This document shows, piece after piece, positions 1 through 64,000 of a stretch of 64,000 bases of DNA. Below the pieces are notes generated by a model. It made no database searches. It was not told the DNA's origin and worked only from the letters and a program-made list of their open reading frames with translations. Position 1 is the first letter of the stretch. Every line of letters starts with the position of its first letter. Position numbers and translations under genes: made by a program. This DNA is from Eunapius fragilis (lineage: Eukaryota; Porifera; Demospongiae; Spongillida; Spongillidae): NCBI GenBank assembly GCA_963681505.1, contig OY811974.1, forward strand, positions 12,608,144 through 12,672,143. The letters run 5' to 3'.

Positions 1-59
1 AAGTTAGCCCCCATTGGTGCGCGCGCCGCTCTTTGATTTGCAATTGTGCCCCTCTGCAG

Positions 60-3000
60 ATCCTACTCGATACATCAAAACCTTCACGAATCGGGGTGTT
101 TTGAGCACCAAAACGACCAGATTGCCGTTTTCACTGAACGTTCTTTTGGACAACAAAGCCTTACAGCCTCCACTAGCGGTCCCAGTCAGTGCCACAGTCG
201 GTGGCTCAAATGAACGTGTTATGCCTTTTACTGTTACAATATTGGATGGAGATGGTGAGTGGGCGTGGACACGAAATGCTGTCACGTGATTGATGTAACT
301 GTTCCCATACCATTCCAGTGGTCTCTATTGGGTTCAGAGAAACTGACTACACTGTAACGGAAGGGGCACCACCTCCAGACCAATACCCTAGAATTAGGCT
401 GGCCAGAGATAAAGAGATTGTCCAGCTACTTCAAGTACAGGTGATACCACTGAAAGCTAGCCAGTTTTTTTCTCTGAACATTTCACTACCAGGTGGCAAT
501 AGTCTGCCAAATCCTGCCCAATGTAAGTGAAGGTTTTCATTTTAAATACTCCTCTCAACTAGTTGTGCTTATGTTCCTTCAGACATCCCCAATGGACCTC
601 AGGACTTTGACAATACAGTTCTCAATCTCACCTTCCCTGTTATACCCACCAGTAATAGTGATCTGAAGCCACTAGTTGGCATTGTGGATGACCTTATCAA
701 TGAGGCAGAACAGCAGTTTGTTTGTGTCGTGAGGGTCTTAGATATCTCCTTGGTTACATCTGGGCGTGTCATCATCACCAATGGTGCAACAGTCATCAGG
801 ATTGTTGATAATGATGGTAAGTCATATTGCCTCTCAATTCCAGACCACACATTGCACAAGGCTCATTCACAAATTATTCAAGTATGCCTGTTCCTAACAA
901 TGATATTGATTAGTTGATGGGAATTTACTGGTAGTGTGTCCCACACCATTTAGGCTGCTTGGTACTTATAATGCACTGTCAAAGGTAAGTGTGATCCCCT
1001 CCCACCCCCACCTCCCATATGGAGGATTAGTGGGAGATTTGACCAGCTAATCAGATTATTGTGGCATGCATTTCACCATACATGAGGACATGTGGAGAAT
1101 GAATTCTAATCATAAACCAATATGCTTGTGTCCTGCAGCCCAAAAGGCTGTGATGACCTTGGTTGGTAGAATACATAGTTTGGTTTCACGTTACATATGC
1201 AACATCATCTAACAACAAGCATGCATGAGCTTTAGATAGATATAGCTATAACTCTTATACCTTGCACAGTATCGCAGGTATACCTACAAAGGCTAGTGCG
1301 TGTTCTTTTTGAATAGCAGGAACGAAACCGAAAGACACAAGGAACATATGACATCTCATTGTGTTGTATGACAACATGCCTTATGTCATCACCTGCCTAC
1401 ACATGTAGACGGTATACCATTCCTACCAAACACATATGCTATGTACTTGTACTAATTCACTTCACCTTGTCGGCTGGACCTACCGTTTGCTCACTCAAAC
1501 ACACCTACTTTGTGACTGTCAATCTAGTGAATAATTAGTGAAGGGAACTAGAGGAATGGAGTGCTGGGGGGGGGGGGGGGAGGGTTGTAACAAGATGAGG
1601 GTTATTGCATGGCATTATAGTTCCAATGTTCACGGATGTGAGGTGTGCAAAGTATAACATCTTATTGTTGCACTATTCAAGTTCTAAATTAAGGGCATGA
1701 TGAAAGTATGTGGGTGTACTTCTGAAACAGGATTTTCATTTAGGCTATCAATTCTTTCATCAGACAAGATTAAGTACACAGCACATTGAAGGATTGCTAG
1801 GCTCTCACTGAATGCCAATGGGGTGACTATATGATTTGTCCAACTCAATTATGCTCCCTACTAGGGACCATAGTTGCCTTCCTAAGAAACCCAGAACCTG
1901 TTGACTACACCAGCAAAGGAAACCACATAGGTGACCATGAATTCTTTCAAGACGATTTCAGGTCATGGAGACAAACAACCCTGAAGACTGCATACATGTA
2001 CATAGTACATTTTACCTCATGTAACTCCCTAAATATAACTGGGCTAATATAATACATATGCAGTCATTACACAATGTCACCTATTGTAAGAACGTATTTA
2101 ATAGCAAACCAAAATCTGTAACCATGAATGACATTTATGGCTGCCTTAACTTACAACTGGTTAGGGCATATGCCACATCCATCCTAACCAGGTTAATGCC
2201 CCCATCTTATTGATTTGTTGTATGTCTAGTCTGTGTGTAGATGTTGTATATGTTTAATAATAAGAAGCATGGTTATGAAATTTAATGATGGCAGACTGTG
2301 ACCATATAGGGTAACTATATGTGGTATGTAAGGTACATGGATGGGTTTTGTGGATTGGCATATGCATTGTTTATGTGGCACATTTGTCTTTTTTTGGGCA
2401 TGTCCTCATATGGGCATGTCTTCATATGAGCATGTCCTCATATAGGCATGTTGTAATCCCATATGAGCTAGCCACCTACTTCTGTCCCACTGCAGCCATC
2501 TCAATAGGCTTTGAGCAGGCAGAGTACACCTTTACTAAAGGGGATGGCTTCCATTTTGACACAATAAGACTGGTCAAGGAAGGTGGAGTGGTGTCTGAAC
2601 AGACCTTTGATGTCCGGGTGACAGCAGAGAGTAGTGCAGTGGACAATCAGGCTGTACATGGAGTGGACTATGATTTAGGAGGCGATTCAGTGCTGACTTT
2701 CACCATAAGACCAGACCAGCAATACCTTCCCATTGCCATCAACATTTATGATGATGGTGCAGTTACTGGAACTAAAATGGCCATCCTTATTTCTGCTCGA
2801 TCTCCAAGTTCAGTTCCATATGACAGACCACACCACCCCACTACCACAATAGTCATCTTGGATAACCATGGTGGGTTCACATGAGGGATCACATGATCTG
2901 TTTGTAATGGTCATCTCTCCACATGCAGTGGCTATTGTTGGGTTTACTATTGGTGAGAAAGTTGTAAATGAAGGAGAAGGCTTTGGTGTGTGTGCAAGTG

Positions 3001-3078
3001 TCACTGATCCTGGTCCAAGTTTGGAGATGTTGTTAAACTTCTTTCTTGTCGTAGATCTAATCCCTCTCACTGCAGGTT

Positions 3079-3125
<47 letters not shown>

Positions 3126-3551
3126 TGTGTATGTGTGTGTGAATGTGCACATGCGTGCTATACACTATGTTGTAAACAATTGCTTGCATTTGCCTCAAAA
3201 ATTTTGAAAACATAACAACATGTACCAAGTTATGTTTTAGTGGTGATCTTGGAGCACCTGTTGTTGTATGATGTAATGAAAAAATGAGCTGTAGTAATTT
3301 ATACATTCTCATGCCGGGATCTTGCATTGTATCTTCCATCTCCTTAGACACATCTGATGTTTCAGTTGCCCTAACTATCATTGGACCATTTAACAATGAC
3401 ATCAGGACTGTCTGCTTCAATGTAACAGCATTATCTGATTCAGAAATTGAGGGAAACCAGACATTCCTGTATTCCCTCACCGTGAGTGGTGATGAACCAC
3501 GAGTGATGGTCTCACCCAACACCACAGTGGTCACCATTATGGACTACACCA
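60..3551 (+). CDS. Calx-beta repeat protein, copy A (partial, 3' segment of gene)
   Basis: Six exons can be placed by splice sites and by alignment to the copies at 11755 and 33887: 60-254, 319-522, 583-816, 2496-2870, 2929-3075 and 3348-3551. All stay open. Exons 319-816 and 2496-3075 read as Calx-beta domains: a start like 'SIGFxxxxYTVTEG', then a 'VGIVDDxINEAEQ' segment and the family's closing 'IVDND'. Calx-beta domains are Ca2+-binding beta-sandwiches of secreted or surface proteins; sponge aggregation factors carry arrays of them. The 5' exons lie outside the window and no exon matching 14393 of copy B follows 3551, so the gene is cut or continues in a form I cannot see. The 817-2495 intron is much longer than its 358-bp counterpart in copy B. 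Function beyond extracellular adhesion is inference. Confidence 0.75.
817..2495 (+). other. Expanded intron of Calx-beta copy A
   Basis: The matching intron of copy B (12928-13285) is 358 bp; here it is 1,679 bp. It holds a 15-base G run at 1566-1580 and a short minisatellite at 2397-2452. I see no coding exon in it. Confidence 0.6.
2397..2452. repeat. Minisatellite, ~18-bp unit, about 3-4 copies
   Basis: The phrase 'gcatgtcYtcatatgrg' recurs head to tail. It lies just upstream of exon 2496 in the intron. Confidence 0.7.
3082..3123. repeat. (GT)n microsatellite
   Basis: About 21 GT units start six bases after the 3' splice donor of the Calx-beta copy A exon ending at 3075. Confidence 0.95.
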
Positions 3552-4639
3552 GTAAGATGCGGGCAGGAAGGATTATGCTGTGAGAGGGGAGGGGAGAGGA
3601 GGTGGTGTGGAGTACATGATATGAAATACTCAATTTTCCCTACATATGTAACTTTTGTGCTGCATTAAAACGCATTTTTGGTTACAAATTGAAATGGACG
3701 TCAGACCTGAAGGGTCAGTGGTATCACTCTCACAAAGCCAATACAGCTAGTTGGATTATTAAAAGCATAAATAGTTAACACGAATATACTATGCACAAAC
3801 ATATGCATACCTACATTTAGTAGCTATGCTAACATATCATGGAATGTTGCACGAGAAAATGGGCCTTGTGGATTTATCGGAACCTACGTGGGTAGGGGGG
3901 GGGGATTGTTGAAATATCTGTCAGGGTAGGGAGGGTATACAAGTAACTTGTCCTGGGGGTTGGGGGGAGGTGTATTGAAACATCTGTCCTGGGGTGATGG
4001 AGCTGTAAGAAACTTGTCTTAGTGGGTGTTAATATAATATCTATAGGGAGAGGGGAGGTATATATGTCTGTCGGGGGTATATATGTCTGTAGGGGGAGGG
4101 AGGGAGGTATATATAAACAAGCTAGGGGGGATCAAAATATAGTTTACATTTGTGTGTATTGGCAATTAAAATCAAAATAAATTGTCTGAATATCAAATGC
4201 TTGATCTTTAAAAACTCTGCAATGGAATTAGTTAAGTCAAGTAACTGTTATTATGCCATTAAAAATTATAACTTGGTCTGTTAATCTTGAATGAATGATT
4301 TCAAATTATCAAGCTTAAATTATTAAAAATGGTAGCTAGGGATGGCTGTTGGTCGGTTTTATAAGGATAAGCAGCCAAAATTAAAGACAGAATTAAATGG
4401 AATAATATTGTTGCAACCAATGAATACATAACCCCCCCCCCCCCCCCCCCCCCCCGAGATATTAATAAATTAGTGCTTTGAAGGTACAAGTCATTATAAC
4501 TGATGTTCTGTTCGTTTAGCTTCTTGAGAAGGTGAAGACCTGGAGGAGAGACATTTACACTTTATCATCACCTTGGATGTGATATGCATGTAGTTGTAAT
4601 GCATTGTGCTTTTAAATAAATAAAGATAACACATTGCAT
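3552..4639. other. Gene-free stretch with G-rich repeats and a Helitron-like terminus
   Basis: G-rich imperfect repeats ('aacttgtcctggggg', 'tatatatgtctgt') fill 3890-4130, and a C24 run lies at 4432-4455. At 3878 the sequence 'TCGGAACCTACGTGGGTAGG' follows an A and matches the 5' terminus of the Helitron at 58688, so a short Helitron end is likely. No gene seen. Confidence 0.5.
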
Positions 4640-4800
4640 TTGTCCACATAAGAGGATGTCAAATGGTGCTGCTGTAGATGCTGCATCAGACATGTGCCAT
4701 GATTCCCTCAATATGGCTGGGCAAAGTGGTGATGTTACAGTGACATCTAATGCTGCAGGCTTGCCATATCCTACCCAGCTATGAGCACATCTGCAGGTCA
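4640..4800 (-). pseudogene. RLE-type LINE, C-terminal scrap
   Basis: The minus strand reads a short 'GKPAALDVTVTSPL' segment, the same block as in the larger copies at 49500-50193 and 51157-52470. That block carries the D of a restriction-like endonuclease (PD-(D/E)XK) core. It is interrupted and very short: a dead fragment. Confidence 0.6.
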
Positions 4801-4810
4801 GGTAAGACCA

Positions 4811-6119
4811 TGGCCCTTCTCCACTCCTGATAGAACAAGGGCAAAACAAAGTAATGATTTGTGCTTACTGCTTAAATATAGGCTGGAGCAATTGCTGCAC
4901 ACACTACTAAGGAGAAAAAGGTGTACATTAGGATCTCTATCACCTCAAACCCTTTTTCTCATGCATAACTTGCCCCAGTCACCACAGCTACAACAGGGGT
5001 GCTTGCTGGGTCAAGATATGGGGTTGCATTGTACACCACTCACAATTGCAGCAGCTTGAGTTGGCACCAGATTTGCTGTCATGCTGGTAGGAATGGGAGC
5101 TAGACCAGACTATGAGGTAGTGTTTGAGGCATTAGATCATTTGTTTGTAACTATGATATGATGGTCAATGCAGAATGGTGGGATTGTTAGTGCTGGCCAG
5201 TGGGACATCATGATTGGGTGTGAAATGTGGTGGTACAATCCATTTAATGCGACAGTTATGGGTGTTAGTTCTTGTCCTGGATGAGCTTGTGTTTGCTTGA
5301 AACCTCTGTTGGATTGGCAGAAACATGGTACACTTCACATGCACTTACATGTACATGTATGCCCTTTGCATAGCATACATCCTTCATCAGTGTGTGCCTC
5401 CCATTTGTAGATGTTTGTGCAGCTGTAATATGTTGTACATCTGTCCGTCACCCTTTTGAAAAACAATAGGGGGTGGATCTCAGGTAATTGAGAAAAAATG
5501 CCACACAAAAATCCCACAAAGTACAGACTGTACATGCTCAAAAATTCCACCAAAAAATTCCAGCTTCATCGACTTATCACAGCAAAAGATGATGTCCTGC
5601 TTTTTAAATTTTAGATACTGTTGTCCGTGTTTTTTAAGCGCAGAAGTTACTTTTACTTGTCAACCAGTAAAGCAAGCGTCGCACAATGACGCATAATGAT
5701 GATTTGGGCAAAAAATGAGCAGTGCATGTACAGCAAGTTAGCATTTGAAGCAGTGGTGAGTCCCCTAGTAATTTCTGCTCTGTATGGAAGAAGGCACTGG
5801 ATATAATCCAAAAGCCATGATTGATATTTTTGTTATATTCAAGTGTTTTAAAATGATACTGCTGAAATGTTCTAATTCACCACAGGTTAGGGCAGGGACT
5901 GTTTTAGTCCATCAGTGCAATAACTGACATTGATAGTTGTCATGGTGACTTGTGGTAATCTATTTTCTGACTACATGAAGGCACATTGCAGGCATTTTGC
6001 AGAGCTTTATCATTTGGTGTAGAAAAACAGCACATACTTGGCATGTATGCCACATTGCATTTCAGCATACGATTGATCAAGGCAATGTTGCCGATTGGCC
6101 CATAGAGTTGTTACGTCCT
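4811..6119. other. Gene-free stretch
   Basis: No supported gene. The part at 5490-5570 resembles the subterminal sequence of the hAT-like MITE at 57439 ('aaaaaatgccacacaaaaat', 'attccaccaaaaaattcc'), so it is probably a degraded copy of that family. Confidence 0.4.
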
Positions 6120-6741
6120 AGCAAATACAACTTGAAGACTGACACCATGTTAGAACTAGCAGAGTTTTGTAAGAATACATATGACACAGAAGTACATATA
6201 CACCCTAAGATGGACAAATGTGGACATAGTGTTGTTAATGATCATATGTACTCATCAGAGTTCAACTCCACTGATAGAGGTTCATTTGTAAAAGCAATGA
6301 TTGTACTGAAGGAAAATAATGAACTACATCCATGTATACTATGGTTGTATTCAGTTTTTCTTTGCTGAGAATCTGCATCGCATTGAAACATGATGGTCAG
6401 CAAGAAGTAAACAGGAATGCATATTTTCATATGCATGCATGTTTAAGTAATCAGGGTCAATCGGCCATTGTTCTATCAAGATTCACGGCTGTTTTTGTCA
6501 TGGCATTAGGTGTTTAAATTAGATCATATGATTGAAATTATACCTCCCAGTATGTGTAGTTGTGAACATGTTTGGTTTGGTCTTCTTGAATGTGTTCCAT
6601 GCAAGTGGAAATTCCAAGGCCAAGATGCTCTCCCTGGTGATTGACCATTGAAACATCGTTAACTACCATAATTGATTATCATAACCTTATTGGTCATGCT
6701 CTCTCACCGGCATTGCCTAGTAGGAAATTACGTATATGCAT

Positions 6742-6822
6742 GTTACACTGAAGCAGACAGTCCTGACATCATTGTCATATGGTCCAATGATAGTTGAGGG
6801 AACTGAAACATCAGATGTGTCT
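6742..6822 (-). pseudogene. Antisense Calx-beta exon fragment
   Basis: About 80 bp match, in reverse, the start of the Calx-beta exon at 3348-3551 (residues 'DTSDVSV..TIIGP'). It sits upstream of the gypsy scraps and recurs at 26383-26463, so the capture came before the segmental duplication. Confidence 0.75.
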
Positions 6823-7139
6823 ATGGGAGAGCCATCAGCAAATGTTAAGTAACTGTCTTGTACAAGAGAGCCACGCCCATATATTCTAACAGTTTATTAT
6901 GCCTCAAATTATGTATCAGGTTTGAGCCGGACTATAGTCCTGGTATCTGAATAAGACCAGTTCCCACATGAAATGGTAGCTGGCCCGTCTCTTGCTAGAA
7001 ATGGCTATTAAGGAGGCTAAGCTCAGCTCACTTCTCAGTGTTTGTTGGCGAGATAAGAAACTTATTTGGTCTTGTGATGCGCTTCCCCTTGTGATATAGG
7101 AGCTGTACAGTTTGGGGGAGGGAGGGGGGGGGGGAACCT

Positions 7140-7790
7140 ATTGCCTATGCCTCTTGTTCCTCCAGCAGAGAGAAAATGCTCTCACATTGAGAAAGAAGGT
7201 CTGGCAGTCATTTGCAGGGTGAAAAGGTTCCACCAATACCTATGGGGTAGGTCGTTCACTATTTATTCAGACCCTTTAATATTTATTTTCTGAGGCCTGT
7301 CCATTTCCGGGAATGGTATCTGTGAAAATCATGAGATGGGCATTAACCCTGAGTGCATATGAGTATCAATTTGAGTATAGGTCTGCAGGGATCGAGGCAG
7401 GGCAATGCTGATGGACTCAGTTGACTTCCTATGGAGAACGCTCCCAACATAGTGCCCTTGCCGGGTGATGATGGAAGCACTTGCAGAAGAAACAGAAGTG
7501 CAACCACCAGAGATGGTGTATTGTCCATGGTTCATGAATTGGTTATGAAGGGGTAGCCACCACACAAGGTTATGGGACAGGAGTTTGAACAATACAGTAT
7601 GAAAGCTATGGAATTGAGTGTACAGGATGGATGTGTGCTATGGGGAAGCCGTGTGGTTATTCCTTTAGCCCTGAGACCTGCAGTGATCCAGTTGCTTCAC
7701 GAAGGGCATCCAAGGATGAAGGCTATTGCAAGAGGCATGATTTGGTGGCCTGTTATGGATGTGGAACTATAGTCAAGAGTGTAAGCAAAC
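7140..7790 (+). mobile_element. Ty3/gypsy pol scraps (RNase H and integrase zinc finger)
   Basis: 7140-7290 encodes an RNase H piece ('CSHIEKEGLAVICRVKRFHQ', 'FTIYSDP'). 7560-7770 encodes an H2C2 integrase zinc-binding stretch ('VVIPLALRPAVIQLLHEGHP', then 'MIWWPVMD'). These are standard Ty3/gypsy pol modules in the right order, but frames are broken and the RT is missing. The same remnant is at 26780-27440. Confidence 0.75.
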
Positions 7791-8332
7791 CGGAAGTCAC
7801 CACTGCAGGCACCTTTACATCCTTGGTAGTGGCCATCAAATCTGTGGTCACATCTCCACATAGACTTTGCTTTTCCATTCCTTCCATGACAGTTGCCTCT
7901 ACTTCTTCCCAGCAGGCTGTTTGAGCATTAAGACACTTATTCTCAAATCATGGATTAACAATGGCACTGCATTTACAAGTGTTGAGTAGCAACCTTTATG
8001 AAATGCAATGGCATTAGACATGTCCACTGTACACCTCATGTGGCTTGATAAACTGATTTGGTGTACTATTAATTACCTCCATGAAATTAGAACAGCACTG
8101 AGACATCAATGATCATCATAATTAGATGTCTTTCATGGCTGCATGGAATATGGCTGCCCTGAGCTCACAGTGGCGTAGTGCGATTGTTGAGCGCCCATGG
8201 GCCCATGGTCAGGCCTCGTAACCAGATCTTTCCCCGGTGCTCATAAGTCATTATGGGACTATATTATTATAATCAGTAATTTTGTTCATAATTAATGAAA
8301 ATTGTTGCATAATCATACACCCACAAATAAAG
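7791..8332. other. Gene-free stretch inside duplication copy B
   Basis: No gene seen. It contains the empty target site ('gtactattaattacc', about 8067-8081) of the Tc1-like element that occupies copy C at 27721-29368. Confidence 0.6.
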
Positions 8333-8740
8333 TCAAGTCACGAGGGCAGGAACTCTTGCCAAGATGGCTCTGGCAATGGACCTGACCAAGGTGAAGTTCA
8401 TCCTACTGTACATGTCTGCCAAGGTGGAAGTTTTGGGAGAGGACAAGCTGATGGCAAGGTTGGATGCCAACCTAGAGAATGTGAGGTGAGCCTCCTTACC
8501 CCAGTTGTAGAACGTCTCGACAGCTAAGGGAATGCACGTCCACCCCAATTCCTGACATTTGGGACCATTGGTGAGAAGCTTGCGGGTCTTCTCTGCCGTA
8601 GAAGCTGCACCAGATGATCTGCATGACTCCCTAAGTATGCTGGGCAAAGAGGAGGTGTTACAGTGACATCAAAAGCTGCTGACCTGCCCCTGTCCTACCC
8701 AGCAATGAGCACATCTGCAGGTCTGGTGTGGCTGTGATCT
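8333..8740 (-). pseudogene. RLE-type LINE, C-terminal tail
   Basis: The minus strand reads the extreme C-terminus typical of this LINE: 'KCQELGWTCIPLAVETFYNW' followed by 'YSRMNFTLVRSIARAIL'. The upstream part is truncated. It is duplicated at 29661-30070. Confidence 0.75.
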
Positions 8741-8838
8741 CTTGTAAGACCATGACCCTTCTCCACACTCACACTCAGATGAGCTCACCGACAGAAGTGC
8801 ACAAAGGCATCACGCAATGGGAAACACAGGGGAAAAAA

Positions 8839-8995
8839 GCATCGAATCATTTTAAAATGATTTAGAAATCTTTGTGTGATTGAACAGAAAATCCCACAAG
8901 AATCATACGCTTGATTGATTTTTGTGTGATTCTCTGTTCAATCGCATGATAATTTCTAAACCATTTCTAAATGATTTCTAAATGATCATTCTAGT
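8839..8995. repeat. Foldback (inverted-repeat) element
   Basis: The arms contain 'gattgaacagaaaatc' and 'gattctctgttcaatc', with flanking 'atttagaaat/atttctaaat' repeats, giving a long hairpin. The same element is at 30165-30320. It lies just outside the start of the third duplication copy (53459). Confidence 0.65.
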
Positions 8996-9228
8996 TGCTG
9001 GCAATGCAAACAAGTTGACTTGTGTATGCTTAATTAATGGTAATCAAGATGAGGGTGCTTCATGTTCTCCCTTCCCTCCGCCTCTCTGCAACTTCCACCC
9101 CATGCTGCTACTTCTTCCCCCATCCGTATGAACAAAAAAAACAACAGATCGGAAGTAAGGGGATAAAATTTGATAAGCTCTCTTTACAATTATTGCAATC
9201 ACACACAATTCTCCAGTAAATTAAGCAG

Positions 9229-11526
9229 TCAGATACACTTCCTAGCAGCAGCATGAAGCTGGTCCAAGGTCAGGTCAGCAGGAAGTGCCTGCCTCTTCAG
9301 CCACCCCTCGGCCTTGCCTGCCACCAGCTCCCACTCCTCTTGCTTGTCTTGGTGTCTGGTTTGCATCACGCACAGAGCCAACACAGTGGCCCAGACCGTG
9401 GCCATCACACCCACGCACTTCACGGGACACGCCCCTTCCAGCTCGCTCCTCCCCTTACCCAATTGGTGGGCGAGGCAGTCGTCAAGACACCACGAACCAT
9501 TGGCCTGTTGAAGAGTGACCAGGGCGGATAGACTGGTCTGGGGCTGAGGGGCACACTGGCTCACTGGGGAACGAGGGGGTGTGGGGCAGTCCGAATCTGC
9601 AGGGAGACTCAAACGGCACGTTGCCATGGTCTCAGATGGTAAACACATGGCCTCAGGTGGTGATGAACTGCGTGCTGTATGTCCAGACAAGTTAGAGCTC
9701 CCAGACCAGCCTGAATATAACCCCGAGAAAAAACCACCTGACTTCTTGAGACTGACAACAGATCTCTGGAAGCGCAGTGCCAATTGACTTAGAGCTTCAG
9801 CTCTATCATAAAGTTCCTCCAGCGTTACTTTGCGTTGCAGTACATGTCCAGTGTGCGCCTCAATTATCCTCGTTACATCACCTACCTGAGGAGACATATA
9901 GTTAGCTCCACCTCCTGACCCCTCATTGCGGAAATCCACGTCCCAGGTCTTCATTGGACCCCTCACAGGGTCCTTTTTCCCTTCGTCCACTGCAATGTAG
10001 GCCGTGTAGGAGGAGACCACACCCATTTCCTTACTCAGTTCCACTATGTCCTCCATTCTTCTGCTGCCTCGTTCCCGGTCCTTTATAAGGGCCTTGCCAG
10101 CTAGATGGTGTATGGTTGGAAATTCTGAGGGAGTGGAGTCTATGTTGAATGAGATGGTGTGTTCAACACTAGCTCCAAGCATCAATGCCTTGAGCGTTGC
10201 AACTCCGCTAGCGTGGGATGTGGGTGTGGACTTTGGACTCATAATCCCGTATATCACTAACTTCTCTCCGTTGAAAATAGGTGGAATGGTCTGGGGACTC
10301 TGGAGCACTTCAAACTCTGTTGGCACCTTAAACTCCACAACCACATCAGTAACAGCAGGTTGAAGAGCCCTCTTAAGACTTCTGATCACCTGATAATGAA
10401 TTAAAATAATACTGAGCAAGTGACATCAGTTCTCAATTTCTACACGTATATTTCTGACAACTATGTAGTTATAACTGCACTCTGCATTGGTGCTACCATA
10501 ACCCCATGTACCACATTATAGGCGCTGCAATAACCCCGATGAGCAGCACCCCAATTGGTGCTACCGTAACTCACCTTGGCTTGCATCCTCTCTCCTTCCT
10601 TTACAAACTCAGATGTGCCTCCGCCCGCCTTGGCCAGTCCCTCCACCAGATATGTCGAGGTCCCAGACCCAATACCAAACGTGAAGCACCTAGGATCAAA
10701 ACAGCACAACATTAATTGCCGGTGGCAATGGCGCTGGGAACCAGACATACCTTGCCGTGTGGGCGTACTTCCTCACACACTCGACACACTGCTGCGTGTT
10801 GCTCACCGACCCATCAGTGAGGACAAAGACCTGCCTCGGGAGTCCTGGACGGGGCTTCAGGGAGAAGACATGCTCCAGAGGTGGGAGGAGCTCCGTGCCC
10901 CCCAGGTCCGCCTCCACAGTCTGGGCATGGGACACCGCCTTACTCAGGGTGTCCTGGTTGTAGGGAAGGCTGGAAGGGAACAGGTCCACGTAGCTGGAGC
11001 CAAAGCCGATGATGTTGAAGAAGCAGCCCTCCCTCAGGCTCTTCAGGAAGAGGATGAGAGTCTCTCTGGCGCTGTTGATGTATGAACCATACATGCTGCC
11101 GCTCCTGTCCACGAGGAAAAAGAACTCTCCCGCTGCCTCCAATGCCGGGAACTCTGGGTAGAAGGTAACCATGACGACTGGCCCAGACATGTAGCCCTTT
11201 GTGGTGATATCAGACGTTGCACCTCCCTCCACTAGAACTGATGGCTTGTGTGGTTCCCTGCGCTTGATGAGGATGACCAGGTCTTTCTCTAGGTTTCCCT
11301 CCAGTAGGGTCACGGTCACGCCCTCGCCATCTCTACTCGAACTGATCGAGTGGGTCGGTGACGTCACCGCTTCCACCTCAGCGGCGTTGTGCACCTTCAT
11401 TGTGAACCCGCTCACGCCAGGCCCGTTGGCGTGCTTCACGTTCGCGCCCTGACCGGTACCGCCGCCCTGTATAGGTGCCGCCGGGTCGCTAAAGCCCGCC
11501 GGCGCGTACCTCGGTTTCAAGGAGGC
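9229..11526 (-). pseudogene. VIT+VWA domain protein (VWA5-like), copy B, 5'-truncated
   Basis: Three exons on the minus strand: up to 11526-10751, 10689-10575 and 10389-9229, with the same splice sites as the intact copies. The VWA domain is present, but its MIDAS reads 'DRSGSMYGS' where the other copies read 'DRSGSMSGS'. The first ~140 residues (most of the VIT domain) and the start codon are missing: at 11526/11527 the sequence jumps into the divergent Calx-beta gene. Relative to copy C this is a 933-bp deletion (32858-33790) with a 2-bp 'gc' overlap. Without start and promoter it is probably not expressed as a normal protein, although what remains is open. Confidence 0.9.
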
Positions 11527-11615
11527 TGTGCTTGGCGTCCCACGTACGTTATTCGCTATACTCATTCATTATCACATTGCACGCTTATATTCATACGTGC
11601 TTCCCTTCCCGTCTC

Positions 11616-11738
11616 TAGTCTCGTCCCCAGACCCAGATTCCCAACAGCTGCGGGTGGATTACATCACCGCTACGTGGAACGTAGCGGTGATGTAATCCAC
11701 CCGCAGCTGTTGGGAATCTGGGTCTGGGGACGAGACTA
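11616..11738. mobile_element. Near-perfect palindromic MITE with 9-bp target duplication
   Basis: Termini 'TAGTCTCGTCCCC' and 'GGGGACGAGACTA' belong to an almost perfect 123-bp palindrome. Flanks are 'tcccgtctc' (11607-11615) and 'tcccgtccc' (11739-11747). The empty site in copy C (around 33875) has a single 'tcccgtccc', which proves a recent insertion into an intron after the duplication. A 9-bp duplication suggests Mutator-like mobilisation. The larger element at 56426-58041 shares its ends. Confidence 0.9.
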
Positions 11739-11754
11739 TCCCGTCCCCTCGCAG

Positions 11755-14700
11755 TCGTCTCTGCACAGGTAACATGCTACACTTCTAGCGACACTTGCAG
11801 CTCTACGGTTTCACCACATCGGATCGGTAGCCAGGGTACGGGACAGTATTGCGTCAAGGAAGGAGGAAGGTCCTACATTGAATGGGACACCGGTCCTTGC
11901 TGGGCTTGCGTAGGTAAGTGTTATCTTATTCATGTACGTTCGTTGCCCTCAGCTAGTGTCTCCCTCCCGCGACAGTGTACGGGTTCTTTCCAGACCAGGC
12001 CTCCACCTCCTTACCTATAACAGGCATATCTCACAGAGAAGGGTCCCAGTTGAGCGTGTACTTTGGATACGTGAACGGAACTTTGTCGAGTAGTAACCAT
12101 CTCGTTGTCTTCACAGTGCTGGATAGTAAGTTCGACTCCATGGTGCGCGCGCCGCTCTTTGATTTTTGTCTCTCTGCAGATCCTACTCGATACATCAAAA
12201 CCTTTGCTAGTGGTATTTTGAACAGCAAAACGACCAGAGTGCCGTTTTCACTGAACGTTCTTTTGGACAACAAAGCCTTTCAGCCTCCACTACTGGTCCC
12301 AGTCAGTGCCACAGTCGATGGTAATTATGCGTTTGTTATGCCTTTCAGTGTTACAATATTGGATGGAGATGGTGAGTGGGCGTGGTTACATATGCCATCA
12401 CGTGGTTAACATAGCTGCATACCATTCTAGTTGTCAATATCGGGTTCCAAGAACGATATTTAGTGTGACAGAAGGGGAACCACCACCAAACCAATATCCT
12501 AACATTAAGCTGGTCAAAAATAAAGAGATTGTCCAGCCACTTAAATTACAGCTAATACCACTGATGACAGCTGACCAGTATAGGGCTCTGAATTTTCAAC
12601 TACCAGCTGGTACTAGCCTGTCGAACCCAGCCCAGTGTAAGTGAAGGCCTTCACATTGAATACTCTTGGCTACTGGTTGTTGTTCTTGTTCCTCAGACAT
12701 ACCCAATGGACCTCAGGACTTCAATGCAACACCTATAAATCTCACCTTCTCCACTCTACCGCATGATAATGTACTCAGTCCACTTGTTGGCATTGTGGAT
12801 GACCATATTAATGAGGCAGACTGGGAGTTTTTTTGTATAGTGAGGATCTTAGATACCTCCCTGGTCACGTCTGGGCGTGTCAACATCACTAGTCCCTCTA
12901 CAGTCATACAGATAGTTGATAATGATCGTAAGTCATTTCACACCATTGCCAAGTAAATATTTTGATAAGCCCTTCCATATGAGGTGGCCTGTTATGACAT
13001 CACTTTGGCTAGGCAGGGAAGCACTAACCACGTATGCGCAACATGTGAGAAATAGCTAGCAGGCAGGGGGGCTGGTGATGGAGGGGGTGTGCTCCCACCT
13101 AGTCACATGTAACAAAGAAACTCTGTCAGTAGAGGGATGGTACATTTTAAACTACATTAGTTAATCGGGTAATCACTATGTTCTTGTATGGTCGCATGCA
13201 TATGTTTCTATGTGGGACATATAGTCCTTATTAGTGCAGACATATGTTACATTTATAACTATTTCCTATGTCTGTCCCATTGCAGCCATCTCAATAGGCT
13301 TTGGACAGGCAGAGTACACCTTTACTAAAGGGGGACAACCTGGATCAATAATACTGGTCAAGGATGATGGGGTGGTGACTGAACAGACCATCCATGTCCA
13401 GGTGACAACAGACACCAGTGCAGTGGAGAACCAGGCCATGTATAATGTGGACTTTGCTATAGGAGGCAATCCAGTGCAATATTACTCAATACTACCACAC
13501 CAACAATACATCTCCTTTTCAGTCAACATTTTTAATGATACTTCGGTTACTGGGACTATTCAGACCACCCTGGTTTCCGCATGTTCTCTGAATTCAGTTC
13601 CATATGACACACCACACTACCCCACTACCACACTAGTCATCTTGAATAAAAATGGTGGGTTCATATGAGGGATCACATGATCTGGTTGTAATGGTCATCT
13701 CTCTATGTGCAGTTGCTATTCTAGGGTTTACTAGTGGTGAGAATGTTGTAACTGAAGGAGCAGATTTTTATGTCTGTGTACATGTCACAAAACCTGATCA
13801 AAATGCTCGGATACAGCTATCTTTCTATCTACAGGTGGACCTAACCCCTGTCACTGCAGGTGAGAAAGAGAGGGAGATGGGAGGGTAGGCAAGTGAAATA
13901 TGAGTGTCATTGCGGCTAACCCATAAAAACTGAAATACCCTGATATGTATGTAGTACCCTCATCACATCATAGCTGCCCCTCCCCCCACCCCCCCCCCCC
14001 CCCCCCCCCCCTTCACCCGGCCATGAAAAATTGTAGGGTAATGTATTTAAGCAGTGACTATTGCAACCTAATTAAGTCGATGTGGCACCAACATAATTAA
14101 CATGTGCTGATCCTATAGACAAATCTGATGTTTCAGTTTCCTCAACTGGTTGGGGGCCATTCCGAAATGATATCAGGGATGCCTGCTTTCGGGTGACAGC
14201 GTTGCTTGATTCATATTTTGAGGGAAACCAGATATTCCAGTATTCCCTCTCCGTACTTTGGGTTAGTCAACCATCATCAGTCATGGTCTCACCCAACACC
14301 ACAGTGGTGACCATTAAGGACAACACCCGTAAGAGGAGATGGAGGAGGAGAGGGGAGGGTTATCAACTAACTTGTTCTTTCCACCCCTGCAGCCCTCACT
14401 ATCGGGTTTGACCACACCCAGTACATTGTAAAGGAGTCGAAATCTTCTGTCACCTTAAATGTGTCCAAACTGGGCAATGTGAGGATACAGGGGACCAACG
14501 TTACAGTAATGTTCTCCACTGTGGATGGAATTGCACTTGGTTAGTGGGTGTGGCTACTGATAAAGAGGTGCTGATGGGAATACTCAAACAAACATAAAAA
14601 TTTAAAATGAAATTGGGGGTGAAAGATTGGTTGACACATATGCAATCTCCACCTCCCCACCCCCACCCCCACCACACACACACCTCAATTGTTTGAGATC

Positions 14701-17700
14701 CACGTGATTTAGGTTCCCTCACTACCGGCTCAGGACACTTCAGCCCTAGGCCCTTGGTTCTAAATCACGTAGATCCCTTGGTTTCTGGTCTAACCTATGT
14801 TTAAGTAAAATAGAAATGCAGAATGTCTTGGTTTGGCAGTTAGGTTCTGTTGCAACACTGAAACCTGCTCATGCTCTTGTCAAAACTTAATTTTTTTGGA
14901 ATTATGTATGGAGTAGGTGGACCATTTTGTCAATAAACACCCACACGCACACTGCTTAGCACACTACAACTCTCATGTTTACCTCACACCCCACATCTGC
15001 ACACACACCATATGGTTCACCCTCTCCCTTCAGCTGGCATAGACTATTATCGGACCAATCAGCTACTGACCTTCAACAACACCATTACCAGTGTCCCTGT
15101 TACCGTGGGGATCATAAACAATGGTTTCTATGAGGATGACATCACGTTTCGTGCTAACCTCACTCTGCAGTCTGCTGCTGGCTATAAGCAGTTAGTGACC
15201 TTGGATCCACTGTGGGCCACCACAACTATTGTTAATGATATCAACGGTAAATTATTCTGTCTGATTGTGTCATGCAATGTGTGTGTGCATGTGTGCTCGT
15301 GTATTTCATTGTTGATGTGGATTAGAATTATCATAGTGGTCGATTAACCAACACTTCTGAGATTACCTTGCCTCTTCTAGTCTCAGCCACAGACCCTAAT
15401 ACTTAACGATGCAATCCAATCAGACTCTTTTTCTTTTACTTCCACCCATTGACAGTGAAATTAATGTCCTAGCTAGTGTTGTAGCAAGGCATGCAGAGCA
15501 TTTTTCCACCTTCAGGGAATCAATGCCATATTGGCATTTTGCTTGTCATGAACTTCATATCTATGTACTATACTCCTTCATTTCTCATGTACAGTATTGT
15601 AATTGCATGCTAAATATGCATGATGGTTCATACATTGGCAAAGAAAGCACAGCTCTATGAAATGGTGCATGGGTCTGATACAAAGAACTATTATCTAAAG
15701 CCAACATGCCAATGAGCTGTCAATAACTATGTAATTATTCCATTCCCATAAAACATACAATGCTGAAACCCATTCACAGCTGTGATGTATTTTAATTGGT
15801 CAAAACTAGTCCTTTGGGTTTATGAGAAAAAGAGGAAAATCAGGTCCAAGTGTGGGTGATGACGTAAAACCTCACCTAAGAAAATGTTGATCATACTTAC
15901 TATTAAGTAAAGCATTTAATTGTTCTCAAGCTCATGATCAATTTCCCTTAGAGCTCTCTGCAGCTAACCTATGTGCGTGGCTAAGTACACCTTGCCTGAC
16001 CTGTGGATATGAATTATATGTCAGATGTATAAGACACCTTAATTGACAATGTCCCCACTGTTCCTACCACCACCCCCACCTTTTTCTACTCTCTCCTCCA
16101 TCCTATACTCTCGCCTCCTCTACTTACTGTCTCCTTGCCATCTTAGGTGTCACCTTTGGCTTTGACCAGACCAGCTACACTGTCACAGAGGGGCAGTCAT
16201 ATGTTCGCATGGTGGCAAGAGTACTTAAAGGAAAACTAAGGAAGTCAGTGACCATACACTTCAGGACCATTGGTGGTTCAGCTACCAGTGGGTGCACTGT
16301 TTCATGGATGTAACAGAATTGTCACCTTTATTTTCCTCCTCCCCAGGCCCTAATGACTACGGTACAGTTGATCGCTTACTAGTCTTCAGTGGATCCACAG
16401 ACAGCATCATGGTGGATGTTCCCATAGTGGACGATGACCTCACTGAAGATGATTTGTCACCTTCTGACCTTGTCACCATTGCCCCAGCAACCACAACCAT
16501 CAGAATCAATGATAATGACAGTAAGTCGCACCTCATCATTCTGTGTCCTTCTTTAGATCACTCTCAACCTACACATACACCTGCAAAGATGTTACAATTG
16601 GTTTCCAATATGAAACCTATCAGTTCTCAAAGCATCAACAAGGTTCTCTCAAGATGAAGGTTCAAGTACTTCAGGGAAGGCTTGGTAGAACAGTGTCCCT
16701 CCATGTTAAAGCCAAAAATGGTTCAGCAATTGGTGTGTTAATCATATTACTAATTTTCCAATTTAATTTAATTATTATTATTTTCAGCCCCTAAAAACTA
16801 CGATCCTCTTGATATCAATTTTCATTTCATGAATTCATTTGCTGATGTGTTTATTTCAATCACGGCAAATGAGCTTGCTGAAGATAAAAAGACCTTTTCA
16901 GTAGAACTGTCCCTGATATCCCCTTCTACCAGGGTATCCATTTCTCCTGCAACCACCCAAGTCACCATCATAGACGACAACAGTATATTAATCATTTAAA
17001 ATATACCCACATGTTTAACAGATTGGTCTCTCACCAGATGTAACAGTTGGTTTTCAACAAGGAAACTACCAGATCGCAAAACACGAAGGTGTTCTAGGTG
17101 AAGATACAAGTACTTCAGGGAAGGCTTGGTAGAACATTGTCCTTACTTCTGAAAACCAAGAATGGTTCAGCAATTGGTGAGCTAATCATAATACTTACCA
17201 ACTGTATGATTTTTAAGCATTGGTTTCCTGTCAGCCTCTAAAGACTACAGAGCAGTTGATCTCAATCTTTTCTTGAATTTGTCTGTTACCGAGATCACTG
17301 TGGATATTCCCATAGTGGTGGATGAGATTGCTGAAGACGATGAGACCTTTTCAGTAGAACTGTCCCTGATATCTCCTTCTAGCAGGATATCCATTGCTCC
17401 TGCAACCACCCAAGTCACAATTGTTGATGAGAATAGTGTGTTAAGTTAAATCTAACCAGCTTTATAATATTGGCCTCTCACCAGATGTAACAGTTGGTTT
17501 TCAACAAGGAAACTACCAGATCTCAAAACATCAAGGTGTTCTCAAGGTGAACATACAAGTACTTCAGGGAAGGCTTGGTAGAACAGTGTCCCTTCGTCTG
17601 AAAACCAAAAATGGTTCAGCAGTTGGTAAGTTTATCATATATTATTCAGCAACTGTGTTGATTTAGCATTTACTTCTTATCAGCCACTGAAGACTACAGA

Positions 17701-19097
17701 TCAGTTGACACCAATCTTATCTTGATTTCCTCTATTACTGAGGTCACTGTGGATATTCCCATAGTGGTGGATGAGATTGCTGAAGATGATGAGACCTTTT
17801 CAGTAGAACTGTCTCTGCTATCCCCTTCAACCAGGGTATTCGTTGCTCAACGGACCACCCAAGTCACCATCATAGATGACAATAGTACTGAATTCTATTA
17901 ACACATTGCATTATAACCATTGATGTAACATATTAAAATATTTCATTCAAATCTTTTTCCACCCTGCAGAGGTTAACTTACTACCAACAGAATGGGTGTA
18001 TGCTGTGAGGGAGAACCAGAGCCAAGCCATAGTTTGCTTTGTGACTGCACCTATAGCTGTGTTTCCTGTGAATGTAACAGTTATGGCTACTGAAGATGAC
18101 GTCCCCAGTGCAAGATGTATGACACCCATGTAGCCATGAGATTTGTTAACAGAGGTTGTTAATTTTACAACCATTTAGCCCCCAGGGACTTTACTGCAGG
18201 CTCTGAGAGGCTCACAATTCCACCAAACACGCCATCACTGTCTGAGCTGTGTGTTGGCTTTGCAATTATTGATAACAGTGTTGCTCTGGAGCCCAATAGG
18301 ATGTTTTCTATAAAGGTTCTGGCTCCCACCAGGGTGGTAGTGCCCACACCCATGGTACGTGTTCTCATTGTGGATGATGATGGTAAGGAATAACTCTGGC
18401 AATGGGTGTGGTCAGAGAGCTGTCTTTGTAGCTGTTTCAGTGAACTTCACCAGTTACAACTTCACTTCAATGAAAAGTGGATATGCAGCAGTTCGTGTAT
18501 CCAAAGATGCCATGACAGCCAGCAGCATCGCTGTTGAAATCACACTTCAACCCTCATGTGGTAGTTGGAATTTAATACTTGGCCACCATCTCCATGCATT
18601 ATGCATGCCAGACACAGTGGGAAAATGTGTCGAACAATTTAAATTTTACATGTGATTAAAAAGCATAAGATCGCGTCTTTTTTCCTATGTGAAACGTTAA
18701 AACATATATTTCTATCAGCTGCTGCACATACATGTTCCTCATTTCATGTCATAACAATGTACTATTACCTTTCTCTAGGAAATGGTTCCTTCTCTCTTGT
18801 AACTTACACCACAGTCCGTGCTCCCAGCCCTGCTGGTACTTCAGCCTGCATCAATGTTACCAATTACCTTTGGGAAGGACAGTCGGCATTCAGAGTGTCT
18901 ATCACAAAGGTCACTCCCACTATTGGCATGGCTAGGGTGGGAACTCCATCAAGTGCAAATGTCCTCGTTTCTAATGCAGGTAAGATCATCCTCTTAATGT
19001 GTAATGATTACAAGAGTAGAGGTATTGTATTGCTGAAAATTCATTGCACTAATCTGCATACCTCTATGTAGCCAATATCAAAGTGTATGGGCGATAG
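11755..19097 (+). CDS. Calx-beta repeat protein, copy B (about 23 exons)
   Basis: Exons by splice sites: 11755-11913, 11976-12125, 12180-12371, 12431-12636, 12697-12927, 13286-13654, 13713-13859, 14119-14328, 14393-14539, 15034-15246, 16147-16287, 16347-16520, 16589-16732, 16788-16982, 17038-17175, 17235-17435, 17485-17625, 17684-17884, 17970-18116, 18179-18382, 18432-18560, 18779-18979, and a last exon 19072-19097 ending in TAG. The first listed exon is Cys-rich; later ones are Calx-beta repeats with repeated 'IVDND/IDDN' ends and 'TEDD'-like acidic motifs. Known Calx-beta arrays are extracellular and Ca2+-binding, and sponge aggregation factors are the closest analogy. The upstream exon(s) and promoter were removed by the deletion at 11526. 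Exon 17038-17175 lacks 2 nt and frameshifts, so this copy may be decaying or may skip that exon. Confidence 0.75.
14540..15033 (+). other. Intron of Calx-beta copy B
   Basis: Intron with C-rich and CA-rich simple sequence at 14648-14683. No exon seen. Confidence 0.5.
15247..16146 (+). other. Long intron of Calx-beta copy B
   Basis: A 900-bp intron between the exons ending 15246 and starting 16147. I see no coding or repeat structure I can name. Confidence 0.5.
16589..17884 (+). repeat. Tandem exon-pair duplication in Calx-beta copy B
   Basis: Three successive exon pairs (16589/16788, 17038/17235, 17485/17684) are close copies of each other, introns included: each starts 'atgt(a/t)acaRttggttt' and closes with a 'caagtcaccat' stretch. 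The pair is the repeat unit of one Calx-beta domain. The middle unit's first exon has lost 2 nt. Confidence 0.85.
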
Positions 19098-19875
19098 TTA
19101 TGCCAAGCTTTGCACACAGTTTTTGCAAGTCAATGTAACAAAGAGTATATTTGCACTATACAGATATTGCCGTTATTTTGTGCCTTGCTAACTATTACTA
19201 GGTTAGTAACCATGGTAATTATTCTGCTTTGCAGGGTGCAATGATGATGAAGACATCTTTCTGTGCCGTTACGTACTTGTAACTGGTCTGTGCCAACGAA
19301 AGGTCTACAATCGATTATGTTGTAGAACATGTGGCACGTTTTGCTCATGATTGAGGTGTTGGGCATTGGTAACTTTAGCCTCTTTAGTCAGCCCCACCCA
19401 CCCCCAACCCTTTATGTTGCTAAATTGTTATTTACTATGACTGATATTCTTTCCACCTGTACAAGTACTATGTGAATTAAAAGTAAAGCAGAGGATAGCA
19501 ACAAAGAGCTAAACTATCCATTTGGGTCGCGTTAAAATGATTTCACGACCCGGGTCAATTCTTCCTTTGTAGGAACTACTAATGTAGTTCCTGATAGGTT
19601 TGCACATGGAATAGTTCATGACAATTTGGCCCTTCGACATACAAAATAGCGATATATATAAAATACCTCAATCAATTATACCTTTGAACACTTTGGACAT
19701 CAACTTCTTATTTTCCATGAATGCTACACTATTTAGAACTATAAGTCATACACATCGTCCTCACCCTAGGGAACATACAAAGGGCATTACCCTGAGGGGT
19801 TCAAAGCTGAAATCTTTCTGCAGGAGTGTGTAGATCATTGTTTCAACAGCCCATACAGCGTGTTGGGATTCTTTT

Positions 19876-19906
<31 letters not shown>

Positions 19907-20640
19907 GGGGGTTGCTTTGCTCATTGATTTCTTCACTGAAGTCTGGGGGGGAGGAGATACGAGGAGCCACCCTGGTCTAAACCATTTTCTACAAACTTGC
20001 AGTGATGGTGGATATACAATGTATCTATATAACAAGCTATGGAAGGCTACATGAAAACGATCAGGATGCAGACTCTGGGAACTTGTTCTACAGCAGAATC
20101 ATTGCTTAACACATCCATGCATATCTATGCAAAAGGTGCGGAAAACTAGTGGCATTGTTTTGCATGAAGACGAAGTCACAAATAACTAACTTTAAAAACC
20201 ATTTCGTAAACAGTATAATATTCATGCAAGCTGTATGAGTGTGTATATATCCCTATTTCATTCATTCAATGCAGCAGCTGACTCTTAATGCATCAGGTCA
20301 CTGCTGTATTCTTATTTGTATGCCACGGAAGCATTGATGACCAACCCGTGAATCCGATCTAATTAAAGCACGCCCCTGAGAATACATTGGGGGCACTAGT
20401 ATGAAAGGCATCATGCAGGCTGGGTAAAGGTTTATGCGAATGGGTGATTTTGTGAGCTGTCAATGTGCATATATCGAAAGGAGTCGGGTCTTCGCACCTT
20501 TAATTCGCTCCAATCAAAGATATGGTTTGACCTGATCTTATTATAGTTTTGTTGAATTGATAATGCAATTAATACATCTTGCAAAAGGTGAACTGCACGT
20601 GTAATGTTCTTTATGAGTTCTAAACTGTTTATCCAAATAG
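19098..20640. other. Gene-free stretch between the Calx-beta and knottin genes
   Basis: Contains a T15 + G26 tract at 19871-19911. No supported gene or named repeat. Confidence 0.5.
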
Positions 20641-20660
20641 CACAGATATGTCACGCCAAC

Positions 20661-20755
20661 CCTGAAATGGTCCGGCTCTGATTAGGTTGCCTGAAATGGT
20701 TCGGAGGACCAAATTCAAGCTGCCTGAAACGGTCCGCCGGACCGTTTCCGGTTCC
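20661..20755 (+). promoter_or_regulatory. Three spaced CCTGAAA(t/c)GGT(c/t)CG repeats upstream of the knottin gene
   Basis: The phrase recurs at 20661, 20690 and 20723, the last followed by the palindrome 'cggtccgccggaccg'. It lies about 160-260 bp before the start codon at 20917. It could be a transcription-factor array or a transposon scrap: similar 'ggtccgg' sequence occurs at 60666-60735 and, as 'gggccggaccgttca', inside the gene at 21835. Confidence 0.4.
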
Positions 20756-20855
20756 TTGCACGACTGAGGTAATTAAAGGTGATTTTGCTTTGTCATTATA
20801 CACTATAGCATGAGAATACGTCAATGATGGGAGGAGTATTTCCTGTTGAGTCAAG

Positions 20856-20863
20856 TATTAAAA
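20856..20863 (+). promoter_or_regulatory. Possible TATA-like element of the knottin gene
   Basis: 'tattaaaa' lies 53 bp before the ATG at 20917. That would put the transcription start near 20890 and leave a very short 5' leader. Inferred from spacing only. Confidence 0.4.
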
Positions 20864-20916
20864 GGAGAATCCTCTCAATCCTTGATCTATTCTTGCCAGC
20901 TGAAGTCCTTCCAGAA

Positions 20917-21010
20917 ATGATCATGAAATTGGTTGTATTACTGGCCCTAGTGACCATCTCTGTTCACGCCGGGGTTTTGAACAAGAAGGAGGCCGAGGCC
21001 ATGCAGCAAG
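20917..21010 (+). CDS. Knottin gene exon 1: signal peptide and start of pro-region
   Basis: Starts ATG 20917 (a second in-frame ATG lies at 20923). The hydrophobic core 'LVVLLALVTISVHA' is followed by a charged segment. Donor 'CAAG|GTTAAT' after 21010; the exon ends in phase 1. Confidence 0.85.
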
Positions 21011-22901
21011 GTTAATGTTTATTTTAACCCTCGGGTCAAATTAGATATTTATGTGGATTGTTCGTTTCCACCCCGATTTGCAGAGAACATGTATTATGCC
21101 CGTGAAGACATGTATGTTTACTTACATGTAACCCTGCAACAACCGAAACTGGCACTTCGTCCCACCCAGATCTCAAGATAGACAACCACGGGGAAAACCG
21201 GTGAGTGCATCGTCTTATAATCCCTCACGGCTTCATATAGATATTTTTCATTCAGTGTGTAAGTTTGGAGGGATCAATATCGATCGGACGTGTATACATA
21301 ACCATTGAATTGCTCGTCGTCGGATTCGAATCATTCAATAACGGCATATATAGGTCAGTTGTACACTCCAAACCTTGTGCAGATTTATTCTTCACTTTTA
21401 TATCGACCAAATTTAGAATCCCGGGGTAATTTTGAAATCAAAAATTGTCCTAATCCATTTGCATATAATCGTTTTCAATGATCCAATCCATTGCGCTGAA
21501 TCGCGCTGAAGGCCTGCGTAAGTACATATAATCTTTGGATGCACCTTGATTATTTCACCTGGATATGTATATGACGCGTCTGTGACGCGCTACACATTGT
21601 ATGTGGCAAACCGGATTTCATTGTAGCCTCCTGTGAGTGCATATTCATTGACGGTTCGAATTAACATGTATGAACACAAACCTTTTTTTTTTTTTAAATT
21701 GTCAAAAAACATTTAATAGCTCGTAAGTGGGAGTTGTTGCACGTTACCACAGCTATCTGTGTACATTCTGAACAATTTGTTCGATACATGTATGTATGTT
21801 CTAATACCACATCTTCATGAACTCCTCGATGACGGGCCGGACCGTTCATAGTGGGTAAGACATGCATGCATCTACCGACTGAAGTAACTTAATGGCATAC
21901 ACCTTCTCCTGCTCTCGTGCTTTTTGTTTAAAACGCAAAAAATCGCATCTCAAAAGGCGGTAAGTTCGCACATGCATCACTAGACATCTTTTTTGCACGA
22001 CACCAACACGAGAATCAACTGCATTCACCGTTTATTCGTCGATTATTCTGCCACATCTGACTTAGTGTGTAAGTTTAAATGTATTATTGTTAGCATGCAT
22101 AATTGTGATACTTATATATAGTGCGTAAGTTGAAGCGATCATGCTTGCAGTAGAAAATTAAAGTGATTTATTGTTCCGCACTCCATTTCTTCCCTCAGAG
22201 AGTGAGTTAAATTTTTTATATCAGCGGTGTGATTTAATTTTTTTTTCCTTTAAAAGGACGTGAGTCCACCAATGTCGTTATTTCATGCACCGTTACGTTT
22301 CTGCCCGTCACATTTTGAATTCATTTTATAGTCGGTAAGTTGATACTATTAACATTTTTTATCGGAAGATACTGCTTTGATCCTTGGTATGCACTCGCGG
22401 CAATGGCAATTACTTGCCTGACCAATTTCAGATAGTAAGTTCCATGCAGATGTTTTGAATAGTGATTTAATTTTCTCTCTATACATGCAGTGCGTAAGTA
22501 GATTTCATTGTGAAACTGATGGATAAAACGAATTGCTTGATCCTGTACACGGTAATCCTTCACCGCTCAGTGGTTTGTAAGTTTTAAGTGAAAAGTTTTA
22601 CTTCCGCGCTCACCTTTATTTCCCCATCCGCATCTTACGGGAAAATATAGCCGGTAAATGCTTCTTTTTTTTATCAGTGCATAATCTAACCATGCAAACT
22701 CGCTTATATGATTTTCATCTCACAAAAGGGCGCGAACAAAAATGTAAGTTTGTGTACAAATTAAGTAGCGGCTACCACAACATTACGAACCCTCCACCGT
22801 TCCTGAACTCGATTTACATATTCAGTGTGTAAGTACGAATCAATATATCGTGATACTTTGTAGAGCCGCCTTCGCTGCTTGGATATTTAGTAGCAGGATT
22901 A
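20917..22901 (+). CDS. Secreted six-cysteine knottin-like precursor split into ~22 exons, 18 of them microexons
   Basis: Exon 1 (20917-21010) encodes a classic signal peptide ('MIMKLVVLLALVTISVHA', predicted cut after VHA) and an acidic/basic pro-region, ending in phase 1. Exon 2 (21084-21111) and exon 3 (21170-21200) continue the open pro-region and end in phase 0. Then come 18 microexons (21256-22828) of 3, 6, 9 or 15 nt, all phase 0, each flanked by AG and a strong GTAAGT/GTGAGT-type donor, with introns of 53-158 bp. The terminal exon gives a stop at once (TAG 22891 or TAA 22899, depending on the acceptor). The microexons add 27 codons with six Cys spaced C-x4-C-x5-CC-x4-C-x8-C, the inhibitor-cystine-knot framework. 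Sponge knottins (asteropsins) are known. Whether this one is a protease inhibitor, antimicrobial or toxin cannot be told. The splicing model is inference, but no frame or stop conflict arises. Confidence 0.85.
21084..21111 (+). CDS. Knottin gene exon 2 (28 nt)
   Basis: Acceptor 'ccgatttgcag', donor 'GACAT|GTATGT'. It joins in frame to exon 1 (phase 1) and exon 3 (phase 2) with no stop. A downstream donor 'ACAT|GTAACC' (21127) is an alternative, which fits less well. Confidence 0.65.
21170..21200 (+). CDS. Knottin gene exon 3 (31 nt), end of pro-region
   Basis: Acceptor 'cgtcccacccag', donor 'ACCG|GTGAGT'. It restores phase 0 exactly where the run of phase-0 microexons begins. It encodes a basic, proline-containing stretch directly before the first Cys. 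Confidence 0.7.
21256..21258 (+). CDS. Microexon 1, 3 nt, Cys codon (Cys 1)
   Basis: 'ttttcattcag' acceptor, one TGT codon, then 'gtaagt'. Phase 0 on both sides. Confidence 0.8.
21417..21425 (+). CDS. Microexon 2, 9 nt
   Basis: 'accaaatttag' acceptor, three codons, then the weaker donor 'gtaatt'. Including it gives loop 1 a length of four residues, as expected for a knottin; without it Cys 1 and Cys 2 would be one residue apart. Confidence 0.65.
21512..21517 (+). CDS. Microexon 3, 6 nt, second codon Cys (Cys 2)
   Basis: 'cgcgctgaag' acceptor, two codons, then 'gtaagt'. Confidence 0.75.
21627..21632 (+). CDS. Microexon 4, 6 nt, two Pro codons
   Basis: 'tttcattgtag' acceptor, CCTCCT, then 'gtgagt'. 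Confidence 0.75.
21720..21722 (+). CDS. Microexon 5, 3 nt
   Basis: 'catttaatag' acceptor, one codon, then 'gtaagt'. Confidence 0.75.
21852..21854 (+). CDS. Microexon 6, 3 nt
   Basis: 'ccgttcatag' acceptor, one TGG codon, then 'gtaaga'. An extra candidate, 'ccacag|CTATCT|gtgtac', lies just upstream near 21753 but has a poor donor. Confidence 0.7.
21957..21959 (+). CDS. Microexon 7, 3 nt
   Basis: Acceptor 'catctcaaaag' (an AAAAG acceptor shared with microexons 11 and 17), one codon, then 'gtaagt'. Confidence 0.7.
22066..22068 (+). CDS. Microexon 8, 3 nt, Cys codon (Cys 3)
   Basis: 'catctgacttag' acceptor, TGT, then 'gtaagt'. Confidence 0.8.
22122..22124 (+). CDS. Microexon 9, 3 nt, Cys codon (Cys 4)
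   Basis: 'acttatatatag' acceptor, TGC, then 'gtaagt'. Only 53 bp of intron separate it from microexon 8; spliced, the two give the CC pair of the knottin framework. Confidence 0.8.
22199..22201 (+). CDS. Microexon 10, 3 nt
   Basis: 'tttcttccctcag' acceptor, one codon, then 'gtgagt'. Confidence 0.8.
22257..22259 (+). CDS. Microexon 11, 3 nt
   Basis: 'ttcctttaaaag' acceptor, one codon, then 'gtgagt'. The intron before it is 55 bp. Confidence 0.75.
22332..22334 (+). CDS. Microexon 12, 3 nt
   Basis: 'ttcattttatag' acceptor, one codon, then 'gtaagt'. Confidence 0.8.
22432..22434 (+). CDS. Microexon 13, 3 nt
   Basis: 'gaccaatttcag' acceptor, one codon, then 'gtaagt'. Confidence 0.8.
22491..22493 (+). 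CDS. Microexon 14, 3 nt, Cys codon (Cys 5)
   Basis: 'ctatacatgcag' acceptor, TGC, then 'gtaagt'. The preceding intron is 56 bp. Confidence 0.8.
22571..22576 (+). CDS. Microexon 15, 6 nt, two aromatic codons
   Basis: 'tcaccgctcag' acceptor, two codons, then 'gtaagt'. Confidence 0.75.
22651..22653 (+). CDS. Microexon 16, 3 nt
   Basis: 'ggaaaatatag' acceptor, one codon, then 'gtaaat'. Confidence 0.7.
22729..22743 (+). CDS. Microexon 17, 15 nt
   Basis: 'catctcacaaaag' acceptor, five codons, then 'gtaagt'. The longest microexon of the run; it forms most of the last knottin loop. Confidence 0.75.
22826..22828 (+). CDS. Microexon 18, 3 nt, Cys codon (Cys 6)
   Basis: 'ttacatattcag' acceptor, TGT, then 'gtaagt'. 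The next acceptor leads straight to a stop codon. Confidence 0.8.
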
Positions 22902-23473
22902 AGAACGGAAACCAGCCCTGCGCGGTAATGTTTTGGCCAGTGAGAAATACTCACAGCACATGTTTGCTTTGTACTCTATCGATGGGAAATTGTACTACTC
23001 TATCAATGGGAAATTAAAGCGATGGGAAATTAAAGCTCAAGTTCAAGGAAACTGGAAACAGAACTAGGAACTTTTTAAGCATACGCTTTTATTGCTGACG
23101 TCATAAATAATCCATTGCCATGAGGCTGAATATTGAATGCTACGAATGAGCATCCATATATACGTGCACACATATGCGTACTATCTGTTTAAAAGAATTG
23201 AAACCGATTGACCAGTAACGTTTGAAGATGCCTGCAAAGCGTCACAACACTACGCGTCCCCCTAAAAATTTGTAACGATTTCAAAACGTATTCGCGCTAG
23301 CTATCCGGGAGTTTTGTCTAGACCGTGGGACTCGCGATTCGACGATTGATACAGATACGCACGACTCCGATATTGCCTCTTCACGTGCAACACGCGATCA
23401 GTTCAAAATTCTAATCAATGCACACAAAATGGTTAATAATCCTTGAGTTAATAAAAGGTGTTCAATTCACAAC
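22902..23473. other. Knottin gene 3' region and intergenic DNA, possibly including a BEL LTR
   Basis: Two ATTAAA hexamers (about 23013 and 23029) could serve as polyadenylation signals. The minus strand downstream of 23474 may be an LTR of the BEL element, since it starts 'TGTTGTGAATTG' after its pol stop, but I cannot place the other end. Confidence 0.4.
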
Positions 23474-25790
23474 ATACTCCCAGTTGACACTGATTCGTGG
23501 TCAAGATCTTCAGCACACCACTACTTGATAAGCTGTCTTCCCTTGAGGGTAGCGCTCTCCCTTTTCGGTCTGGGATGATCAGCTTGTTCTTGAGAAGTGG
23601 AAGGATGTAGTTGTTCCACAGGGTCATCTTCCTGTCCAGAAACAGGGACCGTTGGTGGACCAGAGTTAATCTCTAAGGGGAGATCAATTGCAACGGTCGT
23701 TGGAGAACAGTAGAGGCTCCATCCTTCGAACCATCTTGGCGAATTATCAACTTCTGTACCTTTCTTAACTTCCAAAATCCTCTTGGGATTGTCTTCATCA
23801 TGGATCAAGACCACATCTCCAACTACAATAGCATTCTTGATTCCACTTGAGCTTCGCTGCCGATGAGTTCAAGAAGGTACTCTCAACTCCACCTCCTCCA
23901 AAAGTGGTTAATGATATTGTTAAGGTTTTTGGTGCGACGCTGCAATGAGTCCACGTTGAGTGTAAAGTCTTCATCACCAACTGGTTCTAAGTGGGTGAGA
24001 TGGTCTGGCAGGCTCAATAGTCTACGCCCAACTATTAGGTGTGAAGGGGTCAAATGCTCCTCCAGGTCATCAGGAGGAACATAGGACAGTGGTCGACTGT
24101 TGACGATGGCTTCATATAACCGTTTGCATCTCTTCATAGGACAGCCTCGCCCTTCCCACTATCTTGCGTAAACATCTTTTGGTTGACCTAACCATTCTCT
24201 CAAATAGACCACCCCCACCATGGTGCTCTTTCAAGATTGAATCTCCATTCAATACCAGTGGAGGACAAATATTTCTTAGTATCAGGGTGATCACTGACTG
24301 CCTTAAGGAACTTTGCTGCACTCTTGAAAGTCTTGGCATTATCTGAGAGGAACCTCCTAGGTAGTCCCCTCCTTGCCGCAAATTTCTTGACACACCTGAG
24401 AAATGCAGTAGTGGTCATATCCAAAACAACTTCCAAGTGGATTGCTCGACACACACAGCAAGTGAACGACAGATACAAATCTTCCAACTCATCTCCTTGT
24501 CTTGAACCCACAGCGTCCCTGCAAAGTCGACTGCTGAAAACATAAAGGGCGGGGCTTCCTTGACTCTAAACTCTGGTAGAGGTGGTTGTTGAGGGGGTTG
24601 GACAGGTCTACCTTCAAATCGCTTGGACTACGCACCTATAAATGACAGATCTGACTAGACTCCTTCCACCAATAATCCAGAACTTAGACCGAACTTCAGT
24701 CATTTCCCGTACTCCATTGTGGCCAACTCGAATGTGTGCATCCCTGATTACCAACACAGTGTGATGGTGTTTTCCATCCAGAAGAATGGGATACTTCGTA
24801 GAGTAGGGAAGGTCTGCATTTTGTAGTCTTCCAACACATCTCCACAATGATCGTTCGTTCTAAAACAAACCAAACTGATTCTTCCAAGTAGGAAATCTGT
24901 CATTCCTCAGTACACCTGACTGGGATTCTTGAATCCACAACTCTTCAGCCTTTGCAACATCATCTCCTGCCAATTCAGGTGATGTGACTTGCCTCTTCAA
25001 CAACTGGATAAAGCGGCAGTGACTCGGTATAGCCTACGTGTAGTGCTGTATCTCTCATTATCAACAACATGTCCAACCTCCCCAGTTTGCTGCGCCAAAG
25101 TTCATGTAGAGGGTTGTCTTTGTTGGTTGTCTTTGTTGGTTGTCTTCAGCTCCACCTTGCACTCATTAGGAATGTCAGTACCCAATAGAGACTGATTACG
25201 TTCAGTGCCAGTTTTGAGCCACTCAGGTCCATCCTGCCACAATTTACAGAGAGAGAGTTCTGTGGGACTGAGACGGGATATCAGCTGGATTATCCTTGCC
25301 TGGGCAGTGTTTCCAACACCGAGCTGGTACTAGTCATATCTCCTCCACTTGATTTTGTACAAATGGTTTCCAGTCTCTGTCAATTCCCTTAATCCAGCAT
25401 AATGCAACTTGTGAGTCAGAAAAGCATACATGAGGCATCAACGTGTATCTTGGAGTTAGACTCTCCGCTACATTAGTAATCAGTCTGGCTAGGAGTAGAG
25501 ATGCCATTAATTCTAGGTGAGGGATGGTTTGAGTTTTTAGTGGAGCTTCTCTAGTCCTTGATACGACAAAACTCATGGTCCTCTGGTCATCTGATGTTTC
25601 AACAATGTAGATCACTGCAGCGTATGCTGTGATTGATGCATCACAAAAGCCGTAAAGTTGTGCCGACTCTGTACGTTTTCCTTTGAAGTAGTGCCTTGGT
25701 AGTGACAATGATCTCCCTTCTTGCAATGCGTCAGTTTCTTCCATTTGGACAAAAGCTCTCCTGTCAAAGGGTGCCTGTCTTTGACTTGCA
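23474..25790 (-). mobile_element. BEL/Pao retrotransposon pol fragment, broken
   Basis: Reading from 25790 down: end of RT, then a BEL/Pao-type RNase H-like region ('YGFCDASITAYAAVIY', 'PHLELMASLLLARL', 'FSDSQVALCWI') at 25744-25334; an integrase zinc-binding part ('GRLQNADLPYSTKYPILL') at 24847-24614; integrase core ('[14 protein letters not shown]', '[12 protein letters not shown]') at 24511-24200; '[13 protein letters not shown]' and 'VNSRPLSYVPPDD' at 24330-24060; and a C-terminal 'VLIHDEDNPKR' domain ending in a stop at 23521. The order is that of BEL/Pao pol. Gag, protease and most of the RT are absent, and several frameshifts and stops show it is dead. Its 5' edge abuts segmental duplication copy C. 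Confidence 0.85.
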
Positions 25791-26382
25791 AATGCAACTT
25801 GAAGATTGACACCATGTTAGAACTAGCAGAGTTTTGTAAGAATACATATGACACAAAAGTACATATACACCCTAAGATGGACAAATTTGGACGTAGTGTT
25901 GTCAATGATCATCAGAGTTCAACTCCCCTGATAGAGGTTCAATAGTAAAAGCAATGTTTGTACTGAAGGAATATAATGAACTACATCCATGTATACTATG
26001 GTTGTATTCTGTTTTTCTTTGCTGAGAATCTGCATCGCATTGAAACGTGATGGTCAGCAAGAAGTAATACAGGAATGCATGTTTTCATATGCATGTTTAA
26101 GTAATCGGGGTCAATCGGCCATTGTTCTGTCATGATCCATGGCTGTTTTTGTCGTGGGATTAGGTGTTTAAATTAGATTATATACCTCCCGGTATGTGAA
26201 GTTGTGAAAGTGTTTGGTTTGATCTTCTTGAATGTGTTCCATGCAATTGGAAATTCCAAGGCCAAGATGCTCTCCCTGGCGATTGACCATTGAAACATCG
26301 TTAGCTACCATAATTGATTATCATAACCTTATTGGTCATGCTCTCTCACCGACATTGCCTAGTAGGATATTACGTATATGCA

Positions 26383-26463
26383 TGTTACATTGAAGCAGAC
26401 AGTCCTGACATCATTGTCATATGGTCCAATGATAGTCGAGGGAACTGAAACATCAGATGTGTC
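26383..26463 (-). pseudogene. Antisense Calx-beta exon fragment (duplicate)
   Basis: Copy C counterpart of 6742-6822: antisense match to the start of the exon at 3348-3551. Confidence 0.75.
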
Positions 26464-26779
26464 TATGGGAGAGCCATCAGCAAATGTTAAGTAACTGTCT
26501 TGTACAAGAGCCACGCCCATATATTCTAACAGTTTATTATGCTTCAAATTATGTATCAGGTTTGAGCCGGACTATAGTCCTGGTATCTGAATAAGACCAG
26601 TTCCCACATGAAATGGTAGCTGGCCCGTCTCTTGCTAGAAAAGGCTATTAAGGAGGCTAAAGGTCAGCTCACTCCTCAGTGTTTGTTGATGAGATAAGAA
26701 ACTTATTTGGTCTTGTGATGCGCTTCCCCTTTTGTTATACTAATAGGAGCTGTACAGTTTGGGGGGGGGGGAACCTATT

Positions 26780-27440
26780 GCCTATGCCTATCATTCCTCC
26801 AGCAGAGAGAAAATGCTCTCACATTGAGAAAGAAGGTCTGGCAGTCATTTGCAGGGTGAAAAGGTTCCACCAATACCTACAGGGTAGGTCGTTCACTGTG
26901 TATTCAGACCCACAAACCTCTTTAATATTTATTTTGAGGCCTGTCCATTTCCGGGAATGGTATCTGTGAAAATCATGAGATGGGCATTAACCCTGAGTGC
27001 ACATGAGTATTGATTTGAGTATAGGTCTGCAGGGAGGCAGGGCAATGCTGATGGACTCAGTTGACTTGCTGTGGAGGAAGCTCCCAACATAGTGCCCTTG
27101 CCAGGAGATTTGGTTCTGATGATGGAAGCACTTGCAGAAGAAACAGACACCATCAGAAGTGCAACCACCAGAGATGGTGTATTGTCCATGGTTCATGAAT
27201 TAGTTATGAAGGGGTGGCCACCACACAAGGTTATGGGACAGGAGTTTGAACAATACTGTAGGAAAGCTATGGAATTGAGTGTACAGGATGGATGTGTGCT
27301 ATGGGGAAGCCGTGTGGTTATTCCTTTATCCCTGAGGCCTGCAGTGATCCAGTTGCTTCACGAATCAAAGCACATCCAAGGATGAAGGCTGTAGCAAGAG
27401 GCATGGTTTTGTGGCCTGTTATGGATGTGGAGCTTGAGTC
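26780..27440 (+). mobile_element. Ty3/gypsy pol scraps (duplicate)
   Basis: RNase H piece ('CSHIEKEGLAVICRVKRFHQ', 'FTVYSDPQTS') followed by the H2C2 integrase part ('VVIPLSLRPAVIQLLHE', 'MVLWPVMDVELESRVKEN'). Slightly better preserved than 7140-7790, still frameshifted. Confidence 0.75.
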
Positions 27441-27720
27441 AAGAGTGAAAGAAAACCGGAAGTCATCACTGCAGGCACCTTTACATCCTTGGTAGTGGCC
27501 ATCAAATCTGTGGTCACATCTCCACATAGACTTTGCTGGTCCATTCCTTCCATGCCAGCTGCCTCTACTTCTTCCCAGCAGGCTGTTTGAGCATTAAGAC
27601 ACTTATTCTCAAATCATGGACTAACAATGGCACTGCATTTACAAGTGTTGAGTAGCAAACCGTTATGAAATGCAATGGCATTAGACATGTCTACTGTACA
27701 ACTGATTTGGTGTACTATTA

Positions 27721-29368
27721 AAGTCCGCGACACCATCGAGGAAGTAAACGTTAATGGCTTCTTAACGAATAAATTTAAATTCATGCCCACAATACTACAA
27801 TGTGTAGAAATCTACCAGCTATGTTGGCTATACAAATGAACCTTGTGCAGGTTAATATCTAGTCAAAAATTTCAAGTTAACAGGGGGTACTTTAAAAATA
27901 TTTATTGAATTTGACCATGATTATGTACCGCATCCAAAATAAAGAATCAAATTTTGATTCTGCGTGTATTGATACCTCTAAATATACAATATCTCGTCTT
28001 CTGCTTTTACACTGTCTGTTTAATTTTCAAGAATACATTCTTTACTTTTTAGCCTCATTACTGGCTCCACTATTAGACTGTGTAAACAAACACTTCTCAC
28101 TAAAATAACTGTCAACCATAGTTCGAGCCTTAAAGTTAGATAAGGGCCGCTCCTTGTTACCTTTCTTTGTTCTTGCTCCCAGAGGCCTATTTGTATGACA
28201 ATTGCGCTTTTGTGATGCCCTTTGTCTTTGTTCTTGCGCCCAGAGGCCCTTTGTATAGGCCTTTCGTAGGCCTATATGTTTCTGAGTTGTATGCATTCTG
28301 GATCAGTTTTTTTTGGCGGATTTGGCAACTTTGTGCATGTTCTAGGATGTCGGCAGTTCTCGAGGGGACTAGCAGCAATAATAAAGAAGATGAGAGTGTG
28401 TTGTTGGCTGAAATAGAGGAATTGAAGAAAAAGAGACCCCGAGCATTAACTGAAGAGCAAAAGACTGATATTCTTGTTGCATACCGCTCTCTGCAAGTTG
28501 AAGACCTGAAAAGGAAAAAGATGCGTCCAGGACGAAAGTGTGGCAAGGGTAATTACCAACGGCGGGTTAGCAGCGTTTTAGGCTATTCCAGCAAAACGGT
28601 TGGACTTACCTATCGAGATTGGAATCACAAGCATTTCCTTTGCAGCAAAGGACACCGTTGCTACTCTTCGAAAGAAACTAAAAGCTTATGTAGATACAGT
28701 GGAGCCAGAAGTAGTTCAGCTTGCAAAGCAGCAGGGTCACGAGGTGTTGTATACGCCTCCATATCACTGTGACTTGCAACCAATAGAAATGGTCTGGTCA
28801 CAAGTCAAGGGTGAAGTGGGAAGGCAATATGACCTATCAACAACAATGGTAATAGTAAAGCAGCGATTGGAAGCAGCTTTTGAACATCTGAATGCAGACA
28901 CTACAGGAAGAACTGCTGTATGCCCATGTCAGAAAAATAGAAAAGGAGTACATGGAGGCTGATGACAACGAAGAATACAGCAATAGTGAAGACTATCCAG
29001 CATCGGACATGAGTGATTCATACGTGGAGAGTGTTGAAGACCAAGAGGACCCTTCCCATTCTGAAAGCAGCAGTTCTTTTGGTGACGTGGACAGCAGCGA
29101 GTCAGATACGGACGAAATGTAATACATTTTGAGTTATGTAAACGTTTCGAAGTGTTTTCATGTGAATTTCATTAGTGACCGCACGCGCTACTTGTTAATT
29201 ATCGTGAATAATAGTCTCGCTCATTAGTATTCAACTCACTGAATTTTTTATAATACGAGATGGTCTGCGGAAAATAATATGCCAAATCTATTGTTTAGAC
29301 CCCAAAGACACCTTTTATTTAAAAAAAAGAGTGCAGAATTTTTACTTCCTCGATGGTGTCGCGGACTA
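27721..29368 (+). mobile_element. Tc1/mariner-superfamily transposon, 1,648 bp, TA target duplication
   Basis: 28-bp inverted ends starting 'AAGTCCGCGACACC' and ending 'GGTGTCGCGGACTA' (one mismatch at the outermost base), flanked by TA on both sides. Copy B has the uninterrupted site 'gtactattaattacc', so ends and target duplication are certain. Inside, 28345-28960 encodes transposase parts: an N-terminal 'ALTEEQKTDILVAYRS' helix-turn-helix-like stretch, then, after a gap, a C-terminal DDE piece ('YTPPYHCDLQPIEMVWSQVK'), and an acidic tail at 28892-29122 in another frame. The central catalytic region is deleted, so it is non-autonomous. Confidence 0.92.
28348..29122 (+). pseudogene. Deleted Tc1/mariner-type transposase
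   Basis: Begins ATG 28348 ('MSAVLEGTSSNN'). The frame is open to about 28600, continues in another frame as 'AKDTVATLRKKLKAYVDTVE' plus the 'PYHCDLQPIEMVW' signature, then shifts again near 28898 to a Glu/Asp/Ser-rich end 'DSSESDTDEM'. The first D and second D of the DDE triad region are missing. Confidence 0.75.
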
Positions 29369-29660
29369 TAATTACCTCCATGAAATTAGAACAGCACTGA
29401 GACATCAATGATCATCATAATTATATGTCTTTCATGGCTGCATGGAATATGGCTGCCCTGAGCTCACAGTGGCGTAGTGCGATAGTTGAGCGCCCGTGGA
29501 CCCATAATCAGGCCTCGTAACCAGACCTTTCCCCGATGCTCATAAGTCATTATTGGGACTATATTATTATAATCAGTAATTTTGTTCATAATTAAGGAAA
29601 ATTGATTTGAAAATAAACCTAAAATTGTCGCATAATCATACACCCACAAATAAAGTCAAG

Positions 29661-30070
29661 TCACGATGGCAGGAACTCTCTTGCCAAGATGGCTCTGGCA
29701 ATGGACCTGACCAAGGTGAAGTTCATCCTACTGTAAATGTCTGCCAAGATGAAAGGTTTGGGAGAGGACAAGCTGATGGCAAGGTGGGATGCCAACCTAG
29801 AGAATGTGAGATGAGCCTCCTTACCCCAGTTGTAGAACGTCTCGACAGCTAAGGAAATGCACGTCCACCCCAATTCCTGACATTTGGGACCATTGGCGAG
29901 AAGCTTGCGGGTCTCCTCTGCCGTAGAAGCTGCACCAGATGATCTGCATGACTCCCTTAGTATGCTGGGCAAAGAGGAGGTGTTACAGTGACATCAAAAG
30001 CTGCTGACCTTCCCCTGTCCCACCCAGCAATGAGCACATCTGCAGGTCTGGTGTGGCTGTGATCTCTTGT
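29661..30070 (-). pseudogene. RLE-type LINE, C-terminal tail (duplicate)
   Basis: Counterpart of 8333-8740, with 'KCQELGWTCISLAVETFYNW' and 'YSRMNFTLVRSIARAIL'. Confidence 0.75.
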
Positions 30071-30164
30071 AAGACCTATAAACCCTTCTCCACACTCACA
30101 CTCAGATGAGCTCACCGACAGAAGTGCACAAAGGCATCACGCAATGGGAAACACAGGGGAAAAA

Positions 30165-30320
30165 AAGCATCGAATCATTTAGAAATGATTTAGAAATCTT
30201 TGTTGATTGAATAGAAAATCCCACAAGAATCATACGCTTGATTGATTTTTGTGTGATTCTCTGTTCAATCGCATGATAATTTCTAAACCATTTCTAAATG
30301 ATTTCTAAATGATCATTCTA
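30165..30320. repeat. Foldback element (duplicate)
   Basis: Counterpart of 8839-8995 with the same hairpin arms. Confidence 0.65.
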
Positions 30321-30558
30321 GTTGCTGGCAATGCAAACAAGTTGACTTGTGTATGCTTAATTAATGGTAATCAAGATGAGGGTGCTTCGTGTTCTCTCTT
30401 CCCTCCGCCTCTCTGCAACTTCCACCCCATGCTGCTACTTCTTCCCCCACCCATATGAACAAAAAAACACTGGACAGATCGGAAGTAAGGGGATAAAATT
30501 TGATAAGCTCTCTTTACAATTATTGCAATCACACACAATTCTCCAGTAAATTAAGCAG

Positions 30559-33283
30559 TCAGATACACTTCCTAGCAGCAGCATGAAGCTGGTCCATGGT
30601 CAGGCCAGAAGGGAGCACCTGCCTCTTCAGCCACCCCTCGGCCTTGCCTGCCACCAGCTCCCACTCCTCTTGCTTGTCTTGGTGTCTGGTTTGCATCACG
30701 CACAGAGCCAACACAGTGGCCCAGACCGCGGCCATCACGCCCACGCACTTCACAGGACACGCCCCTTCCAGCTCGCTTCTCCCCTTACCCAATTGGTGGG
30801 CGAGGCTGTCGTCAAGACACCACGAACCATTGGCCTGTTGAAGAGTGACCAGGGCGGATAGACTGGTCTGGAGCTGAGAGGCACGCTGGCTCACTGGGGA
30901 ACGAGGGGGTGTGGGGCAGTCCGAATCTGCAGGGAGACTAAAATGGCACGTTTCCATGGTCTCAGACGATAAACACATGGCCTCAGGTGATGAACTGCGT
31001 GCTGTATGTCTAGACAAGTTAGAGCTCCCAAACCATCCTGAAAATAACCCAGAGAAAAATCCACCTGACTTCTTGGTACTGGCAGCAGACCTCTGGAAGC
31101 GCATTGCCGAGTGACTGAGGTCATCAGTTTGATTACAAAGGCCCTGCAGCATTTCTCCACGTTGCAGTACTTGGCTAATGTTCGCCTGCATCATGCTCTT
31201 TACATCACCTACCTGAGAAGACATATAGTGAGCTCCACCTCCTGACCCCTCATTGCGGACATCCACGTCCCAGGTCTTCATTGGACCCCTCACAGGCTCC
31301 TTGTTCCCTTCGTCCACTGCAATGTAGGCCGTGTGGGAGGAGACCACACCCATTTCCTTACTCAGTTCCACTATGTCCTCCTTTCTTCTATTGCCTCGTT
31401 CCCAGTCCTTTATAAGGGCCTTGCCTGCTAGATGGTGGACGGTTGGAAATTCTGAGGGAGTGGAGTCTATGTTGAATGAGATGGTGTGTTCAATACTAGC
31501 TCCAAGTACCGACCCCTTTAGCGTTGCAACTCCACTAGCGTGGGACGTGGGTGTGGTCTTTGGATTCATAATCCCGTATATCACTAACTTCTCTCCATTG
31601 AAAATAGGTGGAATGGTCTGGGGACTCTGGAGCACTTCAAATTCTGTTGGCACCTTAAACTCCACAACCACATCAGTAACAGCAGGCTGAAGAGCCCTCT
31701 TAAGACTTCTGATCACCTGATAATGAATTTAAATAATACTGAGCAAGCTAGTGACATCAGTTCTCAATTTCTACACGTATACTTCTGACAACTATGCAGT
31801 TATAACTGCACTCTGTATTGGTGCTACCATAACCCCATGTACCACCTTATAGGAGCTGCAATAACCCCGATGAGCAGCACCCCAATTGGTGCTATCGTAA
31901 CTCACCTTGGCTTGCATCCTCTCTCCTTCCTTTACAAACTCAGATGTGCCTCCGCCCGCCTTGGCCAGTCCCTCCACCAGATCTGTCGAGGCCCCAGACC
32001 CAATACCAAACGTGAAGCACCTAGGATCAAAAGAGCACAACATTAATTGCCAGTGGCACTGGGGCTGGGAACCAGACATACCTTGCCGTGTGGGCGTACT
32101 TCCTCACACACTCAACACACTGCTGCGTGTTGCTCACCGACCCATCGGTGAGGACAAAGACCTGCCTCGGGAGTCCTGGGCGGGGCTTCAGGGAGAAGAC
32201 GTGCTCCAGAGGTGGGAGGAGCTCCGTGCCCCCCAGGTCCGCCTCCACAGTCTGGGCATGGGACACCGCCTTACTCAGGCTGTCCTGGTTGTACGGAAGG
32301 CTGGAAGGGAACAGGTCCACGTAGCTGGAGCCAAAGCCGATGATGTTGAAGAAGCAGCCCTCACTCAGGCTCTTCAGGAAGAGGATGAGAGTCTCTCTGG
32401 CGCTGTTGATGTAGGAACCAGACATGCTGCCGCTCCTGTCCACGAGGAAAAAGAACTCTCCCGCCGCCTCCAATGCCGGGAACTCTGGGTAGAAGGTAAC
32501 CATGACGACTGGTCCAGACATGTAGCCCTTCGTGGTGATATCAGACGTTGCACCTCCCTCCACTAGAACTGATGGCTTGTGTGGTTCCCTGCGCTTGATG
32601 AGGATGACCAGGTCTTTGTCTAAGTTTCCCTCCAGTAGGGTCACGGTCACGCCCTCGCCATCTCTGCTCGAACGGATCGAGTGGGTCGGTGACGTCACCG
32701 CTTCCACCTCAGCGGTGTTGTGCACCTTCATTGTGAACCCGCTCACGCCAGGCCCGTTGGCGTGCTTCACGTCCGCGCCCTGACCGGTACCGCCGCCCTG
32801 TATGGGTGCCGCCGGGTCGCTAAAGCCCGCTGGCGCGTACCTCGGTTTCAAGGAGGCGGGGAGCGAGAATCGGACCCCGCCCTCGGCATCGACAGGGAGG
32901 TCTCCCACCAGTTTGAGGTGGACCTCTGCGTCCGTCCTAGGGGGGAGGTTCCCCAGGCTCACGCTGAACACGTCCCCGCTCTTTTCCTCTCCCAAAGCGG
33001 CCGTCTGGCCGCTGGCAATTGCGTCGTCGTAAATGGCGCGGGCTTCCTCCTTCTCGTGCAGCTGGGCCTTGACCTTACGCCCGTCCAATACCGCCGTGAG
33101 GCCTACCACGGCGTGCGACTGCTCCACGGGGAACCGAAACACCACCTCAGCTGGGTCGTCCGAGTCGTTCGTATACAGAAGAGCCGTCTCGAGACCGGTG
33201 ACGTAACCTTTTACATCTGCTCGGACTTGGACCGACTTGAGTGGGAGGGAAGAGTTCTTGTTCGTTACCATAAGCCCTGCCAT
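30559..33283 (-). CDS. VIT and VWA domain protein (VWA5-like), copy C, intact
   Basis: Exons 33283-32082, 32020-31906 and 31716-30559 join to 825 codons including the stop, with no break. Residues 1-150 form a VIT domain ('VTGLETALLYTNDSDDPAEV', 'FRFPVEQSHAVVGL', 'SLGNLPPRTDAEVHLKLVGDL'). A VWA domain follows with MIDAS 'DRSGSM' and 'LTDGSVSN'. The C-terminal half is specific to the family, with a Ser/Pro-rich linker and a final helical part. VIT+VWA proteins include animal VWA5A/VWA5B and, more distantly, inter-alpha-trypsin inhibitor heavy chains. No signal peptide is visible, so a cytoplasmic role like VWA5A is likelier. It is divergent from the Calx-beta gene starting about 0.5 kb away. 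Confidence 0.92.
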
Positions 33284-33886
33284 CTTTGCTTACGTTTACA
33301 TATTAGTTAGGTGATGTCATAGGTTATGCGTCTGCATGGGTACGAGACTAATTGTACAGCCAGATCAATATTGCTACTGAAATGAACTAACATAAAGTTG
33401 ATGAAAGATTTGACCACCTATCACGCTATCTACTACAATTCCCATCACCATAAATGATAGTCGACTGTGAAGGATGCCACCAACGCTCCCAGCAGCTATA
33501 CTACCCCGGGCCACGTATACACACAGCACTTAATATCACTTAGTACAACACCACATATATATATATATATATATATATAATTATATATATATATATATAT
33601 ATATAGGGAACCACCACACACAATAATAAATACCCACAACGTAGCTAGGTGCTATAGCTAAATGGTCAGTCCGCCACACTACCTTAATATAATTATTATA
33701 ACGAGTTTCCAGATTTGTACCCACCCATCAGCCTTTCCCCTGTATGTTCCGCGAACGATCAGCAAAGGTCGTGTGCATTTTTATTGCAGCTGTGCTTGGC
33801 GTCCCACGTACGTTATTCGCTATACTCATTCGTTATCACATTGCACGCTTATATTCATACGTGCTTCCCTTCCCGTCCCCTCGCAG
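33284..33886. promoter_or_regulatory. Shared divergent promoter region, VWA5-like and Calx-beta genes
   Basis: Sits between the VWA5-like start codon and the first clear Calx-beta exon. It includes a (TA)n run at 33554-33604. A small upstream exon of the Calx-beta gene probably lies at 33791-33808 (acceptor 'tttttattgcag', donor 'CCAC|GTACGT'); joined in frame to 33887 it reads like the end of a signal peptide. The first coding exon was not found with confidence. Confidence 0.5.
33554..33604. repeat. (TA)n microsatellite
   Basis: About 50 bp of alternating AT with one 'aatt' interruption, in the divergent promoter region. Confidence 0.95.
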
Positions 33887-36559
33887 TCGTCTCTGCACAG
33901 GTAACATCCTACACTTCTAGCGACACTTGCAGCTCTACCGGTTTCACCACATCGGACAGTAGCCAGGGTACGGGACAGTGTTGCGTCAAGGAGGGAGGAA
34001 GGTCCTACAAATGGGACACCGGTCCTTGCTGGGCTTGCGTAGGTAAGTGTTATCTTATTCATGTACGTTCGCTGCCCTCAGCTAGTGTCTTCCTCCCGCG
34101 ACAGTGTACGGGTTTTTTCCAGACCAGGCCTCCACCTCCTTACCTATCACAAGCATCTCTCGCAGAGAAGGGTCCCAGTTCACCGTGTACTTTGGATACG
34201 TGAACGGAACGTTGTCGAGTAGTAACCATCTCGTTGTCTTCACAGTGCTGGATAGTAAGTTCGACTCCATGGTGCGCGCGCCGCTCTTTGATTGTGTCTC
34301 TCTGCAGATCCTACTCGATACATCAAAACCTTTGCTAGTGGTATTTTGAACAGCAAAACAACCAGAGTGCCGTTTTCACTGAACCATCTTTTGGACAACA
34401 AAGCCTTACAGCCTCAACTAGTGGTCCCAGTCAGTGCCACAGTCGATGGCGTTTGTTATGCCTTTCAGTGTTACAATATTGGATGGAGATGGTGAGTGGG
34501 CGTGGTTACATATACCATCACGTGGTTAACATAGCTGCATACCATTCCAGTTGTCAATATCGGGTTCCGAGAACCATATTACAGTGTGACAGAAGGGGAA
34601 CCACCACCAAACCAATACCCTAACATTAAGCTGGTCAAAAATAAAGATATTGTCCAGCCACTTAAATTAAAGCTAATACCACTGACAGCTGACCAGTTTA
34701 GGACTCTGAGCATTCCACTACCAGCTGGTACTAGCCTGTCTAACCCAGCCCAGTGTAAGTGAAGGTCTTCACATTGAATACTTTTGGCTACTGGTTGTGT
34801 TCTTGTTCCTCAGACATACCCAATGGACCTCAGGACTTCAATGCAACACCTCTAAATCTCACCTTCTCCACTCTACCGCATGATAATATACTCAATCAAC
34901 TTGTTGGCATTGTGGATGACCATATCAATGAGGCAGACCAGGAGTTTTTTTGTATAGTCAGGGTCTTAGATACCTCCCCGGTTACATCTGGGCGTGTCAA
35001 CATCACTAGTCCATCTATACAGTCATACAGATAGTTGATAATGATCGTAAGTCATTTCACACCATTGCCAAGCAAGTATCTTGATAAGACCTTCCATATG
35101 AGGTGGCCGGTTATGACATCACTTTGGAATGCTGGGGCTGGTGATGGAGGGGGTGCGCTCCCACCTAGCCACATGTAGCAAAGAGACTTTGTAGAGGGAT
35201 GGTACATTTTAATGCATTAGTTAATCTTATTAGTGCGGACATATATTACATTTATTTAATTTCCTTATCCCACTGCAGCCATCTCAATAGGCTTTGGACA
35301 GGTAGAGTACACCTTTACTAAAGGGGAACAACCTGGATCAATAATACTGGTCAAGGATGATGTGGTGGTGACTGAACAGACCTTTCATGTCCAGGTGACA
35401 ACAGACAGCAGTGCAGTGGAGAACCAGGCCATATATAATGTGGACTTTGCTATAGGAGGCAATCCAGTGCAATATTACTCAATACTACCACACCAACAAT
35501 ACATCTCCTTTTCAGTCAACATTTTAAATGATACTTCGGTTACTGGGACTATTACGACCACCCTAGTTTCTACATTTCTCTGAATTCAGTTCCATATTAC
35601 ACACCACACTACCCCACTACCACACTAGTCATCTTGAATAAAAATGGTGGGTTCATATGAGGGATCACATGATCTGGTTGTAATGATCACCTCTCTATGT
35701 GCAGTTGCTATTATAGGGTTTACTAGTGGTGAGAAAGTTGTAACTGAAGGAGAAGATTTTTATGTCTGTGTACATGTCACAAAACCTGATCAAAATGTTC
35801 GGATACAGCTAACTTTCCATCTACAGGTGGACCTAATCCCTGTCACTGCAGGTGAGAAAGAGAGGGAGATAGGAGGGTTAGGCAAGTGAAATACGAGCAT
35901 CATTGTGGCTAACCCATTATAACTTCAATATATCTACATTATTGTACTGTAAATTCTATTGCAGATATGTACCCTGATGTATATGTAGTACCCTCATCAC
36001 ATCATAGCTGCCCGCCCCCCCCCCCCCCCCCCCCCCACCCAGCATGAAAAATTGTAGGGTAATGTATTTAAGCAGTGACTATTGCAACCTAATTAAGTTG
36101 ATGTGGCACCAACTTATTAGCATGTGCTGATCCTATAGACAAATCTGATGTTTCAGTTTCCTCAACTGTATGGGGAGCATTCCGAAATGATATCAGGGAT
36201 GGCTGCTTTCAGGTGACAGCGTGGTTTGATTCATATTTTGAGGGAAACCAGATATTCCAGTATTCCCTCTCCTTATATTGGGTTAATCAACCATCATCAG
36301 TCATGGTCTCACCCAACACCACAGTGGTGACCATTAAGGACAACACCCGTAAGAGGAGATGGAGGAGGAGAGGGGAGGATTATCAACTAACCTCTTCTTT
36401 CCACCCCTGCAGCCCTCACTATCGGGTTTGACCACACCCAGTACACTGTAAAGGAGTCGAAATCTTCTGTCACCTTAAATGTGTCCAAACTGGGCAATGT
36501 GAGGATACAGGGGACCAACGTTACAGTAATGTTCTCCACTGTGGATGGAACTGCACTTG
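33887..36559 (+). pseudogene. Calx-beta repeat protein, copy C, frameshifted and 3'-truncated
   Basis: Exons 33887-34042, 34105-34254, 34308-34491, 34551-34754, 34814-35046, 35279-35646, 35705-35851, 36139-36348 and 36413-36559 match copy B one for one. The first is Cys-rich ('GTGQCCVKEGGRSYKWDTGP'). Lesions relative to copies A and B: an 8-nt loss near 34449, a 2-nt gain near 35022 and a 1-nt loss near 35574, each shifting the frame. After 36559 homology ends near 36660 and the exons found at 15034 onward in copy B are absent. It keeps the promoter side that copy B lost, so neither copy is complete. Confidence 0.85.
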
Positions 36560-36882
36560 GTTAGTGGATGTGGCTACTGATGAAGGGGTACTGATGGGAA
36601 TACCTAAATAATTTAAAATGAAATTGGGGGTGTAAGACTGTTTGGCAGTTATGCAATTCTGCCGGGGGGGGAGTCGAACGAACCCCTTCTGACGACTCCA
36701 CGCACTCACGCACTACAAATTATATAGAAATGGACGGTTCCTGCATGGGTGAAGTAACTCTGCCATAACTCGGACCCTTCCCCCCCCCCCCCTTTTTTTT
36801 TTTACCTGATGAACCTTGCACAGAAAAAATTGAGTTGAAGGCGAGCGGTTGAAGGTATTCGAATTTAAACCCGAAATTTGAA

Positions 36883-37330
36883 TCTGCGGCAGCAGGTTCA
36901 ATACATGTATAGGATTGATTGAGGGTTGATGAATGTCATTAATAACACTTCTAGCGTCTGGAGGGACAACGGAGAAACGGATCGCTTATCTCTTTATCGC
37001 GATGGAATGAGAGCACAACGATCTACAGTTCTACGTTTGTTCCGTGTCATAAAACGGTGTGGTTATAGAGAAACAAACAATTTCCTGTTTCACGTGCCCA
37101 GTCCTAAAATAATTCTCCATCGTCGTCGTCGTCGTCGTCGTCGTCTTCTTAGGAAGGTATAACTCGAGCTAGGAACGGTTTAGAAGGACGGGAATAGTAC
37201 CAATCGCTTCGAAATTTACCGGCACGTTATCCTTACATGTCATATAGACGCATATCAAGTTCTATTTAATAATGTATGTAATAGATATTTATTAATAATT
37301 TTAGGCAGTATAAATACTCTAACCTGTTGA
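36883..37330 (+). mobile_element. Helitron-like 5' segment
   Basis: Begins near 'ATCTGCGGCAGCAGGTTCAA' and continues with the block found at 44498, 44905 and (reversed) 41311, including the CGT run at 37119-37145 and 'aggcagtataaatactctaacc'. It joins directly to a LINE tail at 37338, so it is a truncated unit. Confidence 0.7.
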
Positions 37331-37337
37331 ATCATTC

Positions 37338-37545
37338 GGGGCCTGGGGCCAACTAGCCTCTAACACATTCAAGAAACTTGCTTCCCGCCTTTCAGTCCAG
37401 GTTAACTCCTCCACTTCCACCACTCTGGACATCATTTATTCCAGACTAAACCTTTCCCTTGTGCGCTCGAATGCCAGAGCATTTCTTGCAAGGGCAGGTC
37501 CCCGTGCTAAAGTCTCAGACCTCTACTTAGTTGGTTGACTCATAC
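37338..37545 (+). pseudogene. RLE-type LINE, C-terminal tail
   Basis: Reads 'WGQLASNTFKKLASRLSVQ' and 'IYSRLNLSLVRSNARAFLAR', the conserved last ~60 residues of this LINE family. Confidence 0.7.
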
Positions 37546-37569
37546 ATAGTTACATAGTTTACTAGTTAA

Positions 37570-37865
37570 ACAAGTAAATAAAAACATTCTCTAACGAGAG
37601 AGTTGTTGGTATATAGGATTGACCAATGGTGGTGTAAAAAGCACGGAAACAAGAGTGACAGAAATTTTACTCGAAAATTGAAATTGGCCTATATTTAGCA
37701 CATTACTCAGGCATGCGCTGTTATTTTGTGAGCGTGCTAAATATAGGCCAATTTCAATTTTCGAGTAAAATTTCTGTCACTCTTGTTTCCGTGCTTTTTA
37801 CACCACCATTGGTCAATCCTATATACCAACAACTCTCTCGTTAGAGAATGTTTTTATTTACTTGT
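37570..37865. mobile_element. Long palindromic MITE, member 1
   Basis: The ~140-bp arms are nearly perfect inverted copies, from 'acaagtaaataaaaacattc' to 'gaatgtttttatttacttgt', with a ~20-bp loop. Members also at 48029, 52608 and (diverged) 60129. Three members share the same ~90-bp flank containing 'ggatcgtccaaatt', so the unit that moves may be larger than the hairpin. Confidence 0.85.
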
Positions 37866-37964
37866 TTCATAGGTTTTTTTTCACCGTAGTCGATTAAATG
37901 TAGGAAGAGCACATAGAATTTGGACGATCCCCTTTAATTCTTAATGCAATAACAAACAGAAAAC

Positions 37965-38210
37965 ATGCCAGCAATGACACAAAGTGCTCAGAGCTTGGGT
38001 GTGTGTGTGTACCTTTGGCAGTTGAGGTTTATGGATGTTGGGGTCAAGAAGCACAGACAAACCTTTCTCGACTGGCAGCGCGCCTGGTAATTAGATCAAA
38101 TGGTTGCAAGTCCCAGGCCACTTCGGCTCTCTATGGCAGGTTAAACTTGGTCCTAGTTAGAGCGAATGCCAGAGCTCTGCTGTCCCGTTCAATGGCAACT
38201 GGATGTTAGT
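37965..38210 (+). pseudogene. RLE-type LINE, C-terminal tail
   Basis: Reads 'VPLAVEVYGCWGQEAQTNLS' and 'YGRLNLVLVRANARALLSR'. An AATAAA and an AT-rich tail follow at 38300-38340. Confidence 0.75.
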
Positions 38211-38249
38211 CTCCTCACCTTCTCCGTTTCAGTGTATTGTTTTTTGTTT

Positions 38250-38780
38250 AGTAAAATTGTGTAGCTTAAAACTGTAAATGTTGTATATGTAGTATCATTT
38301 CAATAAATAACTTTAATAATAAGAATTATAATTATATGAATTTGTACTATTAATTATTGGTTGTCCTCGCCCGCGCCCTCGTCTCCTGCGGGGACGTCCT
38401 CCTCCCCGGCCTCCCCGCCATGCTGGGTTCTGCCAGGGTGGCAGTGGCCATGCAGGCCAGGGAGGGAGCACAGGCGGCGGTGGCAGCGGGGGCAGCGCTC
38501 TTAGTAAAACTGTGTAGCTTAAAACTGTAAATGTTGTATATGTAGTATCATTTCAATAAATAACTTTAATAATATAATTATATGAATTTGTACTATAAAC
38601 ATATGTAAACAATTATAGACTTTAATAATAATAATTATAATTATAGGATGTATAAATTATTTGTTGTCCTCGCCCGCGCCCTCGTCTCCTGCGGGGACGT
38701 CCTCCTCCCCGGCCTCCCCGCCATGCTGGGTTCTGCCAGGGTGGCAGTGGCCAGGGAGGGAGCACAGGCGGCGGTGGCAG
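38250..38780. repeat. Tandem duplication of a LINE tail plus Helitron 3' gene end
   Basis: The stretch 'gtaaaattgtgtagcttaaa' through the R-rich coding end (38250-38500) is repeated at 38503-38780. The second copy leads into the full proline-rich coding tail. Confidence 0.75.
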
Positions 38781-39099
38781 CGCTGGTGGTGCCGGCGGGG
38801 GTAGCGCTGGTGGTGCCGGCGGGGGCAGCGCTGGTGGTGCCGGTGGGGGCAGCGCTGGTGGTGCCGGCGGGGGTAGCGCTGGTGGTGCCGGCGGGGGTAG
38901 CGCTGGTGGTGCCGGCGGGGGCAGCGCTGGTGGTGCCGGTGGGGGCAGCACTGGTGGTGCCGGCGGGGGTAGCGCTGGTGGTGCCGGCGGGGGCAGCGCT
39001 GGTGGTGCCGGTGGGGGTAGCGCTGCTGGTAGTGGCGGGGCTTCTGGAGGTGGCGGGGTGAAGGGGAGAGGAGTCGGAGGATTTATGTCATCCTCTTCA
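38641..39099 (-). CDS. Proline-rich then arginine-rich C-terminal coding tail of Helitron ORF2
   Basis: Read from 39099 down it begins with an acidic stretch ('EGSEEEENEEDDINPPTPLP'), then about ten 8-residue repeats 'APPALPPP', and ends 'GGRPRRRRGRGRGQ' and a stop. It is in the +1 frame relative to ORF2, which closes at 39097; the junction is a run of six T. Related tails occur at 47529-47890 and 48960-49280, so the frame is conserved in spite of repeats. Confidence 0.55.
38780..39020. repeat. 24-bp coding minisatellite, about 10 copies
   Basis: Unit 'gcagcgctggtggtgccggc' plus four G, alternating 'ggggta/ggggca'. It codes the APPALPPP repeat on the minus strand. Copy number differs in the relatives at 47600-47700 (about 4) and 49040-49090 (about 2). 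Confidence 0.9.
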
Positions 39100-39894
39100 T
39101 TCTCTTCCTCCTCCGACCCCTCTTGATGAAAAAATGTGGCATTTGCGAGCTTTATAAAGCAGCCTAGTGAAAGCCCTTAATACAGGAAAGTGAGGTGAAG
39201 CTGCCCTAATAACCCGCAATGGACTAGAGCATTCTGGAAGCTCACAATTAATAGGATGCCCAAGCTGTTCAATAATCCCAGAATTCAATTTCAAAGTGAT
39301 ACCAGTATGAACATGACCACACCCTGAATCAAGATCATCAAGCCCAGCTCGAAGATCTTCAATGGACATTTGGAACAGTGACTTTGTCCTCAACACTATT
39401 GCTACTTCTTCACTAGTGAGGTTGCGACACTCATTTGTACATTTCCATTTCAAGGGGCGCATGGTAACCTTATCTCTGTCCCCTATCTCCTCTGACACTA
39501 CACACCTACCATTGAGGTCTACTGGAATGGCCCCAAGTCGTTTTGTGTAAGTGTACGAAGTATTTAAAAAGTAAGGTTCAGAGCCAGCAGTATGATACCT
39601 ACGCCCTACTAAAATATCATTTTCTCCTATTTTCATTCTATTTATTTCACGGATAGTTTTTAGCAATGACCCTGCTTTTGCTCTTCGTACACTTAGTGCT
39701 TTAGAAACCAATGCCTCTGCCCCAATCTTACTTACTGCTGCATGGGCAGATCTAGTAACAACCTTTTGAGCTAGCAATGGATGAGACTTACAAAAGGCAT
39801 CATTTACTTCACTTAGAAGCTCACTATCCCTAAGAATAGCTTTTTCAAGACCACCATTATACTCCACTAGTGCATGAGATTTGGGTTCATACAA
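39097..39894 (-). CDS. Helitron-associated ORF2 (265 residues, N-terminal part only)
   Basis: Open from ATG 39894 ('MYEPKSHALVEYNGGLEKAI'). Contains Cys/His pairs ('KWKCTNECRN', 'DSGCGHVHTG', 'INCELPECSS') that suggest zinc binding, and ends 'RAASPHFPVLRAFTRLLYKA'. The Cys pattern and order resemble the region upstream of the Rep domain in large sponge Helitron proteins as I recall them; this is memory, not a search. The Rep and helicase parts are missing, and a proline-rich tail follows in another frame. A shortened relative lies at 46663-46863. Confidence 0.55.
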   Translation of the reverse strand: MYEPKSHALVEYNGGLEKAILRDSELLSEVNDAFCKSHPLLAQKVVTRSAHAAVSKIGAEALVSKALSVRRAKAGSLLKTIREINRMKIGENDILVGRRYHTAGSEPYFLNTSYTYTKRLGAIPVDLNGRCVVSEEIGDRDKVTMRPLKWKCTNECRNLTSEEVAIVLRTKSLFQMSIEDLRAGLDDLDSGCGHVHTGITLKLNSGIIEQLGHPINCELPECSSPLRVIRAASPHFPVLRAFTRLLYKARKCHIFSSRGVGGGRE

Positions 39895-40139
39895 GGAGTA
39901 GCTATATGGGAGAAGGATATGGTTGCAGTTATTGTCATTTCACTTATAGTTCTCAGCCCTTGCAACTGTAATTATATTCATACATTTGCAACACATGTAC
40001 ATGGCTAGACAGATAAGGAAGCCTTCACATAAGGAAGCCTTTTTATACATCAGATTAAAACAATAGACACTACTACTGTACACACAGTTGCATGCTTTAC
40101 ATGTGAAGTGAATGGTTTTTGTGCAGATCCGTGCTGTAC

Positions 40140-40205
40140 ATAGTTGTGCGGGCCCTACTACCGCGTTTGGTCAGGTAGTAGGGTGACAAGCCCGACCAAA
40201 CACCA
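40140..40205. repeat. Palindromic block 'ccctactaccgcgtttggtc', minus-orientation unit
   Basis: Inverted repeats with 'gaccaaacgcggtagtaggg'. It lies between ORF1 and ORF2. Equivalents at 44348-44405 and 46345-46420; the full-length MITE relative is at 59405-59741. Confidence 0.7.
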
Positions 40206-40246
40206 CCCTACTATGCTCTACAAATGTTGCATGCACAGCTTTTTAA

Positions 40247-40804
40247 TCATGCCATAACATACCTTTGGGTGGTAGTGGTAGTGCTGTGACCCCTGCGGTA
40301 CCGCGTCCTCTCGGAAGCACATTTAGCCAATCGGACAGCGGGGTCATTCCAATACCGACTCCTTTGAGATGCTTTAATGGCAGCTGAATTGTCCTCGTAT
40401 TTCTGCCTGTTAGCAGCGCGGTTCCCCTCGAGGTCCTCTTCATATCGCCGCCTTTTAGCAGCACGGTTCTCCTCGAGGTCCTCTTCATATCGCCGCCTTT
40501 TAGCAGCACGGTTCTCCTCGAGGTCCTCTTCATATCGCCGCCTGTTAGCAGCACGGTTCTCCTCGAGGTCCTCTTCATATAGCCGCCTTTTAGCAGCACG
40601 GTTCTCCTCAAGGTCCTCTTTATATCGCCGCCTTTTAGCAGATCGCTTAGATTCAATATCTGCGTTGTAGCTGTCGCGTACAGAGGCCTTCTTCTTTTCG
40701 GGATCGGCCTTGTAGAGCGCTCGGGCTTTAGCTTTGTTCTCGTCTTGCTTTTGGAGGTATTCCGCTCGTTGCTTAGATCTCTTCTTTTGATTACGCGAAG
40801 GCAT
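40247..40804 (-). CDS. Helitron-associated ORF1: Lys/Arg/Glu-rich repeat protein
   Basis: 185 residues from ATG 40804 ('MPSRNQKKRSKQRAEYLQKQ'). One 'YKADPEKKKASVRDS' repeat is followed by six near-identical 'RRRYEEDLEENRAAK' repeats and a C-terminal 'RYWNDPAVRLA', 'RTRYRRGH'. Highly charged and predicted helical, probably a coiled coil or nucleic-acid-binding domain. The ADPEKKK repeat is, to my memory, very common in sponge transposon proteins. Copies at 41427-44330 (interrupted) and 45427-46311 (one nonsense codon) differ mainly in repeat number. The true start is the ATG: upstream in-frame sequence has no other. Confidence 0.7.
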   Translation of the reverse strand: MPSRNQKKRSKQRAEYLQKQDENKAKARALYKADPEKKKASVRDSYNADIESKRSAKRRRYKEDLEENRAAKRRLYEEDLEENRAANRRRYEEDLEENRAAKRRRYEEDLEENRAAKRRRYEEDLEGNRAANRQKYEDNSAAIKASQRSRYWNDPAVRLAKCASERTRYRRGHSTTTTTQRYVMA

Positions 40805-41426
40805 TTTTAGAAAAACAACTTCACTAGCCAAAGTAACAACTAAACTGCGATAGGAACACCAAATATTTTTTGTGCAGGTTAGAGTATTTATACTGCCTAA
40901 AATTATTAATAAATATCTATTACATACATTATTAAATAGAAGTTGATATGTGTCTATATGACATGTATGGATAACGTGCCGGTAAATTTCGAAGCGATTG
41001 GTACTATTCCCGTCCTTCTAAACCGTTCCTAGCTCGAGTTATACCTTCCTAAGAAGACGACGACGACGACGATGAAGAATTATTTTAGGACTGGGCACGA
41101 GAAACAGGAAATTGTTTGTTTCTCTATAACCACACCGTTTTATGACACGGTACCAACGTAGAACTGTAGGTCGTTGTACCCTCATTCTATCGCAATAAAG
41201 AGATAAGCGATCCGTTTCTCCGTTGTCCCTCCAGATGCTAGTGAAGTTTTATTAATGACATTCATCAACCCTCAATCAATCCTATATTGAACCTGCTGCC
41301 GCAGGTTCAGATACTTGTTTATCCTGTACGTGCAATTGTCTTTCTAACCTGCATTAAAATATCTGGTTTTCCTATCGCAGTTTTGTTGTTGCTTTGGCTA
41401 GTGAAGTTGTTTTCTAAAAATGCCTT

Positions 41427-44121
41427 CGCGTAATCAAAAGAAGAAATCTAAGCAACGAGCGGAAAACCTCCAAAAGCAAGACGAGAACAAAGCTAAAGCC
41501 GAGCGCTCTACAAGGCCAATCCAGAAAAAAAGAAGGCCTCTGTACGCGACAGTTACAAGGCCGATCCCGAAAAGAAGAAGGCCTCTGTACGCGACAGCTA
41601 CAAGGCCGATCCCGAAAAAAAGAAGGTCTCTGCATGCGACAGCTACAAGGTAGGTACTTGAACATTTTTTTCAAATCGCATCAAATGCGGCGATTTTTAT
41701 ATCAAATGAAAGAGGAAAAAATGCGCATTAAAATAATGCCTTGTTTGTATTTATTGGTGCAGTATTTCAGAAGTTGCGGCATTTCAAACACTCATTTTTG
41801 GATGTACGCGGCATGATGCGAGAGGGAAGAAAAAATTGTGACGGTTTGACTTTTTTGTGCTACAGTTGTTGGAAAACAAATAGTTAATACGCCAAACATT
41901 ACTACCATATTGGATACACATTTCTAATTACTAAGATGTAGCAGGTTCATTGATCTGTAGATCACCAGTAATATAGTCCACTACAAATTCAATTAATGTC
42001 TTCTCCTTCTTCCTCCGTTTCATCGTATTTCCAATAGGTAACCGTAACTTTAGGTGTTGTTGACTTTTTTTGAGTACTTTACATTGATAACATGACCTTT
42101 ATACATTACATTCTACTGGTTAACAAACCACAAGTGTTCACAGTATAGAGTCCATTTACCGTGCAAGGATTGGCTAGTACTTCCGAAATAGTATTCGTCT
42201 GGTCATCAGTTAGGTCTGAAAACTCTACAGACAATTCGGATTTGCCCTCTGCAACACTAATTAATTTCTTTTGTAGTGTTTTTCGGAATCTGCTATCTTT
42301 TTTCTGATTTTTTTCAATGAGCCTTTCATCTTGCAGCTTGGCAACATACTCTTCATGTGATCGGCAAAGGGCTTAACTTTTCTACCTTGTTTTATACAAA
42401 ATTTTACAATATTGTCTTGCTCATCTTCAGTTTTTTTTTTAATACCAATCAATCAAGTAGAGCTCCATTTCACCCAGACTGGGGTCGGTACCCTCGTTTG
42501 AGGTGAGAGAGCTCTTGGAACCAGAGGCCGTCTCATTGTTGGAGAGGGGGTGCCTGATGTGGGAGATGTGGCTGTGCTGGGAGCCCCCATGGGGGGAGTT
42601 GCAGACCCTCTTGTAGCTGCTGATCCTGTTCTGGGGGCAGAGGGAAGAGGGAAAGGGGGGGGGGGGGGGGGGGGGGGCACACCGACATCTAATCCCTCCT
42701 GACTGACCTGGAACCGCTTTATGAACTTTGACCTCTTTGCTGCCTCTTTGTGGGAATCTAAAGTTACCCCATGTTTACCTAGAATTAGAGATCCTGAAGA
42801 GGCTTGTAACTACGTGCCAGTACCGTTAGATGCAGCTATAACGTTTGAATGATAAAGTATCACTATTCAGCTTTAAATTTTTTCAATTTCCTTTTTCACC
42901 ACTCTGAAAATATGTACTAGGTCACACTGAATATGTTTCATTGATTTTTTAACCCCTCAAAACCCCCTGTACATACCCCGCCCCCTTGATGTTCCCGCAT
43001 GTGTCATGAATGGTTTTAAAAATAGAAGATTGCATATGCAGAAACAAGGTCAAGGTTTTCACTGATGTCACTCTTTAAATCATCAATACACTTCTCCAAA
43101 TCAGCTAAGTCTTCATCCTAATATGAAATACAATTTAAAATGCAATTTGGTAACCAAATCTTTAACCTATTCCATCTATTTCTCAGGTGCACTATATGGG
43201 TCTGGGGACCAGACCACCCATAAAACAAGCCTTGCGCATCATCCAGGAGTTACGAAAATTTAAGGACTTGACTTCTAGTGCTCAAGCTACATGTAACTGA
43301 ACTCTAAATTCCTGCCTCTCAAAGGATTAGGTGCTTTTTAATTAGAATCGCTTGACACAGAACCTTGGTGGTTGAAAGAACGATGCTGTGTTTTGTTAAA
43401 ACATAAATTCAAATGGAGAAAACACTTCTTAAAGCATATTGGTGTTTTCAGATAATATGGGTGCACCCGACGCCAGTATCAAACGAATAGACACTTCACA
43501 CATCCCATCGTATGACCCCTTGCGCATCAACCGAAGTTGATACAATTTTAAAGACAGCTAGATAATGACCCTTCCTAAGTGGTGAAAACGTATTTTTCCC
43601 TGCCTCTTAACATATGAAGAAAATGTTCAACTTATAAAAAGTACCTATTTTTCAATGCGCGAAGGTAACTAGATGAGTAAATTACGATCTGTTCCAACAG
43701 TATCAATTCATGGTACACTTACTCAACTATTATAGGAACACAGCAGAGTTCAAAATTGCAGTTAAACCAACACAAACGAGCTACCTTTTTCGCACGGTGC
43801 ACACTTTCAATAGACAAATCCAGTCACAATTTTCATCGCATTATTAGATCATCATTTTTTGGTACGCGTACGTTAAATGTTCAAGTACCTATACAAGGCC
43901 GATCCCGAAAAGAAGAAGGCCTTTGCACGCGACAGCTACAAGGCCGGTCCCGAAAAGAAGGCTCCGTACGCGAGAGCTACAAGGCCGATATTGAATATAA
44001 GCGATCTGCTAAAAGGCGGCGATATGAAGAGGACCTCGAGGAGAACCGTGCTGCTAAAAGGCGGCGATATGAAGAGGACCTCGAGGAGAACCGTGCTTCT
44101 AAAAGGCGGCGATATGAATAG
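41427..44121 (+). pseudogene. Helitron ORF1 copy split by a transposon
   Basis: 5' part 41427-41650 ('MPSRNQKKKSKQRAENLQKQ', then a frameshift) and 3' part 43892-44121 ('YKADPEKKKAFARDSYKA' in one frame, 'RRRYEEDLEENRA' in another, ending at a TAG). The gap is exactly the 2,241-bp element 41651-43891. Removing it and one copy of the 7-bp duplication restores contiguity with the other ORF1 copies, but other frameshifts remain. Confidence 0.8.
41651..43891. mobile_element. 2.2-kb TIR transposon inside ORF1, 7-bp target duplication
   Basis: Ends 'TAGGTACTTGAACATTT' and 'AAATGTTCAAGTACCTA' are inverted; 'TACAAGG' flanks both sides (41644-41650, 43892-43898), and the other ORF1 copies have a single TACAAGG there. 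Terminal sequence and duplication size (7, perhaps 8 with one change) suggest the hAT superfamily. Inside, the minus strand has a proline-rich piece (42680-42453) and a Lys-rich piece (42452-42261), neither recognised; no DDE motif seen. It includes a G23 tract at 42655-42677. Confidence 0.82.
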
Positions 44122-44347
44122 GACCTCGCTAAAAGGCAGAAATACGAGGACAATTCAGCTGCCATTAAAGCATCTGAAAGGAGTCGGTATTGGAATGACC
44201 CCGCTGTCCGATTAGCTAAAAGTGCTGCCGAGAGGACGCGGTACCGCAGGGGTCACGGAACTACCACTACCCCCCAAAGGTACGTTATGGCATGTTGTAT
44301 TAACATTAAAAAGCTGTGCATGTAACATTTGTACAGCATAGTCGGGC

Positions 44348-44405
44348 GGCCCTACTACCGCGTTTGGTCACCCTACTACCTGACCAAACGCGGTAGTAGG
44401 GCCCG
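44348..44405. repeat. Palindromic block in plus-orientation unit
   Basis: 'ccctactaccgcgtttggtc' and its inverse separated by a few bases: a near-perfect hairpin. Same family as 40140 and 59405. Confidence 0.8.
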
Positions 44406-44497
44406 CAGGGCTCTGTACAAAACCATTCACTTCACATGTAAAGCATGCATGGTGACTCAACTGTGTGTACATACATGTCTATTGTTTTAATCTGATA

Positions 44498-44904
44498 TCT
44501 GAACCTGCGGCAGCAGGTTCAATATAGGATTGATTGAGGGTTGATGAATGTCATTAATAAAACTTCACTAGCGTCTGGAGGGACAACGGAGAAACGGATC
44601 GCTTATCTCTTTATTGCGATAGAATGAGGGTACAACGACCTACAGTTCTACGTTGGTACCGTGTCATAAAACGGTGTGGTTATAGAGAAACAAACAATTT
44701 CCTGTTTCTCGTGCCCAGTCCTAAAATAATTCTCCATCGTCGTCGTCGTCGTCGTCGTCGTCTTCTTAGGAAGGTATAACTCGAGCTAGGAACGGTTTAG
44801 AAGGACGGGAATAGTACCAATCGCTTCGAAATTTACCGGCACGTTATCCATACATGTCATATAGACACATATCAACTTCTATTTAATAATGTATGTAATA
44901 GATA
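44498..44904 (+). mobile_element. Helitron-like 5' segment, first of a tandem pair
   Basis: Starts A|'TCTGAACCTGCGGCAGCAGG' and is truncated at 44904, where a second copy of the same start begins. Carries the CGT run (44737-44762). Confidence 0.75.
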
Positions 44905-45426
44905 TCTGAACCTGCGGCAGCAGGTTCAATATAGGATTGATTGAGGGTTGATGAATGTCATTAATAAAACTTAACTAGCGTCTGGAGGGACAACGGAGAA
45001 ACGGATCGCTTATCTCTTTATCGCGGCGGAATGAGAGCACAACGATCTACAGTTCTACGTTTGTTCCGTGTCATAAAACGGTGTGGTTATAGAGAAACAA
45101 ACAATTTCCTGTTTCTCGTGCCCAGTCCAAAAATAATTCTCCATCGTCGTCGTCGTCTTCTTCTTCTTAGGAAGGTATAAGTTCCCGTATAACTCGAGCT
45201 AGGAACGGTTTAGAAGGACGGGAATAGTACCAATCGCTTCGAAATTTACCGGCACGTTATCCTTACATGTCATAAAGACACATATCAAGTTCTATTTAAT
45301 AATGTATGTAATAGATATTTATTAATAATTTTAGGCAGTATATATACTCTAACCTGCACTAAAAATATCTGGTGTTCCTATCGCAGTTTAGTTGTTGCTT
45401 TGGCTAGTGAAGTTGTTTTTCTAAAA

Positions 45427-46311
45427 ATGCCTTCGCGTAATCAAAAGAAGAGATCTAAGCAACGAGCGGAATACCTCCAAAAGCAAGACGAGAACAAAGC
45501 TAAAGCCCAAGCGCTCTACAAGGCCGATCCCGAAAAGAAGAAGGCCTCTGTACGCGACAGCTACAAGGCCGATCCCGAAAAGAAGAAGGCCTCTGTACGC
45601 GACAGCTACAAGGCCGATCCCGAAAAGAAGAAGGCCTCTGTACGCGACAGCTACAAGGCCGATCCCGAAAAGAAGAAGGCCTCTGTACGCGACAGCTAGA
45701 AGGCCGATCCCGAAAAGAAGAAGGCCTCTGTACGCGACAGCTACAAGGCCGATCCCGAAAAGAAGAAGGCCTCTGTACGCGACAGCTACAAGGTCGATCC
45801 CGAAAAGAAGAAGGCCTCTGTACGCGACAGCTACAACGCAGATATTGAATCTAAGCGATCTGCTAAAAGGTGGCGATATGAAGAGGACCTCGAGGAGAAC
45901 CGTGCTGCTAAAAGGCGGCTATATGAAGAGGACCTCGAGGAGAACCGTGCTGCTAAAAGGCGGCGATATGAAGAGAACCTCGAGGAGAACCGTGCTGCTA
46001 AAAGGCGGCGATATGAAGAGGACCTCGAGGAGAACCGTGCTGCTAAAAGGCGGCGATATGAAGAGGACCTCGAGGAGAACCATGCTGCTAAAAGGCGGCG
46101 ATATGAAGAGGACCTCGAGGGAAACCGCGCTGCTAACAGGCAGAAATACGAGGACAATTCAGCTGCCATTAAAGCATCTAAAAGGAGTCGGTATTGGAAT
46201 GACCCCGCTGTCCGATTGGCTAAATGTGCTTCCGAGAGGACGCGGCACCGCAGGGGTCACAGCATGCACTACCACTACCACCCAATGGTATGTTATGGCA
46301 TGTTGTATTAA
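45427..46311 (+). pseudogene. Helitron ORF1, longest copy, one in-frame nonsense codon
   Basis: Starts ATG 45427. Eight repeats of 'YKADPEKKKASVRDS' (one with V for A) are followed by seven 'RRRYEEDLEENRAAK' units. The Tyr codon of one repeat is TAG at 45697-45699 instead of TAC; downstream the frame stays open to TAA 46309. The ADPEKKK repeats have expanded (1 copy in the unit at 40247). Confidence 0.85.
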
Positions 46312-46344
46312 CATTAAAAAGCTCTGCATGCAACATTTGTAGAG

Positions 46345-46420
46345 CATAGTCGGGCGGTGTTTGGTCGGGGTTGTCACCCTACTACCTGACCAAACGCGGT
46401 AGTAGGGCCCGCACAACTAT
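46345..46420. repeat. Palindromic block
   Basis: 'catagtcgggcgg' ... 'cccgcacaactatg' with internal 'tgaccaaacgcggtagtagg'. Same family as 40140 and 44348. Confidence 0.7.
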
Positions 46421-46662
46421 GTACAGCACGGATCTGCACAAAACCATTCACTTCACATGTAAAGCATGCAACTGTGTGTACAGTAGTATAGTGTCTTTTT
46501 AATCTGATGTATAAAAAGGCTTCCTTATTTGAAGGCTTCCTTATCTGTCTAGCCATGTACATGTGTTGCAACTGTATGAATATAATTGCAGTTGCAAGGG
46601 CTAAGAACTATAGGTGAAATAAAAATAACTGCAACCGTATCCTTCTCCCATATAGCTACTGC

Positions 46663-46863
46663 TTGTATGAACCCAAATCTCATGCACTAATGGAGCTTCT
46701 AAGTGAAGTAAATGATGCCTTTTGTAAGTCTCATCCATTGCTAGCTCAAAAGGTTGTTACTAGATCTGCCCATGCAGCAGTAAGTAAGATTGGGGCAGAG
46801 GCATTGGTTTCTAAAGCACATGTATCAATTCATGATACATGCAAAAGTGTGGTATTCACCTAA
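46663..46863 (+). pseudogene. Helitron ORF2 remnant
   Basis: 'MYEPKSHAL' then 'LLSEVNDAFCKSHPLLAQKV' and 'IGAEALVSKA' match the start of 39097-39894, with an internal 16-codon-scale deletion and truncation after about 60 residues. Confidence 0.8.
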
Positions 46864-46987
46864 CTTAAGCCAATCTCATGTACATTTCATGTGCTTTGTC
46901 CATTGTACACACCACCAGCACTAGCAGCAGACTTTCTTGCCACCACATGCCGCCAATAGTCTTGTACTTTTGCAAATCAACTTGTTA

Positions 46988-47164
46988 CAAGGGCGTAGAC
47001 AAGGGGGGGGCAGGGGGGGCTTAAGCCCCCCCAGTTTTTTGGGCAGTTTTTTAATAACTAGCAAACTTAATTAATAAACCAACCGGATGTACTATAATTA
47101 GTTTGGATAACTTGGTTTATTAATAACTAGCCCCCCCAGTTTGAAAAACTTGTCTACGCCCTTG
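46988..47164. mobile_element. 177-bp MITE with 5-bp target duplication
   Basis: Ends 'CAAGGGCGTAGACAAG' and 'CTTGTCTACGCCCTTG' are exact inverses; 'TGTTA' flanks at 46983-46987 and 47165-47169. Inner arms contain 'ccccccagttt'. Confidence 0.85.
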
Positions 47165-47169
47165 TGTTA

Positions 47170-47528
47170 TAGCCACCATAAGGTACTTCTGCGTTCACAT
47201 TTATGTAAAATCAGACATTCTGCCCACACTCATAACGCTGCAGACCCTGTCCACAGATATTACTCACCTGAAAACATATCCTTATCAATCTACATGGTGC
47301 CATGTTATCCCAGATCTACATGCAGTCATGTAGTTCACTTCCTGAGTTCCCACACTATACTTCATGTAGGCTACACCTCCATGTTTAGATTGGAGCCTTT
47401 TCAAATCTGACCAATAAAATTTTAGCACATGCCGTTAATATGATGGAATTGGACCAATAGAAATATAGCACAGTCTGTACACGTGTTAAGGCTTTGCAGG
47501 TATAAAAGTCAGTCATGCACCCGCTGAA
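47170..47528 (+). other. Helitron unit, non-coding part upstream of the proline-rich tail
   Basis: Closely matches 48416-48740 ('ctgcccacactcataa', 'cacgtgttaaggctttgcag'). No coding sequence supported. Confidence 0.5.
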
Positions 47529-47890
47529 ATGTCATCCTCCGACTCCTCTCCCCTTCACCCCGCCACTCCTACCACCACCAGCAGCACTGCCCCCACCACC
47601 ACTACCAGCAGCGCTGCCCCCGCCGGCACCACCAGCGCTGCCCCCGCCGGCACCACCAGCGCTACCCCCGCCGGCACCACCAGCGCTGCCCCCGCCGGTG
47701 TTCCTGGCGGAACAACAAGCAGGGATAATCCCGCCACCACCACCACCAGCTGCGCTCCCGCCGGTACCACCGCCGCCTGTGCTCCCTCTCTGGCCTGCAT
47801 GGCCACTGCCACCCTGGCAGAATGCAGCATGGCGGGGAGGCCGGGAGGAGGACGTCCCCGCAGGAGACGAGGGCGCGGGCGAGGACAATT
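47529..47890 (+). pseudogene. Proline-rich/arginine-rich tail, second copy
   Basis: About four APPALPPP repeats, then 'WPAWPLPPWQNAAW' and 'RPRRRRGRGRGQ', spread over two frames. Plus-strand relative of 38641-39099. Confidence 0.65.
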
Positions 47891-48028
47891 AACAATAAAC
47901 ACTACTAATTCATATAATTATAATTATTATTATTAAGTTATTTGTTATTGCATTAAGAGATAAAGGGGATCGTCCAAATTATATATGCTCTTCCTACATT
48001 TCATCGACGGTGAAAAAAAACCTATGAA

Positions 48029-48314
48029 ACAAGTAAATAAAAACATTCTCTAAGGAGAGAGTTGTTGGTATATAGGATTGACCAATGGTGGTGTAAAAAG
48101 CACGGAAACAAGAGTGACAGAAATTTTAAAATTGAAATAGGCCTATATTTAGCACACAATATAACACACATGCCTGAGTAATGGGCTAAATATAGGCCTA
48201 TTTCAATTTTCCAGTAAAATTTCTGTCACTCTTGTTTCCGTGCTTTTTACACCACCATTGGTCAATCCTATATACCAACAACTCTCTCGTTAGAGAATGT
48301 TTTTATTTACTTGT
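48029..48314. mobile_element. Long palindromic MITE, member 2
   Basis: Same arms as 37570-37865, with a small deletion in the left arm. Confidence 0.85.
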
Positions 48315-49290
48315 ATAAAAAGGCTTCCTTATCCTTATCTTAAACTTGTCTAGTCATGTACATGTTGCAACTGTATGAATATATTTGCTATTGCAAGGGC
48401 TGAGAACTAGGTGAAATGAGAATTCTGCCCACACTCATAAGCTGCAGACCCTGTCCACATGCAGAAATTACTCACCTGAAAACATATCCTTATCAATCTA
48501 CATGGTGCCATGTTACCCCAGATCTATACATGCAGTCATGTAGTTCACTTTCTGAGTTCCCACACTATCCATCTTTATTGCATGTAGGCTACACCTCCAT
48601 GTTTAGATTGGAGCATTTTCAAATTTGACCAATAAAATTTTAGCACATGCCGTTAATATGATGGAATTGGGCCAATAGAATTATAGCACAGTCTGCACAC
48701 GTGTTAAGGCTTTGCAGGTATAAAAGTCAGTCATGCACTCGCTGAATTATAGTGCACTTTGCAAAAAGAGGTAAGAATTTAATAATACTGTAATATAATT
48801 GATTTCTGTCACTCTGGTATTATTAAATATTAAATTTGTGGAGTCACATGTAAACTTGCTTGAAAAAAGAATAAGGTAAAAAAATTTTTAATCATACTCT
48901 CTGTCTCTGTCACGTACATGTAGATGGCAGCTGAAGACCTGAGGGGATTTTTTTACCGAGGAGGGGTCGGAGGAGAAAGAGGATGACATACATCCTCCGA
49001 CTCCTCTCCCCTTCACCCCGCTGCCTCCAGAAGCCCCACCACTACCAGCAGCGCTACCCCCGCCGGCACCACCAGCGCTGCTCCCGCCGGTGCTCTGGTG
49101 GCACAACCAGCAGCGATACTCCCGCCACCACCACCACCAGCTGCGCTCCCGCCGGTACCACTGCCGCCTGTGCTCCCTCCCTGGCCTGCATGGCCACTGC
49201 CACCCTGGCTGAATGCAGCATGGCGGGGAGGCCGGGGAGGAGGACGTCCCCGGAGGAGACGAGGGCGCGGGCGAGGACAATTAATAATTA
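48315..49290 (+). mobile_element. Helitron-like unit, third copy, 3' part
   Basis: Repeats the region 47170-47890: the non-coding block, then (48950-49281) the acidic 'EEGSEEKEDDIHPPTPLPFT' and the R-rich end. ORF1 and ORF2 are absent and the proline part is frameshifted. Confidence 0.6.
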
Positions 49291-49499
49291 ACACAACTCA
49301 TTCATATAATAATATATATATATATTTGCCATTATGATGGTAATAATAAAGTTACAAGAGAATACATGAAAGGAATAAATGCACATACAGAACTACATTA
49401 TTATATAAACTAACATATATGGCTAACAACAACACAACCTAACATATACAATGTACTGGCACACTAACACACTCGATCACTCGCAAAAAAAAAATAACA

Positions 49500-50193
49500 T
49501 GCCAGCTCTTGGCTTTCAGTTGTCCCCTCGGTGGGTTTGGGCTTGCATCTTGATCCAGCCGAGTACCAAATTGCAGTGTTGTGGTGGCTAGGTATGAACT
49601 CTTCTATTCAATCAGTGTGCCCATTCTGCCCCGATATCACTTTGGATCCTCTCGGACATCATGCGGTATCATGCAGACATGGTGGGGACGTTGTCATCAG
49701 ACACAATCGCCTGCGAAACATCTTTGCAGAGTTTTGTCGTCGTGCTCACCTATCGGTAAGAGTGGAGGTTGGTCAAGGCCTTTCAAGAGTCCAGAGTAAC
49801 TCCCGTCCAGCTGATGTGCTAGTCGATGCATGGGAAAGGGCGAAGCCAGCAGCCTTCGATGTTACTGTTACCTCCCCACTCACTCCTGCCACTTTGCATG
49901 ACGCGTGTAATTCAGCAGGTGTTGCAGCTCACAAAGCAGAGTGCCGAAAGCACTCTTCCAATGACCCGAAGTGTCAGGAGCTAGGGTGGGTATGCGTTCC
50001 TCTGGCAGTGGAATCGTATGGGAACTGGGGTAAAGAGGCCCAGAACACCTTCGCTAGACTAGCTTCCATCCTCTCAATCTCCCTGCACTGCCCCAAGGCA
50101 AAGGTCCTGACAGAGATTTATGGGCGGTTGAATACTTCATTAGTGAGGTCAGTAGCTAGGGCAATCCTGTCTAGAAGATGCGTTCCAGGTTAA
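49500..50193 (+). pseudogene. RLE-type LINE 3' half, 5'-truncated, longest open plus-strand copy
   Basis: About 220 residues stay open. Order: 'LHLDPAEYQIAVLWWLG', a CCHC zinc knuckle 'CPFCPDITLDPLGHHAVSC', 'RHNRLRNIFAEFCRRAHLSV', a restriction-like endonuclease core with 'RPADVLV' and 'AAFDVTVTSP', and the terminal 'LNTSLVRSVARAILSR'. A CCHC knuckle followed by an RxPD...D core after the RT is the arrangement of R2/NeSL-type LINEs. The RT is missing. Confidence 0.8.
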
Positions 50194-50432
50194 AGAGTGT
50201 AGCTTTAGAGTGGAACTGTACATACAGTACATACTTAGTTTATATGTAGTCTAATGATATGTAATAACTATTACTGCTAATGTGCATTATTTCTATTCAT
50301 GTAAAAAAAATAAAAAAAATAATAATTATTATTATTTTTTTTTTTTTTTTTTTTTTTACAATTATAAATTATTATTATTAGGAATACAGAGAATAAAAGC
50401 ACTATTACACACAAAAAACACCTATAGATGTT

Positions 50433-50960
50433 CTAAACTACATAGCTTCTACCTAGAATGGATCTAGCCACTGAACGCACCAGGGACATATTAAGGCGGC
50501 TGTAGATGGTGTGGAGGGCCCAAGACTTTGAAGTTCCTTGGTGCATCCCGAGTGCAGAAGCGAGGCGGGAAAAGACACCCTGAGCTTCCATGCCCCAGTT
50601 ACCAAAGGTCTCCACTGCTAGGGGGATGCAGGCCCAGCCCAGCTCCTGGCACTTAGCATCATTTGCAGTGTGTTTCCTGCATTCTGCAGCATAGGCTGCT
50701 GCCCCAGCAGTGGAACTGGCGTCTCTCAAGGTGGCAGGGGTGAGGGGAGATGTTACAGTGATGTCCAGGGCAGCAGGAGATCCTCTGTCCCAGCCCTGAA
50801 CCAGGACATCCGCTGGGCGAGTGTTAGAGTGGTCACTAGAGAGCCCATACCCAGCTTCCACTCTTACTGAGAGGTGGGCTTGGCGACAGAAGTCAGCAAC
50901 GATGTCACGAAGGTGGTTGTGTCTGATCACCACATCTCCCCCATGCCTGCAAGAATTTAT
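50433..50960 (-). pseudogene. RLE-type LINE 3' part, 5'-truncated
   Basis: Open for 166 residues: 'RHNHLRDIVADFCRQAHLSV', 'RPADVLVQGWDRGSPAALDI', 'YSRLNMSLVRSVARSIL'. Its truncation lies inside the zinc knuckle and abuts an ATT-rich run; the 3' side has a T18 tract at 50336-50358. Confidence 0.8.
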
Positions 50961-50991
50961 TATTATTATTATTATTTTTATTTTTTTAAAT

Positions 50992-51022
<31 letters not shown>

Positions 51023-51156
51023 TTTTCAATAATAATAATTATTATTATTACAGCGTTATATACATGAAATACATGAAACAAGACAATACACGAATGGAAT
51101 AAATGCTCGTACAGAATTATTATTAATATTGTCACTAATTTATTCTATGAATATAC

Positions 51157-52470
51157 CTACACTAGAGCTCGACCCAAGATGGCCCTGGCAATAGACCTGA
51201 CGAGAGACATATTTACATGGCTATATATCTCCAACAGAAGGCCTGATTTATGGCTGGTCTGACCAAAGGCAAGTAGAGATGCGAGACGGTTAAAAACTTC
51301 ACGTGCCTCCTTCCCCCAATTGCCATACGTCTCCACTGCAAGGGGAATGCACAACCACCCCAAATCCTGACACTTAGCATCATTGGTTGTGTGTTTCCTG
51401 GCTTCAGCAACACGACCAGCTGCTCCCTCATAGAAACTGGATATGCTTAGGATGGCAGGGGTAAGGGGTGAGGTGACGGTGACATCAAAAGCAGCAGGGT
51501 GGCCTCTGTCCCAACTCTGAACAAGGATGTCTGCTGGGCGAGAGTTGATGTTCTCCCTGCTCAATCCATAACTGACCTCTACCTTCACAGAAAGGTGAGC
51601 CCGACGACAGAATCCTGCCAGGATGTCTCGCAGGAGGTTGTGCCGAGTAACCACGAAACCTCCATGCCTACAAGAAACTGCATGATGTCCTAGGGGGTCA
51701 AGGACCGTGTCCGGGCAAAAAGGGCAACAGGAACCTCCTGCTGTGTTCAGACCAAGCCACCATCTGAGGGCCATCTGACATTCTGCTGAATCCAAATGCA
51801 AGTTCAGACCTGGGGAGGGAATAGTAGATATCCAAGAACCTGCAAAGGGGGCTGAAACTGAAAGGAGACGTGCCTTATTAACTTGGAAGGAGGAGGATAG
51901 TAAGGATTGAAAAGCGAGCCCATCTACCTTCTTAGACAAGCTACTTTGAGATGGAGGAGAAGCAAGTATCGCCTCAATTGTGACAGCATCCTGGGGAGAC
52001 ACCTGAGAGTTGAAAACTGTAACTGCCTGCTGCAAGTGAGCGTTATCAAGATTACCAAACCCTGAAGCAGCCAAAGAGGAGATGAAAGCTGCAGGGGAGT
52101 GCCCTGATAACGAACGAAGACCAAAACCTCCCATACTGGGACTGAGTTGAGCCTGTGTCCAATTGGGATCGGGGATGTCTACAGCTAGACATGAGGAGAG
52201 GCAAGAACGAACCTCGTCATCACAAAACTTCAAGGAATCTGAACAGAGGCTTGGGGGAGTGGTGCGTGACAGATGAACATGCTTGCAAAAACTTGCACAC
52301 AAGCGTAGAAGTGAGAAAGCCACGTGAAGATCAATTTCAGCAACTTCCGTTATAGCCTTGAGTAAAACCTTAGAGTGGAGATTTCTCTCCGCGATAAACC
52401 TGGAAACATGAATGAGATCTCCCAAAAGGGACCCCAAAATAACCATATTAGGATGGGGAGAAAACTTCAC
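51157..52470 (-). pseudogene. RLE-type LINE, 437-residue C-terminal half
   Basis: The best-preserved member here. Residues 1-130 are the post-RT thumb-like part ('LSPSMGGFGLRSLSGHSPAA'), followed by a linker, the CCHC knuckle 'CPFCPDTVLDPLGHHAVSC' near residue 255, the endonuclease core 'RPADILV' and 'AAFDVTVTSPL', and the end 'VNMSLVRSIARAILGR'. The full frame is open, but the RT core upstream of 52470 is absent, so the copy is 5'-truncated, as usual for LINEs. Confidence 0.85.
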
Positions 52471-52607
52471 TATTATTATTATTATTATTAAAGTTATTTG
52501 TTATTGCATTAAGAGATAAAGGGTTGGATCGTCCAAATTCTATATGCTCTTCCTACATTTCATTGTCTACTATACTGCTATGACAGGGTGAAAAAAAAAC
52601 CTATGAA

Positions 52608-52903
52608 ACAAGTAAATAAAAACATTCTCTAACGAGAGAGTTGTAGGTATATAGGATTGACCAATGGTGGTGTAAAAAGCACGGAAACAAGAGTGACAGA
52701 AATTTTACTGGAAAATTGAAAAAGGCCTATATTTAGCACACTCACATTATAACAGTGCATGTCTGAGTAATGGGCTTAATATAGGCCTATTTCAATTTTC
52801 CAGTAAAATTTCTGTCACTCTTGTTTCCGTGCTTTTTACACCACCATTGGTCAATCCTATATTCCTACAACTCTCTCGTTAGAGAATGTTTTTATTTACT
52901 TGT
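52608..52903. mobile_element. Long palindromic MITE, member 3
   Basis: Same arms and same left flank as members 1 and 2. Confidence 0.85.
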
Positions 52904-53458
52904 AGTTAGAGAGGGTTATTAAGAAATTTAAAAAAATAATTACATCATTCATATCCACGTATATTGAGCATACATGCTCCACTGCCTACGACTCGCGCTA
53001 CGAGTCTTCATACGATTCATACGACTTTTGATACTTGTCTCTTTATTCAAGTTTATTGATGCGCTCCATGCTGGCAATCCTGTATACCAATTCCTTTAAT
53101 TCCGACTACGAATCCATAAAGTTTTTATTGACCACTACTGTATGTCCATAATGCTCTACGTTCGAACTCAATTTGGAGAAATACAGTCATACATTCTTGA
53201 TCGAGAGGTTCAAACTATTATCTTAATTCGTATCAAAGTTATATCTATTTTTACGTAAGTTATCTAAATTTGCAGTGTTGCATAATTCATTGTGGTTTGA
53301 TACTTCGAGAATACGCGCAATGAATAATTGTCACCTGTGGATTCTTAAAAAATACCAGGTGGATATTCGAAATATACACTACCCTTGGTTTATTGATGGT
53401 ATACGCGAAATATACGCAAAAATATACGCTAGCGTATACTACGTCTTTTGCACAGTGA
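52904..53458. other. AT-rich gene-free stretch
   Basis: No gene recognised. It ends at the left boundary of the third VWA5-like duplication. Confidence 0.5.
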
Positions 53459-56415
53459 TAATTAATTAATGGTAATCAAGAAGAGGGTGCTTCGCATTCT
53501 CCCTTTCCTCCCCCTCTCTGCAACCTCCACCCCATGCCGCTACTTCTTCCCCCACCCATATGAACAAAATAACACTGAACAGATCGGAAGTAAGGGGATA
53601 AAATTTGATAAGCTCTCTTTACAATTATTGCAATCACACACAATTCTCCAGTAAATTAAGCAGTCAGATACACTTCCTAGCAGCAGCATGAAGCTGGTCC
53701 ATGGTCAGGCCAGAAGGGAGCACCTGCCTCTTCAGCCACACCTCGGCCTTACCTACCACCAGCTTCCACTCCTCTTGCTTGTCTTGGTGTCTGGTTTGCA
53801 TCACGCACAGAGCCAACACAGTGGCCCAGACCGCAGCCATCATGCCCACACACTTCACAGGACACGGCCCTTCCAGCTCGCTCCTCCTCTTACCCAATTG
53901 GTGGGCGAGGCTGTCGTCAAGACACCACGAACCATTGGCCTGTTGAAGAGTGACCAGGGCAGATAGACTGGTCTGGGGCTTAGGGGCACACTGGCTCACT
54001 GGGGAAAGAGGGGATGTGGGGCAGTCCGAATCTGCAGGGAGACTCAAACGGCACGTTGCCATGGTCTCAAATGGTAAACACATGGCCTCAGGTGGTGATG
54101 AACTGCGTGATGTATGTCCAGACAAGTTAGAGCTCCCAAACAAAAAATCATCTGACTTCTTGGGCCTGACAGCAGAGCTCTGGAAGCGCAGTGCCAATTG
54201 ACTTAGAGCACAAGCTTGAGCAGAAAGTTCCTCCAGCGTTTCTCCGCTTTGCAGTATATGTCTAGTGTGCGCCCGAAGTAACCTTATTACATCATCTACC
54301 TGAGGAGACATATAGTGAGCTCCACCTCCTGACCCCTCATTGCGGACTACCACGTCCCTAGTCTTCATTGGACCCCTCACAGGGTCCTTGTTCCCTTCGT
54401 CCACTGCAATGTAGGCCGTGTGGGAGGAGACCACACCCATTTCCTTACTCAGTTCCACTATGTCCTCCATTCTTCTGTTGCCTCGTTCCCAGTCCTTTAT
54501 AAGGGCCTTGCCTGCTAGATGGTGGACGGTTGGAAATTCGGACGGAGCGGAGTCTATGTTGAATGAGATGGTGTGTTCAATACTAGCTCCAAGCATCGAC
54601 ACCTTTAGCGTTGCAAGTCCACTAGCGTAGAACGTGAGTATGGTCTTCGGTCTCATAATCCCGTATATCACTAACTTCTCTCCATTGAAAATAGGTGGAA
54701 TGTTCTGGGGACTCTGGAGTACTTCAAACTCTGGTGGCACCTTAAACTTTACAACCACATCAGTAACAGCAGGCTGAAGAGCCCTCTTAAGACTTCTGAT
54801 CACCTGACAATGAATTTAAATAATACTGAGCAAGTGAAATCAGTTCTCAATTTCTACACTGACAACTATGTATTTATAACCTATTGGTGCTACCATAACC
54901 CCACGTACCACCCTATAGGTGTTGAAATAACCCCCAGGAGCTACCACAGCCCCCCAATTGGTGCTACTGTAACTCACTTTGGCTTGCATCCTCTCTCCCT
55001 CCTTTACAAACTCAGATGTGCCTCCACCCGCCTTGGCCAGTCCCTCCACCAGATCTGTCGAGGCCCCAGACCCAATGCCAAACGTGAAGCACCTAGAATC
55101 AAAACAGCACAACATTAATTGCCGGTGGCAATGGGGCTGGGAACCAGACATACCTTGCCGTGTGGGCGTACTTCCTCGCACACTCGACACACTCCTGCAT
55201 ATTGCTCACCGACCCATGGGTGAGAACAAACACCTGCCTCAGGAGTCCTGGGCGGGGCTTCAGGGAGAAGACGTGCTCCAGAGGTGGGAGGAGCTCCGTG
55301 CCCCCCAGGTCCGCCTCCACAGTCTGGGCATGGGATACCGCCTTACTCAGGCTGTCCTTGTTGTAGGGAAGGCTGGAAGGGAACAGGTCCACGTAGCTGG
55401 AGCCAAAGCCGATGATGTTGAAGAAGCAGCCCTCCCTCAGGCTCTTAAGGAAGAGGATGAGAGTCTCTCTGGCGCTGTTGATGTAGGAACCAGACATGCT
55501 GCCGCTCCTGTCCACGAGGAAAAAGAACTCTCCCGCCGCCTCCAATGCCGGGAACTTAGGGTAGAAGGTAACCATGACGGCTGGTCCAGACATGTAGCCC
55601 TTCATGGTGATATCAGACGTTGCACGTCCCTCCACTAGAACTGCTGTCTTGTGTGGTTCCCTGCGCTTGATGAGGATGACCAGGTCTTTGTCTAGGTTTC
55701 CCTCCAGTAAGGTCACGGTCACGCCCTCGCCATCTCTGCTCGAACGGATCGAGTGGGTCGGTGACGTCACCGCTTTCACCTCAGCGGCGTTGTGCACCTT
55801 CATTGTGAACCCGCTCACGCCAGGCCCGTTGGCGCGTTTCACGTCCGCGCCCTGACCAGTACGGCCGCCCTGCATGGGCGCGCTAAAGCCCGCTGGCGCG
55901 TAACTCGGTTTCAAGGAGGCGGGGAGCGAGAATCGGACCCTGCCCTCGGCATCGACAGGGAGGTCTCCCACCAGTTTGAGGTGGACCTCTGCGTCCGTCC
56001 TAGGGGGGAGGTTCCCCAGGCTCACGGTGAACACGTCCCCGGTGCTCTTTTCCTCTCCCACAGGGCCGCTGGGAATTGCTTTGAGAAAGGTTTGGGCCAC
56101 CTCGTAATCGTACAGCTGGGCCTTGACCCTGCGCCCGTCCAACACCGCCGTGAGGCCTACCACGGCGTGCGACTGCTCCACGGGGAACCGAAACACCACC
56201 TCAGCTGGGTCGTCCGAGTCGTTCGTATACAGGAGAGCCGTCTCGAGACCGGTGACGTAACCTTTTACATCTGCTCGGACTTGGACCGACTTGAGCGGGA
56301 GGGAAGAGTTCTTGTTCGTTACCATAAGCCCTGCCATCTTTGCTTAGTTCGCTATATTATGTACGTTTACATATTAGTTAGCTATAATTATGATGTCATA
56401 TGTAGTATGAAAGTC
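53459..56415. repeat. Segmental duplication, copy D (VWA5-like gene only)
   Basis: Collinear with 30355-33330. Left limit at 'taattaatggtaatcaaga', right limit near 'gatgtcatatgtagtatg'. The Calx-beta part of the unit is not here, although a Calx-beta scrap lies 2 kb further on (58356). Confidence 0.9.
53664..56337 (-). CDS. VIT and VWA domain protein (VWA5-like), copy D, intact
   Basis: Exons 56337-55154, 55092-54978 and 54803-53664 join to 813 codons including the stop, without a break. Same domains as copy C: VIT, then VWA with MIDAS 'DRSGSMSGS'. Differences: the exon 1 segment after 'RVKAQL' is rewritten and shortened ('YDYEVAQTFLKAIPSG' where copy C has 'HEKEEARAIYDDAIASG'), and a Gly/Pro-rich linker and the Ser-rich C-terminal linker are shorter. 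The 'LTDGSVSN' motif of copy C is 'LTHGSVSN' here, losing an Asp in the VWA fold. A functional paralogue is likely, with possibly altered metal binding. Confidence 0.92.
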
Positions 56416-56459
56416 CTTAATAGCTTAGTCTCGTACCCAGACCGCACTCGCAAATGCGG

Positions 56460-56945
56460 ATGGTGGTCTTATAATTGGTTTAAATTAATTCCGGTCTTAA
56501 GGTAATTGGTTTTCAAAAAAACATTACCGGTCTTAATAATTGGTTTAAAGACGGCAACATGCGCTGTTATCGTTTATTGTTTATTCTTAATGCGGTAGTA
56601 TGTAGCACAACCTCCTGGTATAGATATAGAGGTACGGCAGAAGCAAAACAAAACACAATAACTAGTCTTCCTCGTCTGAGCTCGGTGAGTTATCCTCAGA
56701 CTCTTCACTGTCTTCGTCGTCGCTGTCAACTCCAGCACGCTGTTCCGCCTCCAAAAGGGCTCCTGCTATGCCGTTGGCATCGGCGGGAAGCGTAGGAGGA
56801 ACTGTTTTTCTGAGAAAGCTCGGGATTAAAAGTTCATGAATTCATTGCGGTCTTAAAACAATTGGTTAGCTGAAAACAATACCGGTCTTAACAATTGGTT
56901 TTGCAAAAACAATTCCGGTCTTATTAATTGGAGTGGTCTTATATC
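56460..56945. repeat. Interspersed 'ccggtctta..aattggttt' motif array
   Basis: '(c)cggtctta' followed within a few bases by 'aattggtt' occurs about seven times in two clusters (56460-56545 and 56845-56945) on either side of a transposase tail. It looks like subterminal transposase-binding repeats. Confidence 0.65.
56661..56816 (-). pseudogene. Acidic C-terminal tail of an unidentified transposase
   Basis: Minus-strand frame reads 'TVPPTLPADANGIAGALLEA' then 'SDDEDSEESEDNSPSSDEED' and a TAG at 56663. An acidic tail with 'ALLEAEQ' is common at the end of pogo/Tigger-type DDE transposases; the rest of the enzyme is gone. Confidence 0.5.
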
Positions 56946-57438
56946 TGGAAAGAAAGGGACGGTACATCACCGCTACGCATCCGGTAATTATAAACAACCT
57001 GCACTTCGCGCCAATAGTGACGTAATGGTCTAATTAATCAATTCGTTAATAGCAACAAGAGGGGAGTAAAAAGGACGGAGCTTCACCGCCATACTGTAAA
57101 ACACAACGCGGCAGTGAGAGAAGCCAACAGCCAGGCAGCAGCTGCAGCACGTAACGACCTACGTTTAACTTGAGTTAACGTGGGTCATGCGAGCGCTTTA
57201 AAACAGTTTGTAGTTTGTTGAAAGCACATGTATGGCTGCGTAGCTAAGCCTTTTTTACTCCCTCCTGTGATTGGTTTCGCTTAGGACCTTTAGGACCTTT
57301 GGTAAGCGAAATACACTGTACCGTTGTCTCTACCGCTTAGATAACCATGCAACTTACTAACATATTGCACCATGATTATGACGTCACAGGTGCTCTGCAT
57401 TTGATTGTACGCTTTTTCCACTTTTGTTAGGCGGTTTA

Positions 57439-57969
57439 TAGGCCTGTCGAAAAAATGCCACACAAAAATTCTCAAAAATTCCGACCGTAATATGCTCTGT
57501 AAAATTTCCAAATTCCACCAAAAAATGCCGGTTATCTTTTTAACCGTCACGAGAGTTTAATTTGGTCCAACGCACAAAGAAGCGGCGGAAGAAGAGGAAA
57601 GGCCAGGCACACAAATTGGAAGTGGAGAAGACGCAACAACTAAGTACGACGGTTCGAGTGCAACACCCGTACGCTGCTGGATTGCAAAAGACGACAATAA
57701 AGCAGCCACGTTAGCGATGCCTGCTGCTACAGTGACCTTGGGTCTGGCCGCGTCGATTATCTTTTTCTGGCCTATTAGTACGATGGGACCTCGTTGATCG
57801 CCATATTAGTGAAAAACCGTATATTTCTGCATACCGTTAGTTTTTGTGGTTTACTGACCCGTTGTCGGTAGTATGCGATGTGTATATAATTGGAAAATGC
57901 TGGCATTTTGTGAAATTAGAAACTGCCTAAAAATGCCGAAATTCCGGTGGAATTTTTTCGACAGGCCTA
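57439..57969. mobile_element. hAT-like MITE, 531 bp, 8-bp target duplication
   Basis: Inverted ends 'TAGGCCTGTCGAAAAAAT' and 'ATTTTTTCGACAGGCCTA' (one mismatch); 'GCGGTTTA' flanks both sides (57431-57438, 57970-57977). An 8-bp duplication and TA..TA ends are hAT traits. Nested in the MULE-like element. No transposase. Confidence 0.9.
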
Positions 57970-58355
57970 GCGGTTTACCAGACCCGCGTAGCGGTGATGT
58001 AATCCATCCGCAGCTGCGAGTGTGGGTCTGGGTACGAGACGAATATAATTCTCAGTGCCATTGTCACCACGCCCTTCCGCCTTTACCATCAACTCGTAAA
58101 TGCCAAGTCATAAACACTACACTCAACGTAGAGAAGTTTAATTGCAGTACATGGCCGCGTTCCTCAGAATACAGGAGACCCACAGCATACAATTCACACA
58201 TTTACGACAGCGGCTATATATGCGCTGTACTTTCAGGCAGTACGAACGGATTGATATCAAAGTATGAGGTCATTATACTGCGGTTCCTGAATTGCGAGGG
58301 GGGGGGGGGGGGGGGGGGGGGGGAGGAGCAAATTGATAGCCTGGAAGGAGTGCAT

Positions 58356-58675
58356 GCAGTCTTAATTCTTTGTCTGTTACCGAGATATATCATCGTGGGT
58401 ATTCCCATAGTGATGATGAGACCTTTTCAGTAGAACTGTCACTGATATATTCTTTCTACCAGGGTGTCCATGCTGCATTGCTCCTGCAACCACCCAAGTC
58501 ACAATTGTTGATGAGAATATAGTGTGTTAAGTTTAATCTATAACCAGCTTTACCACATCATATGTAACAGTTGGTTTTCAACAAGGCGTTCTCAAGGTGA
58601 AGATACTAGTACTTCAGGGAAGGCTTGGTAGGACTGTGTTCCTTCGTCTAAAAACCATAAATGGTTCAGCAGTTG
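58356..58675 (+). pseudogene. Calx-beta exon remnant
   Basis: Degraded match to the exon pair 17235/17485: 'tctgttaccgagat', 'gagaccttttcagtagaact', 'acagttggttttcaacaagg', ending in a splice-donor-like 'gttggtaag'. Several indels. The intron that follows is broken by the Helitron at 58688. Confidence 0.8.
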
Positions 58676-58687
58676 GTAAGTATCATA

Positions 58688-59760
58688 TCGGAACCTACGC
58701 GAGTAGGTTCCATACAGGAATCCTGCAGTATCATGAAGTCATTATAAAAACGTCACTCACGTTTAGCGGGACATTTAAGAATCGGGTCACTTCGCTCTTA
58801 GTGGCAATCGAGCGATATCAAAAAGGAGAACATCTCTGGCTGTATATGTGTCATAAGACGGTGTACTTTTAGAGAACAAAAATACTCGTCCCCATCGTCC
58901 GTACCCAGTCCCACCTAAAATTTCTCCTCCGTCCGGCGGCTTCTTCTTCTTATTCTTATTCTTCTTCCTTCGGGATAGTATAACTCAAGACAGGAACGTT
59001 TTTAAAGCACGCCAAGTGTACCAATCGCTTCAGTACGCGTCCGCAAGTTATCTTCGGGTGTCTGTTAGACGCCTAACCGATCGGGCAATTAAATAAAGCG
59101 AGCTAGTAGTTCCTTATTTGGTGTTGATCTACAAATAGCACATTACATCAGCTATCACAATGGTCATGACGCACCGGTACGCGGTATAAATTAACCAGCG
59201 TTATCAAATTCGATGGTTTTAAATTTACCATGCAATCTCAAGGACAATTCGAGCATCTAAATGTGGAAAGATCCATGCAGATGCTGCCAGATCTGCCAAA
59301 CGTGTGCATGTCAAGCGCGTACCGAAAGGACCAACAAAACGACCACCTAAAGGTACGTTACAGCATCGATAAATGTTGGATCCATAAATTATGAGCATGC
59401 ATGGTAGTCGGGCGGGCCCTACCACCGCGTTTGGTCGGGTGGTAGGGCGTCAAGCCTATACCAAGATTTGTGCTGCTGCAATGGGCATTGCAGCTCCAAC
59501 CGAATTGCAGCGTTCAAGTGGGTTCATTATCACCCAATTAGCGGTTGATGTGAGATAGCCCTAATGTATGGCTTGTGGCCGCTTCTGCCATTTTGGTACG
59601 GTGGTGGTAAACCACATAAATGTGTATATTATAATATAATGATATTCACAGCATAAATTACATAACTGTTCTGCACAAATCTTGGTATAGGCTTGACGCC
59701 CTAACACCCGACCAAACGCGGTGGTAGGGCCCGCCCGACTACATGCATGGTATATCGCTA
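58688..59760 (+). mobile_element. Diverged Helitron inserted in a Calx-beta intron remnant
   Basis: 5' end A|'TCGGAACCTACGCGAGTAGG' at 58688. The homologous intron at 17631-17640 reads 'ttatcatatattattcagc', uninterrupted, so insertion between A and T is seen directly. The first 400 bp align loosely with the units at 44498 and 44905. 59230-59345 resembles the end of ORF1 in degraded form, up to 'aaaggtacgttacagcat'. The MITE at 59405 sits where the palindromic block lies in the other units. The 3' end was not located. Confidence 0.7.
59405..59741. mobile_element. Foldback MITE, 337 bp, 9-bp target duplication
   Basis: Inverted arms 'TAGTCGGGCGGGCCCTACCA' and 'TGGTAGGGCCCGCCCGACTA', extending through 'ataccaagatttgtgc'; 'CATGCATGG' flanks both sides (59396-59404, 59742-59750). 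The palindromic blocks at 40140, 44348 and 46345 are short relatives. Confidence 0.9.
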
Positions 59761-60128
59761 AAATGGAAGAAATAGTTTCTGTAGTTACAGCGGTAGATAC
59801 TGGGTCTCTCTCCGCTTTATAGTATACTATGCACTGCCAAAGTTGCTTACGTCAATTTGGTAATGTATTGCGGTGCATGGTTTATCTGATAATAGCGCGA
59901 GATCAGTTTACCTAGGGTGCATTTATCCTATGTATTATATGGCTTCGCTTTTGCTAACCTTTATCACCCTTTGGTCCTCAATGGAGGTAGGCTGGGGACT
60001 AGTATAATGGTACACCTCATCAAAATTGCAGAATCTGTCATGGTCACACAAGTTGACGTTTTTGCTACCTGGGTCTATATGTTTCAAGAACTAAATACAA
60101 TACCAAATCCACCAGAAAAATTTAGGAA

Positions 60129-60409
60129 ACAAGTAATAAAAACATTCTCTATACGAGAAGGTTGGTGGTATATAGGAATCAAAGGTGATGGTGGTGTAAA
60201 AAGCAAGGGAACAAGGTTTCTGATTGAAAAGGAAAAATGAAAGACCTATATTAGCAAGCACATTTATATGACAACATGTTGCTAATATAGGTCTATTTCA
60301 TTTTTCCTTTACAATCAGAAACCTTGTTCCCTTGCTTTTTACACCACCATCACCTTTGATTCCTATATACCACCAACCTTCTCGTATAGAGAATGTTTTT
60401 ATTACTTGT
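60129..60409. mobile_element. Long palindromic MITE, diverged member 4
   Basis: Arms from 'acaagtaataaaaacattct' to 'agaatgtttttattacttgt', the same layout as member 1 ('ggtggtgtaaaaagca') but with about 20% difference; the two arms match each other almost perfectly. Confidence 0.85.
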
Positions 60410-60649
60410 ATACCTCAATCGATTATGCATTTGAACACTTCATGGCCGTAGTCAATCACAAAAGTTTGGGAGGGGGGGGGGGGGGGGGGGCTAATTAATA
60501 TTCATGATCTTGATGCATAGGTAAATATGACACTTAATTGATGCACATTCTATACAGTATGCATTAAACGGCAAATGTACAGTGTGGCAGCTTGAATTAT
60601 GGCATACAATACGGGCAGCTTGCAATACCGGAATGCGGCGTTCAATTTG

Positions 60650-61325
60650 TGGTATGTCACGAAATATTTGGTCCGGGTCAAAATTTGGTCCGGCCGGACG
60701 CGGACCAAACATGTCAGCATATTTGGTCCGCCCCCGCCACGAACGGTCCTACGCAAAGCACATGCATTTATAAATGTGAAAGCACATGTAATTGCATCAG
60801 AAAATAAAATACTAGAGAGATGTGTGCAGATTTACTTGAGGGGGTGTTCTGAATACCAACAACGAAAAAAAGAGTCACCACACAACCTGTATGTTCCACT
60901 TTAATCACCATCAACCTCTGATACATTATTTTTGTCCATCTCCTGACATAGATCACCTGCATTAGGTACCCCATGCATCACCATGATCAGCTAGCTGCGT
61001 CTCTATCACCTATACAAACGAAGAGCCTATACATTAGCTTTTTCTTAATTCCTAGCTAGCTATGGCTACTGCAATGGATGCAACATTTACTGCATGTATA
61101 CTGCAAGAACTTCAGTATTCATCAAGAAGCCTATAAGCATTCTCCATGCAGAATTATTTCCTTGAATCCACATGCATACTGCATCAGTGCACTGACCGGC
61201 AGATTTATTTTGCATGCATGTTATCATGCATGTTTCACTTTTAGCAATAGTTGAAGTAATATAGGATATTGTATATGGTAGCAACATTAGGTCCCGGACC
61301 AAATATCGTGTGGCATGAACCAGTA
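60650..61325. mobile_element. Candidate TIR element with 'ggtccgg' ends
   Basis: 'cacgaaatatttggtccggg' at 60658 is inverted at 61291-61310 ('cccggaccaaatatcgtg'). The inner part has further 'ggtccg' copies. No coding sequence and no clear target duplication. Confidence 0.45.
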
Positions 61326-61439
61326 CGTGTAACCATAGATTATTTAGACAGGGATTGGAAACGGATCACGTGCACGCCAATTAACAGCTCCATCTGTGTT
61401 ATAGCGGAAGATAGATTATTGTAGTAATTATTAAGTCTG

Positions 61440-62105
61440 GAATGGCAAAATGAGTAGCAGTAAAGGATGAAACCTTCAATCCCCTATTTACAAAAGTAGC
61501 CACAGGCCCAGAAATGACAGCAGTCTCGTGCCGTGCCAAATGATTGACGCGATGTAAAGCCAACTATTTATAACGTCATACCAACACTCCCTGGCATAGC
61601 CCATAGCCCAGTTCTATCGCATAATGAGTGCACTAGAGGTTGAAACCTTCAATCCCCGTTAATACTATTTTTAAAAGAAGCTATACGCCCAGAACTGACA
61701 GTATTCTATTCGCGCCGTATCCCTATAATGATTGACCCAAGAGTCGATGTAAAGCCAACTCTTTTTAACCTCATACCAACACTCCCTGGCATAGCCCATA
61801 GCCCAGTTCTATTGCAAAATGAGTGCACTAGAGGATAAAACCTTCAAACCCCGCTAATACTATATACAAAAGTAGCTATACGCTCAGAACTGCCAGTACG
61901 GCCTAGTCTATTCGTGCCGTGTCCCTAATGATTGACGCGACAGTCGATGTAAAGCGAACTTTTTATAACTTCACACCAACACTCCCTGGCTTAGTCCATA
62001 GCCCAGTTCTATTGCAAAATGAGTGCACTAGAGGATGAAACCTTCAAACCGCGTTTACACTATTTACAAAAGTAGTTATACGCCCAGAACTGACTGCATG
62101 TCTAA
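61440..62105. repeat. Tandem satellite, ~175-200-bp unit, about 3.5 copies
   Basis: The unit start 'aatgagt(g/a)' recurs at 61449, 61623, 61818 and 62018. Each unit contains 'gaaaccttcaa', 'cgcccagaactgac', 'gatgtaaagccaact' and 'ccaacactccctggc'. Periods are about 174, 195 and 200 bp. Confidence 0.9.
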
Positions 62106-62593
62106 AACGCTGTTTCGTGCCACTTTATGTTTTCAAAGCTGGGGAAAAGGGCAAAACCTATCCAGTTCTATTCAGATTGCTACGAAGAGCTTATTTACAA
62201 AAAATGAAGGTCAAAAAACGTACAGAACAGTTTTTACACGCCCAGAAAGGATTGACATAGCTTCATTTCTCAGTTTTTATTAAAAACTCCCGAAGATTCG
62301 TTCTCTAGAACTTCAAACACGTTTCTTGACAAACCTTACCTTTCATGAATTGGGTGGAATACATTCGAGACTCTACATGATACGGATTTCACCAAAACCA
62401 GCTATAAGACATTTTCCCGCCAAACTCGAAAGGTGCTATCCATTATAATATTGACGGCGCATAGCCTTCTACCGTAAAATGTATGGCTCACGTGACCGTT
62501 TCCAAATAATCTACGGTGTAACCTTGTGTACATTATGTATTGCGCATGCGCATGAGGGACGGGGGCTCTTATTAGATTTGATCAAACTCTACA
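62106..62593. other. Gene-free stretch with probable gypsy 5' LTR end
   Basis: The sequence ending '...ctctaca' at 62593 directly precedes the primer-binding site, so it is the 3' end of an LTR. The LTR start is not visible; 'TGTAACC' at 62517 is one candidate but would give an LTR of only 77 bp. Confidence 0.45.
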
Positions 62594-62608
62594 TGGTGTC
62601 AGAAGTGG
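62594..62608 (+). other. Retrotransposon primer-binding site
   Basis: 'TGGTGTCAGAAGTGG' is the tRNA-complementary site (Leu-type 3' end) common in invertebrate Ty3/gypsy elements. It starts right after '..ACA' and lies just before the gag start at 62615. Confidence 0.8.
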
Positions 62609-62614
62609 CTGCTT

Positions 62615-64000
62615 ATGGCAGAAATTCGCTTACAACCACCGGAAGCCTTTGATTTCAAGAACTCCGACGATTGGAGTCGATGGAAGCGCCGCTTTCAACA
62701 GTTCCGTGTTGCTTCGGGCCTGGACGAACAGTCGGAGGCAAAACAGGTCAGTACGCTACTATATTCCCTTGGCGAGGAGGCAGAAGACGTCCTCCGCTCA
62801 ACTAACATCGAACCCTCGGGAGAAAGAAGATACACTAAAGTGCTTGAGAAGCTTGACGAGTATTTCCAAGTCCGACGTAATGTAATCTTCGAACGGGCGC
62901 AGTTCAACCGCAGGAATCAACTAGAAGGAGAGTCCTGTGACCAATACATCACAGAGCTGTACTCTCAGGCTGTACAGCTTGGCTGAAAGATGCTCTTACG
63001 GACATCTAATGGCAGAAATGATTCGTGACCGTCTTGTCGTAGAAATTCTGGACAAAGGGCTTTCAGAAAAGCTTCAATTGTACCCAGAACTAACTTTGGA
63101 GCAAGCAAAGACAATGGTGCGGCAGAAGGAAGCGGTACACGAGCATCAGCAGGTATTCAAAGGGGTAAATGACGGTGCCGTATAGGGATTGAGGAGCAAA
63201 GGTGCAAGATCGAAGTCAGCTGAAGAAAAGCATAGATTCCAGAATCCAGTAGTAAAATCTCAACCTGCTGAAGAGAAACACCGTGCAAGTAAACCAGGAA
63301 GTTCTAAACAGTCAAAAAACTGTATGAGATGTGGGAAGGGGCAGCACTCTAGGCATTCCTGTCCTGCTAGAGATGCCACTTGTCACAGATGCCAGCGCAA
63401 AGGACATTACAGTTCGCAGTGTCGATCCAGGACAGTAGCTGAAGTAGAGTCGAGTACGGAAGAAGAGTCATGTATGGATACAGCTTATATTGACACCCTC
63501 TCACAAGCTGCGGAATCTTGGAAAGTGAAGTTAAGAGTATCTGGTCGAGTCATTGAGTTCAAAGTAGACACCGGAGCAGAGGTGACAGCTGTATCTGACA
63601 CAGCATTTGGAACTATGAGGATCAAACATTAAAGGCACCCACAAAGGTTCTATATGGCCCTGCACGTACTGCCTTGAATGTCTTGGGTCAGTTTGAAGGA
63701 GAGCTGTCCTATCAGGGAAAATCAACGAAGCAGACCATTTATGTGGTAAAGGGGCTGAGAAGTAACCTATTGGGATTTCCAGCTATTATGTCTCTTAGGC
63801 TGCTGGCAGGGATTGAAGAAACAGTGGTGGGAGATACGAAAACAGACATCGTTGGGAGGTATCCGAAACTATTCCAAGGTCTGGGAAACATGGGAGAACC
63901 GTATGATATCCAACTCAAGCAACACCCACAACCTCATGCACTGTATACAGCACGCAATATTCCACTACCGTTGCGTGGAAAAGTTCAGCAAGAGTTGGAA
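62615..64000 (+). mobile_element. Ty3/gypsy gag-pol, broken, runs off the window
   Basis: Gag starts ATG 62615 ('MAEIRLQPPEAFDFKNSDDW') and is open to 62986; an extra base near 62980 shifts it to the frame that continues to an in-frame TAG at 63183. From 63189 the frame has two CCHC knuckles ('CMRCGKGQHSRHSC', 'CHRCQRKGHYSSQC') and an aspartic protease start 'FKVDTGAEVTAVSD'. A further shift near 63612 puts the protease/RT linker ('ARTALNVLGQFEGEL', 'LLGFPAIMSL', 'LYTARNIPLPLRGKVQQELE') in a third frame, open to the window edge. Three lesions make this copy inactive. The layout is that of the mag/K02A2.6-like gypsy lineage. Confidence 0.88.

Follow-up and report, generated by a model that had tools for sequence, protein, structure and literature searches.

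A locus in the genome of the sponge Eunapius fragilis is very probably a functional gene for a secreted, disulfide-rich peptide of the knottin type, the mature part of which would be joined by the spliceosome from 18 phase-0 microexons, 13 of them one codon long. The window, by which we mean the whole 64,000-nt stretch of DNA that was analyzed, is C4:12608144-12672143 of a 219-Mb genome assembly in 24 contigs. Its + strand carries 18 in-frame microexons between 21256 and 22828 (window coordinates), 13 of 3 nt, three of 6 nt, one of 9 nt and one of 15 nt, each flanked by AG and a near-consensus donor. All were found at the place and in the frame proposed by a first-pass annotation. That annotation had counted about 16 strong donors and a weaker GTAATT on the 9-nt exon; the GTAATT was confirmed, and the strong GTRAGT donors numbered 15 with three weaker ones (12 GTAAGT, 3 GTGAGT, 1 GTAATT, 1 GTAAGA and 1 GTAAAT). 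Its assignment of phase 0 holds for all 18 microexons; the two introns before exon 3 are phase 1 and then phase 2. The features of the gene model, all on the + strand, are as follows.

20917..21010, +, exon 1 (94 nt): start codon, hydrophobic signal-like segment and start of the pro-region; ends in phase 1; donor GTTAAT
21084..21111, +, exon 2, most likely choice (28 nt): phase 1 to 2; donor GTATGT
21170..21200, +, exon 3 (31 nt): phase 2 to 0; end of the pro-region
21256..21258, +, microexon TGT, Cys1
21417..21425, +, microexon of 9 nt, with the weaker donor GTAATT
21512..21517, +, microexon GCCTGC, Cys2 at its end; the C5 counterpart is CTTTGT
21627..21632, +, microexon CCTCCT; the same 6 nt in C5
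21720..21722, +, microexon CTC, without a C5 counterpart
21852..21854, +, microexon TGG, donor GTAAGA; TGG in C5
21957..21959, +, microexon GCG
22066..22068, +, microexon TGT, Cys3; TGT in C5 and C7 too
22122..22124, +, microexon TGC, Cys4; the CC pair is split by a 53-nt intron
22199..22201, +, microexon AGA
22257..22259, +, microexon GAC; GAC in C5
22332..22334, +, microexon TCG
22432..22434, +, microexon ATA
22491..22493, +, microexon TGC, Cys5; TGC in C5
22571..22576, +, microexon TGGTTT
22651..22653, +, microexon CCG, with the weaker donor GTAAAT
22729..22743, +, microexon of 15 nt; C5 also has a 15-nt exon right before the last Cys
22826..22828, +, microexon TGT, Cys6
22891..22893, +, putative start of the terminal exon after a 62-nt intron, with TAG immediately 3' of the acceptor

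Exon 2 was picked by eye for its splice sites among six frame-keeping choices, and an in-frame inner acceptor would shorten exon 3 to 19 nt. An alternative gene end, through an acceptor before 22864, would add a seventh Cys; it was rejected because the resulting intron would be only 35 nt, against a minimum of 53 nt elsewhere in the gene. The model has 21 introns of 53-158 nt, whose lengths modulo 3 (5, 8 and 8 by remainder) show no bias to multiples of three. Some acceptors of the ladder, as we call the run of microexons, lack a clear pyrimidine tract by eye. We infer the RNA splicing modelled here from the genomic sequence.

The predicted precursor has 78 residues and, read by eye from the translation, consists of an N-terminal hydrophobic segment, a pro-region and the mature part. 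With the exons joined in order, the mature part reads C-x4-C-x5-CC-x4-C-x8-C and then stops. The six Cys thus follow the C-C-CC-C-C order with a spacing like that of the inhibitor cystine knot (ICK), as they do in the C5 paralog described below. The first-pass annotation had called the product a knottin with inhibitor-cystine-knot spacing; the spacing was confirmed, and the knotted fold itself is predicted solely from it. Of what defines the named knottin families, only the cysteine order was found. A search of solved structures (PDB) gave no significant match, including no detectable homology to a solved knottin, and in Pfam no family scored above its cut-off for the peptide, Conotoxin (PF02950) falling short (E 0.024, 16 bits versus 25.1). 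The protein search found nothing beyond the window's own ORF. Animal ICK toxin genes encode a signal, a pro-region and a cysteine-rich mature part; the layout predicted by eye for the window gene is the same, and the Conotoxin match is sub-threshold. Secretion of the peptide is probable, as is its cleavage close to the basic end of the pro-region. Its function is probably defensive or signalling, a guess from other cysteine-rich secreted peptides.

The first-pass annotation had judged a chance origin unlikely, and shuffled sequence bears it out. A strict scan for AG and GTRAGT separated by 3-18 nt in multiples of three, with successive matches no more than 250 nt apart, found a longest chain of 14 microexons in the window. 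In 100 dinucleotide-keeping shuffles scanned on both strands (200 strands), chains reached at most 1 on 137 strands, 2 on 59 and 3 on 4. Donor-rich, low-complexity DNA might still imitate a ladder, and the genome-wide pattern matches do contain such repeats; applied to this locus, however, a chance or repeat-driven origin is scarcely credible. The window ladder has a dinucleotide complexity of 3.89 bits, compared with 2.26-3.36 in the listed repeat matches, its introns are unequal in length and unrelated in sequence, and it has paralogs, by which, in our view, this explanation is already refuted.

The closest of these paralogs, by the comparisons that follow, is a gene on C5. Its first exon is 41% identical to exon 1 of the window gene (E 3.6e-4, searched against the C5 stretch alone), and the pro-region ends in QRRGYP where the window gene has QPRGKP (4/6 residues in common). 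The counterpart of exon 3 is 19 nt long by the only listed stop-free acceptor and starts in phase 2; the exon between the first exon and the pro-region end was not located in C5. Downstream lie 20 microexons, 15 of them single-codon, nearly exon-by-exon parallel to those of the window gene, with weaker donors at two (GTGAGA and GTAAAC) and the cysteine design C-x4-C-x4-CC-x4-C-x10-C. The two genes use identical codons for PP, W, the adjacent Cys3 and Cys4, D and Cys5. The mature parts aligned better than all 20,000 of 20,000 shuffles, and better than 19,992 of 20,000 when the Cys were fixed in place, while the introns showed no similarity beyond shuffled controls. Conservation of triplets and splice sites between introns without detectable similarity is hard to explain unless the triplets are exons, and we regard the comparison with the paralogs as decisive for reading the ladder as a gene.

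Apart from itself, exon 1 matched a single place in a genome search, on C7 (52% identity, E 0.0177). An in-frame microexon ladder lies downstream of this related first exon; it is broken by about 7.5 kb containing repeats and then continues. It codes eight Cys, provided that the terminal exon begins at the second of two possible acceptors, and it has one GC donor. Similarity between the C7 and window introns was not detected. The C7 ladder includes three consecutive 86-nt units (L009 606-865), each consisting of one codon (GAC, GAC and GGC) and flanking intron; two units are identical and the third is 88% identical. These units are a direct sign of residue gain through exon duplication. The reading of the window gene as a signal, a pro-region and a six-cysteine knottin-like peptide, also made in the first-pass annotation, is supported by its own sequence and independently by the C5 and C7 paralogs. 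Introners or other mobile introns were rejected as the source of the ladders: of 3741 intron pairs compared, only pairs of the C7 tandem units exceeded the shuffled maximum of 31, the best pair outside them scoring 30.

The spacing of AG and donor was also compared with background. In six ladder regions (9.3 kb) with 75 strong donors, AG lay exactly 3 nt upstream in 56/75, and at 4, 5, 6, 7 and 8 nt in 0, 3, 8, 0 and 0; in the background (189 donors in 421,900 strand-bases) the counts for 3 to 8 nt were 19, 11, 13, 12, 8 and 12. Several of the ladder regions had been located via a 3-nt pattern, so the 3-nt peak is partly ascertained, but the emptiness at 4, 7 and 8 nt is not. These figures bear on the idea that the AG-NNN-GT sites are ratchet points of recursive splicing, or decoys, within one large intron, the triplets being untranslated. 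In ratchet sites AG adjoins GT, and the structure of the ladder is like theirs in that AG stands next to GT. We nevertheless consider this idea very improbable: the triplets code in frame for the ICK cysteine order, which is kept in C5 without detectable intron similarity; exons of 6, 9 and 15 nt occur as well, always in frame; and AG at 4, 7 or 8 nt is absent before all 75 strong donors.

Ladders were then sought across the genome. A first search with a Cys-Cys pattern gave 30 matches versus 37 for the reversed control; since the control exceeded the pattern, a match alone proves nothing without reading the locus. Eight of the 30 read as ladders: the window gene, one on C5, four on C1 and two on C15. 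The other 22 were rejected as genes because they look like GT/AG-rich repeats, most being called by complexity and the rest by the matched string. A three-step ladder pattern gave 251 matches versus 79 in the control, many of those listed being tandem-repeat-like, and a ladder pattern with a Cys triplet in the middle gave 29 versus 6. After matches within 5 kb were merged and one tandem repeat was dropped, the latter formed 18 clusters on C1, C2, C4, C5, C7, C10, C11, C12, C13 and C15, of which 6 were read as sequence and 12 stand as candidates. Three loci that were read lie outside this list (C5:2552406, C7:2431001 and C15:1991903). As judged from the assembly, ladders of this kind occur at several loci in this genome.

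On C1, a cluster of at least four single-codon-exon genes occupies C1:17956316-18043337 on both strands, with more ladder matches near the copies. First exons of this family were not found; its ladders resemble that of the window, which does not imply knottin identity. The four copies were aligned over 17 single-codon exons, the first of which is absent from one copy. Among ungapped columns, 4/128 splice columns (AG plus donor +1 to +6) were variable as opposed to 185/1090 intron-interior columns (one-sided p = 2.6e-6), and codon columns (10/48) were no different from introns (p = 0.44). The ten codon changes fell at first, second and third positions 5, 4 and 1 times, mostly residue-changing positions, though the numbers are small; counting one gapped exon gives 6, 5 and 2. 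An AAG exon with a GC donor is present in 4/4 copies. The C15 pair, compared over 11 exons, behaved in the same way: changes affected 1/88 splice positions as opposed to 85/1078 intron positions (one-sided p = 0.008), and codon positions (6/57) did not differ from introns (p = 0.45). By our reading, all six codon changes alter the residue. In both C1 and C15, splice sites are conserved against the intron background and codons are left to drift.

Some of these copies may be decaying, because one C1 copy has a TAA stop in a microexon, another has GG in place of one AG, and the sole splice change in the C15 pair is the loss of a donor GT in one copy. Such signs of possible decay in related ladders would agree with the window ladder being itself a decayed or silent pseudogene, formerly spliced and with its expression lost. 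We consider that quite unlikely here, as the window gene keeps GT and AG at 21/21 modelled introns, a frame without a stop, all six Cys and the terminal stop.

If the locus is a functional gene, its 21 short introns would be removed by the ordinary spliceosome, each recognized as a unit (intron definition) and most by way of a GTRAGT donor that is nearly perfect in the intronic part of the U1 site. A 3-nt exon can hardly be recognized by exon definition; intron definition is what the shortness of the introns and the near-consensus intronic halves of the donors suggest. The near-invariant GTRAGT may be compensatory, because the exonic bases of each donor are the codon and not freely chosen. General splicing knowledge suggests that an acceptor and a donor separated by 3 nt leave little room for both to be occupied simultaneously; neighbouring introns would therefore probably come out in succession, with the growing exon extended by one codon every time. 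The suggestion in the first-pass annotation that single residues might be skipped combinatorially found no support, although regulated skipping could occur in principle; the near-consensus donors rather suggest constitutive inclusion.

A broader proposal, on which our judgment is evenly balanced, is that some twenty dispersed codon-exon loci exist in this genome and that the single-codon exon is an evolutionary unit, through which secreted peptides diversify residue by residue. Residues would be gained when an exon is duplicated in tandem together with its intron (as in the 86-nt units of C7), removed without a frameshift upon loss of a splice site, and replaced freely while the splice sites stay fixed. 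The C1 copy with the lost AG, if still spliced, would illustrate the second step by losing one residue in frame.

The remainder of the window contains other features. Three similar ORF blocks lie on the - strand (9229-11565, 30559-33283 and 53664-56337) and resemble copies of a vWA5-type gene duplicated about every 22 kb. VIT and VWA domains are matched by one ORF of the middle block, and Synaptobrevin by the ORF next to it; for a VIT/VWA ORF of the window, both organism-named matches among 120 listed of 704 are to demosponges, Geodia barretti and Ephydatia muelleri. Strong donors with the same AG spacing occur at both 12126-12928 and 34255-35047, which apparently belong to the same segmental duplication. 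An ORF at 2321-2884 has a Calx-beta match below the cut-off (E 4e-05), and 25334-25744 (-) is a Pao retrotransposon peptidase fragment (PF05380). By eye, the ORFs at 49531-52470 and 62615-63632 resemble pieces of retroelements; two of them were scanned, and neither matched a Pfam family. Repetitive ORFs with short charged repeats are found in the window (40243-40831 and 43756-44121) and near a C1 ladder (L056, about 1500-2100); by eye, these are perhaps the same dispersed repeat.

If transcribed as read, the window gene would be an unusually extreme case, from a non-bilaterian animal, of a protein pieced together out of single-codon exons. How a spliceosome copes with some 20 introns flanking 3-nt exons, as regards intron definition and the order of removal, could be tested on it. 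It would also offer an unusual route by which a single amino acid is gained or lost with no frameshift, and point to a set of peptides likely to escape ordinary gene finders.

Knottins of sponges are known as peptides and as transcripts; PMC13418204 gives no gene structure for them, the words 'intron' and 'exon' having 0 occurrences in its main text. Asteropsins and stryphnines are the likeness on the peptide side, as judged by description: stryphnines have a signal, an intermediate and a mature region (PMC13418204). Stryphnines, asteropine A and asteropsins are described there as non-toxic to the tested cell lines; toxicity of the window peptide is not implied. Three examples of spider ICK toxin genes are reported to be intronless (PMC7199488), in contrast to the 21 introns of the window gene. 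No knottin or sponge gene of such a structure was among the matches listed in the literature search, which covered few subscription journals. The window gene thus appears to be a new, extreme form of microexon-gene architecture, not previously reported among those matches.

The nearest likenesses in gene structure come from other animals. Many consecutive short exons in multiples of three, the mark of micro-exon gene architecture, are present in the window gene as read on genomic DNA. The micro-exon genes (MEGs) of schistosomes likewise encode secreted proteins from many short exons, mostly multiples of three; their microexons are described as mostly 15 bp, ranging from 6 to 81 bp in the text and 3-81 bp in the abstract, with introns of 100 to almost 5000 bp (PMC10526429). 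Compared by description, the window gene differs in being dominated by 3-nt exons, in its introns of 53-158 nt, in its cysteine-knot-like product and in its sponge host. The bicycle genes of aphids, rapidly evolving putative effectors with about 17 exons on average, also have many small exons of uniform phase (PMC9168663). Their internal exons are described as almost all phase 2, whereas 18/18 window microexons are phase 0 and mostly one codon long. Among the systems compared, as their sources describe them, the nearest counterparts of the window gene in architecture are the schistosome MEGs and the bicycle genes of aphids, which belong to animals other than sponges and are less extreme.
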